Shown: piece by piece, positions 1 to 64,000 of the stretch
Numbering within the stretch: position 1 is the first letter of the stretch
Layout of the letters: every line of letters begins with the position of its first letter
Assembly: GCA_036262055.1 (NCBI GenBank)
Contig: DATAJP010000002.1
Location: 62,001-126,000 of the forward strand
Length of the DNA stretch: 64,000 nucleotides
Direction of reading: 5' to 3'
Source: Ignavibacteria bacterium
GTDB lineage: Bacteria; Bacteroidota; Ignavibacteria; Tepidaquicellales; Tepidaquicellaceae
Made by a program: the position numbers and the translations under genes
Notes under the pieces: generated by a model
The model's input: only the letters and a program-made list of their open reading frames with translations
Databases searched by the model: none
What the model was told of the DNA's origin: nothing

Positions 1-2
1 AA

Positions 3-245
3 TATCTTATTAAAAACACAAAATATCATTTAAGCAAATCAAGAGAGATTGACATTTCTGAAAAAGTTTTCATTCAGTTTTTAACGAGATTCATTTCAAA
101 GAAGGATAACAAATCTAAAAAGAAGGTCTTGAGTAAGTTCAAAAATGATTTTGAATTGTTAAAAAATCCAGCCAAAGACGCTAATATTTCCGAAAGTTTT
201 GATTACTCGGCGTGGATAAGCAAAAAGGCAGAAGAATACCGATAG
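3..245 (+). CDS. C-terminal part of an unrecognised protein (5' end outside window)
   Basis: An open frame runs from the window edge to a TAG at 243-245 and gives 80 residues rich in Lys, Ser and Asp. It ends in a Trp-containing segment (DYSAWISKKAEEYR). I do not recognise a family. The composition is soluble and mostly helical in character, with no membrane segment. A T9SS cargo gene starts 49 bases downstream on the same strand. The frame is credible because it is open over its whole length and ends shortly before the next start, but the function cannot be inferred. Confidence 0.6.
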   Translation, partial: YLIKNTKYHLSKSREIDISEKVFIQFLTRFISKKDNKSKKKVLSKFKNDFELLKNPAKDANISESFDYSAWISKKAEEYR

Positions 246-294
246 TGATTTAAACAGCGGAATTATTTATTTTGAGTCAACTAACATTCCGTTT

Positions 295-1302
295 ATGAAA
301 ACTTTTTCCTTTCTCATAATTTTCTTTTTACTAAATTTTCATTTAGCATATTCCCAGGATACATTTTCAATCTGCGCCTGGGACCCCGTAACCGGTGAAG
401 TCGGAAGCGCAGGCGCATCATGCGTTGCTAATTGTATTATACTAAGCGACGTTCATCCGGGTAAAGGCGTGATTCATTCTCAAGCATCGTATGTTGCCGC
501 AAACCAGAATTATGCGCGGAGCTTGTTTCTTATGGGATTATCACCTCAGCAGATTATTGATTCATTAATTGCTCATGATGTCAGCAATAACCCGACTATA
601 CGTCAGTATGGAATTGTTAAATCTACCACATCACAAAGAGCAGGATATACGGGAGTTAACTGCCTGAATTATAAAAATCATATTACGGGTCCGACATATA
701 TGATTCAGGGAAACATTTTGCTTGGTCAGCAGATTCTTGATTCGATGGAAGCAAGATTTAACCGCGAACCGGGGAGTCTGGCAAAAAAATTAATGGCTGC
801 TTTACAGGGAGCTAAAGTTATCGGTGCAGATACACGATGCGCTTCGCTAAATAAATCTTCCATTTCTGCATTTTTAAGAGTCGGCAGAACACAGGATACT
901 CTCGGAAGCTTGTATCTTGATTTAAGAGTTAATAATACGCCGACCAACCGCGACCCGATTGATTCGCTTCAGGTGTTGTTCAACATGTGGAATCCTTCTC
1001 AAATCGTTAAACTCGAAAATGAAATTCCCGGAAGATTTGATTTATTTAATAATTATCCGAATCCTTTTAATCCCGTTACTACACTAAAACTCAGCATCCC
1101 TTCACAACTAAACGGGCAGAACATAAAATTAAACATTTATGATATTAACGGAAAGCTTATAGAAAAATTATTGGATGAAAAACTTGAAGCAGGTGTTTAC
1201 CAAATCAGCTGGAATGCCTCCGATCGTCCGAGCGGAATTTATATTTACAGCTTAATTACAAACGGAACGGTTATTTCTAAAAAAATGATTTTAGTGAAAT
1301 AA
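295..1302 (+). CDS. Secreted DUF1028 family protein with T9SS sorting domain
   Basis: 335 residues. Residues 1-20 are a signal peptide (Lys, then a Phe/Leu/Ile core, ending in AYSQ). Residues 22-225 match the DUF1028 family: the mature N-terminus TFSICAWDPVTGEVGSAGAS and the later GYTGVNCLNYKNHITG and GNILLGQQILDSM segments are typical. DUF1028 proteins are considered Ntn-hydrolase-like; their substrate is unknown. Residues 252-335 form a T9SS type A C-terminal domain (NYPNPFNPVT, then a tail ending KKMILVK), so the protein should cross the outer membrane and be surface-attached or released. The M1 peptidase gene follows after 4 bases, so the two are probably co-transcribed. Family call is firm; activity is inferred. 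Confidence 0.88.
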   Translation: MKTFSFLIIFFLLNFHLAYSQDTFSICAWDPVTGEVGSAGASCVANCIILSDVHPGKGVIHSQASYVAANQNYARSLFLMGLSPQQIIDSLIAHDVSNNPTIRQYGIVKSTTSQRAGYTGVNCLNYKNHITGPTYMIQGNILLGQQILDSMEARFNREPGSLAKKLMAALQGAKVIGADTRCASLNKSSISAFLRVGRTQDTLGSLYLDLRVNNTPTNRDPIDSLQVLFNMWNPSQIVKLENEIPGRFDLFNNYPNPFNPVTTLKLSIPSQLNGQNIKLNIYDINGKLIEKLLDEKLEAGVYQISWNASDRPSGIYIYSLITNGTVISKKMILVK

Positions 1303-1306
1303 TATT

Positions 1307-3265
1307 ATGAAGTTTTTTATTTTACTTTGTTTTCTCTTTATCTCAGCTAATGCATACACACAGTCTTACAACCGTGAGTATGCGCAAAAAGAGATGCGGA
1401 AGTATTCTCATCTGCTTTCAGACGGCAAAGGAACATATAAAGGCGATACAAACATAGATGCAACTTATTATAAGCTTTTTATTCAAATCAATCTCAATCC
1501 AAACAGCATAAACGCATACACGCAGATTAATGCAACTTCATTGAAAAATTCTCTCAGTCAGGTTTTTCTGGATTTAACAAACGGACTCACTGTTGATTCA
1601 GTTATTCAAAACAATAACAAAGTTAGCTGGACGCATAACTCGAATAAAATTTTCATCGATTTAAAAAATTCTGTAAGCATTGGCGAAAACATCAGCGTAA
1701 CTGTTTATTATCACGGGTTGCCGCCGCTTGATAATGAAAGCTTTGTATTTTCAACTCAAAGCGGTGCTCCTTTGATATGGACTTTATCGGAACCGTTCGG
1801 CGCATCGGATTGGTTTGTTTGCAAAAATACTCCTTCAGACAAAGCTGATTCAAGTGATGTGTGGGTAAAATGTTCAAGTGAACTGATTGCCGGTTCAAAC
1901 GGATTGCTTGTTGAAACATTAAACAACGGAGACGGCACAAATACATATAAATGGTCGAACAGATATCCCATTGCACAGTATCTGATTTCGCTTGCCGTGA
2001 CAAATTATACAAAATATGATATTTATTTCAGATACAGTTCAGGTGATTCCCTTCCGATTGTTAATTACATTTATCCGTCGAACTTTAATTCAGTAAAGCC
2101 AAATATTGACAAAACCCCTCTGATGCTCGGATTTTATACAAACGTATTCGGTGAGTATCCTTTTATAAATGAAAAATATGGGCATGCGCAAATTACCTGG
2201 GGTGGGGCAATGGAGCATCAGACAATGTCGTCTATGGGAACATTTATTGAATCGGTCATTGCGCATGAGCTTGTGCATCAATGGTTCGGAGATAAAATAA
2301 CCTGCGAAGATTGGAGAGAAATATGGCTCAATGAAGGCTTTGCAACTTACGGAGCTGCACTTTGGGGCGAACATTCCTATGGAAAAGAATATTACAGGAA
2401 CGATATTTCCCAGATTATGATAGATGCGCGGCGCGCGGTAGGAAGCATTTATGTTCAAGAACCAAACAGCGTTGCTGAGATTTTTAACGGTGATAGAAGT
2501 TATGCAAAAGGATGTATAGTTTTACATATGCTAAGAGGTGTTCTCGGAGATTCTTTGTTTTTCAAAACGATAAAAACTTATGCCAACGATTCATTGCTTG
2601 CATATAAATCTGCAACAACATCAGATTTTAAAAATGTTGCGGAAATGGTTTCAGGAACCAATCTCGATTATTTTTTCAACCAATGGATATACGGCGAAGG
2701 TTATCCGAAGTATGATTTAAGCTGGAGTATTGAACAAACTGAAAACACATACAGGACTAATTTTAACATAAATCAAATTCAGGAAATTACAAATCCTCTA
2801 TTCTTCACAATGCCCGTAGAAATATTTTTTCAATTTGACAACGGAGATACTACAGTTAAAGTTTTTAATAATCAGAAAAATCAGGTTTTCACATTTAATT
2901 TTAATCAAAAACCCCGTTCATATAAATTCGACCCTGATAATCTAATATTAAAAGACATAAACACAGAACCGCCGGTAATTCCCGTATCGTATAAGCTTTA
3001 TCAAAACTATCCGAATCCTTTTAATCCTTCCACAAGAATAGATTTTGAGTTAAAACAGCCGGGCAGAGTAAAGTTAAGTTTATTTGATGTAACAGGCCGC
3101 ATTGTGGGTATTCTGTTAAATGAAAATCGCCGTGAAGGTTTTCATACAACTGAATTTTTCATCGGTAATCTGCCCACTGGAATTTATTATTACAATATTG
3201 AAGTTTTTGATGATTTCGGGCTATTAACCTTCTCAGATTCCCGAAAAATGGCGTTTATAAAGTAA
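1307..3265 (+). CDS. M1 family zinc aminopeptidase, secreted, with T9SS sorting domain
   Basis: 652 residues. It has an N-terminal signal peptide (about residues 1-18, ending NAYTQ) and an M1 beta-saddle domain. The catalytic domain has the zinc site H320-E321-x-x-H324 (HELVHQWFGD) with the third ligand E343 in NEGFATYG. The exopeptidase motif usually written GxMEN reads GAMEHQ here. Residues about 565-652 are a T9SS type A domain (NYPNPFNPST, tail MAFIK). M1 enzymes remove N-terminal residues from peptides, so export fits peptide scavenging. It lies 4 bases after the DUF1028 gene. A second, membrane-anchored M1 paralogue sits at 32.9-34.7 kb with the same MEHQ variant. Confidence 0.93.
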   Translation: MKFFILLCFLFISANAYTQSYNREYAQKEMRKYSHLLSDGKGTYKGDTNIDATYYKLFIQINLNPNSINAYTQINATSLKNSLSQVFLDLTNGLTVDSVIQNNNKVSWTHNSNKIFIDLKNSVSIGENISVTVYYHGLPPLDNESFVFSTQSGAPLIWTLSEPFGASDWFVCKNTPSDKADSSDVWVKCSSELIAGSNGLLVETLNNGDGTNTYKWSNRYPIAQYLISLAVTNYTKYDIYFRYSSGDSLPIVNYIYPSNFNSVKPNIDKTPLMLGFYTNVFGEYPFINEKYGHAQITWGGAMEHQTMSSMGTFIESVIAHELVHQWFGDKITCEDWREIWLNEGFATYGAALWGEHSYGKEYYRNDISQIMIDARRAVGSIYVQEPNSVAEIFNGDRSYAKGCIVLHMLRGVLGDSLFFKTIKTYANDSLLAYKSATTSDFKNVAEMVSGTNLDYFFNQWIYGEGYPKYDLSWSIEQTENTYRTNFNINQIQEITNPLFFTMPVEIFFQFDNGDTTVKVFNNQKNQVFTFNFNQKPRSYKFDPDNLILKDINTEPPVIPVSYKLYQNYPNPFNPSTRIDFELKQPGRVKLSLFDVTGRIVGILLNENRREGFHTTEFFIGNLPTGIYYYNIEVFDDFGLLTFSDSRKMAFIK

Positions 3266-3393
3266 ACTTTATTCCCGAAATCAGAGTTAATAATATGAAA
3301 TTTTGGAGATAAAATGTGATAAATATTTCCTAAATTTTATGGACAAGTGAAGAATTATAAACCCCTGAAGAAATAAATTAAATTTAAAACTAT

Positions 3394-6285
3394 ATGAAAT
3401 TCAAACTTTTTACTCTAATGAGTTTGTTATGTCTTGCTTTTTTTAGTTTTGGACCAAAAAACGGAAATTACCGTTACGAGATGGTTAATGACAAAGTTAT
3501 TAAAAGAACAGACTTAACAACAAATACTTATGCGCTTTACCAGAAAGGCAAAGTGATTCTGAAGTTCAAAACATATTTGAATGTTGATACAGACGGAAAA
3601 CATTTCGGCATATCAAAGCTTGATAACATAATAAATGATTATAACGTGTCTTTAAGCGAAGAAAGATACAAAATTTCTGAAAGTAGGAAAGCAAGCTTCA
3701 AAAATGTAAAAGACATTGAGAATGTTTACACAATAAAATATGACTCGAATGTTGACCCTTATGTTCTTGCTGAAAAAATAATGGAGGAAAACAGTGACGT
3801 TCTCGAATTTGCTGATGTAGATATGGTTTATGAAATGGATTATATTCCGAACGATCCGAACACAAATGCTCAATATCACATAGGAAAAATTTCATCATTC
3901 GGCGCATGGGATTTTACAAAAGGTGATACTAATGTTGTCATCGGAATCGTTGACAGCGGAAGCGACCTTGACCATCCTGACCTCGCGGCAAACATAAAAT
4001 ATAATTATGCTGACCCGGTTAATGGAATTGATGATGATAATAACGGATACATCGATGACTGGCGCGGATGGGACTTTATCGGAAACGGTTCGGCAATGGA
4101 TAATGACCCGAATGTATTCGGCAATAACTGCAACCACGGTTCGCACGTATCCGGCTGTGCTTCACAGGTTACTGATAACGGAGTTCACGGTGCAGGTATC
4201 GGGTTCAAATGCAAACTTTTAATTTCAAAGCATGGTGATGATGATGATTTCAGCGGAGAAGGCGGAACAAGCTTAATTTATAATTCCGACCAGGGTATAT
4301 ATTACTGCACGCAAATGGGCGTTGAAGTAATTAACTGCAGTTTCGGAAGTTCATTTTTTAGCGGAACTACTAATAATATGATTCAAAATGCCTGGGCAAA
4401 CGGAGTGATTGTATGCGCATCGGCAGGAAACCAGAATACAAATGCACCGAGATACCCGGCAGCATATGATAATGCTGTTTCAGTTGCGGCAACAAATTCA
4501 GCAGACCTGAAAGCATCTTTCTCAAATTTTCACAGTTCGGTTGATATATCCGCTCCCGGAGATGGAATCGTCAGCACATTATGGAATGATACTTATGCGG
4601 CTTTCAGCGGAACTTCGATGTCATCACCTGTAACTGCAGGAACTGTTGCATTAATAAGATCAAAAAATCCAAGCTGGGCACCACAGCAGGTTGTTGACAG
4701 ATTAAAATCAACTGTTGACAGTATTTATCATCTGAATCCTTCTTTTGTTGGATTGCTCGGAACGGGCAGAGTTAACGCTTTAAAGGCAATGACTGACATG
4801 CCTATTATTTCAATTCTTTCGAGCTCTTCAAGCGATTCTCTTTTGGGAAATAATGATAAAAGCTTCGGAATAAACGAACAGATAACGATTCAGCTTAATA
4901 TGAAAAATATCTGGCAGGGAGCGAATGACTGTTCAATAAGATTAACGACAACAGACCCGGATGTAGAAATTGTCAAAGATTCAATTTATGTCGGAAACAT
5001 CGGAGCATATTCGACCTTCTCAACAAGCTTAAACAATACTTTTATTGTTAAAGCTAAACCGAGCTGTCCTTTTGATAAAACAGTTACATTCAGATTATCT
5101 GCATCATCAAGCACATATACAGATTTCAATACGTCTGCAATTAATATTAAATTCCGTCTCGGATGGGTTACACATGATGTGAACAATATGTTATTGTCCT
5201 TAACAAAAGACGGAGCTATCGGTAAAAAATCAGAACCTTACGGTAACGGATTGACTATCCAAGGAGTAACGGGAAATAATATATTTGAAGGCGGATTAAT
5301 GATCGCAAACAGCAATACTAAAGTTATGGACAACTGCAGAAGCTCGGCAGCAGGTAACGTTTCTGATACTGATTTTGTAGGATTAACAGGATATGATTTA
5401 AAAAGACCCGGTGATTATTCATCCCAGGATGGACGCGGATTCTTTAATGATAACGGAGCAGGCAGCAACAAGATTGGTCTTGAGGTAGATGCAAGAAGCT
5501 TTGCTTTTTCTGCAGCAACCGATGCCAATTATATTATTTTAAGATACAGGGTTCGAAACACCAGCGGAGTCAACTTAACAAATCTTTATGCTGGAACATA
5601 TATTTTCTTCCAGCCGGGCGGAGTAATCGGAAATAATACTTCAACTGTAAATACCGAATCAAAGTTAGGATATACTTTTAATTCAAATGTTACGCTTCCT
5701 TATCTCGGTGTATCATTGCTGACCGAGCAGACTTTGAATTTCAAGCCGATAAACGGAACTGACATTATAAACGGATTTACAACGGATGAAAAATGGCAGG
5801 CAATGAGCAATGGGGTAAATTCGACGCCTATGGGACCGGGATTAAATGCGATTGTTGTTTCAGCAGGACCCTTTAATCTCAATGCCGGTGCAGAAACAAT
5901 CGTTTCATTTGCAATTCTTAAAGGAACAACCTTGGTTGACCTTCTTGCAAATGCAAATCTTGCAAAGATTAAATACGGAACCATAAACGTAGGCATTCAG
6001 CAAATTTCTTCGGTTATACCTGACAAGTTTGATTTATCTCAGAATTATCCGAATCCTTTCAATCCTTCAACTGTAATAAACTTTGCAATCGCAAAACAAA
6101 CTTTTGCAACATTGAATGTTTATGACATAACAGGAAGATTGGTTTCACAGCTTGTAAATCAGGAACTTCAACCGGGAAATTATCAATATACCTGGAACGG
6201 AAGTAGCTTATCGAGCGGTGCTTACTTCTATAGATTGCAAACAAATGAATTCACAAATACTAAGAGAATGCTTTTAGTGAAATGA
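3394..6285 (+). CDS. Secreted S8 (subtilisin-like) serine protease with T9SS sorting domain
   Basis: 963 residues. A signal peptide (about 1-20) is followed by an inhibitor-like propeptide region up to about 140, then the S8 catalytic domain with D187 (GIVDSGSDLDHPD), H248 (CNHGSHVSGCA) and S408 (FSGTSMSSPVTAG). A long beta-rich region (about 475-870) of unknown role follows, then a T9SS type A domain (QNYPNPFNPST, tail KRMLLVK). It probably degrades extracellular protein after T9SS export. The 128-base gap from the M1 gene suggests its own promoter, and a strong terminator follows at 6329. The catalytic triad is complete. Confidence 0.95.
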   Translation: MKFKLFTLMSLLCLAFFSFGPKNGNYRYEMVNDKVIKRTDLTTNTYALYQKGKVILKFKTYLNVDTDGKHFGISKLDNIINDYNVSLSEERYKISESRKASFKNVKDIENVYTIKYDSNVDPYVLAEKIMEENSDVLEFADVDMVYEMDYIPNDPNTNAQYHIGKISSFGAWDFTKGDTNVVIGIVDSGSDLDHPDLAANIKYNYADPVNGIDDDNNGYIDDWRGWDFIGNGSAMDNDPNVFGNNCNHGSHVSGCASQVTDNGVHGAGIGFKCKLLISKHGDDDDFSGEGGTSLIYNSDQGIYYCTQMGVEVINCSFGSSFFSGTTNNMIQNAWANGVIVCASAGNQNTNAPRYPAAYDNAVSVAATNSADLKASFSNFHSSVDISAPGDGIVSTLWNDTYAAFSGTSMSSPVTAGTVALIRSKNPSWAPQQVVDRLKSTVDSIYHLNPSFVGLLGTGRVNALKAMTDMPIISILSSSSSDSLLGNNDKSFGINEQITIQLNMKNIWQGANDCSIRLTTTDPDVEIVKDSIYVGNIGAYSTFSTSLNNTFIVKAKPSCPFDKTVTFRLSASSSTYTDFNTSAINIKFRLGWVTHDVNNMLLSLTKDGAIGKKSEPYGNGLTIQGVTGNNIFEGGLMIANSNTKVMDNCRSSAAGNVSDTDFVGLTGYDLKRPGDYSSQDGRGFFNDNGAGSNKIGLEVDARSFAFSAATDANYIILRYRVRNTSGVNLTNLYAGTYIFFQPGGVIGNNTSTVNTESKLGYTFNSNVTLPYLGVSLLTEQTLNFKPINGTDIINGFTTDEKWQAMSNGVNSTPMGPGLNAIVVSAGPFNLNAGAETIVSFAILKGTTLVDLLANANLAKIKYGTINVGIQQISSVIPDKFDLSQNYPNPFNPSTVINFAIAKQTFATLNVYDITGRLVSQLVNQELQPGNYQYTWNGSSLSSGAYFYRLQTNEFTNTKRMLLVK

Positions 6286-6328
6286 AAAGGCAAAAGTAAA
6301 AAAGCAAAATTAACTGAAAATGGTTAAT

Positions 6329-6350
6329 AAAAGGGGCGGAAGCCCCTTTT
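6329..6350 (+). terminator. Rho-independent terminator after the S8 protease gene
   Basis: A perfect 9-bp stem AAAAGGGGC / GCCCCTTTT with a 4-base loop is followed by CTTTT. It sits 43 bases after the subtilisin stop codon and is oriented to end that transcript. Confidence 0.85.
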
Positions 6351-6372
6351 CTTTTGTATTCTGATTGATGTC

Positions 6373-6392
6373 ATTCCCGCGCAGGCGGGAAT
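6373..6392. repeat. ATTCCCGC-type palindromic intergenic repeat, copy 1
   Basis: ATTCCCGC, loop GCAG, GCGGGAAT forms a perfect 8-bp hairpin, preceded by GTC. Near-identical elements occur at 55029 and 58850, each next to a GTC/GAC flank. It lies between the convergent S8 and methyltransferase/glycosyltransferase genes. It has no T-run, so it is more likely a dispersed REP-like repeat than a terminator. Confidence 0.75.
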
Positions 6393-6483
6393 CCAAAGAT
6401 AAATGATTTGTATTCTATATTTTAATCTTTCAATAAAGTTTATAGAAACTAAGCTTTTATAAAATTAGCAGATATTTGCTTAG

Positions 6484-6503
6484 ATCCCAGCCTCCGCTGG
6501 GAT
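6484..6503. repeat. Palindromic intergenic repeat, ATCCCAG variant
   Basis: ATCCCAG, loop CCTCCG, CTGGGAT is a perfect 7-bp stem followed by GAC, as in the ATTCCCGC elements. It is probably a diverged member of the same family. It lies 12 bases beyond the stop of the minus-strand gene ending at 6515. Confidence 0.6.
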
Positions 6504-6514
6504 GACAAATTCTC

Positions 6515-7945
6515 TTACTTAAACTTTATTTTTCTTGCTGCGAAGAAAACCATTTTGAATAACAACCACCCGTGTTTCCACCGCTGAATGTTCGTTTCCC
6601 CGTATGTTCTTTCTTTATAACGTATCGGCAGGTCAATCATTTTGAGATTTAATTTTGCAGCACCGAAAATTAAATCAAAATCTCCAAAGGGGTCAAAGTT
6701 GCCGAAGTAACTCCTTTGTGCTGCAATTTTTTCGTAATCAGATTTAAATAAAACTTTTGTTCCGCAAAGTGTGTCTTTAATCGGCTGACCTAAAAGCCAG
6801 CTGAATGCAGCGCTGAAAAATTTATTACCCATAAAATTAAAAAATCTCATTGCCTTTTCATCCATAGGATAAACAAGTCGCACTCCGTTAATAAACTCCC
6901 CTGTTCCCGATGCAAGCGCATCATAAAAATTAGAAAGTTTTTCGGGCGGTACTGTCAGGTCTGCATCAAGAATCATTAGCAAATCCCCTTTTGCAATTTT
7001 AAAACCCTCCCGCACAGCGTTGCCTTTTCCTTTTCCCGATTGTTTTATCAGAGTAACAGATAATTTATTGTATGAATGAATTTCTTTTTGAATGATTTCA
7101 TAAGTATTATCGGTCGAGTTGCCTTCTACAAAAATTAACTCGGTTTCTTTTCCAAGCTTATTTGTTCTATCAAGAATGTTTTTAATGTTCCCCGCTTCAT
7201 TTCGGGCAGGAACAACAATGGAGACTGAATATTCTTTTTTAGCTTTTGGCTTAGGACGGGCAATCACAAAATTTGTCAGTGATAAATGATTGAAGGGAAA
7301 AATTCTTACAAGGAATTTATTAAAAAAAGGATTAAGCAAAGGAATATTTGCAGGGAGTAAAATCTCATGCCACGATTTAATCATTTCAAATCCCGATAAA
7401 TCAAGAAGTCCCTTTATATCAGTAACGGTAATCCAATTTTGTTCAAGATTTTTTTTCTTTAATCCGGCAATTTCACCAAGCTTCAATGTCCATCCCCAGA
7501 CCCGGCTGTAAAAATTTATAATTAATTTTGTATTATCATTACAAACCGGACGGATGTTTTCTAAAGCTTTCTGAATGTCATACAAATCATTCACTAAATC
7601 AGAAAGAATTATGTAATCGAATTTTTGATTCAAACCTGCAAAATCAAAATTCTGAACGTCCGCTTCAATAAATTTAATATCAGGATATTTTGTTTTAGCA
7701 ATTTTTATTGCTTCACCTGAAAAATCTATGCCTGTTTTATTATTTGAGTTAATCTTTGCAAGCAAATCCCCCGTTCCACAGCCGGTTTCAAGAACTTTAG
7801 CATTTTCGGGAATGATGAAATTAATTATCTCAACTAATCTCTTGTGATATGAATTTGAGAAAAAATTTCCGCGGGGATTTTTGGAATAAATGTTATCCCA
7901 GAATTTTATTCGTTCTTCGTTGTATTTTTTGAGGGAGTTGTCCAA
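6515..7945 (-). CDS. Fusion: SAM-dependent methyltransferase + family 2 glycosyltransferase
   Basis: 476 residues in two enzymes. Residues about 1-225 are a class I methyltransferase with motif I VLETGCGTGD (51-60) and an acidic residue in GIDFSGEA. Residues 239-476 are a GT-A fold glycosyltransferase of the dolichyl-phosphate-mannose-synthase type: VSIVVPARNEAGNI, the DAD metal motif at 327-329, and a KERTYGETNI segment near 445. There is no C-terminal multi-TM domain. The likely role is transfer of a sugar to a polyprenyl phosphate or surface glycan, with methylation of a related intermediate; the substrate is unknown. It is monocistronic, and two TATTGCAATA palindromes lie just upstream of the start. 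Confidence 0.87.
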   Translation of the reverse strand: MDNSLKKYNEERIKFWDNIYSKNPRGNFFSNSYHKRLVEIINFIIPENAKVLETGCGTGDLLAKINSNNKTGIDFSGEAIKIAKTKYPDIKFIEADVQNFDFAGLNQKFDYIILSDLVNDLYDIQKALENIRPVCNDNTKLIINFYSRVWGWTLKLGEIAGLKKKNLEQNWITVTDIKGLLDLSGFEMIKSWHEILLPANIPLLNPFFNKFLVRIFPFNHLSLTNFVIARPKPKAKKEYSVSIVVPARNEAGNIKNILDRTNKLGKETELIFVEGNSTDNTYEIIQKEIHSYNKLSVTLIKQSGKGKGNAVREGFKIAKGDLLMILDADLTVPPEKLSNFYDALASGTGEFINGVRLVYPMDEKAMRFFNFMGNKFFSAAFSWLLGQPIKDTLCGTKVLFKSDYEKIAAQRSYFGNFDPFGDFDLIFGAAKLNLKMIDLPIRYKERTYGETNIQRWKHGWLLFKMVFFAARKIKFK

Positions 7946-7946
7946 T

Positions 7947-7983
7947 TATTGCAATAGCTGTGACAAAAATATTGCAATATTTT
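7947..7983 (-). promoter_or_regulatory. Two TATTGCAATA palindromes over a putative -7 element
   Basis: TATTGCAATA occurs at 7947-7956 and 7970-7979, centre spacing 23 bp. The second extends to an 18-bp perfect palindrome (7966-7983). Read on the minus strand, TATTTTTG (7964-7971) matches the Bacteroidota -7 element and overlaps the second palindrome. The ATG is at 7945. The layout fits a repressor operator for the methyltransferase/glycosyltransferase gene, but no regulator is identified and AT-rich palindromes can arise by chance. Confidence 0.35.
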
Positions 7984-8012
7984 CTAATAATATACTTAAA
8001 AAGGAAAATAAA

Positions 8013-8044
8013 AAACCCCGGCTCATTTTCATAAACCGGGGTTT
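8013..8044 (-). terminator. Terminator downstream of the tonB-like gene
   Basis: The 9-bp stem AAACCCCGG / CCGGGGTTT has a 14-base loop. On the minus strand it is followed by a T-rich run (A-rich on the plus strand at 8003-8015). It lies 43 bases after the stop of the minus-strand TonB gene. Confidence 0.8.
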
Positions 8045-8086
8045 ATACTACAAATTAATTACTAAATTATCCTCTTACGGTACTTT

Positions 8087-8893
8087 TTATTTAAACTTAT
8101 TGCTAAGCTTAAATGTGAACGGAACCATTACCCAGCAATTTACGGGCTGACCGTTTTTTATTGCCGGTTCAAAGTTTAAGTCTCTTATCTTTTCTTCTAC
8201 CTCATCATAAAAAATCGAATTACCTGTCATGCTTCCCACTCTTATAACATTACCGTTTCTGTCAACAAGGACTTTCACAGTAACCCTGCCTTCTATACCT
8301 TGCTCAACAGCGATTTCAGGATATTCCATTCTTCCCTGAATCTGAGCCAAGTTCAATGCGTTCGGTGATTTCTGAACCTTGTCCACAGTAAAGTTACCGC
8401 TTAAATCCTCAACAACAGGAGGTTTAATTACTTCTTCAGGAACTTCAGGTGTCTCAGGTCTTTCTACTACTGTTCCTGTATTATTATTGGCAACACCCTC
8501 CTCACCATCCTTCGATACGTTATCAGGAACAGTATTTAATTCCTGTTGTGTCTTAATAGTCTGAATTTCTGCATCATCCCGTTTAACAGGTTCCGGCGTC
8601 ATTGCTTCATCATCTTTCAACGGAACATTTTGCTGCGGTTTAACCTCTTCCGGTTTTTCCGGCTCGGTTAAGCTTGGCGGAAGCATATCATCAAGATATA
8701 TGACTACAGGTCCATTGTCTTTCACCTCAGGAATTTCAGCAGTTGAATCAATGTATCCTTTTAAAATTATGCCTCCGGCAACTAGTGCATAAATTACCAG
8801 TGCAGAGATAAATCCTCTGAATGTATATTTCGGAGCAACGGCTTTCAGCTCTGATGCACCGTAAGGAACGTTAAGAAGTTTAATGTTGTCCAT
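8087..8893 (-). CDS. TonB family energy-transducing protein
   Basis: 268 residues. A short cytoplasmic N-terminus is followed by one membrane helix (about 27-46), a long Pro/Glu/Val-rich periplasmic spacer (about 50-175) and a C-terminal TonB domain (about 180-268). That domain carries the usual YPEIAVEQGIEGRVTVKVLVD pattern (split here only in reading: YPEIA, GIEGRVTV, DRNGNV) and ends in VPFTFKL. TonB couples inner-membrane proton motive force (via ExbBD) to outer-membrane receptors. No exbB/exbD lies beside it. It is a single gene with its own terminator at 8013. Confidence 0.93.
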   Translation of the reverse strand: MDNIKLLNVPYGASELKAVAPKYTFRGFISALVIYALVAGGIILKGYIDSTAEIPEVKDNGPVVIYLDDMLPPSLTEPEKPEEVKPQQNVPLKDDEAMTPEPVKRDDAEIQTIKTQQELNTVPDNVSKDGEEGVANNNTGTVVERPETPEVPEEVIKPPVVEDLSGNFTVDKVQKSPNALNLAQIQGRMEYPEIAVEQGIEGRVTVKVLVDRNGNVIRVGSMTGNSIFYDEVEEKIRDLNFEPAIKNGQPVNCWVMVPFTFKLSNKFK

Positions 8894-8987
8894 AATCCTT
8901 TGTTTTTAATTTATGGAGTTTTCTATTTATACATTAGCAGTTTCAAAAAGTTCATTTGTTCGAAAGTGATAAAATTTCATTATAATA

Positions 8988-9030
8988 ATCCCCTCTTTGG
9001 GAGGGGGTGTAAAAAAGCTACGGGGTGTGT
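8988..9030. repeat. CCCCTC...GAGGGG intergenic repeat with GGGGTGTGT tail
   Basis: CCCCTC (8990-8995) pairs with GAGGGG (9001-9006); CTACGGGGTGTGT follows. The same modules (CCCCTC-loop-GAGGGG ... ACGGGGTGTGT) occur inverted at 11151-11243, with a different middle. It lies between the divergent tonB-like and protease genes. Confidence 0.65.
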
Positions 9031-9088
9031 TAAATTTGAAAAAGGAACTGTATATCCAATTTGATGTTTAAGTAGTATATCAAAATTT

Positions 9089-9775
9089 ATGAAACATTTT
9101 ATTATACTTTTAATTTTGATATTGACGTCTTTTACGTTCAGCTCAGAAATTACAAATGCGCAATATCTTAATTCATACGAAAATTCACCGGAAGACATTG
9201 ATGATGTATTTAATCTTGCATCACCGTCAATTGTTACCGTGCTCGGAGAGAGAAAATGGAGCGACGATGAGTCTTTTACAATGGGCGGAAGCGGTGTGCT
9301 GATAAATGATGACGGGCATTTGCTGACAGCTTATCATGTAATAAACGAATCAACTAATCTGCGCATTTATAATTCAACGATACATAAGAGATTTAGTCTC
9401 GAGGTTATTGAAACTTACCCCGAAAGGGATTTGGCTTTGCTGAAAGTCAGAGATGATGACATTTATGATTATTACAAGCCGATCAAAGTGCGCCCGTTTG
9501 GCGACATGACGGATATGCATCCCGGACAGTCAGTATATTCGCTCGGAAGATTTGGCGGCGATACATGTTTCATCCAGACAGGGACATTGACGGAAATCAT
9601 AAACCAGCCGCTTTCAGATGAGTTTTATAATTACATTCCGCAGGTTGTGTTCGATGCCAATTTATATAAAGGATTTTCGGGAGGAGCACTCGTTGATGAA
9701 GAAGGTTATCTACTTGGAATAATCAGCAACCGCGATTACGAAAATCACAGCCGGAACTACGCCATCGTGCCGTGA
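9089..9775 (+). CDS. Short periplasmic trypsin-like serine protease (S1C/HtrA-like, no PDZ)
   Basis: 228 residues. A signal peptide (1-25, ending TNAQ) precedes a chymotrypsin-fold domain with H83 (LLTAYHVINE), D114 (ERDLALLKV) and S197 (YKGFSGGAL). The HtrA family normally adds one or two PDZ domains; here the protein ends right after the last strands at NYAIVP-stop. This looks abrupt, because homologous proteases usually run on for some residues after AIP/AIVP. A second copy of the 3' end of this gene occurs at 10533-10612. It is probably periplasmic quality control or a truncated allele. The triad is intact, so it could be active. Confidence 0.85.
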   Translation: MKHFIILLILILTSFTFSSEITNAQYLNSYENSPEDIDDVFNLASPSIVTVLGERKWSDDESFTMGGSGVLINDDGHLLTAYHVINESTNLRIYNSTIHKRFSLEVIETYPERDLALLKVRDDDIYDYYKPIKVRPFGDMTDMHPGQSVYSLGRFGGDTCFIQTGTLTEIINQPLSDEFYNYIPQVVFDANLYKGFSGGALVDEEGYLLGIISNRDYENHSRNYAIVP

Positions 9776-9777
9776 GT

Positions 9778-10431
9778 TTATTTTTTTCCTTCGTTGATTT
9801 GTTCCATCAGTTTTGGGTAAATGTTGGTGAAATGAACTTTAATATGACTTTCTAAGAAACCTTTTATCATTTGTGCATCTTCCAGCATTTCATCTTCACT
9901 GATTGTTTTTTTACCATCATATTTAGACTCCAAAATTTCATCCAAATTAAATCCATGGGATTTATCCAGGCTGTCTATTAATGGTTTCAGATTGTCGTCT
10001 ATAATGTATGATATTTTTATTTTCCCTATTACTTCATTCAATGTTTTTCTATTCTCCAATACCTGATTCTGAAACTCCTCCGTTTTCATATCATTATCAT
10101 TACTTTCTTTTAAAAAATCAACATTATTTTCATCAATACTATCATTAAATAGTTTATCATAATTGCTCAAAAGAATGTGTGTATTAAGTTGAAACAAATT
10201 ATTTAAGTATGATTTTTCCAACCCGTGTAACTGGATAAAACTTTCTTCTCTTAATTCCTGCAGGTGTTTGTTTTTATAAGCGGCTTCCGTATTTGAAAAA
10301 TTTAAGTAGTCTCCGACAAATACACCAATGAGGGCTATAACTGACGGCACAACAATCAGCACCCATTCACTGACTCCTTTTTTCTCTTTTGCTGTTTCTT
10401 TCTTTTCCGAAGCAGAATCTTCTGTTGGCAT
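9778..10431 (-). CDS. Unrecognised membrane-anchored protein with periplasmic or cytoplasmic helical domain
   Basis: 217 residues; no family recognised. The N-terminus is highly charged (Glu/Lys, 1-20), one membrane helix follows (about 22-41, VLIVVPSVIALIGVFVGDYL), and the rest is helical and acidic with coiled-coil character (LQELREESFIQLHGLEKSYL). Its stop lies 2 bases from the stop of the convergent protease gene, and it sits between the intact protease 3' end and a duplicated copy of that end. This suggests arrival by recombination. The gene is credible by length and composition. Confidence 0.65.
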   Translation of the reverse strand: MPTEDSASEKKETAKEKKGVSEWVLIVVPSVIALIGVFVGDYLNFSNTEAAYKNKHLQELREESFIQLHGLEKSYLNNLFQLNTHILLSNYDKLFNDSIDENNVDFLKESNDNDMKTEEFQNQVLENRKTLNEVIGKIKISYIIDDNLKPLIDSLDKSHGFNLDEILESKYDGKKTISEDEMLEDAQMIKGFLESHIKVHFTNIYPKLMEQINEGKK

Positions 10432-10532
10432 TGCAGTTACCTTTTATTTGGCATAATATTAAAAAAATAAGATGGAAATGAAATAGCTTAATGAAAGCTG
10501 AATGAGTTATGCATTGAAAGTAAGAAAAGTGT

Positions 10533-10612
10533 ATTTATTGGGGGATAATCATCAACCGCGATTATGAAAACTACAAACGGGATAATGCTATAGTGCCGTT
10601 AGTTTATTTTAA
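10533..10612 (+). pseudogene. Duplicated remnant of the trypsin-like protease 3' end
   Basis: Translated, this piece reads IINRDYENYKRDNAIVP, matching the end of the protease at 9089-9775 (IISNRDYENHSRNYAIVP). The DNA match continues past the stop: GTGCCGT[G/T]AGTTTATTTT occurs at 9769-9785 and 10593-10609. One extra G near 10544 shifts the frame. No start or catalytic region is present. The two ~70-bp copies are direct repeats flanking the 217-residue gene, and each is followed at once by the 3' end of a minus-strand membrane-protein gene. Confidence 0.6.
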
Positions 10613-11019
10613 TTTATTATTGCTTGATTTATGGCTTCAATTATTTTATCTACAGTATATTTGTCTGAAGAAGAAAAAATATTTTTTGAACCGGAATTTG
10701 TATCAATTGTAATATAATGAGTTACTATTTCTTGTTTTTTTTCCTTAATTAAAAATCCTGACAAAAATATTACTGTTCCTATAATTACCCAAGATGCAGA
10801 TTCAACAGTTTTTCCTACCATAGGTGCTCCAATCGACATAACCATTAACCCTATTCCGAATAATAATAATTTATATATGGTATTTTTTTCTTTATGTTTT
10901 GTATTTACTCCATAACTTACAGAGGAAATGTTTCTAATTAAATAAATAATCTGATTTACTATGATTCTTGATGAAGTAATTGTAACATTGTCTTTTTGAT
11001 AATATATATATTCTGTCAT
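10609..11019 (-). CDS. DUF6232-like two-helix membrane protein
   Basis: 136 residues. The N-terminus (YYQKDNVTITSSRIIVNQIIYLIRNISSVSYG pattern: a beta-rich segment starting YYQ, followed by RNISSV) is typical of DUF6232-like proteins. Two membrane helices follow (about 47-65 and 73-91) and then a short C-terminal soluble tail. Function unknown. It is convergent with the protease remnant at 10533-10612 and overlaps it by a few bases. Such small membrane proteins are common in variable regions; no partner gene is evident. Confidence 0.7.
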   Translation of the reverse strand: MTEYIYYQKDNVTITSSRIIVNQIIYLIRNISSVSYGVNTKHKEKNTIYKLLLFGIGLMVMSIGAPMVGKTVESASWVIIGTVIFLSGFLIKEKKQEIVTHYITIDTNSGSKNIFSSSDKYTVDKIIEAINQAIIN

Positions 11020-11150
11020 ATATATGCCAAAATTTTATTATAGTTCAGAAGTATTTTTAAAATAATAATATTGTCTTTTTTTATCAATTATCAATCTTTG
11101 CGTTTGCCTTGTCTCTGAAAACGGGGTTAGGTATTTTTGTATAAATACTG

Positions 11151-11243
11151 GGGATTCCTGCGTGACCATAAAGGGGCTCCGTGGGAATGACTTCACACAC
11201 CCCGTCTCCGACAAGTCGGAGCCACCCCTCTCAAGAGGGGGTT
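11151..11243. repeat. Mosaic of three palindromic intergenic repeats
   Basis: There are three nested units. ATTCC (11154) ... GGAATGAC (11184) is like the ATTCCCGC elements but with a longer centre. CTCCGAC-AA-GTCGGAG lies at 11206-11221. CCCCTC-TCAA-GAGGGG lies at 11225-11240. ACACCCCG next to the second unit is the complement of the CGGGGTGT tail seen at 8988-9030. The open frame across here on the minus strand (11038-11313) is an artefact of these repeats. Confidence 0.65.
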
Positions 11244-11251
11244 TATTTGCC

Positions 11252-11275
11252 GTTGTTGGTGTTTTCACCAACAAC
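11252..11275. repeat. GTTGTTGGTG palindrome, copy 1
   Basis: Perfect 10-bp arms GTTGTTGGTG / CACCAACAAC with a TTTT loop, flanked by GCC. Two further copies lie at 58789 and 59277 with identical arms, an AAAA loop (same sequence, opposite strand) and the same GGC flank. It ends 8 bases before the tRNA-Ser gene. Confidence 0.85.
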
Positions 11276-11283
11276 CAATATTC

Positions 11284-11370
11284 AGAGAGTTGCTCGAGTG
11301 GTTGAAGAGGCACGCTTGGAAAGCGTGTAAAGTGTCAAAGCTTTCAAGGGTTCGAATCCCTTACTCTCTG
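11284..11370 (+). tRNA. tRNA-Ser (anticodon GGA)
   Basis: 87 nt. Acceptor AGAGAGT pairs with ACTCTCT, discriminator G. The anticodon arm CACGC-TTGGAAA-GCGTG gives anticodon GGA (reads UCC/UCU). The T arm is CAAGGGTTCGAATCCCTTA-like, with the canonical GTTCGAAT loop. A long variable arm (GTAAAGTGTCAAAGCTTTC region) fits class II serine tRNA. No CCA is encoded. Confidence 0.95.
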
Positions 11371-11501
11371 CTCTCATCTGTTACTTTCTTTAGCAATTCA
11401 TATTTTTGCCTTTTTACTTCTGCTTTTTTACTACCCTTATAACAATGTTGCAATTTATAAATTCAAAAAGTAATTTGTGCCATTAGACAATTTTTGAAGA
11501 A

Positions 11502-11864
11502 ATGCAGTTAATATCGGATATAAGACAAAACAAGCTCCAGTTCGTTACATGCCACCGGCTTCCGCACCGATCGTTTTTTTTCAGAGGAAAGCAGTTTCCG
11601 GTCTGCGCAAGATGCACGGGAATGTATATTGGATATTTAACTTTTCCCTTTTTTACACTTGGAATATTTTATCTTAATATATGGATAACGGTCGCTTTGA
11701 TTCTGCCTGCATTCATTGATGGATTGACACAGCATTACTTAAATCGCGAGAGCAATAATTACCTCCGCCTGTTCACAGGTATTGCCTGCGGAGTAGGAGC
11801 GATGTCGCTTTGTTCATTGATTGGAAAAGGAATAGCGCTGCTAATACTTCGTTTATTTAATTGA
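11502..11864 (+). CDS. DUF2085 family membrane protein
   Basis: 120 residues. The N-terminal signature TCHRLPHRSFFFRGKQFPVC-ARCTGMYIGY (about residues 16-44) with its conserved Cys/His set is diagnostic of DUF2085. Two to three membrane helices follow (about 45-65, 68-82, 98-118). The function of the family is unknown; the Cys-His motif suggests metal or redox chemistry at the membrane. It starts 131 bases after the tRNA-Ser gene, and a small membrane protein gene follows after 62 bases on the same strand. Confidence 0.85.
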   Translation: MQLISDIRQNKLQFVTCHRLPHRSFFFRGKQFPVCARCTGMYIGYLTFPFFTLGIFYLNIWITVALILPAFIDGLTQHYLNRESNNYLRLFTGIACGVGAMSLCSLIGKGIALLILRLFN

Positions 11865-11926
11865 TTAATAAAAAAAGTTTTAGTAGTCTTATAAAAAATC
11901 ATCTTTAAACCTTAAACAAAAATCAA

Positions 11927-12163
11927 ATGAACGACACAAACACAGGTATGCCACCCAAAGAGGATAAATTAGGTGCTCCTCTGACAATCATTTCATTTTG
12001 TATTCCGCTTGTTGGTATTATTCTTTATTTTGTGAAGAAAAACGATCAACCGCAATCTGCAAAGACTGCATGCTACGCTGCTCTAATCGGCATCGGAGTT
12101 GGAATACTTGCCAATATAATCGCAGGCATTGCAGGAATAGGTATGTCTGGTATGGGAAATTAA
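11927..12163 (+). CDS. Small two-helix membrane protein
   Basis: 78 residues. It has a short polar N-terminus with a PPKEDK segment, helix 1 about 18-36 (LTIISFCIPLVGIILYFV), a charged KKNDQPQSAKTA loop, and a Gly/Ala/Ile-rich helix 2 (about 50-72). It resembles small DUF4190/DUF4870-type membrane proteins in layout, but I cannot assign a family. A terminator follows at 12199. Composition is consistent with a real gene. Confidence 0.65.
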   Translation: MNDTNTGMPPKEDKLGAPLTIISFCIPLVGIILYFVKKNDQPQSAKTACYAALIGIGVGILANIIAGIAGIGMSGMGN

Positions 12164-12198
12164 GGAACAATAGTTTTACGCAATATATTATTTGAAAC

Positions 12199-12218
12199 AA
12201 CCCGGTTAACGCCGGGTT
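12199..12218 (+). terminator. Rho-independent terminator after the small membrane protein gene
   Basis: AACCCGG / CCGGGTT stem with a TTAACG loop, followed by TTGTTTAT. It lies 36 bases after the stop codon at 12163. Confidence 0.75.
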
Positions 12219-12223
12219 TTGTT

Positions 12224-12673
12224 TATATTATATTGAACCTCGATATTTGACAAACCACACGGCAAATTCAATTCAGAAATCAAATTGAAACCCGACTTAA
12301 TTGACACAAATTATATTTTATGATTAATTTTCAGTGGGCAATAGTTTAAAAACAAATCATTTTAAATAAATATTCTTTTTATACACCCCTTAAAATTTAT
12401 TTGTTTTTAAACAAACCTCGATAAATGACAAAATTTATTTTTCAGGCTTAAACCGGGTCTTATATTAACTGCCAGTCGGTATCACGCGACGTTCCTTTTG
12501 CCATATAAACTACCCACGTTCGGTTCTTGTATATGACTGACCCATAAAAGCCGAAGCAATTCCGGTCATGCATCCCCGGCTCAAATCTACACTGTTTTTA
12601 AACCTTTTTTTCCCTAATTATTGTCAAATATCTCGGTTATGAATTGTCAAATACCGCGGTTTACAATAATATA
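12224..12673. mobile_element. MITE-like element with imperfect terminal inverted repeats
   Basis: The ends at 12224-12254 and 12643-12673 are inverted repeats matching at 25 of 31 positions (core AACCxCGxTATTTGACAA). Two further copies of the core lie inside: 12414-12431 (same orientation as the left end) and 12621-12638 (inverted, 22 bp from the right-end copy). The interior carries no full-length gene. This fills most of the gene-free stretch 12164-12741. It is either a non-autonomous transposable element or a cluster of protein-binding sites; no target-site duplication is obvious. Confidence 0.42.
12460..12597 (-). pseudogene. Possible protein fragment inside the inverted-repeat element
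   Basis: On the minus strand a 45-codon frame between stops reads, in part, EPGMHDRNCFGFYGSVIY and then TWVVYMAKGTSRDTDWQLI-stop. The composition (Trp, Tyr, Cys, Asp) is protein-like and unlike the AT-rich surroundings, which are also locally richer in G+C. I do not recognise the family. It could be the C-terminal remnant of a gene once carried by the element, or a small ORF with ATG at 12573. Confidence 0.25.
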
Positions 12674-12691
12674 CTTGAACCTGAAAATATC

Positions 12692-12699
12692 TATTTTTG
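12692..12699 (+). promoter_or_regulatory. Candidate -7 element (TATTTTTG) of the sugar dehydrogenase gene
   Basis: TATTTTTG matches the Bacteroidota TAnnTTTG element 43 bases before the ATG at 12742. No TTTG is found at the expected -33 position, so the call is tentative. An AGGAG sequence ending 5 bases before the start would be a usable ribosome binding site, unusual for this window. Confidence 0.35.
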
Positions 12700-12741
12700 T
12701 TTAGTATCGTATAAACCAAAAGAGGTTAAATAGGAGCAATA

Positions 12742-13944
12742 ATGGGTAAGAAAATAGGTTTGGGAGTTTTAATACTTGTCGCCGGTTTTGCAATATATGT
12801 GCTGTTCATTTATGATATTTTTTCGTGGTTCAGAAGCGGACCTGTCACAGTTGTAAAGGATGATGTTCAGCCGATTGCAGAAGTTACACCTCAGCAAGAT
12901 TATAAAGTAGAGACAGTCGTGGAAGGTTTAAAAAACCCTTGGGCGCTTCAGTTTATGCCTGACGGCAGAATTATCGTCACTGAAAAAGAAGGAACAATAA
13001 GAATCGTTGAGAATGGTGTCCTCTCTGCAGCGATTGCCGGTGTTCCAAAAGTTCACGTTCAGCAGGAAGGCGGATTGATGGACATAGAACTGCATCCTGA
13101 TTTTGCAAATAACGGATGGCTATATTTGGCTTATGCTGTTAACAACGGCACAAGCAACATGACACGCATTGCAAGATACAGACTCACTCCCAACGGATTG
13201 ACAGATGAACTTATAATAATGCCGGGAGTTCCGTCAAATAATAACGGAAGACATTTTGGCAGCAGATTGAGATTCGGTCCTGACGGAAAGCTTTATGTAA
13301 CACTTGGCGAAAAAGGGGACGTTGAAAGAAGCCAGAACGTTCAGGACTTACTCGGAAAAACTTTGAGATATAATGACGACGGAAGCATACCAATGGATAA
13401 TCCATATTCAGGTGAACCATATGCACGACCTGAAATTTTTAGTTACGGACACAGGAATGCACAAGGAATGGACTTTCAGCCGGGAACGGGATTGATGTTT
13501 CAGACAGAACACGGACCGTCCGGCAATGACGGACCGCGTGGAGGCGATGAAGTGAACATTGTTGAAAAGGGGAAAAATTACGGCTGGCCTCTTGTGCACC
13601 ATAAAGAATCATTGCAGGGAACCGAACCGCCGTTACTTGAATATACTCCCGCAGTTGCTCCTTCAGGAGCAATGTTTTATACAGGAGATAAATTTCCCGA
13701 ATGGGCAAATAATTTTTTCTTCACAAACTTAAGAGGTGAATGCATAATAAGGGTTGAGCTTGACGGAAGAAACGTAAAGGGGCACGAAGTTATGTTTAAG
13801 GGTGAGTATGGAAGACTGCGTGATATTACAACGGGACCTGACGGATATATTTATTTCATAACATCGGTTACAGACCCATACGGACCCGGACGCGCCGGCG
13901 GCGACAGAATTATGAGGATTGTCCCTGCAAGTGAAAATGGATAA
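12742..13944 (+). CDS. PQQ-dependent sugar dehydrogenase (glucose/sorbosone dehydrogenase family), membrane-anchored
   Basis: 400 residues. An N-terminal membrane anchor (about 5-27, no clear cleavage site) is followed by a six-bladed beta-propeller of the soluble glucose dehydrogenase/GSDH family (about 50-397). Recognisable segments are GLKNPWALQFMPDGRIIVTE, GGLMDIELHPDF, YGHRNAQGMDF, TEHGPSGNDGPRGGDEVN and KNYGWPLV. These enzymes oxidise aldose sugars in the periplasm with PQQ. No PQQ biosynthesis genes are visible here. It lies just right of the inverted-repeat element and ends 7 bases before a convergent tRNA-Ser, with no terminator between. Confidence 0.92.
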   Translation: MGKKIGLGVLILVAGFAIYVLFIYDIFSWFRSGPVTVVKDDVQPIAEVTPQQDYKVETVVEGLKNPWALQFMPDGRIIVTEKEGTIRIVENGVLSAAIAGVPKVHVQQEGGLMDIELHPDFANNGWLYLAYAVNNGTSNMTRIARYRLTPNGLTDELIIMPGVPSNNNGRHFGSRLRFGPDGKLYVTLGEKGDVERSQNVQDLLGKTLRYNDDGSIPMDNPYSGEPYARPEIFSYGHRNAQGMDFQPGTGLMFQTEHGPSGNDGPRGGDEVNIVEKGKNYGWPLVHHKESLQGTEPPLLEYTPAVAPSGAMFYTGDKFPEWANNFFFTNLRGECIIRVELDGRNVKGHEVMFKGEYGRLRDITTGPDGYIYFITSVTDPYGPGRAGGDRIMRIVPASENG

Positions 13945-13951
13945 TAAATTG

Positions 13952-14038
13952 CGGAGAGATAGGGATTCGAACCCTAGATAGACTTTCATCCATACCGGTT
14001 TTCGAGACCAGCGCATTCAACCACTCTGCCATCTCTCC
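13952..14038 (-). tRNA. tRNA-Ser (anticodon CGA)
   Basis: 87 nt on the minus strand. Acceptor GGAGAGA pairs with TCTCTCC, discriminator G. The anticodon arm TGGTCTCGAAAACCG gives anticodon CGA (reads UCG) and closely resembles the enterobacterial tRNA-Ser(CGA) arm. The long variable arm and the GGTTCGAATCCC T arm are typical. No encoded CCA. It is the second serine tRNA within 2.7 kb, in inverted orientation to the one at 11284. Confidence 0.95.
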
Positions 14039-14136
14039 TGATACACATAATAATATTCATAACAAAATTTTTCTGCAACTCATAAACGGAGAAGTTTGTT
14101 ATTATTATTTAGTGATACAAAAATAAATTATAAGCG

Positions 14137-14517
14137 ATGTTAGAAAAAATTAAGGCGGTCAGCAGCTATTCAATTAACGATATAAAAAAAGCAAAAGAAT
14201 TTTATTCGAACACCCTGGGATTGGAAGCTTCGGAAGAGATGGACGGAAATGTATTGAACGTAAATATCGGTAACGGCAATAAAATCTGGATGTATGTAAA
14301 ACCCGATCATGAACCGGCAACTTTTACAGTGCTTAATTTTCCGGTTAGTGATGTTGAGAAAACAGTCGGTGAGTTAAATAAGGTTGGCATAAAGTTTGAG
14401 CAATATGGCGGAGACATTAAGACAGATGAAAAAGGAATTTTCCACGACAATGGTTTCATGATAGCTTGGTTTAAAGACCCTGCGGGAAATGTTTTGTCGG
14501 TTGTTAAAGATAATTAA
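14137..14517 (+). CDS. VOC (glyoxalase/bleomycin-resistance fold) family protein
   Basis: 126 residues with two beta-alpha-beta-beta-beta modules. The N-terminal module has the typical NDIKKAKEFYSNTLGLEASEE segment (read in pieces: IKKAKEFY, NTLGLE). The C-terminal module ends in GFMIAWFKDPAGNVLSVV, where the DPAGN turn is a hallmark of the superfamily. Members bind a metal and catalyse isomerisation, epoxide opening or dioxygenation, or sequester drugs; the substrate cannot be told. It stands alone, divergent from the tRNA and convergent with the GlxA-type regulator. Confidence 0.85.
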   Translation: MLEKIKAVSSYSINDIKKAKEFYSNTLGLEASEEMDGNVLNVNIGNGNKIWMYVKPDHEPATFTVLNFPVSDVEKTVGELNKVGIKFEQYGGDIKTDEKGIFHDNGFMIAWFKDPAGNVLSVVKDN

Positions 14518-14646
14518 GAAAATGATTTTTTAATTATGTTTAACCGGGCATAACATTATGAATGATTTCATTGTTTGTGTTTTTTGTCGTTCTTGAAATT
14601 TCTACTTCGCCATATTTGCTTGATTTTCATTATATGCTTTACATAT

Positions 14647-15654
14647 CTAATTTCTTGAATAAACTGAAATTTCTTTATTATACTTATTTCTGTATTCAAC
14701 GGGGGATAATCCTGTAACTTTTTTAAAAACAACCCTGAATGCTTTTGGGTCCATATAGCCGACCTTATACATAACTTCGTTCACATTTTCATTTGAAGAT
14801 TCCAGGCTTTTCTTTGCAGCTTCGATTTTTACACGCTGGATATATTCGGTTACCGTATTCGACGTCGCGCTTTTAAATCTGCGTTCCAGACTTCTTCTTC
14901 CCATTGCAAGCATTGCAGCAAGTTGCTCAATAGTAATTTTTTCCTGAAAATTATTTTCTATAAATTCCTGGGCTTTTTTAACCGGTTCATCTTCATGTGT
15001 TTTTTGTCCCTGAAAGATTATGAAAGGAGATTGTTTATATCTGTCTATATCAATCATAAATGCTTTGGCAATCAGTATTGCCGTTTCACGACCGGTATAT
15101 TTTTCAATTAAGTAAACAAGGAGATTCAAAAAAGAATATGCTCCACCGCTCGTATAAATTCTGTCGTCTTCAGTCATTATCTTATCATCTAAAAGATTTA
15201 CATCAGGAAACATTTTTCTGAATTCATTTGCATGAAGCCAATGTGTTGAGCATTGTTTTCCATTGAGCAAACCTGTGGCAGCAAGAAAAAATGCGCCGAT
15301 GCAAAAAGTTACTAAATCTGCGCCTTGTTCATATTGCTTCAAAATCCACGGGATAAATTCTTTATTCTCTTCAACAGTTTTTTTCTGATCACCAAACATT
15401 GCAGGAATAATGATGATGTCTGTTTTCTTCACATCTTTTATCAAAATATCCGGTTTTATGGTAAACTGCCCGTCTCTCTGAGATGCTTCTTTTGATATTC
15501 CCACGTACTGAATTTTGAACGCAGGCGGCAAATTCATTTGCGCGCGCATGAGGTTAACCTGATTTAAAATCTGATTAGTCCCCTCAATATTTGAAATGCT
15601 TGTTTCACCTTTTGGAATTAAAATGGAAATGTGTTTGATGCTGTTTTTCATCAT
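14647..15654 (-). CDS. GlxA-family transcriptional regulator (DJ-1/PfpI + AraC HTH)
   Basis: 335 residues. Residues about 5-200 form a DJ-1/PfpI class-I-amidotransferase-like domain with the nucleophile-elbow Cys at 118 (DLVTFCIGAFFLA). Residues about 225-325 are an AraC-type double helix-turn-helix (ITIEQLAAMLAMGRRSLERR, then VNEVMYKVGYMDPKAFRVVF). Such proteins sense an unknown ligand through the N-terminal domain and usually activate adjacent genes. It is divergent from the 12-gene VOC/DoxX cluster starting at 15821, so that cluster is its most plausible target. Start choice: MMKNSIKH, with a second Met at position 2 equally possible. Confidence 0.9.
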   Translation of the reverse strand: MMKNSIKHISILIPKGETSISNIEGTNQILNQVNLMRAQMNLPPAFKIQYVGISKEASQRDGQFTIKPDILIKDVKKTDIIIIPAMFGDQKKTVEENKEFIPWILKQYEQGADLVTFCIGAFFLAATGLLNGKQCSTHWLHANEFRKMFPDVNLLDDKIMTEDDRIYTSGGAYSFLNLLVYLIEKYTGRETAILIAKAFMIDIDRYKQSPFIIFQGQKTHEDEPVKKAQEFIENNFQEKITIEQLAAMLAMGRRSLERRFKSATSNTVTEYIQRVKIEAAKKSLESSNENVNEVMYKVGYMDPKAFRVVFKKVTGLSPVEYRNKYNKEISVYSRN

Positions 15655-15765
15655 TATTGGAGCTTTTTACGGTTTTTGGTATAAATTTAAAATAAAAAAT
15701 ACGATTGTCGCATTCAACCCCTTAAAATGCCGTATTCACACCTCACGGAATTATGCTAATAATAT

Positions 15766-15773
15766 TATTTTTG
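15766..15773 (+). promoter_or_regulatory. Candidate -7 element of the VOC/DoxX gene cluster
   Basis: TATTTTTG followed by TATAG lies 48 bases before the first gene of the cluster and matches the TAnnTTTG box seen at HU. No TTTG lies at the -33 position, which would fit a promoter needing an activator such as the divergent GlxA-type protein. Confidence 0.4.
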
Positions 15774-15820
15774 TATAGTTCAATTTTAAAAACAACTTTT
15801 ACTAAAAATAAAAATTAAAA

Positions 15821-16231
15821 ATGGCTAAACAAATTTTTGTAAACCTGCCCGTCAAAGACCTAAAGAAATCTATTGAGTTCTATAGTAAGCTTGGATTTAC
15901 TTTTAATCCGCAGTTCACAGATGAAAATGCCACGAGCATGATTGTCGGAGATAATATTTTCGTAATGCTCTTGGTTGAAAAGTTTTTTAAAACTTTCACA
16001 AAAAAAGAAATTGCAGATTCAACCAAAACAACAGAAGTTATAATCTGCATTGATGCCGAAAGCAAAGAAGAAGTTGATGACCTCGTGAAAAAAGCATGGG
16101 ATGCAGGCGGTTCAATTTATGCAGACCCTCAGGACCACGGTTGGATGTATCAGCATAGTTTTGCTGACTTAGACGGACATCAGTGGGAAATTGCATATAT
16201 GGACATGAACGCATTTCCACAAAATTCATAG
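15821..16231 (+). CDS. VOC family protein (glyoxalase-like)
   Basis: 136 residues. Opens with MAKQIFVNLPVKDLKKSIEF and a YSKLGF segment; ends with GWMYQHSFADLDGHQWEIAY, where DLDGH and the preceding residues are the usual second-module signature. It is closely related to the VOC gene at 18274 (shared NLPVKD start, FADLDGHxW and YMDM end), so the two are probably paralogues in one cluster. First gene of the co-directional run of 12. Substrate unknown. Confidence 0.85.
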   Translation: MAKQIFVNLPVKDLKKSIEFYSKLGFTFNPQFTDENATSMIVGDNIFVMLLVEKFFKTFTKKEIADSTKTTEVIICIDAESKEEVDDLVKKAWDAGGSIYADPQDHGWMYQHSFADLDGHQWEIAYMDMNAFPQNS

Positions 16232-16268
16232 TCATAAATTTTAAATTAAATTATAAAGGAAATAGAAA

Positions 16269-16697
16269 ATGCCCGGAGTAAACCCTTATTTGACATTCAA
16301 TGATAATGCTGAGGAAGCATTTAATTTTTATAAATCAATTTTCGGCGGTGAGTTCATCGCGTTAATGAGATTTAAAGATATGGATTGCGGAATGCCGATT
16401 CCTGAATCCGAACAACAAAAAGTAATGCATGTTTCACTGCCGATTGGAAAAGATACTATTTTAATGGCAAGCGACACTCCCGCATCAATGGGAAAAGTAA
16501 ATCCCGGAAATAATTTTTCAATTGCAATAAATACTGACAGCAAGGTGCAGGCAGACGAATTTTACAAAGGACTTTCAACCGGAGGTCAGGCAACAATGCC
16601 TCTTCAAGACAGCTTTTGGGGTGCATATTTTGGCATGTGCACGGATAAATTCGGCATAAACTGGATGGTAAGTTATGATTACAACCAAAATAAGTAA
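16269..16697 (+). CDS. PhnB-like VOC family protein
   Basis: 142 residues. VNPYLTFNDNAEEAFNFYKS followed by IFGGEF is the classic PhnB/YjdN start, and the C-terminal segment FGMCTDKFGINWMVSYD completes the fold (DKFGINWMV). The family is structurally known but its reaction is not established; annotation as a methyltransferase is historical. It lies 37 bases after the previous gene. A longer paralogue of the same subfamily is at 17745. Confidence 0.87.
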   Translation: MPGVNPYLTFNDNAEEAFNFYKSIFGGEFIALMRFKDMDCGMPIPESEQQKVMHVSLPIGKDTILMASDTPASMGKVNPGNNFSIAINTDSKVQADEFYKGLSTGGQATMPLQDSFWGAYFGMCTDKFGINWMVSYDYNQNK

Positions 16698-16769
16698 ATA
16701 TTTGTTTTTAATTATAATAACTTTACATTTATCAACTAACTTATAACCTAAAAATAAAGGAAACAAAAA

Positions 16770-17153
16770 ATGGCAAAAGCAAAAAAAGTTCAAGGCAATT
16801 ACGTAGATGGATTTGTTTTAGTAATCCCGAAAAGAAATATTGCTGCATACAAAAAATTAGCGCAACTTGCAGGAAAAATCTGGATGGAATATGGGGCAGT
16901 CAGCTATAGTGAATGCGCCGGTGATGATGTAAACATAAAATTTGGAGTTCCTTTTCCGAAACTTGCAAAAGCAAAGAAAGGTGATGTTGTGTTTTTTTCG
17001 TTCATCACTTACAAATCAAAAGCACAGCGTGATAAAATAAACGCAAAGGTTATGAAGGACCCGCGTCTTGCAGCATGCATGGATATGAATAAAATGCCTT
17101 TTGACATGAAAAGAATGTCAATGGGCGGTTTCAAAGCAATTGTTAATTATTAA
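16770..17153 (+). CDS. DUF1428 family (YbaA-like) protein
   Basis: 127 residues. YVDGFVLVIPKRNIAAYKKL, GAVSYSECAGDD and VVFFSFITYKSKAQRDKINA (in pieces: FITYKSKAQRD) are diagnostic of DUF1428, a dimeric ferredoxin-like alpha-beta barrel family. Function unknown. These proteins often occur with VOC/PhnB and DinB genes, as here. Gap of 72 bases to the previous gene, the largest within the first half of the cluster. Confidence 0.87.
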   Translation: MAKAKKVQGNYVDGFVLVIPKRNIAAYKKLAQLAGKIWMEYGAVSYSECAGDDVNIKFGVPFPKLAKAKKGDVVFFSFITYKSKAQRDKINAKVMKDPRLAACMDMNKMPFDMKRMSMGGFKAIVNY

Positions 17154-17202
17154 TTAATTAGAAAAAATTTTGTAAAACTTTAAATAATTTAAAAAATCAG
17201 AC

Positions 17203-17700
17203 ATGGAAACGAAACCAAAAAGTTCGAGGATGTATCCGTTCATAGTTCTCTATGATATGCATACAAAATTTTTTATAAACTCAATTGTTGATATAAAAGA
17301 TGAGGACGCACATAACCGTCTCGGCACAAAAGCAAATCACGCCGGATGGATTGCAGGAAGTCTTGTGTTTCAAAGATTTGACATGGCAAGAGAACTCGGC
17401 AAATCAGAATTAAAAGCGTCATTTGATGAGTTATTCAAGGATTACAAAGGGCTACAGGAAAATGAAAAATACCCTTCAATGGATGAATATAAAAAAGAAT
17501 GGGAAAGAATCAGTCCGGTTCTCAGAGAAATTTACATGAACATCAGTGATGAAAAATTAGATGAGATATTTGATATGGGTGAAATGAAAATGCCTTACTA
17601 TGACTTAGTTGGATTCATGATTCATCGTGAATCATATATGATTGGACAGTTGGGTCTTTGGAGAAGGTTGCTCGGATATCCTGCAATGAAATATGAATAA
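17203..17700 (+). CDS. DinB family protein (four-helix metal-binding fold)
   Basis: 165 residues, helical. Candidate metal-ligand histidines occur in KANHAGWIAGSLVFQRFD (about residue 47) and in the late GFMIHRESYMIGQLGLWRRL helix (about residue 145), the typical DinB_2 placement. DinB-like proteins are thiol- or damage-related with mostly unknown chemistry; some are bacillithiol or mycothiol transferases. It sits in the VOC/PhnB cluster, which supports a detoxification role by association only. Confidence 0.8.
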   Translation: METKPKSSRMYPFIVLYDMHTKFFINSIVDIKDEDAHNRLGTKANHAGWIAGSLVFQRFDMARELGKSELKASFDELFKDYKGLQENEKYPSMDEYKKEWERISPVLREIYMNISDEKLDEIFDMGEMKMPYYDLVGFMIHRESYMIGQLGLWRRLLGYPAMKYE

Positions 17701-17744
17701 ACTAAAATTAAAATTTTAATAAACTACTAAGAGGGAATATTGAA

Positions 17745-18248
17745 ATGGCAAACACAAAAATAGAACAAAAAATTGTTCCATGCATCTGGTATGATAACCA
17801 GGCGGAAGAAGCAGTAAACTTTTATGTTTCAATTTTTAAAAATTCACGCGTAGAAACCGTTACACGTTACGGCAAATCCGGCTCTCAAGAATCAGGACAA
17901 CCTGAAAGTTCGATTATGACAATAACATTTTTTCTTGATGGTCAGAAATTTATTGCACTTAACGGCGGACCGGTTTTTAAGCTTTCTGAGGCAATGTCAT
18001 TAATGATTTACTGCAAAGACCAGGCAGAGATTGATTATTTTTACGACAAGCTTGCTGACGGCGGACAGATTCAACCCTGCGGATGGTTAAAAGACAAGTT
18101 CGGGCTTTCATGGCAGCTTGTAACACCTTTGATGGATGAAGTATTCAATGATAAAGATACTAAAAAGCAGGAAAGAGTTATGGCAGCAATAATAAAAATG
18201 ACAAGAATTGATTTGAAAACACTTGAAGACGCTTACGAAGGTAAGTAA
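17745..18248 (+). CDS. PhnB-like VOC family protein (longer paralogue)
   Basis: 167 residues. KIVPCIWYDNQAEEAVNFYV and the SIFKNSRV segment, a central FIALNGGPVFKLSEAMSLMI, then CGWLKDKFGLSWQLVTP. This is the subgroup often mislabelled 3-demethylubiquinone-9 3-methyltransferase. It has an extra C-terminal helix with a KKQERVMAAIIKMTRIDLKT segment that fits dimerisation in this subgroup. A weak GAGGG sits upstream of the start. Confidence 0.88.
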   Translation: MANTKIEQKIVPCIWYDNQAEEAVNFYVSIFKNSRVETVTRYGKSGSQESGQPESSIMTITFFLDGQKFIALNGGPVFKLSEAMSLMIYCKDQAEIDYFYDKLADGGQIQPCGWLKDKFGLSWQLVTPLMDEVFNDKDTKKQERVMAAIIKMTRIDLKTLEDAYEGK

Positions 18249-18273
18249 CAAATTTTAAAATTTAATAAACAAT

Positions 18274-18678
18274 ATGACAAAAGAAATGTGGATTAACCTG
18301 CCGGTAAAAGACCCGGTGAAATCAAGAAAATTTTATGAAGCTCTTGGCTGTGAAGTTAATGACCAAAGAAGCAACGACCAGATGACAGCGGTTATTGTCG
18401 GCGATCAAAGAATTGCGGTAATGCTTTTCAGAGATGATGTTTTCAATAGATTTATAAATGATTCTACACCACAGCAAGGAACCGAAGTAATATTTTCTTT
18501 TTCTTCAGAATCTCCTGAAGCAGTAAGAGAAATTACAGAGAGAGCAAGAAAAGCAGGCGCAACGATTTTTGCCGAGCCGCAGGATGTTCAGGGCTGGATG
18601 TACACAGGAGGTTTCGCAGATTTGGACGGACATAAATGGAATGCTCTTTATATGGATATGAGTAAAATGCCTCAATAA
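18274..18678 (+). CDS. VOC family protein (paralogue of the 15821 gene)
   Basis: 134 residues. MWINLPVKDPVKSRKFYEAL near the start and GWMYTGGFADLDGHKWNALY at the end. The layout mirrors the gene at 15821, including the C-terminal YMDMSKMPQ. In the last module the Glu of DGHQWE is replaced by Asn (DGHKWN); this Glu is often a metal ligand in VOC enzymes, so the metal site may be altered. It lies 25 bases from the upstream gene and 13 from the downstream gene. Confidence 0.85.
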   Translation: MTKEMWINLPVKDPVKSRKFYEALGCEVNDQRSNDQMTAVIVGDQRIAVMLFRDDVFNRFINDSTPQQGTEVIFSFSSESPEAVREITERARKAGATIFAEPQDVQGWMYTGGFADLDGHKWNALYMDMSKMPQ

Positions 18679-18691
18679 CACTTAAGTACCT

Positions 18692-19498
18692 ATGGCAAAA
18701 CTAAAAAGTGAAAAAGCAAAAAAGCCGGCAGCAAAAAACACAAAAGTTCCAACTACGCCGGTTGATTTAACTGCAAAGAGTTTTATTGAGAGATTAAAGA
18801 AACACAGCAATCCCGAGCAGGCAAAACAATATCTGCATTATTTCAAAACCGGCAAAGGTCAGTATGGCGAAGGTGACATGTTTATTGGTGTAAGAATGGG
18901 AACAGTATTTGCGCTTGCAAAAGAATTCATAGACATGCCATTAAAAGAAATTGAAAAAATGCTTGAGAATAAAATTCATGAAGTGAGAGCAAGCGCAATG
19001 AGCATAATGAACCAGAAGGCACGAAAGAAAAAAACTCCTGAAAGCAGAAGAAAAGAGCTTTATGATTTATATCTGCGACGGCATGATAGAATTAATAACT
19101 GGGATTTGGTTGATGTAAGCGCACCGTATGTTATAGGCGGTTACTTATATGAATTTAATAAACCGCGAAATATATTATATAAGCTTGCGCGTTCAAAAAA
19201 TTTATGGGAGCGAAGAACATCGATTCTGGCAACGGGGTATTTTATAAAACAAGGTGATGTGGAAGATACTCACAAAATAGCAGAAATGCTGTTGAACGAT
19301 AAAGAAGATTTAATCCATAAAGCAGTCGGCTGGATGCTTAGAGCATCAGGCGGTGGCGCAAACAAACAAAAGCTTTTAAGGTTTTTAGACAAGCATGCTG
19401 CGTCAATGCCGAGAACGTTACTTAGATATTCACTCGAACATCTTGACAAAAAAGAACGTGAGCATTACATGGGTTTAAAGAAATCTTTGAATAAATAA
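18692..19498 (+). CDS. AlkD-like DNA glycosylase (HEAT-repeat alkylation repair)
   Basis: 268 residues. A Lys/Ala-rich N-terminal tail (1-25) precedes a HEAT-repeat array typical of AlkD. Active-site equivalents are visible: W137 and D141 in NNWDLVDVSAP, W172 in NLWERRTSILA, and W214 in KAVGWMLRASG. AlkD excises N3- and N7-alkylpurines without base flipping. Placement between VOC and DoxX genes suggests the cluster answers electrophile or alkylation stress (inference). Confidence 0.9.
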   Translation: MAKLKSEKAKKPAAKNTKVPTTPVDLTAKSFIERLKKHSNPEQAKQYLHYFKTGKGQYGEGDMFIGVRMGTVFALAKEFIDMPLKEIEKMLENKIHEVRASAMSIMNQKARKKKTPESRRKELYDLYLRRHDRINNWDLVDVSAPYVIGGYLYEFNKPRNILYKLARSKNLWERRTSILATGYFIKQGDVEDTHKIAEMLLNDKEDLIHKAVGWMLRASGGGANKQKLLRFLDKHAASMPRTLLRYSLEHLDKKEREHYMGLKKSLNK

Positions 19499-19500
19499 TT

Positions 19501-19926
19501 ATGAAAAACTTTTTTGAAAACAACAAAGACATTGGGACATTAGTTTTGAGAGTGACAATCGGTATTGCGTATGCATTCATCTACGGTTTAATGAAAATTA
19601 AAGCCGGACCTGAACTGTGGACTCAAATTGGAAGCGCAATGTCAAACATCGGCATTAATTTTGCTCCGACTTTTTGGGGATTTATGGCAACCTTAAGCGA
19701 GTTTGGAGGAGGAATTTTATTAATACTCGGATTATTTACAAGATGGACTTTACTATTCATGATATTCACAATGTTTATTGCAATGTTAACGCATTTATCA
19801 ATGCAAGACCAATGGTATAATGTTATGAATCCGATAAACATGATGGCAGTATTCATTGCAATATTATTCTGGGGACCCGGGAAATATAGTCTTGATGCGC
19901 TTTTCTTTAAAAAGAAATCTGTTTAA
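19501..19926 (+). CDS. DoxX family membrane protein (first of tandem pair)
   Basis: 141 residues with four membrane helices. DIGTLVLRVTIGIAYAFIYG, PTFWGFMATLSEFGGGILLI and ILGLFTRWTLLFMIFTMFIA are typical DoxX segments. It starts 2 bases after the alkD-like stop. The neighbour at 20007 has the same layout and shares PTFWGFMA, GLFTR and GKYSLDA, so this is a tandem duplication. DoxX proteins act in membrane redox or sulfur/thiol-linked stress complexes in characterised cases. In this copy the usual HGWPK-like segment reads YGLMK. Confidence 0.87.
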   Translation: MKNFFENNKDIGTLVLRVTIGIAYAFIYGLMKIKAGPELWTQIGSAMSNIGINFAPTFWGFMATLSEFGGGILLILGLFTRWTLLFMIFTMFIAMLTHLSMQDQWYNVMNPINMMAVFIAILFWGPGKYSLDALFFKKKSV

Positions 19927-20006
19927 TCTTGCAAAAGACTACAGAACTTTTTCTGCACCGTTAATGTTATATAAGCAATCCTTATTTATCAACATTAACA
20001 GCTCAA

Positions 20007-20444
20007 ATGAAAAATTTTCTCACCAACCTCAAAGACATACCTATTCTTATCTTAAGAATAATATTAGGAATTGAATTTATTTTTCTGCACGGATGGCCAA
20101 AGCTTTCAGGAGGTCCTATAAGGTGGACGCGAACAGGAGAAGCAATGAGTAATTTAGGAATTACGTTCTTTCCGACTTTTTGGGGATTCATGGCGTCAGC
20201 AACTGAATTTTTCGGAGGGATTCTGATTCTTTTAGGATTGTTCACGCGTTCAGCATCGGTATTTCTGACATTTACAATGATTGTAGCAATGCTTCAGCAT
20301 TTATCAAGATTAGACCCCTGGGGCAGGGTGTTTCACCCGATGAGCTTGGCTGCAGTATTTTTTTTGTTTATATTTATAGGCGCGGGGAAATACAGTCTTG
20401 ATGCAGTTTTCTTTAAAGAGAAAAAACCTATTTTACCTGCGTAA
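20007..20444 (+). CDS. DoxX family membrane protein (second of tandem pair)
   Basis: 145 residues with four membrane helices. It keeps the FLHGWPKLSGGP motif at the end of helix 1, followed by TEFFGGILILLGLFTRSASV and GAGKYSLDAVFF. It is closer to the canonical DoxX pattern than the copy at 19501. The 80-base gap upstream is the widest in this part of the cluster and could hold a secondary promoter, though none is evident. Confidence 0.88.
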   Translation: MKNFLTNLKDIPILILRIILGIEFIFLHGWPKLSGGPIRWTRTGEAMSNLGITFFPTFWGFMASATEFFGGILILLGLFTRSASVFLTFTMIVAMLQHLSRLDPWGRVFHPMSLAAVFFLFIFIGAGKYSLDAVFFKEKKPILPA

Positions 20445-20461
20445 TAAATTTATTATTAGCT

Positions 20462-20848
20462 ATGAAAATTAAACTAACCAACGTTATGGTCGATGACCAG
20501 GACAAAGCTTTAAAATTTTATACTGAAGTTCTTGGCTTTGTCAAGAAAAAAGATATGCCGATGGGCGGAGCAAAATGGCTTACTGTTGTTTCCCCTGACG
20601 AACAGGACAGCACTGAACTGCTTCTTGAGCCGATGGGAATTCCAGCCGCAAATGTTTTTCAAAAAGCATTATTCGATGCTGGAATACCTTATACCGCTTT
20701 TGAAGTTGATAATATTCAGGAAGAATATAAAAGATTGAAAGACCTTGGAGTAGTTTTCAGAGGAGAGCCAACTCGAATGGAAGGAATGCCTGAGATGGTG
20801 AGCTTCGAAGATACCTGCGGAAATCTTATTTTGATTTATCAGCTTTAG
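20462..20848 (+). CDS. VOC family protein
   Basis: 128 residues. MKIKLTNVMVDDQDKALKFY with a TEVLGFVKKKD segment, then LLLEPMGIPAANVFQKALFD, and EMVSFEDTCGNLILIYQL at the end. The final DTCGNLI is the usual VOC D-x-x-GN turn with Cys replacing Pro or Glu neighbours. This subgroup resembles glyoxalase-superfamily proteins found with DoxX genes. It lies 17 bases after the DoxX gene and 16 before the SnoaL-like gene. Confidence 0.86.
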   Translation: MKIKLTNVMVDDQDKALKFYTEVLGFVKKKDMPMGGAKWLTVVSPDEQDSTELLLEPMGIPAANVFQKALFDAGIPYTAFEVDNIQEEYKRLKDLGVVFRGEPTRMEGMPEMVSFEDTCGNLILIYQL

Positions 20849-20864
20849 TTTATTTTATTTAAAT

Positions 20865-21323
20865 ATGAACGAGCAAGAAATCAGAGACTTATATGATAAT
20901 TTGTTAAATGCGTGGAACAACAACGATGCGAAAGCAATGGCAGAGTTGTGTTCCAATAACGCAAATTTCATCGGCTTTGACGGGAGCCAGCACAACGGAC
21001 GAAGCGTCATCGAAGCCGATATGAAAAAAATATTTTCAAACCACAAAGTTCCTTCGTTTATTTATAAAATCCGGGAAGTAAGATTTTTATCCAATGATGT
21101 TGCGATACTTCGTTCTGTGGTAAGTATGGTTCCCCAGGGAGGTAATGACATCATACCTGAAGTAAATGCGATTCAGACATTAGTTGCTGCCAAACGCCAG
21201 GACAAATGGCTCGTTGAAATTTTTCAAAATACACCTGCAGCATATCACGGACGTCCCGAGTTAATGAAACAACTGACCGATGAATTAAGAGAGGTTCTGA
21301 AGTCCAAATTAGAAAAACAATAA
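20865..21323 (+). CDS. SgcJ/EcaC-type SnoaL-like (DUF4440) protein
   Basis: 152 residues with the cone-shaped NTF2-like fold. EIRDLYDNLLNAWNNNDAKA is the N-terminal helix pair; ANFIGFDGSQHNGRSVIEAD, ILRSVVSMVPQGG and NAIQTLVAAKRQDKWLVEIF are typical strands. The ending YHGRPELMKQLTDELREVL matches the SgcJ/EcaC subgroup. No enzymatic function is established for most members. It is the eleventh gene in the cluster. Confidence 0.85.
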   Translation: MNEQEIRDLYDNLLNAWNNNDAKAMAELCSNNANFIGFDGSQHNGRSVIEADMKKIFSNHKVPSFIYKIREVRFLSNDVAILRSVVSMVPQGGNDIIPEVNAIQTLVAAKRQDKWLVEIFQNTPAAYHGRPELMKQLTDELREVLKSKLEKQ

Positions 21324-21356
21324 TTTTTTGAAACCTGTTTTTTTCAAATCACAATT

Positions 21357-21806
21357 TTGCAAAACGATTACATAAAAGTAAAAGCGATGTGCATCTTTCA
21401 TCATAACGGAAAGATACTTGCATCAAAAGATTTTGACAACGTTAAAGAGCAGTATTATTTCCGTGTGCTTGGAGGGAGTGTTGAATTTCAGGAGAGTTAT
21501 GAAGATGCAATAAGAAGAGAAATCATCGAAGAAATCGGGAGTGAAATTGATAACCTGAAATTAATTGAGGTTATTGAAAATATTTTTGTCTGTCTGGGGA
21601 AAAAAGGACATGAAATAGTTTTTCTTTATGCAGGCGAATTGAAAAACAAAAAACTTCATGAGCAGGAAATTATCCCGATTGTCGAAAATACTTATACCGT
21701 AAATGCGGAATGGGTCCCGATTGAAAACGTGTTTAACGGCGATATTCCCCTTTATCCTCCTTTTGACTATGAAAAAATCTTTAAAGAGCTCGGATATATT
21801 AAATAA
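21357..21806 (+). CDS. NUDIX hydrolase
   Basis: 149 residues. The Nudix box is present as GGSVEFQESYEDAIRREIIE followed by EIGSE (G-x5-E-x7-REUxEExGU pattern). The start is TTG at 21357, since the first strand (YIKVKAMCIFHHNGKILAS) is needed for the fold; an internal ATG at 21387 would cut it. Nudix enzymes hydrolyse nucleoside diphosphates linked to other groups; the substrate is not predictable. Last gene of the 12-gene cluster. Confidence 0.87.
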   Translation: MQNDYIKVKAMCIFHHNGKILASKDFDNVKEQYYFRVLGGSVEFQESYEDAIRREIIEEIGSEIDNLKLIEVIENIFVCLGKKGHEIVFLYAGELKNKKLHEQEIIPIVENTYTVNAEWVPIENVFNGDIPLYPPFDYEKIFKELGYIK

Positions 21807-21857
21807 TTATCTGAAACCTATTTTTAAACTCATTTATTCATAGTGAAAAATTCATTT

Positions 21858-21887
21858 TTTAGGTAACTTACATAGCTTAACCTAAGT
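21858..21887. promoter_or_regulatory. Spaced inverted TTAGGT...ACCTAA half-sites upstream of the M61 gene
   Basis: TTTAGGTAAC at 21858 and TTAACCTAAG at 21878-21887 are inverted half-sites resembling the TTAGGTATACCTAA palindrome at 53384, but with a longer spacer. They lie about 55 bases before the M61 peptidase start. They could be a weak DtxR-family site; the spacing makes this uncertain. Confidence 0.25.
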
Positions 21888-21941
21888 ATAATCTATATAT
21901 CAGAGCATTCAGCCCTTTTTATTTAACCGATTAATCCAATT

Positions 21942-23795
21942 ATGAAAAAATTTTTAATATTATTTCTTTTTATTTGCAATTTTGCCTTCGCGCAAGTTCC
22001 TCAAAATATGACATATCAATATTTTGTGAATCTTGTCAATGTTACTGAGCCGGTTCTTAAAATCGAACTAATTACTCCAAAAATCGATGAAGAGACAATA
22101 ATTTTCCGCCTGCCTGAAATGATTCCAGGCACATACCGCATTCTCGATTTCGGAAGATATGTAAACGAAGTAATGGCATATGATGCACAGGGAAATGCTC
22201 TGACAGTGACCCGTCTCGATACAAACTCATGGCAAATTGATAATGCTACTTCACTATATAAATTGACATATAACGGATATCCGAGCTTTAATGATACTTT
22301 ACCGAACAATTATGTTTATCCGATGGGCGGAACGAACATCGAGCCGGGGAAAAATTATGTTCTGAACAATCACGGATTTTTCGGTTATTTCGATGGTTAT
22401 CTTGCAAGAGAATATGCGCTTAACATTACAAAGCCGTCCGACTTTTACGGCTCAACAAGCTTGACTAAAACAGTATCGGAACCAAACCTTGATGTCATAA
22501 TTGCTCCTAACTATCAGTTTCTCGTTGATAATCCGATTATGTATAATAAGCCGGATACAACAAGCATTTATTTTCCTGAGTGCCGTGTGCTTATATCGGC
22601 TTACTCACCCGGCGGCGGCATTAAAGCAGCAGATTTGAAAGATGAGCTTGATGACTTGCTGACTGCGCATAGAAATTTTTATGGAGGCACTTTACCTGCC
22701 GACAGGTATTCATTTATATTTTATTTTGCTGCTAAGCCAAATAAGTTCGGAATAGCTGGAGCGCTTGAACATAATCTTTCATCGTTTTATTATTTTCCTG
22801 ACGCTCCTGCGGCTCAGAAAAAAATGGTTCTCGGCTATCTTGGTGACATGAGCTCGCATGAATTTTACCATATTATAACTCCATTGAATCTGCATGCAGA
22901 ACAGATTGCAAATTTTGATTTTAATAATCCGCAGATGTCGGAACATTTATGGCTTTATGAAGGTGTTACCGAATATAACTCGCATTACATTCAGCTTTAC
23001 GAAGACCTTATTGATTTAAAGGATTATGTTGGCGATGTCGAACAAAAACTTGAACAGTCAAAACAATATAATGATACACTTGCATTTACTGAAATGAGCA
23101 AGAACGTTCTCACAACATATAAAAAGGAATATCAGAACGTATATCAAAAAGGCGCATTAATCGGATTGTGTCTTGACATTTTAATCCGAAGTGAATCTAA
23201 CGGAGAGCAGGGATTGCAGGATGTTATTAATTCTCTTATGGCAAAGTACGGGAAAGACACACCGTTCAAGGACGAAGAATTATTTGCGGAGATTACTCAG
23301 AGAACTTCTCCAGCAGTCGGTGAGTTTTTGAATACATATGTAGGAGGAAATAATAAGCTTCCCTATAAAGATATTTTTTCCAAAATAGGTTTAAAATATA
23401 CCGCAACCCCATATGAAGTTGTCGATGCCGGCGGATTTAATCTGGGTTTCAATGAATCAACTTTCAGGTTCATAATTATTGCACTCGACGAAGAAAACGA
23501 ATTCATAAAAAATCTCGGACTTCAGGCGGGAGATGAGCTTTATTCAGTCAACGGCGACGTTATTAATTTCATGAACATACGTGAAAAGCTTGCACCAAAA
23601 GGCAATAAACAAAAAATTGGTGATAAATATGAAGTTGAAGTTTATCGAAAAAATAGTGAGGGAAAGTTTGAGTTAATAAAAGCAAGCACGACAATCAGCA
23701 AGCTAAAAACAATGTATGATGAGAAAGTTGAGATAATGGATAATATTACACCTGAACAGGAAAAAATAAGAAATGCCTGGATGGGAAAAAATTAA
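21942..23795 (+). CDS. M61 family peptidase (glycyl-aminopeptidase type) with PDZ domain
   Basis: 617 residues. A signal peptide (1-18, ending FAFAQ) is followed by an N-terminal beta domain (about 20-220) and an M61 catalytic domain with H306-E307-x-x-H310 (SSHEFYHIITP) and third ligand E340 (WLYEGVTEY). A C-terminal PDZ domain (about 500-590) contains NLGLQAGDELYSVNGD. M61 enzymes are broad zinc peptidases. There is no T9SS tail, so it is probably periplasmic. Convergent with the 557-residue gene; stops are 10 bases apart. Confidence 0.92.
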   Translation: MKKFLILFLFICNFAFAQVPQNMTYQYFVNLVNVTEPVLKIELITPKIDEETIIFRLPEMIPGTYRILDFGRYVNEVMAYDAQGNALTVTRLDTNSWQIDNATSLYKLTYNGYPSFNDTLPNNYVYPMGGTNIEPGKNYVLNNHGFFGYFDGYLAREYALNITKPSDFYGSTSLTKTVSEPNLDVIIAPNYQFLVDNPIMYNKPDTTSIYFPECRVLISAYSPGGGIKAADLKDELDDLLTAHRNFYGGTLPADRYSFIFYFAAKPNKFGIAGALEHNLSSFYYFPDAPAAQKKMVLGYLGDMSSHEFYHIITPLNLHAEQIANFDFNNPQMSEHLWLYEGVTEYNSHYIQLYEDLIDLKDYVGDVEQKLEQSKQYNDTLAFTEMSKNVLTTYKKEYQNVYQKGALIGLCLDILIRSESNGEQGLQDVINSLMAKYGKDTPFKDEELFAEITQRTSPAVGEFLNTYVGGNNKLPYKDIFSKIGLKYTATPYEVVDAGGFNLGFNESTFRFIIIALDEENEFIKNLGLQAGDELYSVNGDVINFMNIREKLAPKGNKQKIGDKYEVEVYRKNSEGKFELIKASTTISKLKTMYDEKVEIMDNITPEQEKIRNAWMGKN

Positions 23796-23805
23796 TTTTA
23801 GTTTA

Positions 23806-25479
23806 TCAAGCAGCGCTTCCGGTTTTCTGTAAATGACTAATCAGTGCATAGCGTTCTTTTTTAATCCAGTTATAAAGCGCAGTAATTTCTTTCGTAATTT
23901 CTTTTATTTCAAGATTTTGTGAGAGAAGCTTTAACAACGTATAATCATATAAAATATTATAATTATCTTCACGCTTTTTTAAAATGTTTACCTGATTTTT
24001 TATAGCAGGATAGTATTTTGATGTTAGTTGTTTCTTGTCCATATGAAATGTATCGGCAAGAATTCTCACACAGATTTTAAGGGTGTTGAAATAAATAATG
24101 TTTGAAATCGTATGACCTTTTTTTATTAACCTTTCTATTTTGTTAATGAAATAAAAAGCATTTTCGGTATCTCCGTTTTTCCACTTCCAGAATTCAAGCT
24201 CTATCTGAGTGATATAAATAAAAAATAACTGGTCAATGCTGTAAAGCTTATCAAGATTAATGAGAGCTTTCTGATTGAATGAACTGAATTTTTCAAGAAC
24301 GTTTTTATTGATTTTTATATCCGAATCATAATTATTGCTTTCCCAGTATGTCAGATTGCTTATGTATTTATCAGCTTTTAAAGTATATAGCCTGAAGAAC
24401 GCATCTGCCGAACGGGAATAAATAAAAAGATTGTTAACCAGTTCATACGATAACCGGTTAAACATGCCCGTATCACCATAGCTTGACGCAAAGCGTAAGT
24501 AATGAAACAAAAGATGCAGAATGTAGTCGGCATCATAATTTTTATCCATTTTAAAATGATATTCCCCCATTTCCTGAATATAATTTTCAATTAGGTTTTT
24601 ATCCGTGAATGAGTTTAACAGCATTAATTTTATACGGAAAATTATTTTTTCATTCTCAAAATTTTCATCATTTTCTTTTGAAGCAAGCTCGAATCCTTTT
24701 GTATAATAAATCCTTGCCGAATCCACGCCATTGACCTCAAGCTCAAGATTTCCCTTCAGAAATAAAAATTTTAAAATATATTTTGTATAGTTAATTGCTT
24801 CAACATAGTTCAATGCATGTTCTAAATTTTTTAATGCAATCAGGTAAGGTTTTTGTGTTTTAACAAGAAACTGATACCTTAGCGCTTCGCAATAATGCAT
24901 CCGCATTTTTAAAATATTTTTTGTTTTCTTATTATAACAATTTTTTGACACAAATTTATTCAGCCCGGATAACTTTTCATAAATCTCACGAAATCTGTTT
25001 TTATTTCTGTGCCTGTGATAGTAAATAAAATAAAATTCGTAAATTTCAGATAATAAAATTGCTTTATCAAACTGTTTTTTGCTTTTAGATTCTTTCTCCA
25101 GAGCAGATATGCACCTGTCAAAGCAATTCTTCGCTTCACGAACCATCGAATTTTTATAATATAGCAATCCTCTATCAAAAACATTCGTCTCTTTATTTTG
25201 AAATTTGAAATAATATTCTCTTAGTTCTTTCAGTATTCTTGAACGATGACATCTCAGCATGCTAATATTTATTTTCAATTTTTTGCATATCAACGTTTCA
25301 TTCCATAAGGTCCCTGCTTCTTCGCTCTCCAGGTAGTTTTCAATTATTCTTAAAAGAATTAAATTTTTTTGATTGAAAGAATTAATGCGTTTGCTTTTAG
25401 AAAAATAAAATTTTTTTCGAATTTCCTGAGGAATTGCTGAAAATTCATTAAAATAAAATAAAATTGATTTAGAAAGCAT
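23806..25479 (-). CDS. Unrecognised 557-residue helix-rich protein, possible HTH + TPR-like regulator
   Basis: 557 residues, Lys/Asn/Tyr-rich, no signal peptide or membrane segment. Residues about 35-95 (NLILLRIIENYLESEE, then LICKKLKINISMLRCHRSRI and LKELREYYF) look like a winged-helix-type DNA-binding start. From about 100 on, antiparallel helix pairs such as FDRGLLYYKNSMVREAKNCF and ARIYYTKGFELASKEN are TPR-like. The whole layout recalls one-component regulators with C-terminal helical repeats, but I cannot name a family. It is divergent from a T9SS YCF48-like gene (94-base gap), a plausible target. Confidence 0.6.
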   Translation of the reverse strand: MLSKSILFYFNEFSAIPQEIRKKFYFSKSKRINSFNQKNLILLRIIENYLESEEAGTLWNETLICKKLKINISMLRCHRSRILKELREYYFKFQNKETNVFDRGLLYYKNSMVREAKNCFDRCISALEKESKSKKQFDKAILLSEIYEFYFIYYHRHRNKNRFREIYEKLSGLNKFVSKNCYNKKTKNILKMRMHYCEALRYQFLVKTQKPYLIALKNLEHALNYVEAINYTKYILKFLFLKGNLELEVNGVDSARIYYTKGFELASKENDENFENEKIIFRIKLMLLNSFTDKNLIENYIQEMGEYHFKMDKNYDADYILHLLFHYLRFASSYGDTGMFNRLSYELVNNLFIYSRSADAFFRLYTLKADKYISNLTYWESNNYDSDIKINKNVLEKFSSFNQKALINLDKLYSIDQLFFIYITQIELEFWKWKNGDTENAFYFINKIERLIKKGHTISNIIYFNTLKICVRILADTFHMDKKQLTSKYYPAIKNQVNILKKREDNYNILYDYTLLKLLSQNLEIKEITKEITALYNWIKKERYALISHLQKTGSAA

Positions 25480-25573
25480 TAATAATTGTTATTTCAATAT
25501 ATTATATAATATATATGCAATAATCTATATAATAATTAATTATGATAAAAGTCTTTTTTGAGACAATTTATTT

Positions 25574-26875
25574 ATGAAATTTAAATCGGAGTATAGAATG
25601 AAAATGACATACAAAACAAAAGCAAAAACCGTATTAATCGGATTTTTAATTCTAATCATTTTATTGTTTATGATTAACCAGATTGCACAGGCGCAATGGT
25701 CTCAACAGTCAAACGGAAATCTTACAACAATGACAGGAGTATATTTCGTTAACATTAACACCGGATTTGCTGTGAGCAGCAGCGGGAAATATTTGAAGAC
25801 TACAAATGGAGGAGCAAACTGGTCGACATCAACTTACACAACCTCTGACCTGAAAGCAGTTTATTTCATAAATGAAAATACAGGTTACATGGTCGGAACA
25901 GGAGGTACAATCATCCGGTATTCAAGCGGACTCACGGGAACAGTTAGCTCAGGAACCACTAATGAGCTGACGTCAATTCAGTTTACATCCAACAACACAG
26001 GATATATTACGGGTAAAAACAATACTCTGTTGAAAACTACAAACGGCGGAACAGTTTGGTTTGACTCACCTTCCGACTATCCGCTTGGTTCGGATGATTT
26101 ATATGGTTTGCATTTCATCAATAACAATACAGGATGGATATGCGGACTTGACAGAAGAATCAGAAAAACAACGAACGGCGGAACTAACTGGACATCGCAA
26201 TCAGTCGGCGGAGGTAATCAGATTTTTTACGATATCGAGTTCAAAGATGCCAATACCGGTATTGTGGTCGGAGCTGAAGGATTAATTTACCGCACAACAA
26301 ATGGTGGAGCAGACTGGGTAATCCAAAATGGTTTTACGACTGATGATTTGTTTTCCGTTTCTCATTTTAATACCGGACTTCTTGCAAGTGAGTGGTATGT
26401 AGGCTGTGAAAATTCAAAAGTTCTTAAATCAACAAACGGAGGACAAGTTTGGGGTTCACAAAGTTTATCAATGCTTCCTCCGGTTGATATAAAAAATATT
26501 TACTGCCTTTCTTCCGATACTGTTTATGCCTGCGGAGGACTTGGAAGAATTTACATAACTATTAATGGAGGGGGTAGTTTGACAGATATTCAGCCCCTAA
26601 ATAACCACCCTGAAGGTTATTTCTTAAGTCAAAACTATCCCAATCCATTTAACCCCTCAACAGAAATAAAATTTAGCATCACGGAAACTAATCGCGTAAT
26701 TTTAGCTGTTTTTGATGTAAAAGGTGAATTGGCACAGGAATTGATTAATAATACACTGCAACAAGGTGTTTATGAAGTGAGATTTAATGCTTCAAATTTT
26801 TCGAGCGGAACTTATTTTTACAGGTTGTCAACTGAAAACTTTACGGACACAAAAAAAATGATTTTAATAAAATAA
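25574..26875 (+). CDS. YCF48/BNR-like beta-propeller protein with T9SS sorting domain
   Basis: 433 residues. A signal segment (about 13-40, ending AQAQW) is preceded by a Lys-rich start; Met9 (ATG at 25598) is an alternative start. Residues 45-345 hold about seven YCF48-type repeats, each with a NTGxxVG...KTTNGGxxW pattern. Residues 355-433 are a T9SS type A domain (NYPNPFNPST, tail KKMILIK). The propeller family is linked to photosystem assembly in cyanobacteria, but in this phylum it is a common surface protein of unknown ligand. A paralogue with the same layout is at 42293. Confidence 0.9.
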   Translation: MKFKSEYRMKMTYKTKAKTVLIGFLILIILLFMINQIAQAQWSQQSNGNLTTMTGVYFVNINTGFAVSSSGKYLKTTNGGANWSTSTYTTSDLKAVYFINENTGYMVGTGGTIIRYSSGLTGTVSSGTTNELTSIQFTSNNTGYITGKNNTLLKTTNGGTVWFDSPSDYPLGSDDLYGLHFINNNTGWICGLDRRIRKTTNGGTNWTSQSVGGGNQIFYDIEFKDANTGIVVGAEGLIYRTTNGGADWVIQNGFTTDDLFSVSHFNTGLLASEWYVGCENSKVLKSTNGGQVWGSQSLSMLPPVDIKNIYCLSSDTVYACGGLGRIYITINGGGSLTDIQPLNNHPEGYFLSQNYPNPFNPSTEIKFSITETNRVILAVFDVKGELAQELINNTLQQGVYEVRFNASNFSSGTYFYRLSTENFTDTKKMILIK

Positions 26876-26897
26876 ACCTCAACAATAAAACAGTAAA

Positions 26898-26990
26898 ATG
26901 AAAAAAATAGGAAAAAAAGAAAAACTGAGAATAGTAATTGCGTTCGCAGTTCTGGTTGTGGTATTTGCATTTCAAATAACCCACGCTTAA
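26898..26990 (+). CDS. 30-residue single-helix peptide, possible small membrane protein
   Basis: ATG to TAA, 30 residues: a basic start MKKIGKKEKLR, then a hydrophobic helix IVIAFAVLVVVFAFQ, ending ITHA. It lies 22 bases after the YCF48-like stop and just before a strong terminator, so it would be the last frame of that transcript. The pattern resembles a signal peptide without a mature protein, or a small single-pass membrane peptide. No family is known to me. Confidence 0.45.
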   Translation: MKKIGKKEKLRIVIAFAVLVVVFAFQITHA

Positions 26991-27013
26991 AACAAATTTA
27001 ACCATAAAACTAA

Positions 27014-27037
27014 AAAAGCCGGTTGATGCCGGCTTTT
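27014..27037 (+). terminator. Terminator after the YCF48-like gene and small ORF
   Basis: AAAAGCCGG / CCGGCTTTT stem (9 bp) with a 6-base TTGATG loop, followed by GTTTTTAT. It probably acts in both directions, since the convergent fatty acid hydroxylase gene ends at 27073. Confidence 0.85.
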
Positions 27038-27072
27038 GTTTTTATACTTATCTGAAATTTCTCAAAATAATT

Positions 27073-27717
27073 TTATTCTTTGACTGCTTCTTTGTTTGCT
27101 TCCTTCACATGTTTAGGAACTGTGCTGAACACATAATCCCATAAAGGATTTGAAACACCGTAAGCTGTATTGTCATCGTTATAATGATGACGCAAATGAT
27201 ATTCCTTTAAAAACTTTCCCACACCGCTTGCCATCTTCATATGATGAGTTGCATAATGAATAGCGTCATAGGATACATATCCGAAAATAAATCCTGCGAA
27301 GACATTGTAATGATAAACTCCAAATACTAATGCGAACAACCAATAAAAAAGAATAGCTAATGGAGCGCTTACAAGCAGAGGCATCACAAGACGCGTGCTG
27401 TCACGGGGATAATCATGATGAATACCGTGAACAAGAAAATGAACTTTCTTTCCGGTTTCGGATTTTGGATGGTAGTGAAACGCAAAACGATGAAACACAT
27501 ATTCAAATAATGACCAGAACAACACTCCGAAGAAAAATGCTAAAATCGTTTGCCAGAAAGGCAATACGCCGATTCCCAGATAGTACATATAACCACAAAT
27601 AGGAAGAAAAACTATTAACGGTGTTGCAGGATGTATATGAGAAAAATATTCCAGTATAGGGTTCTGAAATAACCTTATGGTTTCATCTTTATTCGAAACA
27701 AACATTCTGTTTGCCAT
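27073..27717 (-). CDS. Fatty acid hydroxylase / sterol desaturase superfamily membrane protein
   Basis: 214 residues with about four membrane helices. The di-iron histidine clusters are all present: HRFAFHYH, HFLVHGIHHDYPRD, HYATHHMK and YHLRHHYNDD. The spacing matches the fatty acid 2-hydroxylase (Scs7-like) branch. Such enzymes hydroxylate fatty acyl chains of sphingolipids or ceramides at the membrane using O2; whether this organism makes sphingolipids is not shown here. Monocistronic. Confidence 0.9.
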   Translation of the reverse strand: MANRMFVSNKDETIRLFQNPILEYFSHIHPATPLIVFLPICGYMYYLGIGVLPFWQTILAFFFGVLFWSLFEYVFHRFAFHYHPKSETGKKVHFLVHGIHHDYPRDSTRLVMPLLVSAPLAILFYWLFALVFGVYHYNVFAGFIFGYVSYDAIHYATHHMKMASGVGKFLKEYHLRHHYNDDNTAYGVSNPLWDYVFSTVPKHVKEANKEAVKE

Positions 27718-27840
27718 TGCAAAAAATCTCCTTAAAATTCTTTACAAAAATAATTTATTTATAATTATAAAAATACACAAAAATTTTATTACTTCTCAAT
27801 ACTTCAGGTAAGGGGGTAAAAATTAGCAATTATTAATAAA

Positions 27841-27872
27841 TTTGCATTTTTAACAATATCGTGTTATTTTTG
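27841..27872 (+). promoter_or_regulatory. Bacteroidota-type promoter of the HU gene
   Basis: TTTG (27841-27844), 20-base spacer, TATTTTTG (27865-27872) matches the -33 TTTG / -7 TAnnTTTG consensus of Bacteroidota primary sigma factors exactly. It lies 35 bases upstream of the HU start. Confidence 0.8.
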
Positions 27873-27906
27873 TATTTACATTACTTAATCAAAAATAATA
27901 CATAGC

Positions 27907-28188
27907 ATGAACAAAGAACAACTCATTTCTCAAATGGCTTCTTCAGCAAAAATTTCTAAAAGACAAGCTAAAGACGCTTTAGATTCATTTGTTACTTCCG
28001 TAAAAAAATCCGTAAAGAAAGGTGACAGAGTTTCACTTGTTGGATTCGGAACATTCTCTCAAGGGAAGAGAAATGCAAGAACAGGCAGAAACCCTCGCAC
28101 AGGCGAAACAATCAACATTGCAGCAAAGAAGACTGCAAGATTCAAAGCAGGAAGCGGATTTTCAAGTTTTGTTAATGGCGGGAAATAA
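27907..28188 (+). CDS. HU family DNA-binding protein
   Basis: 93 residues, the usual HU length. The N-terminal helices (MNKEQLISQMASSAKISKRQ) are followed by RVSLVGFGTFSQGKRNARTG and the beta-arm RNPRTGETINIAAKKTARFK; in the arm the sequence RNPRTG is the DNA-intercalating tip. It acts as a dimeric nucleoid protein. It has its own consensus promoter and a terminator at 28204, so it is monocistronic and probably strongly expressed. Confidence 0.97.
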   Translation: MNKEQLISQMASSAKISKRQAKDALDSFVTSVKKSVKKGDRVSLVGFGTFSQGKRNARTGRNPRTGETINIAAKKTARFKAGSGFSSFVNGGK

Positions 28189-28203
28189 ATAGCAGATAAA
28201 TTT

Positions 28204-28226
28204 AAAGCCGGCTGAACACCGGCTTT
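28204..28226. terminator. Bidirectional terminator between HU and the S8 protease gene
   Basis: AAAGCCGG / CCGGCTTT stem with a CTGAACA loop. It serves HU on the plus strand (followed by TATTTTATT). It also lies directly at the stop codon of the minus-strand protease gene. Confidence 0.8.
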
Positions 28227-31200
28227 TATTTTATTACTGCAAACTTACCGATTTTCTCTTTTACTTCAACGTTCTCAGAATTAAACCCGGTGGCACGGAA
28301 CAAATAAATTCCGCTCGAAACTTCTTTGCCTTTGTCGTCCTTCAAGTCCCACTCAACACCTCCATTACCATCAGTCTCTTCAACAGTTCTTAAATATCTT
28401 CCGGTCAAATCGAAAATTTCTATCTTTGCTTTTACCGTCAGATTTGCAAAAGTCAGCATCGCGGCAGTTGAACCAATTTTAAATGGATTCGGATAAACAT
28501 AAACATCTTCAAGATCTTGTTTATTAAACACAAATCCAAAAGTGCTTCCCGGACCTTCTGTTATTTTTATTCCGTCCGAGGAAAATACATTTGAGATTTT
28601 TAAAACATAATTTTTTCCAGTTGCACCGATTGTTCCGCTGCCGAGATTCACATAAATGATTTTCGCATTAGATGTATCTCTTCCTATTAAATCTACAGTG
28701 ATATTAAAAGGAGTAAATCTGTAGTTTATTATTTCTTTTGCTGTACCGAAATTAACTGCGGTATTAAACTCAACTTTAATTTGTTTGTTATTTAAAAGAA
28801 TGGCATTCTGAATATAAAACTCATCCACAACTGAATCACTCACAACAAATGAAACGCTGTTTTCTGATACCTGTGAGTTGTATAAATCAACAAGGTTTCT
28901 GGTAACAATGTTATGAGCTCCCTGACGCAAACCGTTATATTTTAATAAATATTCAAAGGGATTATTAACAGCGACGCTTGCGGGAAACAAAGCCGTGTCC
29001 TGCAAAACAAATTTATTGAAATCCGGAATTGTATATTGCACCTGTTCGGAAAATTTTAATAACACAAATCCGCTGCCTTGATAAGTTGCTGAAAGTAATC
29101 GTGATTTATTATGGACATAAACCGAAAGTGAATTTGTCAGATTGCTTTCCTTTACTGTCAAAGAAGTATCAATAGCAGAAACTTTATAATAATAATAGGT
29201 TTTGTTGGAAACATTATTATCTGTGTAAGTTGGTTTAAATGTTGAATCAATTAAAATAAAATTAGTATCATTATTTGAACGGTAAATCTTATAGTACTCA
29301 GCTCCCTGCACAGCATCAAAAGTTATGTTTGCTTTGTTTGAATCTTCACTATGTCCCCGCAGATTAAGCGGTGTAGGAGGTCCTGCAAATACCGTGTTTT
29401 TTTGAAAGAACAATAAAGTATCATTAACGGTATTTAATCCTATTTCATTAATACCGTCAGCATCGAAATCATAAGCAATCTGATTGAAAGTATTAATATC
29501 GGATTTATAGAGTATGGGTTCAAAAGTTGTTGTTAAGTTATTATATTTTAAAATATAAAAATGTGTTCCTGTGTTAATTAAAATTTCATCTTTTGAATCT
29601 GCATCTACATTTGCCGCGCGAGTTGAAGTTTCAGTGTAAGACTTATAGTTATAAATATCCTGAATAGCCATAACATGATATGAGCCGCCGTTTGCTTTAT
29701 AAACAACCAAGCTATAATATTGAATCGGCTCGCCATCTTTACTGACAGTCCCAAGTGCAAATTCCTTTATACCATCACCGTCAAAATCACCCGCAATGAT
29801 GTTATCGCCTTTTAAAAACCTGCTCATTGAATCAGTATAAACTCTTTGATAATTATTATCGGTAGTATTTTCATAAACATTCAGAGCAAGGTCAGGGAGA
29901 GCATCACCAGAAAAATAATATGTGTTTATAAAAACAATTTCTTTCCTGCCATTATTATTGAAGTCCTCAATAAGAACGTTTTGTGAATTTGCGACAGGCT
30001 CTATTATGCCGTGATATGCAAGTGAAGCAGTCTGATTAAAATCACCATTGACGTATTCAAGTATGCGCAGACCGTTTGTTCCAAACCCCATGATTTCAGT
30101 CTTGCCGTCATTATCTGAATCTGCAAATCTTGCCGACCAGAAATTATTTTGCGCTGTATCCGACCAGATTATGTTTGTCGGCAGTTCGTTTTTGCCGGGC
30201 GCTTTATATACAATACCATTTCTGCTTTTGGAGACAAGCAGTTCATATTTATTATCGCTATCAATGTCAGCTAAGTCACGTGCTATATGAAAATCAGTCC
30301 AGTTATTATTTGAAATTTTTGTGAAGCTTCCGTTAGAAAGCTCAAATACATTTAATTGAAGATTATTTTTAATTTCGTTTAAAAAAATATCCGGCTTTCC
30401 GTTGTTATTTATGTCAATAATTCTCTGACACGATTGTGAATATGGAAGAGAATAATTCTTTTTATCATAACCATATACATTAATAGCGTTTCCGGTCGTA
30501 AAATTAAAGTCTTTATCCGACAGAGTTACTGTTTTTCCGTTTAATGACGTTGCTTCCAGATAAAAACTATAAGGTATATTTTGTTCAAGCGTGTTTCCCG
30601 GAAGAATTGCAAAATGCGTTTGTGAAACAAATCCGATGTTCGGGGTTCCGAGGTCTGCAAGAATTTGTTTATATGGCTCGGAACTGCTTGCAGGTCGGTA
30701 ATAAATTTTTCCAACACTGCGTTTGTCTGTATTGAACAGAATTAATTCCGAAAAAGTGTTTTTGTCAATAAGCAATCCGAATGCAACATCGGTTATTACC
30801 GGAGCCGCCGAATCTTTAAATATAATCATTCGATGTTCAATCGTTCTGCCGGATGAGCTGTTTATCGCAAGCCGGAGAGTATATGAAGTATCATTTAACG
30901 ATGAAGTATTCCAGTTGTAAACAGTATCATTCAAAACCTGATTAGAAACATTCGATTGCAAAGGAATCCAATTATCGGGAAGCTCACCGATGCCGTAATA
31001 AAGCGAGTAAGATTGAAATAACGGTGATGCTGCTGATATGCAAACCGGAATGCTTGAATCATAGAAAGTATAGTCCTGCGAGGGATAAAAAATCCGTGCT
31101 ATGGAAGTAAAGTTAATATTATTTAAGGCATTTAAAGCATTTATTCTACCTGATGCAAATCTGCCTGTCCATGAAGTTTGTCCTCCTAAATATGTAGTTG

Positions 31201-32536
31201 TAGAAACAAGCAGTCCGCGGATTTCTTCATTTGTAAGATTATTATTCTGTGAAATTAAAAGCGCTGCGATTGCTGCAACCTGTGGAGCCGCAAATGACGT
31301 TCCGTTAAATTTTTCATAGTTGCCGCCAAACTCTGAGCTTCCTTTTCCTGTTCTTGTCGTTGTAAGAATCTGAAAGCCGGGAGCGTATATATCAACGGTC
31401 TCGCCATAAGAAGAAAAACCTGCCTTGAAATCATTCTCATCAGATGCAGCAACGGAAATTACCTCATCATAAGCAGACGGATAATGCAGTCTGAATCCAC
31501 CGTCGTTGCCGGCTGATGTTATTATCACAGCATTATTCTGATATGCAAACTCTACAACGTCTCTAAGCATATTTGAAAAGACATAATCGCCGAAACTGAA
31601 ATTAAACACTTTAACTCCCTGAATTAATCCGTATAATACCGCATTTGCAACATCGTCTTCTTCACCCTGACCTTCGGCATCAAATGCCCGCATTACAAGC
31701 ACTTTGCAGTCAGGTGCAACAGATGAGATGCCCAAACCGTTATTAAAAGTCGCATTAATGATACCTGTTACAGCAGTGCCATGAGAAAATTTATTATCAT
31801 CTTCAGGATTATTATCGGGATTCAAATAATCTCCTCTTCTGGGGTCGCCTGTAAACGGAGCATCAACAAAATCCCATCCCCTCCAATCGTCTATAAAGCC
31901 GTTATTCTCATCATCAATTCCATTGAAGCGTTTGTCGCGTCCCTGCGCATCAAGTCCTGTTTCACCTGGATTTATTTTGAATGAAGTCTGCAAATCAGGA
32001 TGAAGAAAATCCAGACCTGAATCTATAACACCGACTAAGACATTTGAATCCCCTTTTGTTGTATTCCAGACATTTTCCAGTCCAGTTGTTCTAAGATAAT
32101 ATTGCTGACTGTAATATGTATCGTTAGGAGTGAATGCAGTGCTTGAATTTACTTCGAGCTTTAATTGATTATTAAGCTGAACATACTCAACTTCTTTTGA
32201 GCCGGAAAGCAATGTCAAAGCAGAGCTGAGATTTTCCCGTTGAATATTTAAAATAAAAATCCTGTCTAACTCAAAATTTCCTGAATTATCAAAAGCATTT
32301 AACTGTGGAAGGATTTTTTTAAATAATTGTTTTGAAGTTGTGATATTTAATTGTGCACAGAGACGCGCAATGTCTGATGTTCCCGCACGGGGATTTTCGT
32401 TAACGAAGTTATTGAAAACTTCTGCAGAAGCATCTTTCTTTAGCTTAACAATAATCTGCTGTGTCTGCGAATAAGCACTGGAGGAGGAAAAAATAGAAAA
32501 TGCAAAAAAGAAAAATAAAATTAATTTTATTTTCAA
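28226..32536 (-). CDS. Very large S8 protease with FG-GAP/VCBS-like repeats, fibronectin-like modules and T9SS-type C-terminus
   Basis: 1436 residues. Signal peptide 1-23 (ending AYSQT), propeptide to about 130, S8 domain with D172 (GVIDSGLDFLHPD), H252 (FSHGTAVTG) and S414 (NGTSFAAPQVAAIAALL). Residues about 690-1050 carry Asp/Asn-rich repeats such as DINNNGKPDIFLNE, DSDNDGKTEIMGFG and DFDGDGIKEFALG, which are FG-GAP/VCBS-like calcium-binding blades. Fibronectin-III-like and bacterial-Ig-like segments follow. The C-terminus is a FlgD-like domain (VYPNPFKIG, tail KFAVIK), a variant T9SS signal. Downstream of crcB, with a 1-base gap. Confidence 0.92.
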   Translation of the reverse strand: MKIKLILFFFFAFSIFSSSSAYSQTQQIIVKLKKDASAEVFNNFVNENPRAGTSDIARLCAQLNITTSKQLFKKILPQLNAFDNSGNFELDRIFILNIQRENLSSALTLLSGSKEVEYVQLNNQLKLEVNSSTAFTPNDTYYSQQYYLRTTGLENVWNTTKGDSNVLVGVIDSGLDFLHPDLQTSFKINPGETGLDAQGRDKRFNGIDDENNGFIDDWRGWDFVDAPFTGDPRRGDYLNPDNNPEDDNKFSHGTAVTGIINATFNNGLGISSVAPDCKVLVMRAFDAEGQGEEDDVANAVLYGLIQGVKVFNFSFGDYVFSNMLRDVVEFAYQNNAVIITSAGNDGGFRLHYPSAYDEVISVAASDENDFKAGFSSYGETVDIYAPGFQILTTTRTGKGSSEFGGNYEKFNGTSFAAPQVAAIAALLISQNNNLTNEEIRGLLVSTTTYLGGQTSWTGRFASGRINALNALNNINFTSIARIFYPSQDYTFYDSSIPVCISAASPLFQSYSLYYGIGELPDNWIPLQSNVSNQVLNDTVYNWNTSSLNDTSYTLRLAINSSSGRTIEHRMIIFKDSAAPVITDVAFGLLIDKNTFSELILFNTDKRSVGKIYYRPASSSEPYKQILADLGTPNIGFVSQTHFAILPGNTLEQNIPYSFYLEATSLNGKTVTLSDKDFNFTTGNAINVYGYDKKNYSLPYSQSCQRIIDINNNGKPDIFLNEIKNNLQLNVFELSNGSFTKISNNNWTDFHIARDLADIDSDNKYELLVSKSRNGIVYKAPGKNELPTNIIWSDTAQNNFWSARFADSDNDGKTEIMGFGTNGLRILEYVNGDFNQTASLAYHGIIEPVANSQNVLIEDFNNNGRKEIVFINTYYFSGDALPDLALNVYENTTDNNYQRVYTDSMSRFLKGDNIIAGDFDGDGIKEFALGTVSKDGEPIQYYSLVVYKANGGSYHVMAIQDIYNYKSYTETSTRAANVDADSKDEILINTGTHFYILKYNNLTTTFEPILYKSDINTFNQIAYDFDADGINEIGLNTVNDTLLFFQKNTVFAGPPTPLNLRGHSEDSNKANITFDAVQGAEYYKIYRSNNDTNFILIDSTFKPTYTDNNVSNKTYYYYKVSAIDTSLTVKESNLTNSLSVYVHNKSRLLSATYQGSGFVLLKFSEQVQYTIPDFNKFVLQDTALFPASVAVNNPFEYLLKYNGLRQGAHNIVTRNLVDLYNSQVSENSVSFVVSDSVVDEFYIQNAILLNNKQIKVEFNTAVNFGTAKEIINYRFTPFNITVDLIGRDTSNAKIIYVNLGSGTIGATGKNYVLKISNVFSSDGIKITEGPGSTFGFVFNKQDLEDVYVYPNPFKIGSTAAMLTFANLTVKAKIEIFDLTGRYLRTVEETDGNGGVEWDLKDDKGKEVSSGIYLFRATGFNSENVEVKEKIGKFAVIK

Positions 32537-32537
32537 A

Positions 32538-32912
32538 TTATTTCAGGAGAGTTTTTGTTAAATAATATCCTATGAAAACAAGTGCGAGACCGACAATGTT
32601 TGTTCCAAAGACATACAAAAATGCCAATTTATAGTTTTGAACCTGAATTAGATGCAGAGTATCTAACGAAAAAGCTGAAAAAGTTGTAAAGCCTCCAAAT
32701 AATCCCGTGAACAAGAATAATCTCAGATTATGAGACATACTAAACGGTTCGGATAACGCAAAGACAATCCCTATAAGAAAAGAACCGATTATGTTGACTA
32801 AAAACGTCCCTAATGGAAAAGTTGTTCCAAAATAAGTATTACAAAAATATCCGATAAAATATCTTAAGAGAGTTCCCACAGAACCGCCTATTATCAGAGC
32901 AATGTAAGTCAT
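32538..32912 (-). CDS. crcB: CrcB/Fluc fluoride channel
   Basis: 124 residues with four membrane helices. Signatures: GGSVGTLLRYFIGYF at the start, GTFLVNIIGSFLIG (conserved Asn), and GGFTTFSAFSLDTLHL, the Phe-box/Thr-rich pore segment. It exports fluoride as a dual-topology dimer. It is wedged between two peptidase genes: its start overlaps the stop of the M1 gene by one base and it ends 1 base before the S8 gene. No fluoride riboswitch is possible directly upstream because the M1 coding sequence occupies that DNA. Confidence 0.93.
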   Translation of the reverse strand: MTYIALIIGGSVGTLLRYFIGYFCNTYFGTTFPLGTFLVNIIGSFLIGIVFALSEPFSMSHNLRLFLFTGLFGGFTTFSAFSLDTLHLIQVQNYKLAFLYVFGTNIVGLALVFIGYYLTKTLLK

Positions 32913-34660
32913 TATTTATAATCCACTTTTTTTAATTTTTTCAAAATCCATCCATCAGGGTCAACAACAACATCGAGCGGTTTACCTTTTATCGTTTGAG
33001 TAAACGTTTGCCTTTTTTTGTCATTAAAGAATGTAAACTCTTCATTTCCTTTGTCAGTCTTTACAAGAATTCTCAGATTCGATTTATAAACAGGCCAGTC
33101 TTCCTGCGCCTGATATACATTCAACCTCAACATATAAGCGTCTGTGACATCCTGTCCGTCGAATTCATCAGCTTTCCACGAATATTCAAATTCGGGTCTT
33201 GAAGTTCCTTTATAAATCCATTGGTCAAAAAAATAAGTCAGGTTCATTCCTGAAACAGTTTCGCAAACCTGTTTGAATTGCTCAGTTGTTGCCGTTCCGT
33301 ATTTATAATCATTATAATATGTCCTTAGGATTTTAAAAAATGTACTGTCCCCTACTGTTCCTCTTAACATATGCAAAACCCAGCTACCTTTTTCATAAGT
33401 TGTTGCCCCAAAAATAAATCCTTCAGGGTCATAAAGCGTCCCGGCAAAGCTTCCATAATCTGACTTTCTCATATATGATATAAGACCTTGTTTACCTTTG
33501 AGGTGCTCCTGCCAGAGCGCCTCACCATAAGTTGCAAAGCCTTCATTGAGCCAGATGTCTTTCCAGGTTGCAGGAGAAATCGCATCACCAAACCATTGAT
33601 GAACAAGCTCGTGGGCAACGACGTCCTCATAGCGCCTGTCTCCTGTAGTTAAAGTGTAGCCCATGCTTGAGACGGTCTGGTGCTCCATAGCGCCGCCAAC
33701 CCAGCCGAACATTGCCATTCCGTATTTATCATTTAAGAAAGGATATTCTCCGAAAGTCTTAGAATAAAAATTCATCATGTCCACAGTATACGCCCAATCT
33801 TTTTTTGCTTCGGCTGTATATTGCGGGAAAGAATAATATACAACCGGCATTGTTGTTGAACCGTCTTGTGAGACATATTTTTCTTCCCAGAAATCATACT
33901 TGCTGATTGCAATTGAAACAAGATAAGTTGTAATAGGATAATCGGAGCTCCAGTGAAATAACCTGGTTGTTTCATTTATCAAACTGTCATTAATTAGTTT
34001 GCCGTTTGATACCCCCGTGAGCTCAGACGGAACGGTGAGAATCATATCCATTGTAAATTTATCGGTTGGTAAATCTTTGCATGGCCACCAGTTAGGTGCG
34101 TATGTCGGCTCACTTAAATTATATATTGCGATATTATCATTAATGTATTTAAATGCAAATGCATCGAATCCCTCGTTTTCAGGCGTTCCCTGATAATTAA
34201 ATTCTACTTTGAACTCATCATTTTTATTTACAAGTCCTGCGCTTGAAATTGTTATGTAATCATTTTTTCTTTCATAAACAGCATTGCTGCCGTTAAGCTT
34301 TATGAAATTAATTTTCATATTATCAAGAAAATTAATACAAATCTTATTCAGCGTATCCGAATTATTTACTGCTGTCATCGTAACGTTCCCAAAAAGGGTT
34401 TTATTAGGTATATCAAATGAAAGTTCTATCTTATTATTAATTACATCAAATTGGTTTTGCAGTCTTACAATTGCCGGGTCGTCTTTTCTGTCATTCTCAT
34501 CATAAGAAAGCTCGTAGTATTTTTGCTGAATGTCTCTTAAAGTATTATAAAGAAGGTCTTCATTTATATACGCGACAGAGTTAAGCGTAAAGATTGTCCA
34601 TAAAATAACATTAATGGAAATGAGAAAGCAAATGAACAGGAAAAGTGTTATTTTTTTCAT
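32912..34660 (-). CDS. M1 family zinc aminopeptidase, membrane-anchored
   Basis: About 582 residues from the Met at 34660; an ATG 33 bases upstream is also in frame, but the chosen start begins MKKITLFLF directly before the hydrophobic anchor. The catalytic domain has VVAHELVHQWFGDAIS and NEGFATYGEALW, and the exopeptidase motif GGAMEHQT rather than GxMEN. No T9SS tail, so it is likely an inner-membrane-anchored periplasmic enzyme or lipid-associated. First gene of a tight three-gene unit with crcB and the large S8 protease. A paralogue with a T9SS tail is at 1307. Confidence 0.9.
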   Translation of the reverse strand: MKKITLFLFICFLISINVILWTIFTLNSVAYINEDLLYNTLRDIQQKYYELSYDENDRKDDPAIVRLQNQFDVINNKIELSFDIPNKTLFGNVTMTAVNNSDTLNKICINFLDNMKINFIKLNGSNAVYERKNDYITISSAGLVNKNDEFKVEFNYQGTPENEGFDAFAFKYINDNIAIYNLSEPTYAPNWWPCKDLPTDKFTMDMILTVPSELTGVSNGKLINDSLINETTRLFHWSSDYPITTYLVSIAISKYDFWEEKYVSQDGSTTMPVVYYSFPQYTAEAKKDWAYTVDMMNFYSKTFGEYPFLNDKYGMAMFGWVGGAMEHQTVSSMGYTLTTGDRRYEDVVAHELVHQWFGDAISPATWKDIWLNEGFATYGEALWQEHLKGKQGLISYMRKSDYGSFAGTLYDPEGFIFGATTYEKGSWVLHMLRGTVGDSTFFKILRTYYNDYKYGTATTEQFKQVCETVSGMNLTYFFDQWIYKGTSRPEFEYSWKADEFDGQDVTDAYMLRLNVYQAQEDWPVYKSNLRILVKTDKGNEEFTFFNDKKRQTFTQTIKGKPLDVVVDPDGWILKKLKKVDYK

Positions 34661-34829
34661 CAGTGAGATAAGATTTTTTTTATCAAACGGCAATTTTTCT
34701 TAGTCAAATTAGGTTAATCCGGGATAAATTATGTTTATTATAATACAAAAAAGGCATTTTAAATAAAATAACAACTGTAATTTTATTTCCTTATTTTTAC
34801 AGCTAATCTAACTTTATACTACAAATTTT

Positions 34830-35504
34830 ATGAAAAGATTTATTCTTCCTCTTTTTCTTTTGCTGCTTTTAACCTTTAATTCCTGCATAGATTTGTCGCA
34901 AACAATAACAATAAATGCGGATGGTTCAGGCAACGAGACATCGACAATTACATTCGATAAGACTTTTATGGATATGATAACATCATTTGCGGCTTCATTC
35001 GATTCAACACGCAGGCAGGAAATAATTGACTCAATTTATGACAATGAGAATTTTATTGATGACATGAGGGAAGATTTTGACAGCGTTCAGGGAATTACTT
35101 TAACGAATATGAGCGCTCAGACAAACCCTGATTCATCAAAGTCAATTTATTTTTCATATAATTTCATTTCGGTGGATGCAATTCAAAATTTATTTAATTC
35201 CCGTGAAGCAAGCTCTACAATGAATTCCAATATTTCATACATTACTCAGGGAGACAGCATTATATTCAGGATTATTTATTCCAAAAAACAAACGGGAGAC
35301 GATGATACATCAGGAACTGCTTTACGGGAAGAAATAGGAAAATTATTTGAAAACGATATGGCGCATACTACTGTAAATTTTCCATATCCGGTAATAAGCA
35401 CAAATGGTCAGTTGCAGGGAAACAGTGTGACATGGAATATCCCGATGGAAAATTTATACAATATGAAAGAACCTGTTGTTATGGAAGCAGTGCTGAGGAA
35501 GTAA
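34830..35504 (+). CDS. Putative lipoprotein of unknown function
   Basis: 224 residues. The signal peptide has a lipobox-like end (LLLLLTFNSC, Cys at about 19), so it is probably a lipoprotein. The mature protein begins with a beta-hairpin-like INADGSGNETSTITFDK, has an acidic helical middle (DFDSVQGITLTNMSA) and ends with a VTWNIPMENLYNMKEPVVME strand. The layout resembles LppM/DUF3153-type lipoproteins in which a short Gly-Ser hairpin follows the lipid anchor, but this is not certain. Divergent from the M1 gene. Confidence 0.65.
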   Translation: MKRFILPLFLLLLLTFNSCIDLSQTITINADGSGNETSTITFDKTFMDMITSFAASFDSTRRQEIIDSIYDNENFIDDMREDFDSVQGITLTNMSAQTNPDSSKSIYFSYNFISVDAIQNLFNSREASSTMNSNISYITQGDSIIFRIIYSKKQTGDDDTSGTALREEIGKLFENDMAHTTVNFPYPVISTNGQLQGNSVTWNIPMENLYNMKEPVVMEAVLRK

Positions 35505-35526
35505 ACTTAGATAAAGAAATGAAGTT

Positions 35527-35745
35527 TTGGAATTCTTGTATGATGAAGGATTTGGAAGAGATATAAAATTCGGAAGTAGTTTAGTTGAAGTTTTTACAAA
35601 GGACTACTATTTCGAGCATATTGGATATTTTAAAATAAAAATCGATGTATGGTTTTCGTATGGATATGAAAGATTATTTTACGAAATATCTGTGCCGATG
35701 ATAAATTATAGAGATAAGAATGATAATGTTCGATGGCTTGATTGA
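35527..35745 (+). CDS. Short hypothetical protein or gene fragment
   Basis: 72 residues from a TTG; no ATG exists in a useful place. Tyr/Phe-rich (KDYYFEHIGYFKIKIDVWFS). Frame upstream reaches a stop at 35512, so it may be the tail of a decayed gene. Convergent with the amidohydrolase; its stop is 11 bases away. The amino-acid composition is protein-like, but support is weak. Confidence 0.35.
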   Translation: MEFLYDEGFGRDIKFGSSLVEVFTKDYYFEHIGYFKIKIDVWFSYGYERLFYEISVPMINYRDKNDNVRWLD

Positions 35746-35755
35746 ATAAAAAGGC

Positions 35756-37300
35756 TCAATTTATTTTTTTACCTTTAAGATAAGTTTGCTCCACCTTTGC
35801 AGTTCTGATTTCATCCGCATTCATCTGAAATAAATCATCCAAAATTATAAAATCAGCAGATTTTCCAACCTCAATTGTTCCAAAATTGTTTTCATTATAA
35901 CTTGCATAAGCATTTTCTTCGGTGTAGCATTTAATGCAATCATCGAGAGAAATATTGTACTCCGGTAAAAACCCTTTGTCGAATCCTTCGGCTTTTCTTG
36001 TCATTGCGAAATAAATTGTTTCAAACGGATTTTCATCGACAATCGGGAAGTCCGTTCCGTAACAAACATTTGCTCCTTCATCAATAAGCTGTTTATATCT
36101 ATGGGTTGTTTTTAAATCCTCAACTTTTTGAGAAGCAGTTTTTGCATCACTAAACAAATGCGCCGGCTGAACTGAAGCAATAACGTTCAACTCTTTAAAT
36201 CTTTTTAAATCTTTATCCTGAATATGCTGCGCATGTTCAATGCGGAATCTCCGGTCTTTATTTCCATTTTTTGAAATAAGCTGTTCATTAAAATCAAGCA
36301 GTTCAGTCACGGATTTATCTCCTATTGCGTGCACCGACATCTGATAATCCGATTTATCAATTTCAAATCCAATCTCTTCAAATTCCCCGCTGTTGATTAT
36401 TTCCATTCGCAAGCCGTTATGATTGCGGTTAACATAATTTTTATGGAAGTATGCAGTTTCGCTTGACAATGAACCGTCATAAAAAGCTTTGAAGGATTGA
36501 AACTTAATCCAATCATTAAACTTAATAAACCTTTTTTTATAATTTTCTAAATTCTGAAATTCTTTGAATGGCAAACGTGAGTCTATGCGGAGATTAAACT
36601 CATTTTTTTGCAATAATACTTCAAACACATCGAGGTCAAAAGGTAATGTTATATCTGCAACAGATGTTATGCCGAGTGAATGGAGTTTTTCTATTTCAGA
36701 TTTAACGTTATTTGCGAGCTCTTCAATTGATTTGCGCGGTATGAAACTCAATAAGTAATTAAGCGCGGTTTCCTTCAGTTCGCCGGTTAAGTTTCCGTCT
36801 CCATCTCTCACTACCTCGTCGGATTTGAATTCATTTAATTTTGATTTTAAACCTGAAAGTTCAATTGCTTTAGAATTTGCAAATCCCGAATGCATATCAA
36901 ATCGCGAAATCAAAACCGGCATATCAGGCGCAACAGCATCAAGAAAATTTACATCCGGGGAAAATCCGTCCGTTATGCCTGAGTCGGAAAAATATCCCCC
37001 CGTAATCCATTCCGTCGTAGTTTTATACTCTGCAAAAATTTTTTTAAAATCTTTTTTTGTTTTTGCGTTTCTAAGGTTCAGCTCGCTATTAACAATCGAT
37101 GCCTTTAACAAATGGCAATGTCCGTCCATAAATGATGGAAGAACAAGCTTATTTTTTAAATCAATTTTGTTTTCAAAATCCGGTTTTGGGGTTTTATCTT
37201 TTATGTAAATGATTTTTCCCTTTGAATCATCAATGCCGAATTCGTTCGTAAAAGAATTTTTACCGAGCCAAACCTTACAATTTTTAAATAGCGTTTTCAT
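35756..37300 (-). CDS. YtcJ-like metal-dependent amidohydrolase
   Basis: 514 residues of the amidohydrolase superfamily, YtcJ/exoenzyme-like subgroup. Metal-site motifs: MDGHCHLLK near residue 60, MSVHAIGDKSV, RIEHAQHIQDKD and CYGTDFPIVDENPF. The composite beta-domain surrounds both ends. Substrates for this subgroup are various N-acyl or amide compounds; no specific one can be named. Cytoplasmic (no signal). Monocistronic, followed at lower coordinates by the convergent short gene at 35527. Confidence 0.9.
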   Translation of the reverse strand: MKTLFKNCKVWLGKNSFTNEFGIDDSKGKIIYIKDKTPKPDFENKIDLKNKLVLPSFMDGHCHLLKASIVNSELNLRNAKTKKDFKKIFAEYKTTTEWITGGYFSDSGITDGFSPDVNFLDAVAPDMPVLISRFDMHSGFANSKAIELSGLKSKLNEFKSDEVVRDGDGNLTGELKETALNYLLSFIPRKSIEELANNVKSEIEKLHSLGITSVADITLPFDLDVFEVLLQKNEFNLRIDSRLPFKEFQNLENYKKRFIKFNDWIKFQSFKAFYDGSLSSETAYFHKNYVNRNHNGLRMEIINSGEFEEIGFEIDKSDYQMSVHAIGDKSVTELLDFNEQLISKNGNKDRRFRIEHAQHIQDKDLKRFKELNVIASVQPAHLFSDAKTASQKVEDLKTTHRYKQLIDEGANVCYGTDFPIVDENPFETIYFAMTRKAEGFDKGFLPEYNISLDDCIKCYTEENAYASYNENNFGTIEVGKSADFIILDDLFQMNADEIRTAKVEQTYLKGKKIN

Positions 37301-37332
37301 TATAAAACAAATATAAATAATAATTATAAAAA

Positions 37333-37359
37333 AACCCGTTCAGTTAAACCGAACGGGTT
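37333..37359 (-). terminator. Terminator downstream of the M12B-like gene
   Basis: AACCCGTTC / GAACGGGTT stem (9 bp), loop AGTTAAACC, followed on the minus strand by a T-run (AAAAAAA at 37328-37334 on the plus strand). Confidence 0.8.
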
Positions 37360-37407
37360 GAATTCAAAAATTCACGCAAATGCGGGACTGTTGATAAAAT
37401 AATTCCG

Positions 37408-39645
37408 TCATTTTATCAACAGCATTCGTTTTGTATCGACAAATTCACCTGATTGTATCCTGTAAAAATACACACCTGATGAAATATTCATAGCATTGAA
37501 ATCAACATTATAATAACCTGCCTGCGTATATTCACTTACGAGTGTTGCAATTTCTTTTCCGCTTATGTCATATACTTTCAGTGTTGTGAAAGAAGCTTTC
37601 GGGATTGCAAAATTTATTTTTGTTGACGGATTAAACGGATTCGGATAATTATTTCCAAGTTCAAATTTATCAGGTATCTCAGTCGAAATCTGTGTAATAC
37701 CGACACCGGTTCTTTTCAGCACTACGATGAATGATGATGATGTTGTGGAATCAAACCCATTATATGCGACTGCACTCCAGATGCATAAAACAGAATCATT
37801 CACAGTTCCCAAATTTTGCGCAATTGTATCAAGAAGGCTTTTACGCAAACTGACTACTGTATCAGTGCCGTTGTTATCGCTGTCAAACTTCAAATCACTT
37901 GAAGGAGGAGCGCCGCCTTTTCTTATTTTAAACGCATATCTTATTGATGGATGCGTTCCCGAGCTTGACCATTTGAACTGCTGAACTGCAGTATTGTTCG
38001 GAGCGGTTTCTACTTTTGTTAAAGTCGGAGGGAACAATAAATTTATAAAATTCAGATTAAGAATTATTCTGAAAGTTCCGTCTGTTGTATCTCCAACTGA
38101 AGGGTTTGATGCATCGATAATTCTGATTTTTGCCTGTGTGGTTGTTGCAATATACGGAACCGTCCATGTCACGCTTCTGTTCTGGGCAGGGACATTATTC
38201 TGAATTGAATTCCATGAGCTTCCGTTGTTGGAAGTATATTCGATATTAACATTCCCAGTTAAAGAGCCGCCCCACCAGACAGCAACATTTTGACCTGTTC
38301 TGTAAGATTCACCTCCGTTCGGATATGCAACAAGCATATTTGTGTTAGCATTTGTTATACATCCCGCGCTTTCAGCTCTGATTCTTATTAAAGTACCCGG
38401 TTGCTCGCCAAAATCAAGAATGACGGAACCACCTCCGATTAAGTCGCAATAACTCATTATCGTTCCAACTGCAGGACGCGGTGGACCACTGAAACAACCT
38501 CCTTCAATAAACTCACAGGTATCCAAAGGACCGCCTGCCCAGCTGCAGTTATGTGTATGAGGTGAGCCGAAGTTATGACCCATTTCGTGGGCGACAACAA
38601 CAACGTCATATGAATAATTAGGAATGTTATTTATTTGACCATTAAGGGTTGCACTCAAGCCATATCCGTTTGTATTGTCACAAAGCACATTAAGAAAAGC
38701 TATGCCTGCTACATCAATATTATTTCTTCTTGACAGCAGATGTGTTATCACTCTTTGAACGCCTCCCTGAGTTGAAATCCATTCCGAGCGAAGCTGGTTA
38801 AGCATTGCAATTCCGCTTGTCGAAGTATATGGGTCTTGAGTTGTCCATACTCTTAAATAACCAATAGATATTTTTACATTTTCATCTTTCAAATAAACTG
38901 CTGAAACTGCGGTCATTAAAGCTGTTGCCCAGTTAGTTGCATTTTGAGTTCCACCATACCAATTATGAGTAAAGAAATCTATATCAATGGCAACACTTGC
39001 ATTAAGCATAACATCAAAGCCGGTGTCAGTCTGTTCCATTCTCTTTTTAAGCTCTTTCATCGATTCATAAACGGATTCCGGAACTCCGAGCGCATCGGAG
39101 CCGCATTTCAATTCGCTGTGAAATTTTTTCTTTGTTTCCTGATAAACTACATAATTATCTGTTATTTCCGAATCATTGCCGATTTTTCCGATTATGTATA
39201 CATCATTTTCTGTTCTAAGCAGTCCTATAATCTGGTTCTCAAAAAAGTTAAGAACTACAAGAGAGTTTGGCATTCCCTCAATTACTCCTGTATATGATAC
39301 GATTCCATTTGTTAATTGAAACGGTTTATTTCCCGACGCAGTCCGTTCAACAAGCTGTGCGTTTTTATCAAATATATCAAACTTGTTGAGGTGGACACGA
39401 ACCGAGTGATACTCGGTTACCGGAATATTCAAATCAAGACTGTATTGTTTCTGTGAATAGATGGTTCTTAATTCATTGAAGTCCATTTTTAATATAACAG
39501 GGCTGTCAACAAATGGACTCAGATTATCTTTTAATGAAGCATCGGTATTGTTTAAAGTAAAAAGATTATTTGCATTGGCATTTACAACAAACAAAAATGC
39601 CGTTGAAAAAACAATTGAAAAAATAAAAAATATTTTTTTTATCAT
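37408..39645 (-). CDS. Secreted metalloprotease (reprolysin/M12B-like) with T9SS sorting domain
   Basis: 745 residues from the Met at 39645. The longer ORF start at 39672 would lie in the terminator hairpin at 39662, so I reject it. Signal peptide 1-27 (FLFVVNANAN), a propeptide-like region to about 200, then a metzincin domain with the zinc motif H353-E354-x-x-H357-x5-H363 (AHEMGHNFGSPHTHNCSW). An Ig-like module with a GGESYRTG segment and a fibronectin-like module follow, then a T9SS type A domain (NYPNPFNPST, tail KRMLLIK). Secreted endopeptidase likely. Confidence 0.92.
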   Translation of the reverse strand: MIKKIFFIFSIVFSTAFLFVVNANANNLFTLNNTDASLKDNLSPFVDSPVILKMDFNELRTIYSQKQYSLDLNIPVTEYHSVRVHLNKFDIFDKNAQLVERTASGNKPFQLTNGIVSYTGVIEGMPNSLVVLNFFENQIIGLLRTENDVYIIGKIGNDSEITDNYVVYQETKKKFHSELKCGSDALGVPESVYESMKELKKRMEQTDTGFDVMLNASVAIDIDFFTHNWYGGTQNATNWATALMTAVSAVYLKDENVKISIGYLRVWTTQDPYTSTSGIAMLNQLRSEWISTQGGVQRVITHLLSRRNNIDVAGIAFLNVLCDNTNGYGLSATLNGQINNIPNYSYDVVVVAHEMGHNFGSPHTHNCSWAGGPLDTCEFIEGGCFSGPPRPAVGTIMSYCDLIGGGSVILDFGEQPGTLIRIRAESAGCITNANTNMLVAYPNGGESYRTGQNVAVWWGGSLTGNVNIEYTSNNGSSWNSIQNNVPAQNRSVTWTVPYIATTTQAKIRIIDASNPSVGDTTDGTFRIILNLNFINLLFPPTLTKVETAPNNTAVQQFKWSSSGTHPSIRYAFKIRKGGAPPSSDLKFDSDNNGTDTVVSLRKSLLDTIAQNLGTVNDSVLCIWSAVAYNGFDSTTSSSFIVVLKRTGVGITQISTEIPDKFELGNNYPNPFNPSTKINFAIPKASFTTLKVYDISGKEIATLVSEYTQAGYYNVDFNAMNISSGVYFYRIQSGEFVDTKRMLLIK

Positions 39646-39661
39646 AAGTTGTCCTGTAAAA

Positions 39662-39682
39662 AAAACCGGCATAAAGCCGGTT
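39662..39682 (-). terminator. Terminator downstream of the M14 carboxypeptidase gene
   Basis: AAACCGGC / GCCGGTTT stem, loop ATAAA. On the minus strand a T-run (A's on the plus strand at 39656-39664) follows. It lies 43 bases beyond the M14 stop at 39725 and ends before the 39645 start of the metalloprotease. Confidence 0.75.
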
Positions 39683-39724
39683 TGGTTTAATAAACAGTCC
39701 CTGACCTGCGGAACTGCTAAATTG

Positions 39725-42106
39725 TTATTTAATTAAAATCATTTTTTTAGTGTCTGAAAAATCTGCCGTTTCGAGCTTATAATAATATACACCACTCGAT
39801 AAATTCGATGCATTAAATTCCATATTATATGACCCGGCATTTTTAACTTCGTTTACCAGCTGAGCAACCTGTCTTCCCAACAAATCATACACATTTAAAG
39901 TTACAAACCCGGTTTTAGGTATATCAAATTTAATAGAAGTTGATGGGTTAAACGGATTCGGATAATTTTGAAATAAACTATATTTTAATGGAATTTCCGA
40001 ATTGTTTCCTATGACGGAAGTAGGCACGGCATTGTAATTCATTATTCTGATATTATCAATATAAATACCGTCTGCATTAGTCTGGACATTTGATACAAGC
40101 GAGAATCTGACTTTAAGCTGTGCTGTTGCTTTAGCAAGTGAAGTTATGTCAAGAACTTCTTTAACCCAGCTTGATTGAGTGCCATTGAAAAATTTTGCGG
40201 AGCTCCAGGTAGTGCCGTTATCAGCCGAAACATCGAAATATGCATAATCAAGAAGGTCAATTGTATTTCTTCTGAAGAAGCTTACAATGGTAACTTTATT
40301 GGCAGAAATATTTAATGGATTCGTTAAGGTTAAAGTTCTCGTGTTGCTTGAACCATAATTTCCGGTCGGACTATCAGTGAATGAATTATTTGGAGATACA
40401 AATTGGCTGGTAGTAGTTCCCCATCCTCCTGACTGCGTCCATCTTCCCGTCAAACCGTTTTCAGCACTATCAAGATAAGATGCAATTCCGTTTCCGACGG
40501 GCACCCAGACTTTCATAGTATATACTGAACTTGTATCATTATTTTGCTTAATTCTGATTACAGTTTCATAAGCGGAATTATTAAGAGCATTTGCAGGAAC
40601 GGTAAAGTTAAACGTAACACTATCTGATACTCTCGAATTTATATTTGCATAATTAAAAGTTCCGGTAGTAATATTTAATCCCGGACTTGATGCAATGCAT
40701 TCGACTTTTACATTCGAAGCCGGCATCAAACCTTTATTTCTTATGAATACTTTTATTGAGCCGTTTTCACCGGGAGTATAATTTTCTTTATTAAGCTTTG
40801 CGGCAGTCGGCATAACAAAACCTCCGGCTGCAAGCACAAAATATATGTTAGACCAAACGTTCTGTCTGCATAACGGTAAAATTCTTGCCTGTGACGGCCA
40901 GAAGCCGTCTGACCCTATACCGACTTCCGGTGTCATTGAAATAATTTTTGCATGACCCGAATCATTGTAATACCAATCATCAGTAACACCGCGCACGCCA
41001 TAGTTAACAGTATTATATGACCGGCCTACCGTAAAATGATTGTGAAGATTCATGTCTTCGGATACCTCATGAAATATTGCTTCATCGGGCGTCTGTGTGT
41101 CCTGCCATCCCCATGGTCTTATGTAATAATTTCCGTAGGTATGATATGATAAAGCATTTTTAAAATTTCTCGAATTCACAAAATCTCTTGCATTCTGAGT
41201 TTCAGGTTCGGAAAACGGAGCGGTTCCTCTGTATGTATCACTGCTTCTTGTTGTATCTGAACCGCCATTAGGTGAATTCCAATACTGTAAAGTTCCGAAA
41301 TTTCTGTTAAGATCAATTCCGAATGAACCGTTGCCGTTGTTTTTCCTGTTTTTTCTCCACATACCGCCTCCGTTAGGATTTGTTGAACGGTTATATTCAT
41401 AACCATCAGGGTTGAAGACAGGTGTAAAATATAATTCTCTGTTGTCGAGGATATACCTTGCTACCGGGTCAGTATTATAATTTTCCAATAACCAGTACAC
41501 AAAATATACCATGTTCATCATGCTCATCGGTTCGCGCGCGTGTATAAGCGAGTGAATCCAGACTTCCGGCTTACCGGCTGGAGCGTTAGGAGAACTTGAG
41601 ACTTTCACAGTCCACATCGATCTTCCTTCGACGGAATTTCCGATTGAAAATTTTTGAGAAATTAAATTCGGATATTGCATTCTCATTGAATCCAGCTTTG
41701 CAATAACCTGGTCATAAGTCAAATAACCGCCCATTGACCCGTTCATTGAATGACTGATGTTAAAAGTATTATCCTCAACATTATCAGGAAAGTTTCCGTT
41801 AAATAGTGCATTCTCATATTTAACTCTTTCGTTGTAAAACGCACTCCAGTCCTCAACAACAACCTGATAAGGAACCCCGGATTTCTTCAGTAATTCGACT
41901 TCGCCTGCAGAAAGATAAACTTCCATTTCATTGTTATTGAAATAAGCGTGGTCAAAAAATAAACCGTGTTTATTTATACTTTTTATATCGTTATCAGAGT
42001 TAATGAATATTTTTATGAATGAATATTTTTCCTGCGAGTAAATATCGGAACTTAATCCTAAAACTAAAACAAACAGGAATATTAATTTAAGTATTTTTGA
42101 TGCCAT
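39725..42106 (-). CDS. Secreted M14 zinc carboxypeptidase with T9SS sorting domain
   Basis: 793 residues. Signal peptide 1-24 (LGLSSDIYSQ). A short pro-region is followed by the M14 domain (about 125-430) with zinc ligands H189 and E192 (SLIHAREPM) and H322 (SYHTYG), the substrate-binding motif FNPDGYEYNRS and DLNRNFG, and catalytic E394 (MTPEVGIGSDG). Then an Ig-like CARDB/NEW3-type domain, a jelly-roll domain and a T9SS domain (NYPNPFNPST, tail KKMILIK). It should cleave C-terminal residues from extracellular peptides. Complete catalytic set. Confidence 0.95.
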   Translation of the reverse strand: MASKILKLIFLFVLVLGLSSDIYSQEKYSFIKIFINSDNDIKSINKHGLFFDHAYFNNNEMEVYLSAGEVELLKKSGVPYQVVVEDWSAFYNERVKYENALFNGNFPDNVEDNTFNISHSMNGSMGGYLTYDQVIAKLDSMRMQYPNLISQKFSIGNSVEGRSMWTVKVSSSPNAPAGKPEVWIHSLIHAREPMSMMNMVYFVYWLLENYNTDPVARYILDNRELYFTPVFNPDGYEYNRSTNPNGGGMWRKNRKNNGNGSFGIDLNRNFGTLQYWNSPNGGSDTTRSSDTYRGTAPFSEPETQNARDFVNSRNFKNALSYHTYGNYYIRPWGWQDTQTPDEAIFHEVSEDMNLHNHFTVGRSYNTVNYGVRGVTDDWYYNDSGHAKIISMTPEVGIGSDGFWPSQARILPLCRQNVWSNIYFVLAAGGFVMPTAAKLNKENYTPGENGSIKVFIRNKGLMPASNVKVECIASSPGLNITTGTFNYANINSRVSDSVTFNFTVPANALNNSAYETVIRIKQNNDTSSVYTMKVWVPVGNGIASYLDSAENGLTGRWTQSGGWGTTTSQFVSPNNSFTDSPTGNYGSSNTRTLTLTNPLNISANKVTIVSFFRRNTIDLLDYAYFDVSADNGTTWSSAKFFNGTQSSWVKEVLDITSLAKATAQLKVRFSLVSNVQTNADGIYIDNIRIMNYNAVPTSVIGNNSEIPLKYSLFQNYPNPFNPSTSIKFDIPKTGFVTLNVYDLLGRQVAQLVNEVKNAGSYNMEFNASNLSSGVYYYKLETADFSDTKKMILIK

Positions 42107-42241
42107 TTTTTGCTTCTATATTATGTTTTTACAAAATTTGCGCTCATTACAGAGCGTAACAAATAAACTAAACAAAAAGTGTTTCTAATTCAATCCCGAT
42201 TTAGCGGGTTAATTGTGTAAATTCATTGTAAAAGACCCCGA

Positions 42242-42260
42242 AATCCTAAAAAATAGGATT
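42242..42260. promoter_or_regulatory. AATCCTA hairpin in the divergent M14 / YCF48 intergenic region
   Basis: AATCCTA, loop AAAAA, TAGGATT is a perfect 7-bp stem 33 bases upstream of the 42293 start. It has no T-run and is between divergent genes, so it is not a terminator. It may be a regulatory palindrome; a smaller one (CCCGATTTAGCGGG) lies at 42194-42207. Confidence 0.3.
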
Positions 42261-42292
42261 GTCATAGCCGTAGTTATTTAATAAATTTATAT

Positions 42293-43528
42293 ATGAAATT
42301 ATATTCCGTTATAATACTTTTTTTGTCAATTATTTCATTTGTTAATGCAAATGCAGATTCAGCTTGGGTAAAGCTGAACACTCCTTATGAAATAATTTAC
42401 GGCGGTATATATTTTTTTGATGAAAACAATGGTATTGTTTGCGGTGAAGGCGGGATAATTTTAAAAACATCTGACGGCGGAAATAACTGGACAAGAATAA
42501 TCACAATAATCGGAGACCGGCTAACAGCAATAAGCTTTCTTAACAACCAAACGGGATATATTTGCGGCAGTGGCGGAAGAATTTTAAAAACAACTGATGC
42601 AGGAAATTCGTGGGTAACACAGAATACAGTTTCTACTCTTGAACTTAAATCAATTCATGCAATAACAGAACGAAATGTTTTTGCATGCGGAGATTCCGGT
42701 GTTGTAGTAAGGAGTATTGACGGAGGTGATACCTGGGAGTCTAATAACGCTTTCAATTCATATTTTCTTAGCACAATAAAATTCATAAATGAAAATACTG
42801 GATATACTGCAGGTTTATCGGGAAAAATGTTTCGAACTCTGGATGCGGGTGAAAATTGGGAAGAGGTGAATAGCGGAACAGATAAAAACATACACTCAAT
42901 TTTTTTTCTCAATCAGACGACAGGATATTTCGTAGGACTACCGGGTAATATTTTTAAGACAACAGATTCCGGAATAAGCTGGAACTTCCAAAACAGTGGA
43001 GTGGGAAACTCACTCAGGTCTGTTTATTTTCCGAATGCTAACACCGGTTACATTGCAGGATATATGACCTTTATTTTAAAAACAACGAACAGCGGAATTA
43101 ACTGGAAAATTCAACAAATTCCTTACACTGATAATCTTCTCACTTCGATATTTTTTGTTAATGATACCGTTGGGTATGCGTGCGGTTATTACGGAAGGAT
43201 TCTGAAAACAACTACCGGCGGAGAGATGCCGGATACATCGGTTATACCTGTTCCTCCTGTAATTTATAATTTCAATCTTGCTCAAAATTATCCTAACCCT
43301 TTCAACGGTTTTACAAAAATTAACTATGAAGTCCCCGTTGATGATAATTATTCTTTGGAAATTTTTGATTTATCGGGAAGAAAAATCAGAAGTGTAATTA
43401 ACCGCTTCATACAAAAAGGAAATTATTTTATCAACATCTCTTCGGATAATCTTGCTTCAGGTGTTTATTTTTATCGTCTGCGTTCAGAAAAATATTCACA
43501 GGTTAAAAAATTTACTCTTATAAAGTAG
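42293..43528 (+). CDS. YCF48/BNR-like beta-propeller protein with T9SS sorting domain
   Basis: 411 residues. Signal peptide 1-20 (IISFVNANAD). Seven repeats of the NNGIVCGEGG...TSDGGNNW type run from about 40 to 310, with consistent NTGY, KTT and GGxxW elements. A T9SS type A domain follows (NYPNPFNGFT, tail KKFTLIK). It is a paralogue of the 25574 gene. The recG gene starts at the base right after its stop, so the two may share a transcript. Confidence 0.9.
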   Translation: MKLYSVIILFLSIISFVNANADSAWVKLNTPYEIIYGGIYFFDENNGIVCGEGGIILKTSDGGNNWTRIITIIGDRLTAISFLNNQTGYICGSGGRILKTTDAGNSWVTQNTVSTLELKSIHAITERNVFACGDSGVVVRSIDGGDTWESNNAFNSYFLSTIKFINENTGYTAGLSGKMFRTLDAGENWEEVNSGTDKNIHSIFFLNQTTGYFVGLPGNIFKTTDSGISWNFQNSGVGNSLRSVYFPNANTGYIAGYMTFILKTTNSGINWKIQQIPYTDNLLTSIFFVNDTVGYACGYYGRILKTTTGGEMPDTSVIPVPPVIYNFNLAQNYPNPFNGFTKINYEVPVDDNYSLEIFDLSGRKIRSVINRFIQKGNYFINISSDNLASGVYFYRLRSEKYSQVKKFTLIK

Positions 43529-45622
43529 TTGGATATAAAATACATCAAAGGTATTGGCGACAAACGTGCGGAAGCATTCAAAAAAATAGGCGTATCAAAC
43601 ATTGAAGACTTTTTAAATTTCATTCCCCGCTCTTATATCCGCAAAGTTAATATTCTTGACATCGATAAAGATACGGATGAGCTTATTGCCGTTTATGGTG
43701 AAGTCATTCAGGTTAAGCTTCCTTCCAAATTAAATCATCCTGTAAAAGTTTTTTTGAGAGATTCGACAGGAACGATAGAAATTCCTATTTTCGGCGCAAC
43801 TGAGTTCCGCTCAAAACAATTCCGGTTATACGGCAAGTATATATTTTGCGGAAAGCTTGAATTAAATTATTACTCACGAAACATATGCCTTAACTACCGC
43901 GACCATCTTCCTATAAATGAGCATGACGCAAATGATATTGAGTTTTTGAAATATCCATACCTGCCTGTGTATGAGCTTTCCTGTGTCTTAAAAAAAACCT
44001 GGATTAAAACCCTCTCTCTTGCAAAAATTGTTTTTAATGCGTTTAAAGTTATTTCAAAAAACAATAAAAATTTTATCGAAGAATCTTTACCGCAAAATAT
44101 TTTAGATAATAATAATTTATTATCTAAAAAAGATGCAGTTATAAGAATAAACTTCCCTTTAAAATATAACGATATCGAAAACTCACGAAAGCGTCTGGCA
44201 TTTGAAGAGCTTTTCTATCTCCAATTGATAATGGCTTTGCGAAAAGAGCATACCCAAAATGAAAAGAAAGGAATAAGCTTCAGCAATGATATAATGGATT
44301 TGAATAAGAGTTTCAGAGAAGCTCTTGAATTTGAACTTACAGGAGCGCAGAAAAAAGTTATGAATGAAATTTATGAGGATATGAAATCGGATAAGTGCAT
44401 GAACAGATTACTTCAAGGTGATGTCGGAAGCGGCAAGACAATTGTGGCAATTTACGCAATGCTTATTGCAATTGAAAATGGTTATCAGGCGGCATTCATG
44501 TGTCCAACTGAAATACTTGCCGAACAACATTATAAGACTATTTCAAGTTTTGTTTCAAAGCTTGGAATAAAAACAGTACTACTAATCGGAGGACAAAAGA
44601 AAAAACTGCGCGAAGAAATTCTTAATGATATAAAATCGGGTAACGCAAATATAATAGTCGGAACTCATGCGTTGATTCAGGAAAAAGTGGAGTTTAATAA
44701 ACTTGGTTTCGTTATCATTGATGAGCAGCATAAGTTTGGAGTTATGCAGAGAGCAAGGCTTAAAGAAAAAGGATTAAATCCCGATGTGCTTATAATGACT
44801 GCAACTCCGATTCCGAGAACACTGTCACTTGCATATTATGGAGACCTGGATGTTTCTGTAATTGATGAGATGCCTAAAAACAGAAAAGAAATTAAAACTG
44901 CTTTGCGCAAAGATGCTGATAAAGAAAAAATATTTGATTTTGTAAAAACAGAAATCAAAAATGGCAGACAGGCATTTATTGTATACCCCATTATAGATGA
45001 ATCGGAGAAGCTTGAGCTTAAAGCAGCCGAAAAGGAATTTGTGCATCTGAAAGAAAATGTGTTTACTGAACATGTAACAGGTATGATTCATGGAAGAATG
45101 CAATGGTATGAAAAGGATGAAATAATGGAAGATTTTAAAACCGGAAAAATAAAAGTTCTGGTTTCAACAACCGTCATTGAAGTAGGAATTGATATTCCAA
45201 ATGCAACCATAATGATAATTGAAGAAGCGCAACGATTTGGTTTATCACAGCTTCATCAATTGCGCGGCAGAGTAGGAAGAGGTGCTGAGCAATCTTATTG
45301 CATATTAATTGCAAAAGGAAATGAAGAAGAAACAATGAAACGACTTAATATTTTGTGTGAAACAAATAACGGTTTTGAGATTGCAGAAAAAGATATGGAA
45401 ATAAGAGGACCCGGTGAATTTTTTGGAATACGTCAATCGGGGGTATTGAATTTTTCCTGCACGGATTTAGCAAGGGATAAAGACCTGCTTCAACAGGCAA
45501 GGGACATTGCATTTGAAATTATTCAAAGTGATACTTATCTCAGAAAACCCGAACATAAAATTATCAGGGATAATTTTATGACAAATTACAAGGATTCTCT
45601 ATATCTTATGAAGATAGCATAA
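43529..45622 (+). CDS. recG: ATP-dependent DNA helicase RecG
   Basis: 697 residues, the usual RecG length. TTG start immediately after the upstream TAG (43526-43528); the start is supported because IKYIKGIGDKRAEAFKKIGV is the expected N-terminus. An OB-fold wedge domain (about 50-170) is followed by a helicase core: Walker A GDVGSGKT, DEQHKFGVMQR, motif III TATPIPRTL, and motif VI LRGRVGRGAEQSYC. It regresses stalled replication forks and resolves recombination intermediates. Position after the T9SS YCF48-like gene is unlikely to be functional linkage. Confidence 0.96.
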   Translation: MDIKYIKGIGDKRAEAFKKIGVSNIEDFLNFIPRSYIRKVNILDIDKDTDELIAVYGEVIQVKLPSKLNHPVKVFLRDSTGTIEIPIFGATEFRSKQFRLYGKYIFCGKLELNYYSRNICLNYRDHLPINEHDANDIEFLKYPYLPVYELSCVLKKTWIKTLSLAKIVFNAFKVISKNNKNFIEESLPQNILDNNNLLSKKDAVIRINFPLKYNDIENSRKRLAFEELFYLQLIMALRKEHTQNEKKGISFSNDIMDLNKSFREALEFELTGAQKKVMNEIYEDMKSDKCMNRLLQGDVGSGKTIVAIYAMLIAIENGYQAAFMCPTEILAEQHYKTISSFVSKLGIKTVLLIGGQKKKLREEILNDIKSGNANIIVGTHALIQEKVEFNKLGFVIIDEQHKFGVMQRARLKEKGLNPDVLIMTATPIPRTLSLAYYGDLDVSVIDEMPKNRKEIKTALRKDADKEKIFDFVKTEIKNGRQAFIVYPIIDESEKLELKAAEKEFVHLKENVFTEHVTGMIHGRMQWYEKDEIMEDFKTGKIKVLVSTTVIEVGIDIPNATIMIIEEAQRFGLSQLHQLRGRVGRGAEQSYCILIAKGNEEETMKRLNILCETNNGFEIAEKDMEIRGPGEFFGIRQSGVLNFSCTDLARDKDLLQQARDIAFEIIQSDTYLRKPEHKIIRDNFMTNYKDSLYLMKIA

Positions 45623-45713
45623 ATTTTTCCAAAATTTATCATTTCAATACTCATATTATCTCAATATTTTCACCTAATAAGAATATAAAGCAAATTATTT
45701 TAGTTTTTAAATA

Positions 45714-47135
45714 ATGTTAAATACTTCGAGCAAAAAAGTTGAGTTTTTTCTTCCATTATTTACGGTTTTATCCGATTTTATAGCAATTTTTCTTGCGTTT
45801 TATCTCGCATTTGAATTCAGGTTCTATTCTTTTTTTGAAAAATATTTTGAAGTAACAAAAGGGTTTCCTGATTTCCAGGCTTATTTTATTTTTGTTTTAG
45901 TCAGCTTGCCCGTCTGGTTTTATGTATTTCAAACGCGAAAGATGTACCGTTTGAACCGTAATGTTTTCATTCTGGATGAACTCCCTGCAATTATTAAATG
46001 CGTTACTATATCCGTTGTTATATTAATGGCAATGATTTTCTTTTATAGAGATTTCGAATTTTCAAGAATAACGTTTGTGCTTGTCTGGTTCTTCTCGATT
46101 GTGCTTATAACATTGGGCAGATATATAATGTTAAAAATAGAGAAGAGCTTGTATCAGAAAAATATCGGTGTTAAAAATGTTGCTGTCGTTGGAACTAATG
46201 AAATGGCATTAGAGATTTATGAAAAGTTTTCTAACGATAAATTTGCAGGGTTTAATATTATGGGTTATTTTTCAAGAGAAGACGCAGATGTTACGTTATT
46301 AAAAAACAAAAAACTTTTAGGGAAGTATGAAGAGCTGCCTCAAAAAATTAAACAATTAAAATTAGAAAAGCTTTTAATATCTTTATCGGCAAGTGAACAC
46401 GATGATATTTATGACCTTATAAAAATTTGCGAAGGCATAAATATAGAGTTCATGCTTGCACCGGATTATGTTGAAATAATTACAAGCAAGCTTAAGGTAG
46501 TTGAAGTTGACGGCATCCCGTTCATGAAGCTTAAATCTCTTCCTTTAAATATATGGAACAAAATTGTCAAAAGATTATTTGATATTATAACTTCGGCATT
46601 CATAATAATAATATCTTCACCCGTAATGCTTTTGATAGCAATACTTGTCAAAACAAGCTCTAAAGGTCCTTTGTTTTATAAGCAGGAAAGAGTGGGTTTA
46701 GACGGCGAAAAATTTATGATGTATAAATTTCGTTCAATGAAAACTGATGCAGAAGAAGAAGGACCTAAAATGACAATGAAAAATGACGACCGTTATACAT
46801 CAATAGGAAAAATATTACGAAAATACAGCTTAGATGAACTGCCTCAGTTTTTTAATGTTTTATTGGGTGATATGAGTATTGTGGGACCAAGACCGGAAAG
46901 AGAATATTTTATAAATATTCTCAAAGATTCGTTCAAGAACTATTTGGAGAGACATAGAGTTAAATGCGGTATCACAGGTTGGGCGCAGGTAAATGGTTTG
47001 AGAGGTTCAAATACACCGCTTCAGACAAGGATAGACTACGATATTTATTACATAGAAAATTGGTCTTTGACTTTTGATATTAAAATAATTCTTAAGACAT
47101 TCAAAGAAATGTTTTTTTCTAAAGATGCCTTTTAA
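45714..47135 (+). CDS. Polyprenyl glycosylphosphotransferase (WbaP/WcaJ-type initiating sugar transferase)
   Basis: 473 residues. Four N-terminal membrane helices (about 13-130), a CoA-binding-like Rossmann segment (about 145-260, VAVVGTNEMALEIYEKFSND), then the bacterial sugar transferase domain with its membrane-entering helix (KRLFDIITSAFIIIISSPVM) and catalytic motifs YKFRSMKTDAE, LDELPQFFNVLLGDMSIVGP (conserved D-E-L-P-Q), RPERE and GITGWAQVNGLRG. It transfers a sugar-1-phosphate to undecaprenyl phosphate to start polysaccharide synthesis. No other glycan genes are adjacent. Confidence 0.93.
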   Translation: MLNTSSKKVEFFLPLFTVLSDFIAIFLAFYLAFEFRFYSFFEKYFEVTKGFPDFQAYFIFVLVSLPVWFYVFQTRKMYRLNRNVFILDELPAIIKCVTISVVILMAMIFFYRDFEFSRITFVLVWFFSIVLITLGRYIMLKIEKSLYQKNIGVKNVAVVGTNEMALEIYEKFSNDKFAGFNIMGYFSREDADVTLLKNKKLLGKYEELPQKIKQLKLEKLLISLSASEHDDIYDLIKICEGINIEFMLAPDYVEIITSKLKVVEVDGIPFMKLKSLPLNIWNKIVKRLFDIITSAFIIIISSPVMLLIAILVKTSSKGPLFYKQERVGLDGEKFMMYKFRSMKTDAEEEGPKMTMKNDDRYTSIGKILRKYSLDELPQFFNVLLGDMSIVGPRPEREYFINILKDSFKNYLERHRVKCGITGWAQVNGLRGSNTPLQTRIDYDIYYIENWSLTFDIKIILKTFKEMFFSKDAF

Positions 47136-47145
47136 TCATTAAATT

Positions 47146-47526
47146 ATGATTGCTGTAGTAATTTTTTTCATTCATGTTATATTTGCGGTATATGTTTTCA
47201 GCAAAACGTATCAAAGTGACGGCTTGATGCAGTCGTTTCTGAATATTGCTTTCATAATAATTTTGTTTTCTGTCGGATGGGTTATATCGGACTTGCTTGT
47301 CGGAATTATAATTTCAGACAATGGCTATTTGATAACAATTCCAAAAAATGCTTACTGGCAGTTTATTCTGAAAATTTCAGGATTTTTTGTTCCCAATAAC
47401 GACGGGACAGGACGGCTTGTCCCGAAGGATACGATATCATTAATATGTTTAACCATAATGGAATATTTCTTTTATAAATTTTATTTTAAAAATTTTGACT
47501 ACGCCGAAAAAAGCAAAACTGCTTAA
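47146..47526 (+). CDS. Small membrane protein of unknown function
   Basis: 126 residues. Three membrane helices are likely (about 1-18, 28-60 with a Gly-rich SVGWVISDLLVGIII, and 100-118). No family recognised. It lies 10 bases after the sugar transferase stop and overlaps the next gene by 32 bases, so the three genes are translationally coupled. Confidence 0.65.
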   Translation: MIAVVIFFIHVIFAVYVFSKTYQSDGLMQSFLNIAFIIILFSVGWVISDLLVGIIISDNGYLITIPKNAYWQFILKISGFFVPNNDGTGRLVPKDTISLICLTIMEYFFYKFYFKNFDYAEKSKTA

Positions 47527-49618
47527 TATTAAATTCATTGTAATAATGCTTTCGTGCTTTGTGGTTGTTTCTTTTATCTATATATCTTTTTCAGAAAGCA
47601 AGATAAACGACATTGCTGAGTCATCTTCAGGCGAGGAAGTTGTTCTGGCGTTTATTACATATAATGACTTTGGGAATAATTTATACATCGATAATTTAAC
47701 TTCCGGCAGGCGAGTAGCAAATGATGTTAAGGTATCTTCCATCAATAACATAAAACCCGGCACTACGTATTTGCCTGATAACAGCCCTGATACAATTGCA
47801 CCTAAATTAAATATTACAAATCTTGGGCTCACTGCTACTCCAACAGATTCCGCAAATGCTGTTACAGTTTTTTTTAGAGTTTTTAATTTTGATTATTGGG
47901 ATTCTGTAAAAGTAATTACTTCAATTGCTTCCGGAGCGACATATGAAGTTACTTTCGATAACCTTGTTATTTTTCCGGGAACAGAGTTTCTTGTTCATGC
48001 ATATATCAGATATCCTGCAGATACCATAAGAAACAATGACACGCTTTTTCAGTTCTCGAATTATCTTGCGGGCATTAAAAGAAAAGTTTTATTTCAGGAA
48101 TTCACAAGCGCAACAAGTCCTTCATCAGCGTCTAACAATATTTTTTTAAATTCTTTTCTTGCATCAAATTCCGATAACGTTGCTTCAATAAAATATCACC
48201 GCGGAGTTCCGCCGCCGGGAACAGACTCATTATATCTTGCAAACACGGTGCAGTCCGATTCCATGAGGTTGTATTACAATACTTTTCAGGTTCCTTCGAC
48301 AATCGTTGACGGAAAACATCTTGTTCAAATTCCATATTCAATCGACTCAAATCTGATTAAACCATTTAATGCAAGAATCAATGAAGGTTCACCCGTTCTG
48401 GTTCAGGTTTCAGACAGCTTGCTTGCAAGCGGCGATACTATTATGAGCACCGTTACTGTTAATAATATTTATAATCTCTCCACGGAGGCAAGTTATACTC
48501 TTAAATTAAATGTAATCGAAAAATATAAATCGTTTATACCAATGCCATCAGGATGGTATGACTCAACCTTCATAGATATTTTCAGAAGCGCTGTACCGGG
48601 AATTAACGGAATAACACTTCCGACAGTTTCGGGAATATATACCTATCAATTCAAATTTTATGTTCAGCCGGGATGGAACTACAGCAAAATTTATATTGTG
48701 GCTTTTGTGCAAAATGAAACGAACCGTGAGATTTTAAATTCCGCAAAATCGAAAAATATTCCTGTACCTTTCATAGCAAAACCCGTTGTATATAAACCAA
48801 TCAATCCACGGGATGTCGATTTCGAGGCGCCGTTAAGCTTCAGTAACGGAATTTATGTAAACGGTTTAAGTGATACTATCTATCCTACTCAATTTACTGC
48901 GCAAAACTTTGAATCCTATTTTCCTCCGCCCGGATGGAGGATTAAAAATCCTGATGCGCTTATAACTTTTGATAGATACACAGGTTCAAATGGACCACAA
49001 TTGGGTGGCAATAATTCGGTCAGAATGCCTTTTTATTTTTATTCATATGAAGGTCAGACAGATACTTTGGTTTCCGCCAAAATTTACGGGCTTAAAAATA
49101 CTGATACAATAAAGTTTGATTATTCATATGCGCAATATTCAAGCCAGACAATTGATAGTTTGAAAGTTTTAATTTCAAACGATGGCGGAAAAACTTATTT
49201 ACCTGAACCGGTTTTTAATAAAGGCGGATTAAGCTTAGCAACCTCAGGCTCAACAACGATTGCATATGCGCCAACAAATCCGAATCAGTGGAAAACTTTT
49301 TCAATTGGTTTGTTTGACGTGGTGAACATAAACCAAATTAGCTCACAAATTCCTTCTGCGTTTAATTTGCATCAGAATTATCCTAATCCTTTTAACCCGA
49401 CCACAAAAATAAAATTCGATATAAATAAAACAGGATTTGTGAAATTGAAAATTTATGATATTACGGGAAGAGAGATTGCATCTCTTGTAAACATGAAATT
49501 AAGTGCAGGGCAGTATGAATACAAATGGGATGCAGTTAACTTTGCAAGTGGAGTGTATTTTTATACTTTGAAGCTTGATGATGCAAGTGTTTCTAAAAGA
49601 ATGGTGTTAGTGAAGTAA
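47495..49618 (+). CDS. Omp28-like secreted protein with T9SS sorting domain
   Basis: 707 residues from a TTG (codon at 47495) that overlaps the upstream gene by 32 bases; the alternative ATG at 47546 would lose the basic residues needed before the hydrophobic signal (KFIVIMLSCFVVVSFIYISF). The central part (about 200-310: KRKVLFQEFTSATSPSS and YNTFQVPSTIVDGKH) matches the thioredoxin-like Omp28 family. A jelly-roll-like domain follows and then a T9SS type A domain (NYPNPFNPTT, tail KRMVLVK). Function of Omp28-like proteins is unknown. Confidence 0.8.
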   Translation: MTTPKKAKLLNIKFIVIMLSCFVVVSFIYISFSESKINDIAESSSGEEVVLAFITYNDFGNNLYIDNLTSGRRVANDVKVSSINNIKPGTTYLPDNSPDTIAPKLNITNLGLTATPTDSANAVTVFFRVFNFDYWDSVKVITSIASGATYEVTFDNLVIFPGTEFLVHAYIRYPADTIRNNDTLFQFSNYLAGIKRKVLFQEFTSATSPSSASNNIFLNSFLASNSDNVASIKYHRGVPPPGTDSLYLANTVQSDSMRLYYNTFQVPSTIVDGKHLVQIPYSIDSNLIKPFNARINEGSPVLVQVSDSLLASGDTIMSTVTVNNIYNLSTEASYTLKLNVIEKYKSFIPMPSGWYDSTFIDIFRSAVPGINGITLPTVSGIYTYQFKFYVQPGWNYSKIYIVAFVQNETNREILNSAKSKNIPVPFIAKPVVYKPINPRDVDFEAPLSFSNGIYVNGLSDTIYPTQFTAQNFESYFPPPGWRIKNPDALITFDRYTGSNGPQLGGNNSVRMPFYFYSYEGQTDTLVSAKIYGLKNTDTIKFDYSYAQYSSQTIDSLKVLISNDGGKTYLPEPVFNKGGLSLATSGSTTIAYAPTNPNQWKTFSIGLFDVVNINQISSQIPSAFNLHQNYPNPFNPTTKIKFDINKTGFVKLKIYDITGREIASLVNMKLSAGQYEYKWDAVNFASGVYFYTLKLDDASVSKRMVLVK

Positions 49619-49634
49619 ATCAAAATAAAAAAAT

Positions 49635-49985
49635 ATGAGATACTTAAAAATAAAATTTATAATTTCTTTTTCTGTTCTCGTACTCGCAGTTTTGTCATGC
49701 GAAAGTGCACCCGATATAAAACCTAAGATTTATTTTGATGGTTTGAAATTTAGAATTGAAAATACTGATGCATTCAGTTATAAAAATGTGGATCTTACGG
49801 TGAACGATAAATATGAAGCACATATTGACAGCATTCCTTCAGGGAAAAGTTATGAAATTGGAATGTCAATTTTCGCTGATGAAGAAGGCAATAGATTGAC
49901 AACAGATAAGAAGGTTTTGAAAATGTGTATGGACTGCTATATACTTGACAACAAAAAAAGAACTTATTGTGGTGATTGGAAATGA
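49635..49985 (+). CDS. Small putative lipoprotein
   Basis: 116 residues. Signal peptide with lipobox LAVLSC (Cys at about 22). The mature part is a small beta domain (IYFDGLKFRIENTDAF, SYKNVDLTVNDKY) with two later Cys (MCMDCY). No family recognised. It follows the Omp28-like gene by 16 bases and is probably co-transcribed. Confidence 0.7.
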   Translation: MRYLKIKFIISFSVLVLAVLSCESAPDIKPKIYFDGLKFRIENTDAFSYKNVDLTVNDKYEAHIDSIPSGKSYEIGMSIFADEEGNRLTTDKKVLKMCMDCYILDNKKRTYCGDWK

Positions 49986-50012
49986 CATCTTTTATCTCAC
50001 TAATAAATCAGA

Positions 50013-51290
50013 TTAAACTAATGTGATTTTTGTTATCTCAGGAGGACAGTTAAGTCGCATGGGAAGCCCGACCATGCCAATACCGCGGGAGACATATAAC
50101 TGTGAGTTTTTGTGTTTGTAAAATCCGCTTATGAAGGGACTTACTGTTGAAGCCAAAGAAAGATTTACTCCCATAGCATCAAACAATACAACCTGTCCGC
50201 CGTGTGTATGACCGCTCAATACCAAATCCATATTAGCATCGGACATTTTATCCATAAAATACGGTTTATGGTAAATCATAATTTTCGGAATTGAACCATA
50301 TTCAAATCCGTTTTCTGCTGTTACATTTTGCGCAGTCAAAAGCGTTTTATCCATATATGCCTGCAGTTCATTTGTAAATCTCACACCGCTTTCTCGCGTG
50401 TCTTCCATTCCAAGGAGACACAACGGCTTGCCGTTGATGTTCAGAATCTCTGCGCTGTTTCTCAAAAGCTTTATAGGAGTTTCGTTGAAAATATATTCTG
50501 CGATATAATTCGGGTCGGAGAAATAGTCATGATTTCCAAGAGTTCCATAAATTCCTTTCTTGGCTTTCAAATCTCTGAAAGCTTTTGCAAAAGGAACAAC
50601 TTCCTTTATATTTGAATTTGTAAAATCTCCCGGCAGAATAATATAATCGCCCTGCAAGCTGTTTATAGCATCGGTATATTCTTTCATCATTTCTTCCGGC
50701 ATATAAGGTCCGCTGTGAAAGTCACTTGCAAGAATGAAAGTTGTTCCTTTCATCTCGATTGGCAAATCCGGTATGGCAATATCAACTTTGGTTATTTCAT
50801 ATTTATTTCTTTTTATGACACCCATACCCGAAGCAAAAAATGCATAACCTGAAACTGCCATTGTGGTTCCTGTAATGAACTTTCTCCTGCCTGCATTATA
50901 TTTTATAATCTGCTTCTTTGAAGTTATTTTATTATACCAGTTTCTGAATGAACCGATTTTTTTGAGCAAAAATAACGAAAGAGAAAAAGGAGCTTTTATA
51001 ACTTTTAATATTAAAAGATATAGTCCGATAAAAATTATTGCTCCCTGAAATACATAAAAAGGAAGTATATAAGAATCAAAAACCCATCCCGGCAAAAGTG
51101 AAAAATTATTTCTATAAAAAATTAAATACAGGTAAGGAAGATTGAAAAAAACGAATGGGAAAATCGAAATAAATTTCCAGAAAAATTTATTTAAAAGTCC
51201 TTTTCTTTTCAGATAACTTCTGAAAACTAAAAAAGAAGTTAATTGAAGGACAGTTATTATCGAAAAAATTATTAAGACAAATGTACTCAA
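50013..51290 (-). CDS. Membrane-anchored metallophosphoesterase (YkuE/YaeI-type)
   Basis: 425 residues. Three to four N-terminal membrane helices (about 3-22, 37-60, 73-98) plus a Tat-like or anchor helix near 140 (RRKFITGTTMAVSGYAFFAS) precede a calcineurin-like domain: ASDFHSGPY (D-x-H), LPGDFTNSN, LGNHDYFSDPN, YHKPYF and LSGHTHGGQV. The RRKFITG segment resembles a twin-arginine motif. Such enzymes include lipid phosphoesterases related to LpxH-type or YaeI; the substrate is unknown. Confidence 0.9.
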   Translation of the reverse strand: MSTFVLIIFSIITVLQLTSFLVFRSYLKRKGLLNKFFWKFISIFPFVFFNLPYLYLIFYRNNFSLLPGWVFDSYILPFYVFQGAIIFIGLYLLILKVIKAPFSLSLFLLKKIGSFRNWYNKITSKKQIIKYNAGRRKFITGTTMAVSGYAFFASGMGVIKRNKYEITKVDIAIPDLPIEMKGTTFILASDFHSGPYMPEEMMKEYTDAINSLQGDYIILPGDFTNSNIKEVVPFAKAFRDLKAKKGIYGTLGNHDYFSDPNYIAEYIFNETPIKLLRNSAEILNINGKPLCLLGMEDTRESGVRFTNELQAYMDKTLLTAQNVTAENGFEYGSIPKIMIYHKPYFMDKMSDANMDLVLSGHTHGGQVVLFDAMGVNLSLASTVSPFISGFYKHKNSQLYVSRGIGMVGLPMRLNCPPEITKITLV

Positions 51291-51314
51291 GTTTATTAAT
51301 TTATATCATAAAAA

Positions 51315-51344
51315 AAGCCGTTACTCGAATAATCGGAACGGCTT
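51315..51344 (-). terminator. Terminator downstream of the S9 peptidase gene
   Basis: AAGCCGTT / AACGGCTT stem with a 14-base loop, followed on the minus strand by T's (A-run at 51309-51316 on the plus strand). It sits between the S9 stop and the start of the metallophosphoesterase gene. Confidence 0.78.
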
Positions 51345-51375
51345 GGGCAAACCCGTTTAATTATTAAACAATAAA

Positions 51376-53280
51376 TTAGTTAGATTTGTTCAAATGTTTT
51401 TTGAGGAATTTTTCCATAGTTTCATAGAAATCAAACCTGTTTTCCTCATTATGAAAGCCGTGTCCTTCATTATCCTTTACCATATATTCAACTTCGATTC
51501 CGCGTTTTTTCATAGCTTCAATCATCTGGTCAGACTCACTTTTCTTTACTCTCGGATCGTTTTTTCCCTGAGCAATGAACAAAGGAGCTTTTATTTTATC
51601 TGCATGAAATACGGGTGAAGTGGCAATAAATTGCGCGCTGTCTGTTTTCGGGTTTCCAACCATCTCATACATCATTTCAAGATACGGTTTCCAGTAAGGC
51701 GGAATTGTTTCCATGAATGTGAACAAGTTTGAAACACCGACATAATCAACCCCAGCTGAATAAACATCAGGCGTAAAAGTGAGACCTGCAAGAGCTGTAT
51801 AACCGCCGTAAGAACCTCCGTAAATTGCAACTCTGCTCGGGTCAGCAATTCCCTGCTCGATTAACCAATTAACCCCATCAGTAACGTCGTCCTGCATTTT
51901 CAAACCCCATTGTTTGAAAGAATCTTCCCAGAATTTTCTTCCATAACCGGTTGAACCGCGGAAATTCACTTGAAGAACTGCGAACCCTCTGTTTGCAAGA
52001 AACTGAACTTCGGGATTGAAAGTCCAAACGTCTCTATACCACGGACCGCCGTGAGGGTTTACAACTACAGGAAGGTTTTTAGGGTCAACGCCTTTTGGAA
52101 GCGTTAAGTAACCGTTTATCGTTAGACCGTCTCTTGATGTGTATTGAATCGGTTTCATTTCAGCTAAATCATTTTCATTCAACCAGGGACTTACATCAGC
52201 AAGTTCTTTTAAATTTTTTGTTTCATAGTCATATAAATAAAAGCTTCCCAATGACCTGTCGCTATAGGTTCGCACAAGATATTTGCTTTCGTCCTTTGTT
52301 AAGTCCACTATTACAACTTCATAATTAGTTCCAAGCTGCGAATATAAATCTTCATAAACACCTTTTGTTCTGTCATCAAGGAAATGAACCTGTCTTTTCC
52401 ATGTTGTGTAAGGAATTGATGTAAGAACTTTTCTTTTTCGTGAATAGTTCAGATTTTCAACATCAACTTCAGGATGTGAATAAAGCTCTTCAATTTCCTT
52501 TCCATTTTTAATGTCATATTTTACGATTGCGGCTTTGTCTCTTCCAAGATTTGATGCAGCGTATATGTTTTGATTATCAAAGGTAAAAAATAACGGAGCT
52601 AATGTTTCCTTAAAGTTAGTTTTTAAAATTTCTTTGAAGGGCTCACTTTCAGTTTCTCTATACAATAATGAAGTGTTAACACCATCAGTGGTTGTTGCAA
52701 CTCTAACTTTTCCTTCATGGTCTGTTACCCATCCCGAAATGTTTCCCGGATTTTCTGCGACCATTGTCATTTCGCCCGTATTAACATTTATTCTGTAAAC
52801 ATCAAAAATTTCTTTGTTGCGTTTGTTCATTTCAATCAGAATATAATCATCGATTTCAGGAAGGTCATCGGTTATTCCGACACGAACGCTATCGAACGGA
52901 GTTAAGTTTTTCGGAACTCCCGTATTAATATTCGAAGCATACAACTGAAAATTTTCGTCGCCGCCGTTATCTTTCACATAAAGAACTGTATTGTTCCCTT
53001 TCCAAAAATAATTATATAAATCCCTGTCGGTTGCATTGGTTACTCTTTTTGTCTCGCCTGTCTGCAAATCTTCTATGAAAATATTTAATCGGTTTTCATA
53101 GGGAGCTAAATAGGATAAATATTTGCCGTCGGGAGAAATCTGGTAGCCGGTTTTTTCAGGATTTTTGAAAAAATCTCTTAAAGGAATTTCTTTTATTTGT
53201 ACTACTGCTTGTGCTTTGAAGCTTACATTCATTATAAATACTATTAAAATTAATAAAGTTATCTGTAATACCTTGTACAT
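51376..53280 (-). CDS. S9 family prolyl-oligopeptidase-like peptidase
   Basis: 634 residues. Signal peptide about 1-25 (LIVFIMNVSFKAQA). A seven-bladed propeller-like N-terminal domain (about 40-360) is followed by an alpha/beta-hydrolase domain with S490 (YGGSYGGYTALAG), D575 (QGKNDPRV) and H607 (NEGHGFHN). The architecture is that of acylaminoacyl/dipeptidyl peptidases of the periplasm. It is divergent from the DtxR-family gene and shares with it the intergenic TTAGGTATACCTAA palindrome, so metal-responsive expression is possible. Confidence 0.94.
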   Translation of the reverse strand: MYKVLQITLLILIVFIMNVSFKAQAVVQIKEIPLRDFFKNPEKTGYQISPDGKYLSYLAPYENRLNIFIEDLQTGETKRVTNATDRDLYNYFWKGNNTVLYVKDNGGDENFQLYASNINTGVPKNLTPFDSVRVGITDDLPEIDDYILIEMNKRNKEIFDVYRINVNTGEMTMVAENPGNISGWVTDHEGKVRVATTTDGVNTSLLYRETESEPFKEILKTNFKETLAPLFFTFDNQNIYAASNLGRDKAAIVKYDIKNGKEIEELYSHPEVDVENLNYSRKRKVLTSIPYTTWKRQVHFLDDRTKGVYEDLYSQLGTNYEVVIVDLTKDESKYLVRTYSDRSLGSFYLYDYETKNLKELADVSPWLNENDLAEMKPIQYTSRDGLTINGYLTLPKGVDPKNLPVVVNPHGGPWYRDVWTFNPEVQFLANRGFAVLQVNFRGSTGYGRKFWEDSFKQWGLKMQDDVTDGVNWLIEQGIADPSRVAIYGGSYGGYTALAGLTFTPDVYSAGVDYVGVSNLFTFMETIPPYWKPYLEMMYEMVGNPKTDSAQFIATSPVFHADKIKAPLFIAQGKNDPRVKKSESDQMIEAMKKRGIEVEYMVKDNEGHGFHNEENRFDFYETMEKFLKKHLNKSN

Positions 53281-53383
53281 AATTTGGGGTTAAGTTTAAG
53301 GATTTACTTAGTTTTAACGTAATATCGTCATTATTAGTTACAAATTATACTCATTTAAAATTTCTACTCCTTAACTAAAATTG

Positions 53384-53397
53384 TTAGGTATACCTAA
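53384..53397. promoter_or_regulatory. Candidate DtxR/MntR-family operator (TTAGGTATACCTAA)
   Basis: A perfect 14-bp palindrome whose half-site TTAGGT is the same as that of known DtxR/IdeR operators (TTAGGTTAGGCTAACCTAA type). It lies 43 bases before the DtxR-family gene and about 100 bases before the divergent S9 peptidase start, in the right place for autoregulation. Confidence 0.65.
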
Positions 53398-53440
53398 TTT
53401 TAATGTTGTATATATATATCATTCTATTTAAATTATCCTA

Positions 53441-54124
53441 ATGAAAAATAACACAAGCATAGAAGACTATTTAAAGAATATTTATTCTTTAAAGCAATCG
53501 GGCGGAAAAGTTTCTACTTCCCAGCTTGCCGAAAAGATGAATATTTCGTCCGCTTCGGTAAGCGAAATGCTATCTAAGCTTGCTAAGTCAGGTTTTGTAA
53601 AACATACTCCTTATAAAGATCCTGAGCTTACAAAAAAGGGCGATGAAATTGCGGTGAACCTAATCCGCAAACACAGGATATGGGAAGTTTTTCTTACTGA
53701 ATATTTAAAATATCCATGGGATAAAATTCACAATGAAGCGGAAATGCTTGAGCATGCTTCATCGGATGATTTAATTGCAAAGCTTGAAGAGTTTCTGAAT
53801 TTTCCTGCGCATGACCCGCACGGGCATCCTATCCCCGACAGAAACGGAAATATTGCAAAAGATAAATCAATAAAGCTGACCGAGCTTAACATCGGTGATA
53901 AGGCAACAATTGTGAGAGTATCGGATGAAAGCTCAGAGGTACTTGTATATCTGACAAAAATGAACATTAAACTAAACGACCAGATATTAATTTTAGATAA
54001 AATAAATTTCGATAACTCGGTTCAGATTTCATGCAACAACGAAAAAATTTTTCTTAGCGATAAGCTTGCAAGCAATATATTTGTGAATAATACTAACGAT
54101 AAAAACAAAACAGGTAAACTATGA
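53441..54124 (+). CDS. DtxR/MntR family metal-dependent transcriptional repressor
   Basis: 227 residues. Winged-helix start (SIEDYLKNIYSLKQSGGKVS, then TSQLAEKMNISSASVSEMLS), the metal-binding dimerisation domain with RKHRIWEVFL and NEAEMLEHASSDD, a HDPHGHPIPDRNG segment, and a C-terminal FeoA/SH3-like domain (about 150-215, TELNIGDKATIVRVSD). It binds DNA when loaded with Mn, Fe or Zn. The stop overlaps the next gene by 4 bases (ATGA), so it is the first gene of the metal uptake operon. Likely autoregulated through the palindrome at 53384. Confidence 0.93.
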   Translation: MKNNTSIEDYLKNIYSLKQSGGKVSTSQLAEKMNISSASVSEMLSKLAKSGFVKHTPYKDPELTKKGDEIAVNLIRKHRIWEVFLTEYLKYPWDKIHNEAEMLEHASSDDLIAKLEEFLNFPAHDPHGHPIPDRNGNIAKDKSIKLTELNIGDKATIVRVSDESSEVLVYLTKMNIKLNDQILILDKINFDNSVQISCNNEKIFLSDKLASNIFVNNTNDKNKTGKL

Positions 54125-55020
54125 AAAAACTTTTTTTAGCTTTTCTTGTAATTCCGATTTTAATACTCGCTTCATGCAACAATAAAACTCAAAACAAAAG
54201 TGATTCGGGAAAAATAAAGGCTGTTTCAACAATAACTATAATTGATGACGTTGTTAAAAGCATCGGTGGCGATAAAGTTGAGACTTACAGCATCTGCGGG
54301 GTCGGGGTTGACCCTCATATATACAAGGCAAAGCCGAATGACCCGCGGCTTATTTCTGAAAGCGACATAGTTTTCATAAACGGGTTCGGGCTTGAGCACT
54401 GGATTGAAGAAATGATTCGCAATGCCGGCGGCGAGAAAACAGTTGTTACCGTTACCGAAGGGCTTACTCCGATGACCGATGAAAAGGGTTATGGCGACCC
54501 TGACCCGCATGCGTGGTTTGACGTCGAGAACGTGAAAACATATGCAAAGAATGTTGCTAAAGGTTTAATTTCTGTTGATAAAGAAAATGAAAAATATTAT
54601 ACAGATAACCTGAATAATTATTTATTGCAGCTTGATTCATTGAACAACTGGATAAAATCCCGGGTTCAGGAATTGCCTGAAAACCAGAGAGTGCTTATAA
54701 CTTCGCATGATGCATTCAGATATTTCGGTAGAGCATACGGTTTTGAAGTGCATGGCTTACAGGGAATTTCAACAGAAGCAAAAATCCAGACCGATGACGT
54801 TAAGAAACTCGTTGATTTTATAAAGGAGAGGCAATTAAAAAGCGTATTTATAGAAACAAGCGTTAATCCGAAACTGCTCGAGCAGATTTCATCAGAGACA
54901 GGAGCAAAGGTCGGAGGCGTTTTATATTCCGATTCAATCGGGAATGAAGGAACGGAGGACGGAACATACATAGGCGCTGTTAAGCATAATGTTAATACAA
55001 TTGTAAATTCATTAAAATAA
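54121..55020 (+). CDS. Metal (Mn/Zn/Fe) ABC transporter substrate-binding lipoprotein
   Basis: 299 residues, cluster A-I (ZnuA/MntA/PsaA type). Lipobox LILASC (Cys at about 19). Metal-ligand segments: GVDPHIYKAKPNDPR (first His), DPDPHAWFDVENVK (second His), ITSHDAFRYFGRAYG (third His region) and GGVLYSDSIGNEG (final Asp). There is no long His-rich loop, which favours Mn or Fe over Zn. Overlaps the repressor gene by 4 bases. A palindromic repeat follows at 55029. Confidence 0.93.
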   Translation: MKKLFLAFLVIPILILASCNNKTQNKSDSGKIKAVSTITIIDDVVKSIGGDKVETYSICGVGVDPHIYKAKPNDPRLISESDIVFINGFGLEHWIEEMIRNAGGEKTVVTVTEGLTPMTDEKGYGDPDPHAWFDVENVKTYAKNVAKGLISVDKENEKYYTDNLNNYLLQLDSLNNWIKSRVQELPENQRVLITSHDAFRYFGRAYGFEVHGLQGISTEAKIQTDDVKKLVDFIKERQLKSVFIETSVNPKLLEQISSETGAKVGGVLYSDSIGNEGTEDGTYIGAVKHNVNTIVNSLK

Positions 55021-55028
55021 CGGCTGGG

Positions 55029-55048
55029 ATTCCCGCCTTCGCGGGAAT
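55029..55048. repeat. ATTCCCGC-type palindromic intergenic repeat, copy 2
   Basis: ATTCCCGC, loop CTTC, GCGGGAAT is a perfect 8-bp stem followed by GACTTCC and a T-run. It lies 9 bases after the binding-protein stop and may also attenuate transcription within the operon. Confidence 0.75.
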
Positions 55049-55069
55049 GACTTCCTTTTTTAAAATATT

Positions 55070-55954
55070 ATGAAAAAAATCTTACTCATTATTTTTTTAT
55101 TTATCAGCGGTTCTGCGGCTGCACAAAATATTCCAGCTATTTCAACAGACAGACCCGACCAATCGGAATCGTCTGAAAAAATTGCCCCTAAAAATGATAC
55201 ACAGGTTGAATTGAGGTGGCAGGAAATTTCTCCGATTTCAACAGACAGGCCTGACCAAACGGAGTCTCCTGATATTGTGCCGTTGAATTATACTCAAATT
55301 GAGGCAGGATTTTCATACGAACGCATAAGATACAATCATATCAGTGGTGTTGTTTATGAAATTTTTACAACTCCCGATTTACTGGCTCGTTATGGACTGG
55401 CAGAAACCATTGAATTAAGATTCGGAACAAGCGTCAATACAGGAAAAACCATAGTTAACGACTCAAGTAATTCCTCTTCAACGGATTTCGGTCCTCTAAT
55501 GATTGGAGCTAAGCTTAATATTTTAGAAGAAGGTGAAATATTGCCTAAGACATCGTTACTGGTTGAAGCTGACTTACCTGCACTAACGTTAAAAAGCAGT
55601 GACAGTTATTTTAATCCGTCTTTAAAACTTTGCTTTTCAAATCAACTGCCGAACATCGGTGAGCTTTCATATAACTTAGGAATTGATATGGATAATAGTG
55701 AAAGTACTACTAACTCAACATTTTTATATTCGGTTTCTATGGGCTTTGATTTTACAAATAGAGTTGGGATGTTCACTGAAATATATGGATTTATTCCATT
55801 TAATAGTCAAAACTCACGTCATTATGTTGATGCAGGATTTACATATCTTGTAAATAATAATGTGCAGCTTGACATATCAGGCGGATATGATTTGCAGGAT
55901 AATCTAACGGATTATTTTATAGGAGCAGGAATTTCATTTAGATTTCCAAATTAA
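55070..55954 (+). CDS. Outer-membrane beta-barrel-like protein (Phenol_MetA_deg/transporter family)
   Basis: 294 residues. Signal peptide 1-18 (SGSAAAQN). The start of the mature protein repeats a motif: ISTDRPDQSES at about 24 and ISTDRPDQTES at about 56, the second being the usual N-terminus of this family. Later strands such as NYTQIEAGFSYERIRYNH and the C-terminal GISFRFPN (terminal aromatic-polar pattern) fit an outer-membrane barrel. It sits inside the metal operon between binding protein and ATPase genes, so a role in metal passage across the outer membrane is plausible but inferred. Confidence 0.8.
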   Translation: MKKILLIIFLFISGSAAAQNIPAISTDRPDQSESSEKIAPKNDTQVELRWQEISPISTDRPDQTESPDIVPLNYTQIEAGFSYERIRYNHISGVVYEIFTTPDLLARYGLAETIELRFGTSVNTGKTIVNDSSNSSSTDFGPLMIGAKLNILEEGEILPKTSLLVEADLPALTLKSSDSYFNPSLKLCFSNQLPNIGELSYNLGIDMDNSESTTNSTFLYSVSMGFDFTNRVGMFTEIYGFIPFNSQNSRHYVDAGFTYLVNNNVQLDISGGYDLQDNLTDYFIGAGISFRFPN

Positions 55955-55960
55955 TTTTTT

Positions 55961-56704
55961 ATGGACAATATTATTACGGTAAAGAACTTAACGGTTACAT
56001 ATAACAGGAAGCCAGCGATTAAGGGAATTAACCTGCGCATCGGCAGCGGTAAGATTATAGGTATAATTGGACCTAATGGGGCGGGTAAGTCAACCTTGAT
56101 AAAAGGCATTCTCGGTTTTTTACCGATTGATACTGGAGAAGTGCGGATTTTTGGCGAGCCGGTTCAGGATGTAATGAAGCGGGTTTCATACATTCCGCAA
56201 AAAGAACAGTTTGACTGGGACTTCCCTATCAATGTTTATGACGTTGTGATTATGGGACGTTATCCTTATTTAAGCACGTTCGGGAGACCCGGAACGAAGG
56301 ACAATGAAATTGCAATTAAGTCTCTTGAAAAGCTTGAGATGATAAAATATAAAGACACGCAGATAAGAAACCTTTCGGGCGGACAGCAGCAAAGAATTTT
56401 TCTTGCGCGCGCGCTTGCGCAGCAGAGTGAAATTTATTTTATGGATGAACCGTTTGTAGGCGTAGATGCAAAGACCGAAGCAGCGATTTTTAAATTAATA
56501 CGAGAACTCAAAGACGAAGGCAAAACAATTTTAATTGTTCATCATGATTTGAGCAGGATAAAAGATTATTTTGATGAATTAATTCTAATTAACCAGACAT
56601 TAGTAGCCGCAGGTCCAACCGATAAAGTTTTCACAAAAGAAAACATCGAGAAAACTTACGGCGGAAGACTTACAATTTTAGAAAAAGCAACACAGTTATT
56701 ATAA
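55961..56704 (+). CDS. Metal ABC transporter ATP-binding protein (ZnuC/MntB type)
   Basis: 247 residues. Walker A GPNGAGKST (about 35-43), Q-loop in YIPQKEQFDWDFPINV (a segment typical of Mn/Zn importers), signature LSGGQQQR, Walker B IYFMDEPF and the H-loop VHHD. It lies 6 bases after the outer-membrane-like gene and 8 before the permease gene. Energises uptake of Mn/Zn/Fe with the neighbouring binding protein and permease. Confidence 0.95.
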   Translation: MDNIITVKNLTVTYNRKPAIKGINLRIGSGKIIGIIGPNGAGKSTLIKGILGFLPIDTGEVRIFGEPVQDVMKRVSYIPQKEQFDWDFPINVYDVVIMGRYPYLSTFGRPGTKDNEIAIKSLEKLEMIKYKDTQIRNLSGGQQQRIFLARALAQQSEIYFMDEPFVGVDAKTEAAIFKLIRELKDEGKTILIVHHDLSRIKDYFDELILINQTLVAAGPTDKVFTKENIEKTYGGRLTILEKATQLL

Positions 56705-56712
56705 AAAAAAGC

Positions 56713-57975
56713 ATGTTAGATTTTCTTACGGAACCGTTACAATATGAATTCATACAGCGCGCGCTTATTGCCTCGATTTCAATCGGAGTGAGCTGCGGAC
56801 TTATCGGGGTGTACATTATGCTTCGCAGAATGTCGCTAATCGGTGATGCGCTTGCGCACTCGGTATTGCCGGGTGTTGTAATCGGGTTTATGATTGCTGG
56901 TGAGAAAAACGAAATTGCGCTCTTCATCGGTGCGCTCGCAGCGGGCATTGTTTCTGCTTTGCTCATAAGCTTTGTTCAGAGAAATTCTAAAATAAAAGAA
57001 GATACTTCCATCGGTATTATTTTCACAGGAGCATTTGCATTAGGTATTTTATTGGTGTCACAACTTAAACAGGTGCATCTTGACCTGTCATCATATTTGT
57101 TCGGGGACGTACTGGGCGTGTCCACAGGCGATATTATTCTTTCAGGAATTATAACAGTCATAATTTTATTATCGGTGATTTTGTTTTATAAGCAGCTGCT
57201 TGTAACGTCATTTGACCCGACGATGGCGAAAATTATCGGCATATCATCTGCGGTGGTTCATTATTTTTTGATGACGCTTCTTTCGATGTCGATTGTAACA
57301 GGATTGCAGTCTGTCGGCGTGATATTAATTATCGCTATGCTCATTACTCCGCCTGCGACTGCGTTCTTGCTGACCGATAAACTTAAATGGCTGTTGTTTT
57401 ATTCTGCGTTAATCGGGGTTGTGTCGTCGATAGCAGGTTTATATTTATCATATTACTTCAATTATACTTCAGGCGCATCTATTGTGCTTGTTGCAGTTTT
57501 GATTTTTGCGCTTGCGTTCTTCTTCTCACCGAAGGAAGGACTTGTGTTGAAGTACTTAAAGCGAATGAAGGCACAAAGAATGAACACGCTTGAGGACGTT
57601 GTGAAGTTTATTCACAGATACGGTGAAAGATACCGCGATGAAGAGTTTAAAACAATGCTTGCAAAAGAAATCGGGGTTTCAGGTAACAAGCTCGGCGGCA
57701 TTATGAATGAGCTTAGCAATAAAGGATTTGTTACAAAAACGAACGGACATTATTACCTCACGACTGAAGGTCATAAGCTTGCACTGCGTCTTGTCCGAAG
57801 CCACCGACTTTGGGAGACTTATGTTACGAAAGAAAACATTGTCGATGCAAAGGACATTCACATCGATGCGGAGAAATTCGAGCATATACTCCCCGAGGAT
57901 TTAGTCGAAGAGCTCGACAGAGAGCTCGGGCATCCTGAAACCGACCCGCATGGCTCGCCGATACCGAAGAAATAA
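56713..57975 (+). CDS. Metal ABC transporter permease fused to a DtxR-like domain (YtgCR-type)
   Basis: 420 residues. Residues 1-275 are an ABC-3 permease with about eight helices (ISIGVSCGLIGVYIMLRRMS, GDALAHSVLPGVVIGF, and VGVILIIAMLITPPATAFLL). Residues about 295-420 are an iron-dependent-repressor module: winged helix (MLAKEIGVSGNKLGGIMNEL, SNKGFVTKT), then the metal-binding segment RSHRLWETYV and DAEKFEHILPEDLVEELDRE, ending DPHGSPIPKK. The His/Glu ligands of the standalone repressor at 53441 are kept. The architecture is known from chlamydial YtgCR, where the repressor part is released by cleavage. Confidence 0.93.
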   Translation: MLDFLTEPLQYEFIQRALIASISIGVSCGLIGVYIMLRRMSLIGDALAHSVLPGVVIGFMIAGEKNEIALFIGALAAGIVSALLISFVQRNSKIKEDTSIGIIFTGAFALGILLVSQLKQVHLDLSSYLFGDVLGVSTGDIILSGIITVIILLSVILFYKQLLVTSFDPTMAKIIGISSAVVHYFLMTLLSMSIVTGLQSVGVILIIAMLITPPATAFLLTDKLKWLLFYSALIGVVSSIAGLYLSYYFNYTSGASIVLVAVLIFALAFFFSPKEGLVLKYLKRMKAQRMNTLEDVVKFIHRYGERYRDEEFKTMLAKEIGVSGNKLGGIMNELSNKGFVTKTNGHYYLTTEGHKLALRLVRSHRLWETYVTKENIVDAKDIHIDAEKFEHILPEDLVEELDRELGHPETDPHGSPIPKK

Positions 57976-57991
57976 ATGCTTACATTGAGTA

Positions 57992-58013
57992 CGACAGGCA
58001 TTCCTGCCTGTCG
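57992..58013. repeat. CGACAGGCA palindromic intergenic repeat
   Basis: CGACAGGCA, loop TTCC, TGCCTGTCG is a perfect 9-bp stem, followed by a second motif GGACAGACACGAATGTCTATCC that also folds (GACA/TGTC). It lies 16 bases after the permease stop. No second copy was found in this window, but the sequence style matches dispersed repeats. Confidence 0.65.
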
Positions 58014-58081
58014 GGACAGACACGAATGTCTATCCTACTAATTGTTCAATTTCTCCCCATAATATATCTTTTAAATAAAGT

Positions 58082-58786
58082 GTGATTTCAGTATTTTCAG
58101 GAGTGATTACTATAGTTAAGGCAATAATTATTGCGGTTTATGCTCTGATTATAGCCATACTCACTATACTGGTCAGCCCCTTTGACTCAAAAGGGAGAAT
58201 TACTCATTACATATCGAAGATTTTTTCTAAGGTAATCTTACTTGTTTCAGGAATTAAGCTTAAGGTCAGCGGTTTAGAAAAAATTGACAGGGATAAATCA
58301 TATGTATTTGTTTCGAACCATGCTTCATATTTCGACATACCGATTCTCATGCAGGCAATTCCGAATAACGTAAGGTTCATTTACAAAAAATCGATGACAA
58401 AGATTCCCATTTTCGGATGGGGCATGTATTTAGGACAGTATGTTCCGATTGACAGGGAAAACGGACGCGAGGCACTGAAGGCACTGCGCAAAGCGGCAGA
58501 GAAGGTAAAAAAAGGAATTTCGATTGTAATTTTCCCCGAAGGCACGCGCTCACCTGACGGAGAGATAAAAGATTTCAAGAAAGGTTTGTTTGTACTTGCA
58601 GATGAAGCGAAGGAAGATATTGTTCCCGTGCTGATAAAAGGTTCTTTTAACATAATGCAGAAGGGGAAATATAAAATAAATTCTGCGAGAGTCGAAGTAA
58701 AGTTTTTTGAACCGGTAAAGTATAGCAAGGATAAAGCGTTGTTGGGGAGAATTAGGGAAATGTTAGTTGAGGAATTTGATAAATAA
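58082..58786 (+). CDS. plsC: 1-acyl-sn-glycerol-3-phosphate acyltransferase
   Basis: 234 residues from a GTG at 58082. An N-terminal membrane helix (about 8-32) precedes the acyltransferase domain with motif I SNHASYFDIP (H-x4-D), motif II VPIDRENGREALKAL, motif III IVIFPEGTRSPDGEIKDFKK and motif IV VPVLIKGS. It acylates lysophosphatidic acid to phosphatidic acid at the inner membrane. The gene is preceded and followed by palindromic repeats. Confidence 0.92.
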   Translation: MISVFSGVITIVKAIIIAVYALIIAILTILVSPFDSKGRITHYISKIFSKVILLVSGIKLKVSGLEKIDRDKSYVFVSNHASYFDIPILMQAIPNNVRFIYKKSMTKIPIFGWGMYLGQYVPIDRENGREALKALRKAAEKVKKGISIVIFPEGTRSPDGEIKDFKKGLFVLADEAKEDIVPVLIKGSFNIMQKGKYKINSARVEVKFFEPVKYSKDKALLGRIREMLVEEFDK

Positions 58787-58788
58787 TG

Positions 58789-58812
58789 GTTGTTGGTGAA
58801 AACACCAACAAC
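58789..58812. repeat. GTTGTTGGTG palindrome, copy 2
   Basis: GTTGTTGGTG, loop AAAA, CACCAACAAC followed by GGC. The 10-bp arms and the GGC flank are identical to copy 1 (11252, opposite strand) and copy 3 (59277). It begins 2 bases after the plsC stop. Confidence 0.85.
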
Positions 58813-58849
58813 GGCAGGAATTGTTGATAAAAAATTTTTAATTGAAGTC

Positions 58850-58869
58850 ATTCCCGCGCAAGTGGGAAT
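58850..58869. repeat. ATTCCCGC-type palindromic intergenic repeat, copy 3
   Basis: ATTCCCGC, loop GCAA, GTGGGAAT, with a G-T pair at one stem position, preceded by GTC. Member of the family at 6373 and 55029. Confidence 0.7.
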
Positions 58870-58890
58870 CTCATTATTAAACTAAACGTT

Positions 58891-58930
58891 GACCCTGAAT
58901 CAAGTGACCCGGAGGGTACTCCAGGGTGAC
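58891..58930. repeat. GACCCTG...CAGGGTGAC nested hairpin repeat
   Basis: Outer arms ACCCTG (58892-58897) and CAGGGT (58922-58927); inner arms ACCC (58907-58910) and GGGT (58914-58917). It ends 10 bases before the gatC start, so it may lie in the gatC leader. Confidence 0.55.
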
Positions 58931-58940
58931 CTAATATAAT

Positions 58941-59231
58941 ATGTCAGTTACAATACAGGATGTAGAAAAAATTGCAGTGCTTGCAAAGCTGAAATTTTCC
59001 GATGAGGAAAAAGCAAAGCTTCAGAAAGACCTTAACAGGATTCTCGAGTATATGGATGAGATGAATGAGGTTAATCTCGATGATGTAGAGCCGCTTGAAA
59101 ATATTAACGAGATAATTAATGTGATGCGTGAAGATAAAGATGAAAAATGGCTTTCGCAGGAAGAAGCATTGAAAAATGCACCTGCAAAGACGGGAAATTA
59201 TTTTAAGGTTCCGAAGGTGCTGGATAAGTGA
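58941..59231 (+). CDS. gatC: Aspartyl/glutamyl-tRNA amidotransferase subunit C
   Basis: 96 residues, the usual GatC length. VTIQDVEKIAVLAKLKFSDE, KLQKDLNRILEYMDEMNEVN and DVEPLENINEIINVMREDK, then PAKTGNYFKVPKVLDK at the end, which is the conserved GatC tail. With GatA and GatB it converts Glu-tRNA(Gln) or Asp-tRNA(Asn) into the amide forms. gatA and gatB are not in this window. Flanked on both sides by repeats. Confidence 0.95.
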   Translation: MSVTIQDVEKIAVLAKLKFSDEEKAKLQKDLNRILEYMDEMNEVNLDDVEPLENINEIINVMREDKDEKWLSQEEALKNAPAKTGNYFKVPKVLDK

Positions 59232-59232
59232 A

Positions 59233-59263
59233 TTTTTGTCACGAAGACGCGAAGGCTCAAAGA
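59233..59263. repeat. CGAAGACGC direct repeat, copy 1
   Basis: 31-base element with core CACGAAGACGCGAAGGCTC; it matches the copy at 59321-59351 at 25 of 31 positions. Similar CGAAGACGC-GAAGGC-CAAAG sequences are widespread intergenic elements in bacteria. Confidence 0.6.
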
Positions 59264-59276
59264 TAGTTTTCCCAAT

Positions 59277-59300
59277 GTTGTTGGTGAAAACACCAACAAC
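59277..59300. repeat. GTTGTTGGTG palindrome, copy 3
   Basis: GTTGTTGGTG, loop AAAA, CACCAACAAC followed by GGC, identical in arms to copies 1 and 2. It sits exactly between the two CGAAGACGC direct repeats in the gatC-kdsB gap. Confidence 0.85.
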
Positions 59301-59320
59301 GGCAAAAATAACTTTTGTTT

Positions 59321-59351
59321 TTTTTGCCGCGAAGACGCAAAAGCACAAAGG
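59321..59351. repeat. CGAAGACGC direct repeat, copy 2
   Basis: 31-base element with core CCGCGAAGACGCAAAAGCAC; pairs with copy 1 at 59233. The longer open frame beginning at 59315 runs through this repeat, which is one reason to place the kdsB start at 59396. Confidence 0.6.
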
Positions 59352-59395
59352 CATATGATTATAAAACAGAACCGAATAAAACACGATTAATTAAG

Positions 59396-60118
59396 ATGAA
59401 AGTTCTTGGTGTAATACCTGCGAGATATGGCTCGACAAGATTTCCCGGCAAAGCGCTTGCGGACATAAACGGGAAACCGATGATTCAATGGTGTTACGAA
59501 AGCTCTTTGAAATCAAAATTAATTGATAAATTGATTGTAGCAACGGATGACAAAAGAATTTTTGATGCAGTGAAAAGATTTGGCGGGGAGGTTGTGATGA
59601 CTTCCAGAAAGCACCGTTCAGGAACCGACAGGATTGCAGAAGCAGCGAAGAAGTTTAAGTGCGACATTGTTGTAAATATTCAGGGTGATGAACCGTTTAT
59701 TGATTATAGAATAATCGATAAAGCAATCGATGCGCTGAAAAAAGATAGGACTGTGCAGGTTTCGACAGCGGCGAGGAAGATTACAGATAAAAAAGAGATT
59801 AATAACCCGAATAATGTTAAGGTAGTTTTTGATGATGAGTTTAGAGCGTTGTATTTTTCGAGAAGCGCGATACCGTTCAACAGAGACAGCTTAAAGAACG
59901 TAAGTTATTATAAGCATTACGGGCTTTATGTTTACAGGAAAAATTATCTGATGAAAATTACAAAGATGCCTGAGAGCCGGCTTGAAAAAACCGAGAAGCT
60001 TGAGCAATTAAGAGTGCTTGAGAACGGCGGAAAGATAAAAATTGTTTTGACCAATAAGGATTCGATTTCGATTGATACGTCGGAAGATTTGAAAGGAGTT
60101 AAAAAATGGTTGAGTTAG
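59396..60118 (+). CDS. kdsB: 3-deoxy-manno-octulosonate cytidylyltransferase (CMP-Kdo synthetase)
   Basis: 240 residues from the ATG at 59396; the open frame extends upstream to 59315 but that part is repeat DNA and the true N-terminus is MKVLGVIPARYGSTRFPGKA. Other motifs: IVATDDKRIFDAVKRFGG, TSRKHRSGTDRIAEAA, VVNIQGDEPFID, and YKHYGLYVYRKNYL. It activates Kdo with CTP for lipopolysaccharide inner core synthesis, so the cell has an LPS-type outer membrane. It overlaps the acetyltransferase gene by 13 bases. Confidence 0.95.
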   Translation: MKVLGVIPARYGSTRFPGKALADINGKPMIQWCYESSLKSKLIDKLIVATDDKRIFDAVKRFGGEVVMTSRKHRSGTDRIAEAAKKFKCDIVVNIQGDEPFIDYRIIDKAIDALKKDRTVQVSTAARKITDKKEINNPNNVKVVFDDEFRALYFSRSAIPFNRDSLKNVSYYKHYGLYVYRKNYLMKITKMPESRLEKTEKLEQLRVLENGGKIKIVLTNKDSISIDTSEDLKGVKKWLS

Positions 60119-60597
60119 TAAAATATTGCGATGCGCACAGAGATTCACTTGTGCAGTTATTAAACAACAAGAATGTTTCGGACTGGCTTTTGCTCGTTCC
60201 CAATCCATATACGCTGCTTGATGCTTACTGGTGGCTGAACAAATGCAGGGAAACAGAAAATAACGGGAAAGACTATAACTATGCAATCGAGTGCGATGGA
60301 GTTCATGTCGGTGGAATCGGGCTTAGAAAAAGATTTGAGCATGCAGGAGAAATAGGATACTGGCTTGGTGAAATTTACTGGGGCAAAGGATATATGAAGC
60401 ACGCGATAAACGACATGCTTCTTTTTGCGATTAATGAACTGAATCTTGTGAGAGTTTCGGCAGAAATTTTTGAAGATAATGTGCGCTCAGAAAAGCTTTT
60501 GAAAAAATGCGGGTTTGAATACGAAGGACTATTGAAGAAGAAAAACAAAAAAGGCGACAGGTACATAAACGCAAAGCTGTATTCGTTTGTGGTGTAA
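60106..60597 (+). CDS. GNAT N-acetyltransferase (RimJ/RimL-like)
   Basis: 163 residues. Strand/helix pattern of the RimJ/RimL branch: NPYTLLDAYWWLNKC, GGIGLRKRFEHAGEIGYWLG, EIYWGKGYMKHAINDMLLFA (acetyl-CoA-binding R/K-G-x-G/Y-x-K variant) and RSEKLLKKCGFEYEGLLKKK. It probably acetylates an amino group on a protein or small molecule; target unknown. It overlaps kdsB by 13 bases, suggesting coupled translation. Confidence 0.9.
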   Translation: MVELVKYCDAHRDSLVQLLNNKNVSDWLLLVPNPYTLLDAYWWLNKCRETENNGKDYNYAIECDGVHVGGIGLRKRFEHAGEIGYWLGEIYWGKGYMKHAINDMLLFAINELNLVRVSAEIFEDNVRSEKLLKKCGFEYEGLLKKKNKKGDRYINAKLYSFVV

Positions 60598-60666
60598 TTT
60601 TACAACGCTGATTTTTATGATACTTTATGATTAATACTAATATTTTAAAATTAAAAACATAAATAA

Positions 60667-62304
<1,638 letters not shown>

Positions 62305-62336
62305 GATGTTTGCAAATGTTTGCAAAATATTTATAA

Positions 62337-64000
62337 TTGAAACTATTGGAATTAAAAGGATTAAATACGAACGAAGTTGATGAGAGAATACGAAAAGGAT
62401 TAGTCAACAAAACCTCCAAAGCCAAATCAAAAACAATCCGTGAAATTATAGTTGAAAATATTTTTTCCGTTTTCAATTATATTATCTTCGCAATACTTCT
62501 TGCCATTATATATTTTTATTACCGCTCAGGTGATGTTAATTTACTTCTTGATTCCATCGGAATAGTTACCATTGCATTTACAAATACATTCCTTGCGATA
62601 TTTCAGGAAATAAAAGCCAAACGCGCGCTTGATAAGGTCAGCTTGCTTTTAAAGAAGGAAGTAACCGTTGTGCGCGACGGCAGAGAAATCATTATCAATC
62701 AGGATGAGATTGTTACAGATGATTTAATTTTTATCCAGCGCGGAGACCAGGCGGCTGTTGACGGGAAGGTTGTTTCTGCCAATCATCTTGAGATTGATGA
62801 ATCGTTATTAACGGGAGAATCCTTACCTGTTGATAAAATTAAAGATAATGAAATTTTATCAGGAAGCTTTTGTGTTTCGGGAAACGGTTATTACGTTGCG
62901 GAAAAAGTCGGTGATGAGAGTTATGCTGCGAACGTTACTGTGATGGCAAAGAAATATAAGTTTACGGTAACACCGCTTCAAAGGAAACTGGATTTTATCG
63001 TTAAGTCGCTTTTCGGAATTGCTCTTTTTCTTATTGTCTTAAATCTTTTTTTTGACAACAATGCAAGCCTGGACAATGTCAGTTTTATCCGTAAGATGGC
63101 GACGATTTTAATTTCACTTGTGCCGCAGGGATTGGTGCTTATGAGCTCGGTTACTTTTGCTTTAGGTGTTTACCGCATCAGTAAGATAGGGGCTATCATT
63201 CAGAAGCTGAATGCAATAGAATCATTCTCGAATGTGAAAATTGTCTGCATGGACAAAACAGGAACGTTGACGCAGAACAAATTGGAAGTAGAGATGGTGA
63301 ATTGTTATGAAAATGTAAGTGAAGTTAACGCGAAAGAGCTTTTAGGAGATTATGCAAAATATTCTTCCGATAAAAACATGACCATAAGAGCAATTGAGAG
63401 TATTCCTGCCGTTGATAAAATGGAAATTCTGGACGAGATTCCTTTCAGCTCGGAAAACAAGATGAGCTTGCTTAAAATTAAATTTGACGGAAAAGAAAGA
63501 ATTTTAGTTCTCGGAGCTTATGATATTCTTGTTGAGCGACTTGATGAAAAATCAAAAAATTATTCAAAAGAACTTTTTGATAAAAATAACTTAAAACTTT
63601 ACAGAAATTTATTGTTTGGTGAGGTAACCAATAAAAACAGTTTTGAGAACTCGCAGGAATACTTAGACAGTCTTGAGATAACTCCATTTTGCATTATGTC
63701 GATTTCCGATCAGGTACGCGATGACGTGATGGATGCAATAAATTTGTTCAGGGATAACGGAATAAGCTTTAAAATTCTTTCAGGTGATGCGCCTTATGCG
63801 GTGCAGGCGATTGCAAGCAGAATCGGCTGGGAGATAAATGACGATGAGATGATTACCGGAGGTCAACTGGAAAAGCTTAACGATGCTGATTTTAAAACTG
63901 CTGTTTTAAAAAATCAAATTTTCGCGAGATTAAAGCCCGAGCACAAGCTAAGAATCATCAAATGCCTGAAAGAAGAAAAGATTTATACAGCAATGATAGG
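62337..64000 (+). CDS. Cation-transporting P-type ATPase (cut by window end)
   Basis: About 554 residues are visible, from a TTG at 62337 (in-frame stop at 62334) to the window end with no stop. N-terminal cation ATPase segment LKGLNTNEVDERIRKGLVN, two helices (about 40-90), the actuator motif LTGESLPVDK (TGES), two more helices around VPQGLVLMSSVTFALG (the conserved proline is in a PQG context), and the phosphorylation site DKTGTLTQN. The last visible residues, IYTAMIG, should be followed by DGVND. The VPQGLVL context resembles the CtpE-like/HAD-IC cation (possibly Ca) pump group; substrate uncertain. Confidence 0.88.
   Translation, partial: MKLLELKGLNTNEVDERIRKGLVNKTSKAKSKTIREIIVENIFSVFNYIIFAILLAIIYFYYRSGDVNLLLDSIGIVTIAFTNTFLAIFQEIKAKRALDKVSLLLKKEVTVVRDGREIIINQDEIVTDDLIFIQRGDQAAVDGKVVSANHLEIDESLLTGESLPVDKIKDNEILSGSFCVSGNGYYVAEKVGDESYAANVTVMAKKYKFTVTPLQRKLDFIVKSLFGIALFLIVLNLFFDNNASLDNVSFIRKMATILISLVPQGLVLMSSVTFALGVYRISKIGAIIQKLNAIESFSNVKIVCMDKTGTLTQNKLEVEMVNCYENVSEVNAKELLGDYAKYSSDKNMTIRAIESIPAVDKMEILDEIPFSSENKMSLLKIKFDGKERILVLGAYDILVERLDEKSKNYSKELFDKNNLKLYRNLLFGEVTNKNSFENSQEYLDSLEITPFCIMSISDQVRDDVMDAINLFRDNGISFKILSGDAPYAVQAIASRIGWEINDDEMITGGQLEKLNDADFKTAVLKNQIFARLKPEHKLRIIKCLKEEKIYTAMI

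What the first reader, a model, noticed from the sequence alone, without database searches (positions are those of the whole stretch)
15821..21806. Twelve-gene VOC/PhnB/DUF1428/DinB/AlkD/DoxX/SnoaL/NUDIX cluster next to a GlxA-type regulator
All 12 genes are co-directional, most separated by under 50 bases. Five VOC-fold proteins, two DoxX membrane proteins and an AlkD glycosylase in one run look like an electrophile or alkylation response unit. Several families have no known reaction. The adjacent DJ-1/AraC regulator is divergent, and the first promoter has a good -7 but no -33 element, as expected for activator control. It could be an undescribed stress operon.
Basis: partly seen in the sequence, partly recalled or inferred. 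Interest (0 to 1): 0.5.

Follow-up and report, generated by a model that had tools for sequence, protein, structure and literature searches.

The report
One activator, swappable detoxification-gene bank
A conserved regulator and its DNA switch sit at the head of a run of small, probably toxin-handling genes that are swapped from species to species while the switch stays the same, which suggests an undescribed bacterial chemical-defence regulon whose trigger is still unknown.

Summary
The twelve co-directional genes are real and the divergent DJ-1/AraC regulator belongs with them. Orthologues occur in 37 of 197 class genomes. The shared intergenic region holds a near-invariant operator, TGTCGcAATCAACCC-N7-TGnCGTAtTTaCacc: two direct half-sites 22 bp apart. 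At up to 2 mismatches it occurs in 34 of the 37 regulator genomes and 0 of the other 160. Outside the class, the DNA motif alone led to the regulator in 21 of 24 genomes. A -7 box lies at +58 to +60 in 31 of 54 sites, placing the downstream half-site at about -50 to -36, an AraC-type class II activator position. Behind this switch the cargo is reshuffled (VOC/PhnB, RibD-like, SRPBCC, GyrI-like, DinB-like, DUF1801, AlkD and others): 32 orders of the first five genes in 38 loci. The twelve-gene block is not conserved; regulator, operator and toolbox are. Best reading: an activator-controlled bank of small proteins that bind, degrade or repair damage from DNA-damaging or other xenobiotics. The control architecture is well supported by comparison; inducer and chemistry are inferred. 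There are no binding or expression data.

The parts
14647..15654 (-). Regulator: DJ-1/PfpI sensor domain plus AraC-type HTH, divergent from the cluster
   Evidence: Pfam; orthologues in 37 of 197 class genomes; Cys118 and Cys135 conserved
15706..15720 (+). Operator half-site 1 TGTCGCATTCAACCC (predicted about -72 to -58)
15728..15742 (+). Operator half-site 2 TGCCGTATTCACACC (predicted about -50 to -36)
   Evidence: 22-bp direct-repeat register
15766..15773 (+). -7 element TATTTTTG (TAnnTTTG), +59 from the operator's first G; predicted start near 15778
   Evidence: box position from PMC9723704 passages
15821..16231 (+). VOC1 (Glyoxalase/Ble-like)
16269..16697 (+). PhnB-type VOC protein
   Evidence: YjdN model below cut-off
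16770..17153 (+). DUF1428 (YbaA-like)
17203..17700 (+). DinB-like protein, below Pfam cut-off
17745..18248 (+). 3-dmu-9_3-mt/PhnB protein
18274..18678 (+). VOC2
18692..19498 (+). AlkD-family DNA glycosylase with W137, D141 and W214 aligned to the catalytic residues
19501..19926 (+). DoxX membrane protein 1
20007..20444 (+). DoxX membrane protein 2
20462..20848 (+). VOC3
20865..21323 (+). DUF4440/SnoaL-like protein
21357..21806 (+). NUDIX hydrolase
14137..14517 (+). Further VOC protein beyond the regulator, possibly associated
   Evidence: two relatives (L153, L156) also have PhnB-type genes on that side

Best explanation
A chemical-defence regulon. A DJ-1-domain AraC-type activator senses an unknown small molecule. 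It binds a tandem operator with 22-bp-spaced half-sites, the downstream one in the -35 region, and recruits RNA polymerase to a promoter that has a TAnnTTTG -7 box but no -33 box. That switches on a long transcript for small single-domain proteins: VOC/PhnB, DinB-like, SnoaL-like and, in relatives, GyrI-like and SRPBCC proteins that bind, trap or open reactive xenobiotics; AlkD to remove alkylated bases; NUDIX to clean nucleotides; DoxX for membrane redox. The operator also abuts the regulator's own promoter, so the regulator probably limits itself. Cargo genes turn over while the switch is kept. SHOWN by sequence comparison: gene run, regulator orthology, operator, spacing, co-occurrence, reshuffled cargo, operator copies elsewhere. 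INFERRED: that the regulator binds the operator, that it activates, one transcript, a xenobiotic inducer, and the chemistry of each protein.
For: Regulator orthologues in 37 of 197 class genomes; operator (up to 2 mismatches) in 34 of those 37 and 0 of 160 others; reversed-pattern control 1 hit. Outside the class the motif-only search led to the regulator in 21 of 24 genomes, 20 with the site within 111 bp and one at 2,062 bp. In 22 loci not used to build the profiles, toolbox families are 90 of 147 genes on the cluster side against 6 of 138 on the other. Direct repeat at 22 bp. -7 box at +58 to +60 in 31 of 54 sites (shuffles: mean 1.5, max 6), and one on the regulator strand at +12 or +13 in 25 of 54. 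Extra sites precede RibD-like or PhnB genes in three genomes and an HlyD/ABC/MacB efflux operon, with the -7 at +59, in one. For xenobiotics: a subfamily of GyrI-like proteins hydrolyses yatakemycin (PMC5684135, abstract and Discussion); the AlkD-related YtkR2 protects against it (PMC8626424, abstract and passages); SiwR induces DinB-superfamily genes under genotoxic stress and ClbS detoxifies colibactin (PMC10693628, abstract and passages).
Against: No binding, expression or phenotype data. Three regulator genomes miss the pattern: G069 (spacer one base shorter), G016 and G100 (degenerate). Three genomes outside the class have a motif hit but no regulator found near it: G487, G332, G351, the last two chance by score. 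L177 and L183 carry little or no recognised cargo. By subtraction 73 of 160 genomes without the regulator carry a PF06983 gene, so that family is not tied to it. Eleven of the 37 genomes are from one family (f2), ten of them one genus (g17), so counts are not independent. Known resistance proteins in a superfamily do not fix the function of these members.
Confidence: 0.6

Rival explanations
1. Electrophile or thiol-stress response: the DJ-1 domain or its cysteines sense aldehydes or disulfide stress and the VOC, DUF1428 and DoxX proteins detoxify them.
For: Cys118 is at least 95% and Cys135 at least 80% conserved in 59 aligned regulators. DoxX, NUDIX and VOC families fit a redox or electrophile theme. 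Most DinB-superfamily genes of M. smegmatis rise with diamide (PMC10693628 passages).
Against: Glyoxalase I model far below cut-off in the two VOC ORFs that list it, not listed for the other four. Toolbox also includes GyrI-like, SRPBCC, AlkD, and efflux genes in trans, which fit drugs better.
Confidence: 0.22
2. Control of an endogenous metabolite: the regulator senses a nutrient or own metabolite, as GbdR-type relatives do (recalled), and the small enzymes are catabolic or belong to secondary metabolism.
For: Related DJ-1/AraC regulators such as GbdR (choline metabolism by its model name) respond to metabolites. RibD-like reductases are in 36 of 57 loci.
Against: No pathway-type set of enzymes recurs; cargo order and content differ in most loci, unlike a metabolic pathway.
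Confidence: 0.13
3. Loose accumulation: a tolerated gathering spot for small mobile genes with no common control.
For: Reshuffled content; a DDE transposase-like gene ends one run; families are found without the regulator.
Against: Operator in 34 of 37 regulator genomes and 0 of 160 others, fixed spacing to the -7, co-directional cargo in 128 of 147 (independent set), operators in trans before the same families.
Confidence: 0.05

Closest known systems
SiwR and its DinB-superfamily genes, Mycobacterium smegmatis (PMC10693628, abstract and passages)
   Same: Activator gene divergent from small DinB-family genes, sometimes with a glyoxalase-like gene; induced by genotoxic stress
   Different: WYL-domain regulator with a palindromic site in Actinobacteria; two target genes, not a swappable bank
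Yatakemycin / CC-1065 self-resistance (YtkR2 AlkD-related, YtkR7 GyrI-like; PMC8626424, PMC5684135)
   Same: AlkD glycosylase and GyrI-like hydrolase as protection; both families are in the toolbox
   Different: Part of a producer's biosynthetic cluster; here no biosynthetic genes among the ORFs scanned, more families, own regulator
DJ-1/AraC regulators (FtrA, GbdR by NCBIfam; AdpA recalled)
   Same: Same two-domain architecture
   Different: Far below the FtrA and GbdR cut-offs (166.7 against 425; 112.6 against 480); own operator and targets
ECF41/ECF42 sigma-factor clusters (recalled; search listing only)
   Same: Recalled to sit beside YCII, SnoaL, DoxX and similar small genes
   Different: No sigma-factor domain in the 17 ORFs scanned here; control by an AraC-type regulator

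Membership tests
AraC family with DJ-1/PfpI sensor (GlxA-type) | N-terminal DJ-1_PfpI and C-terminal HTH_18 over curated cut-offs | tested here: met
   48.7 (cut-off 26.6) and 73.7 bits (cut-off 33.6)
FtrA (NF006902) | Score over the equivalog cut-off | tested here: not met
   166.7 against 425
AraC-type class II activator promoter | Tandem direct half-sites, downstream one overlapping -35, fixed distance to the core promoter | tested here: met
   22-bp register and +58 to +60 spacing in 31 of 54 sites
AraC-type class II activator promoter | Regulator binds the operator and activates | not testable with these tools
   needs a footprint and a deletion strain
AlkD DNA glycosylase | PF08713 over cut-off and catalytic Trp109, Asp113, Trp187 | tested here: met
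   192 bits; W137, D141, W214 by alignment, residue names from PMC8626424 passage; activity not tested
DinB/YfiT superfamily (17203-17700) | Pfam DinB or DinB_2 over cut-off; His triad | tested here: inconclusive
   16.9 against 23 bits; H20 and H46 invariant in 16 sequences, the His of HIGQ is Met in the window; weak solved-chain hits, best E 0.0035; fold model pLDDT 54.5, unusable
Glyoxalase I (TIGR00068) | Equivalog cut-off 120 bits | tested here: not met
   24.8 (14137 ORF) and 24.7 (20462 ORF); not listed at E 0.001 for the other four VOC/PhnB ORFs
Known anti-phage defence (PADLOC) | Match to a defence model | tested here: not met
   8 proteins scanned at E 0.001; only NUDIX matched, candidate PDC-S07 at 33 bits; the five VOC proteins other than the 17745 one, and the second DoxX, were not scanned
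ECF41/ECF42 sigma cluster | Adjacent ECF sigma gene | tested here: not met
   no sigma-factor domain among 17 ORFs scanned from 12742 to 25479

The most novel reading that the evidence does not exclude
The conserved operator-promoter works as a docking site for defence genes: one activator with a fixed switch collects, loses and reorders unrelated small-molecule-binding and repair genes, so that each lineage carries its own chemical-immunity bank, sometimes with extra operators inside the run or in front of distant efflux and RibD-like genes. The activator would be a broad sensor of DNA-damaging antibiotics, and its operator a search key for unknown resistance families.
Probability: 0.35. Interest if true: 0.8.

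Novelty: new variant of a known kind. Interest (0 to 1): 0.62.

Why it matters
Several of these families (DUF1428, PhnB/3-dmu, DUF1801, DUF899, DinB-like, small RibD-like proteins) have, as far as I recall, no settled reaction. A regulator with a highly specific operator ties them into one response in at least two classes, gives a DNA key for listing the regulon in genomes of the group, and makes the trigger testable with one reporter. If the trigger is a class of natural genotoxins, the banks would be a catalogue of protective proteins outside antibiotic producers.

Tried and rejected
Methylglyoxal pathway as the main reading: glyoxalase I model not met. Anti-phage defence: PADLOC negative for 7 of 8 proteins scanned, weak for NUDIX. 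Plasmid or virus carriage: 137 plasmid records match, all under 60% identity, 28.7-36.5% in the rows listed, chiefly Sinorhizobium and Rhizobium; a stricter exact form of the motif is in 0 viral contigs. Motif beyond the phylum: 0 of 24 genomes behind AlkD loci (24 chosen of the 80 loci, some of them Bacteroidota by title; up to 2 mismatches) and 0 of 60 in one other phylum (up to 1 mismatch). Fold of the DinB-like protein: one-sequence AlphaFold model, pLDDT 54.5, not used. The AlkD scan of genome contigs (80 loci kept of 575 relatives) mostly returned AlkD genes in other surroundings; L014 had a similar cluster. Sites in L204-L206 rejected as chance by score.

Rows dropped and weak points: L130 and L146 (empty runs) from the cargo count; L203 as a duplicate of L130; G177 (127 bits) from the orthologue count. 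Toolbox labels come from profiles built on the class loci, so the class count (166 of 207 against 35 of 199) is partly circular; the independent set and the Pfam census are not. The list of PF06983 matches is capped. My gene caller is crude: it shows spurious ORFs in GC-rich loci and lost the L141 regulator, which I added by hand.
Full report
WHAT IS THERE. Twelve co-directional ORFs occupy 15821-21806, with 9 of 11 gaps under 50 bp. Pfam assigns VOC1, PhnB, DUF1428, 3-dmu/PhnB, VOC2, AlkD, DoxX, DoxX, VOC3, DUF4440/SnoaL and NUDIX. The gene at 17203 is DinB-like only below cut-off. The divergent regulator at 14647-15654 joins a DJ-1/PfpI domain to an AraC helix-turn-helix and is neither FtrA nor GbdR by the curated cut-offs.

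THE REGULATOR IS AN ORTHOLOGUE GROUP WITH ITS OWN OPERATOR. In 197 genomes of the class the regulator query gave 38 genomes at E 1e-30; leaving out G177 (127 bits), 37 have an orthologue of at least 319.8 bits. I fetched the surroundings. The intergenic regions share a motif. From 54 distinct primary sites the consensus is TGTCGcAATCAACCC-N7-TGnCGTAtTTaCacc. It is a direct repeat: at an offset of 22 bp the half-sites agree at 9.0 of 15 positions on average, against at most 4.9 at the other offsets from 16 to 26. Scored with a matrix built without the window, the window site at 15706 gets 56.7 bits and the next best in 64 kb gets -12.5. At up to 3 mismatches the site is unique in the 2.87 Mb genome.

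CO-OCCURRENCE. At up to 2 mismatches the motif is in 34 of 197 class genomes; all 34 are among the 37 with the regulator, none among the other 160. The reversed control hit once. The three exceptions carry altered sites: G069 with a spacer one base shorter, G016 and G100 degenerate. In 395 genomes of the phylum 38 carry the motif, 24 of them outside the class. Around the sites of those 24, 21 have the regulator (profile over 300 bits): 20 with the site within 111 bp and one (G415) with a site 2,062 bp away; for G487, G332 and G351 none was found in the stretch fetched, and the sites of the last two score as chance. This was a real prediction, because the search used DNA only. The motif was not found in 24 genomes behind AlkD loci, in 60 genomes of another phylum, or, in a stricter exact form, in viral contigs.

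PROMOTER GEOMETRY. TAnnTTTG lies at +58 to +60 from the site in 31 of 54 primary sites, 25 of them at exactly +59; shuffled sequence gives mean 1.5 and maximum 6 of 54. The window has it at exactly +59 (15766). In Flavobacterium psychrophilum this box spans -12 to -5 (PMC9723704, passages), so the start should fall near 15778, with half-site 2 at about -50 to -36 and half-site 1 at -72 to -58. That is the classical class II place for an AraC-type activator (recalled), and it explains the missing -33. Several loci outside the class show TATAAT-like boxes at the same place (by eye). On the regulator strand a TAnnTTTG lies at +12 or +13 in 25 of 54, and the called regulator start codon lies 24-26 bp from the site in 28 of 55 loci (counted from the list), so the regulator's message would often be leaderless and its promoter overlapped by the operator: autorepression is likely (inference). 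The window itself lacks a clear regulator -7.

CARGO. In the 22 loci not used for building profiles (21 outside the class plus L184 of the class), the seven genes beyond the operator are toolbox families in 90 of 147 cases and co-directional in 128 of 147; on the regulator side 6 of 138 are toolbox. A Pfam census of 142 run genes of at least 85 aa from these loci gives 47 Glyoxalase, 26 3-dmu, 20 RibD_C, 14 AHSA1, 11 DinB_2, 8 Polyketide_cyc2, 5 DUF899 and 4 DNA_alkylation matches, one gene sometimes counting in more than one family. Over 57 loci and 380 run genes, VOC/PhnB occurs in 47 loci, RibD-like in 36, SRPBCC in 27, DinB-like in 21, GyrI-like in 17, DUF1801 in 13, AlkD in 6; 75 of the 380 genes are unlabelled. 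Eight families take the first labelled place behind the same operator (2 loci have none), and 38 loci with at least five run genes show 32 orders of the first five. Of 51 PF06983 matches listed for regulator genomes, 45 lie within 10 kb of the regulator (46 with G103, whose contig is broken; the list is capped).

SITES AWAY FROM THE REGULATOR. Extra operators occur inside runs (L130, L188, L189, L198). In G029, G030 and G038 they lie about 128-151 bp before a RibD-like or PhnB gene at another place. In G155, 22 kb away, one lies 194 bp before HlyD, ABC and two MacB-type permease genes, with TAGTTTTG at +59. These fit a regulon rather than a neighbour effect.

HOW IT PROBABLY WORKS. The anatomy says: ligand-gated activator, tandem operator, one promoter, many small binding or hydrolytic proteins, one DNA glycosylase, two membrane DoxX proteins. 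AlkD keeps the catalytic Trp, Asp and Trp. Members of the same families are known to protect against DNA-damaging natural products: GyrI-like proteins hydrolyse yatakemycin and bind several xenobiotics (PMC5684135, abstract and Discussion); YtkR2 is AlkD-related (PMC8626424, abstract and passages); ClbS and the SiwR-controlled genes are DinB-superfamily (PMC10693628, abstract and passages). From memory, CalC is an AHSA1-like enediyne resistance protein, and some of the solved relatives of VOC3 (such as 5ump, 5umq, 5w27) are tiancimycin-binding proteins; neither was checked. I therefore favour xenobiotic or genotoxin defence over a methylglyoxal pathway, but the inducer is unknown. Conserved Cys118 and Cys135 keep a thiol sensor possible.

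WHAT SPEAKS AGAINST. Nothing here measures binding or RNA. Eleven of the 37 class genomes come from one family (f2) and ten of those from one genus (g17), so the counts overstate independence; by genus the motif is in 18 of 106 in the class and 24 of 171 in the phylum sample. By subtraction 73 of 160 genomes without the regulator also carry PF06983, against 35 of 37 with it. L177 and L183 have little recognised cargo.

NOVELTY. The parts are known: AraC-type activation, and each protein family. What I did not find described in ten literature searches (the motif string itself gave no paper) is this regulator group, its operator, or a constant switch with swapped cargo. The library lacks most subscription journals, so this is weak evidence of absence.

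Noticed in passing
14137-14517 +: A sixth VOC-fold gene lies on the far side of the regulator; two relatives (L153, L156) also have PhnB-type genes on that side.
   Followed up: partly
upstream regions in L138, L139, L142, L143, L145: In genus g17 an inverted pair of TGTCGCAA-like half-sites brackets the cluster's -7 box, as if a second regulator dimer could sit on the promoter (by eye).
   Followed up: no
25 of 54 primary sites: A TAnnTTTG box on the regulator strand puts the regulator's predicted start at or next to its start codon: probably a leaderless message.
   Followed up: partly
L199 (G155:C87), 9486-13993: HlyD/ABC/MacB-type efflux operon with its own operator and -7 at +59, 22 kb from the regulator.
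   Followed up: partly
L180 (G487:C12): A variant operator (34.7 bits) heads a run with a PhnB-type gene, but no regulator was found in the 19 kb fetched.
   Followed up: partly
L014 1-3317: A MAG titled Dehalococcoidia has a 3-dmu gene, AlkD (59% identical), and by eye SRPBCC and DoxX-like genes together, without the operator or regulator in the stretch: the same toolbox under other control.
   Followed up: no
L197 16362-17795: A DDE transposase-like gene at the end of a run, a possible route of cargo exchange.
   Followed up: no
11284-11371 + and 13951-14038 -: Two tRNA-Ser genes (GGA, CGA) lie upstream, either side of a glucose/sorbosone dehydrogenase gene.
   Followed up: no
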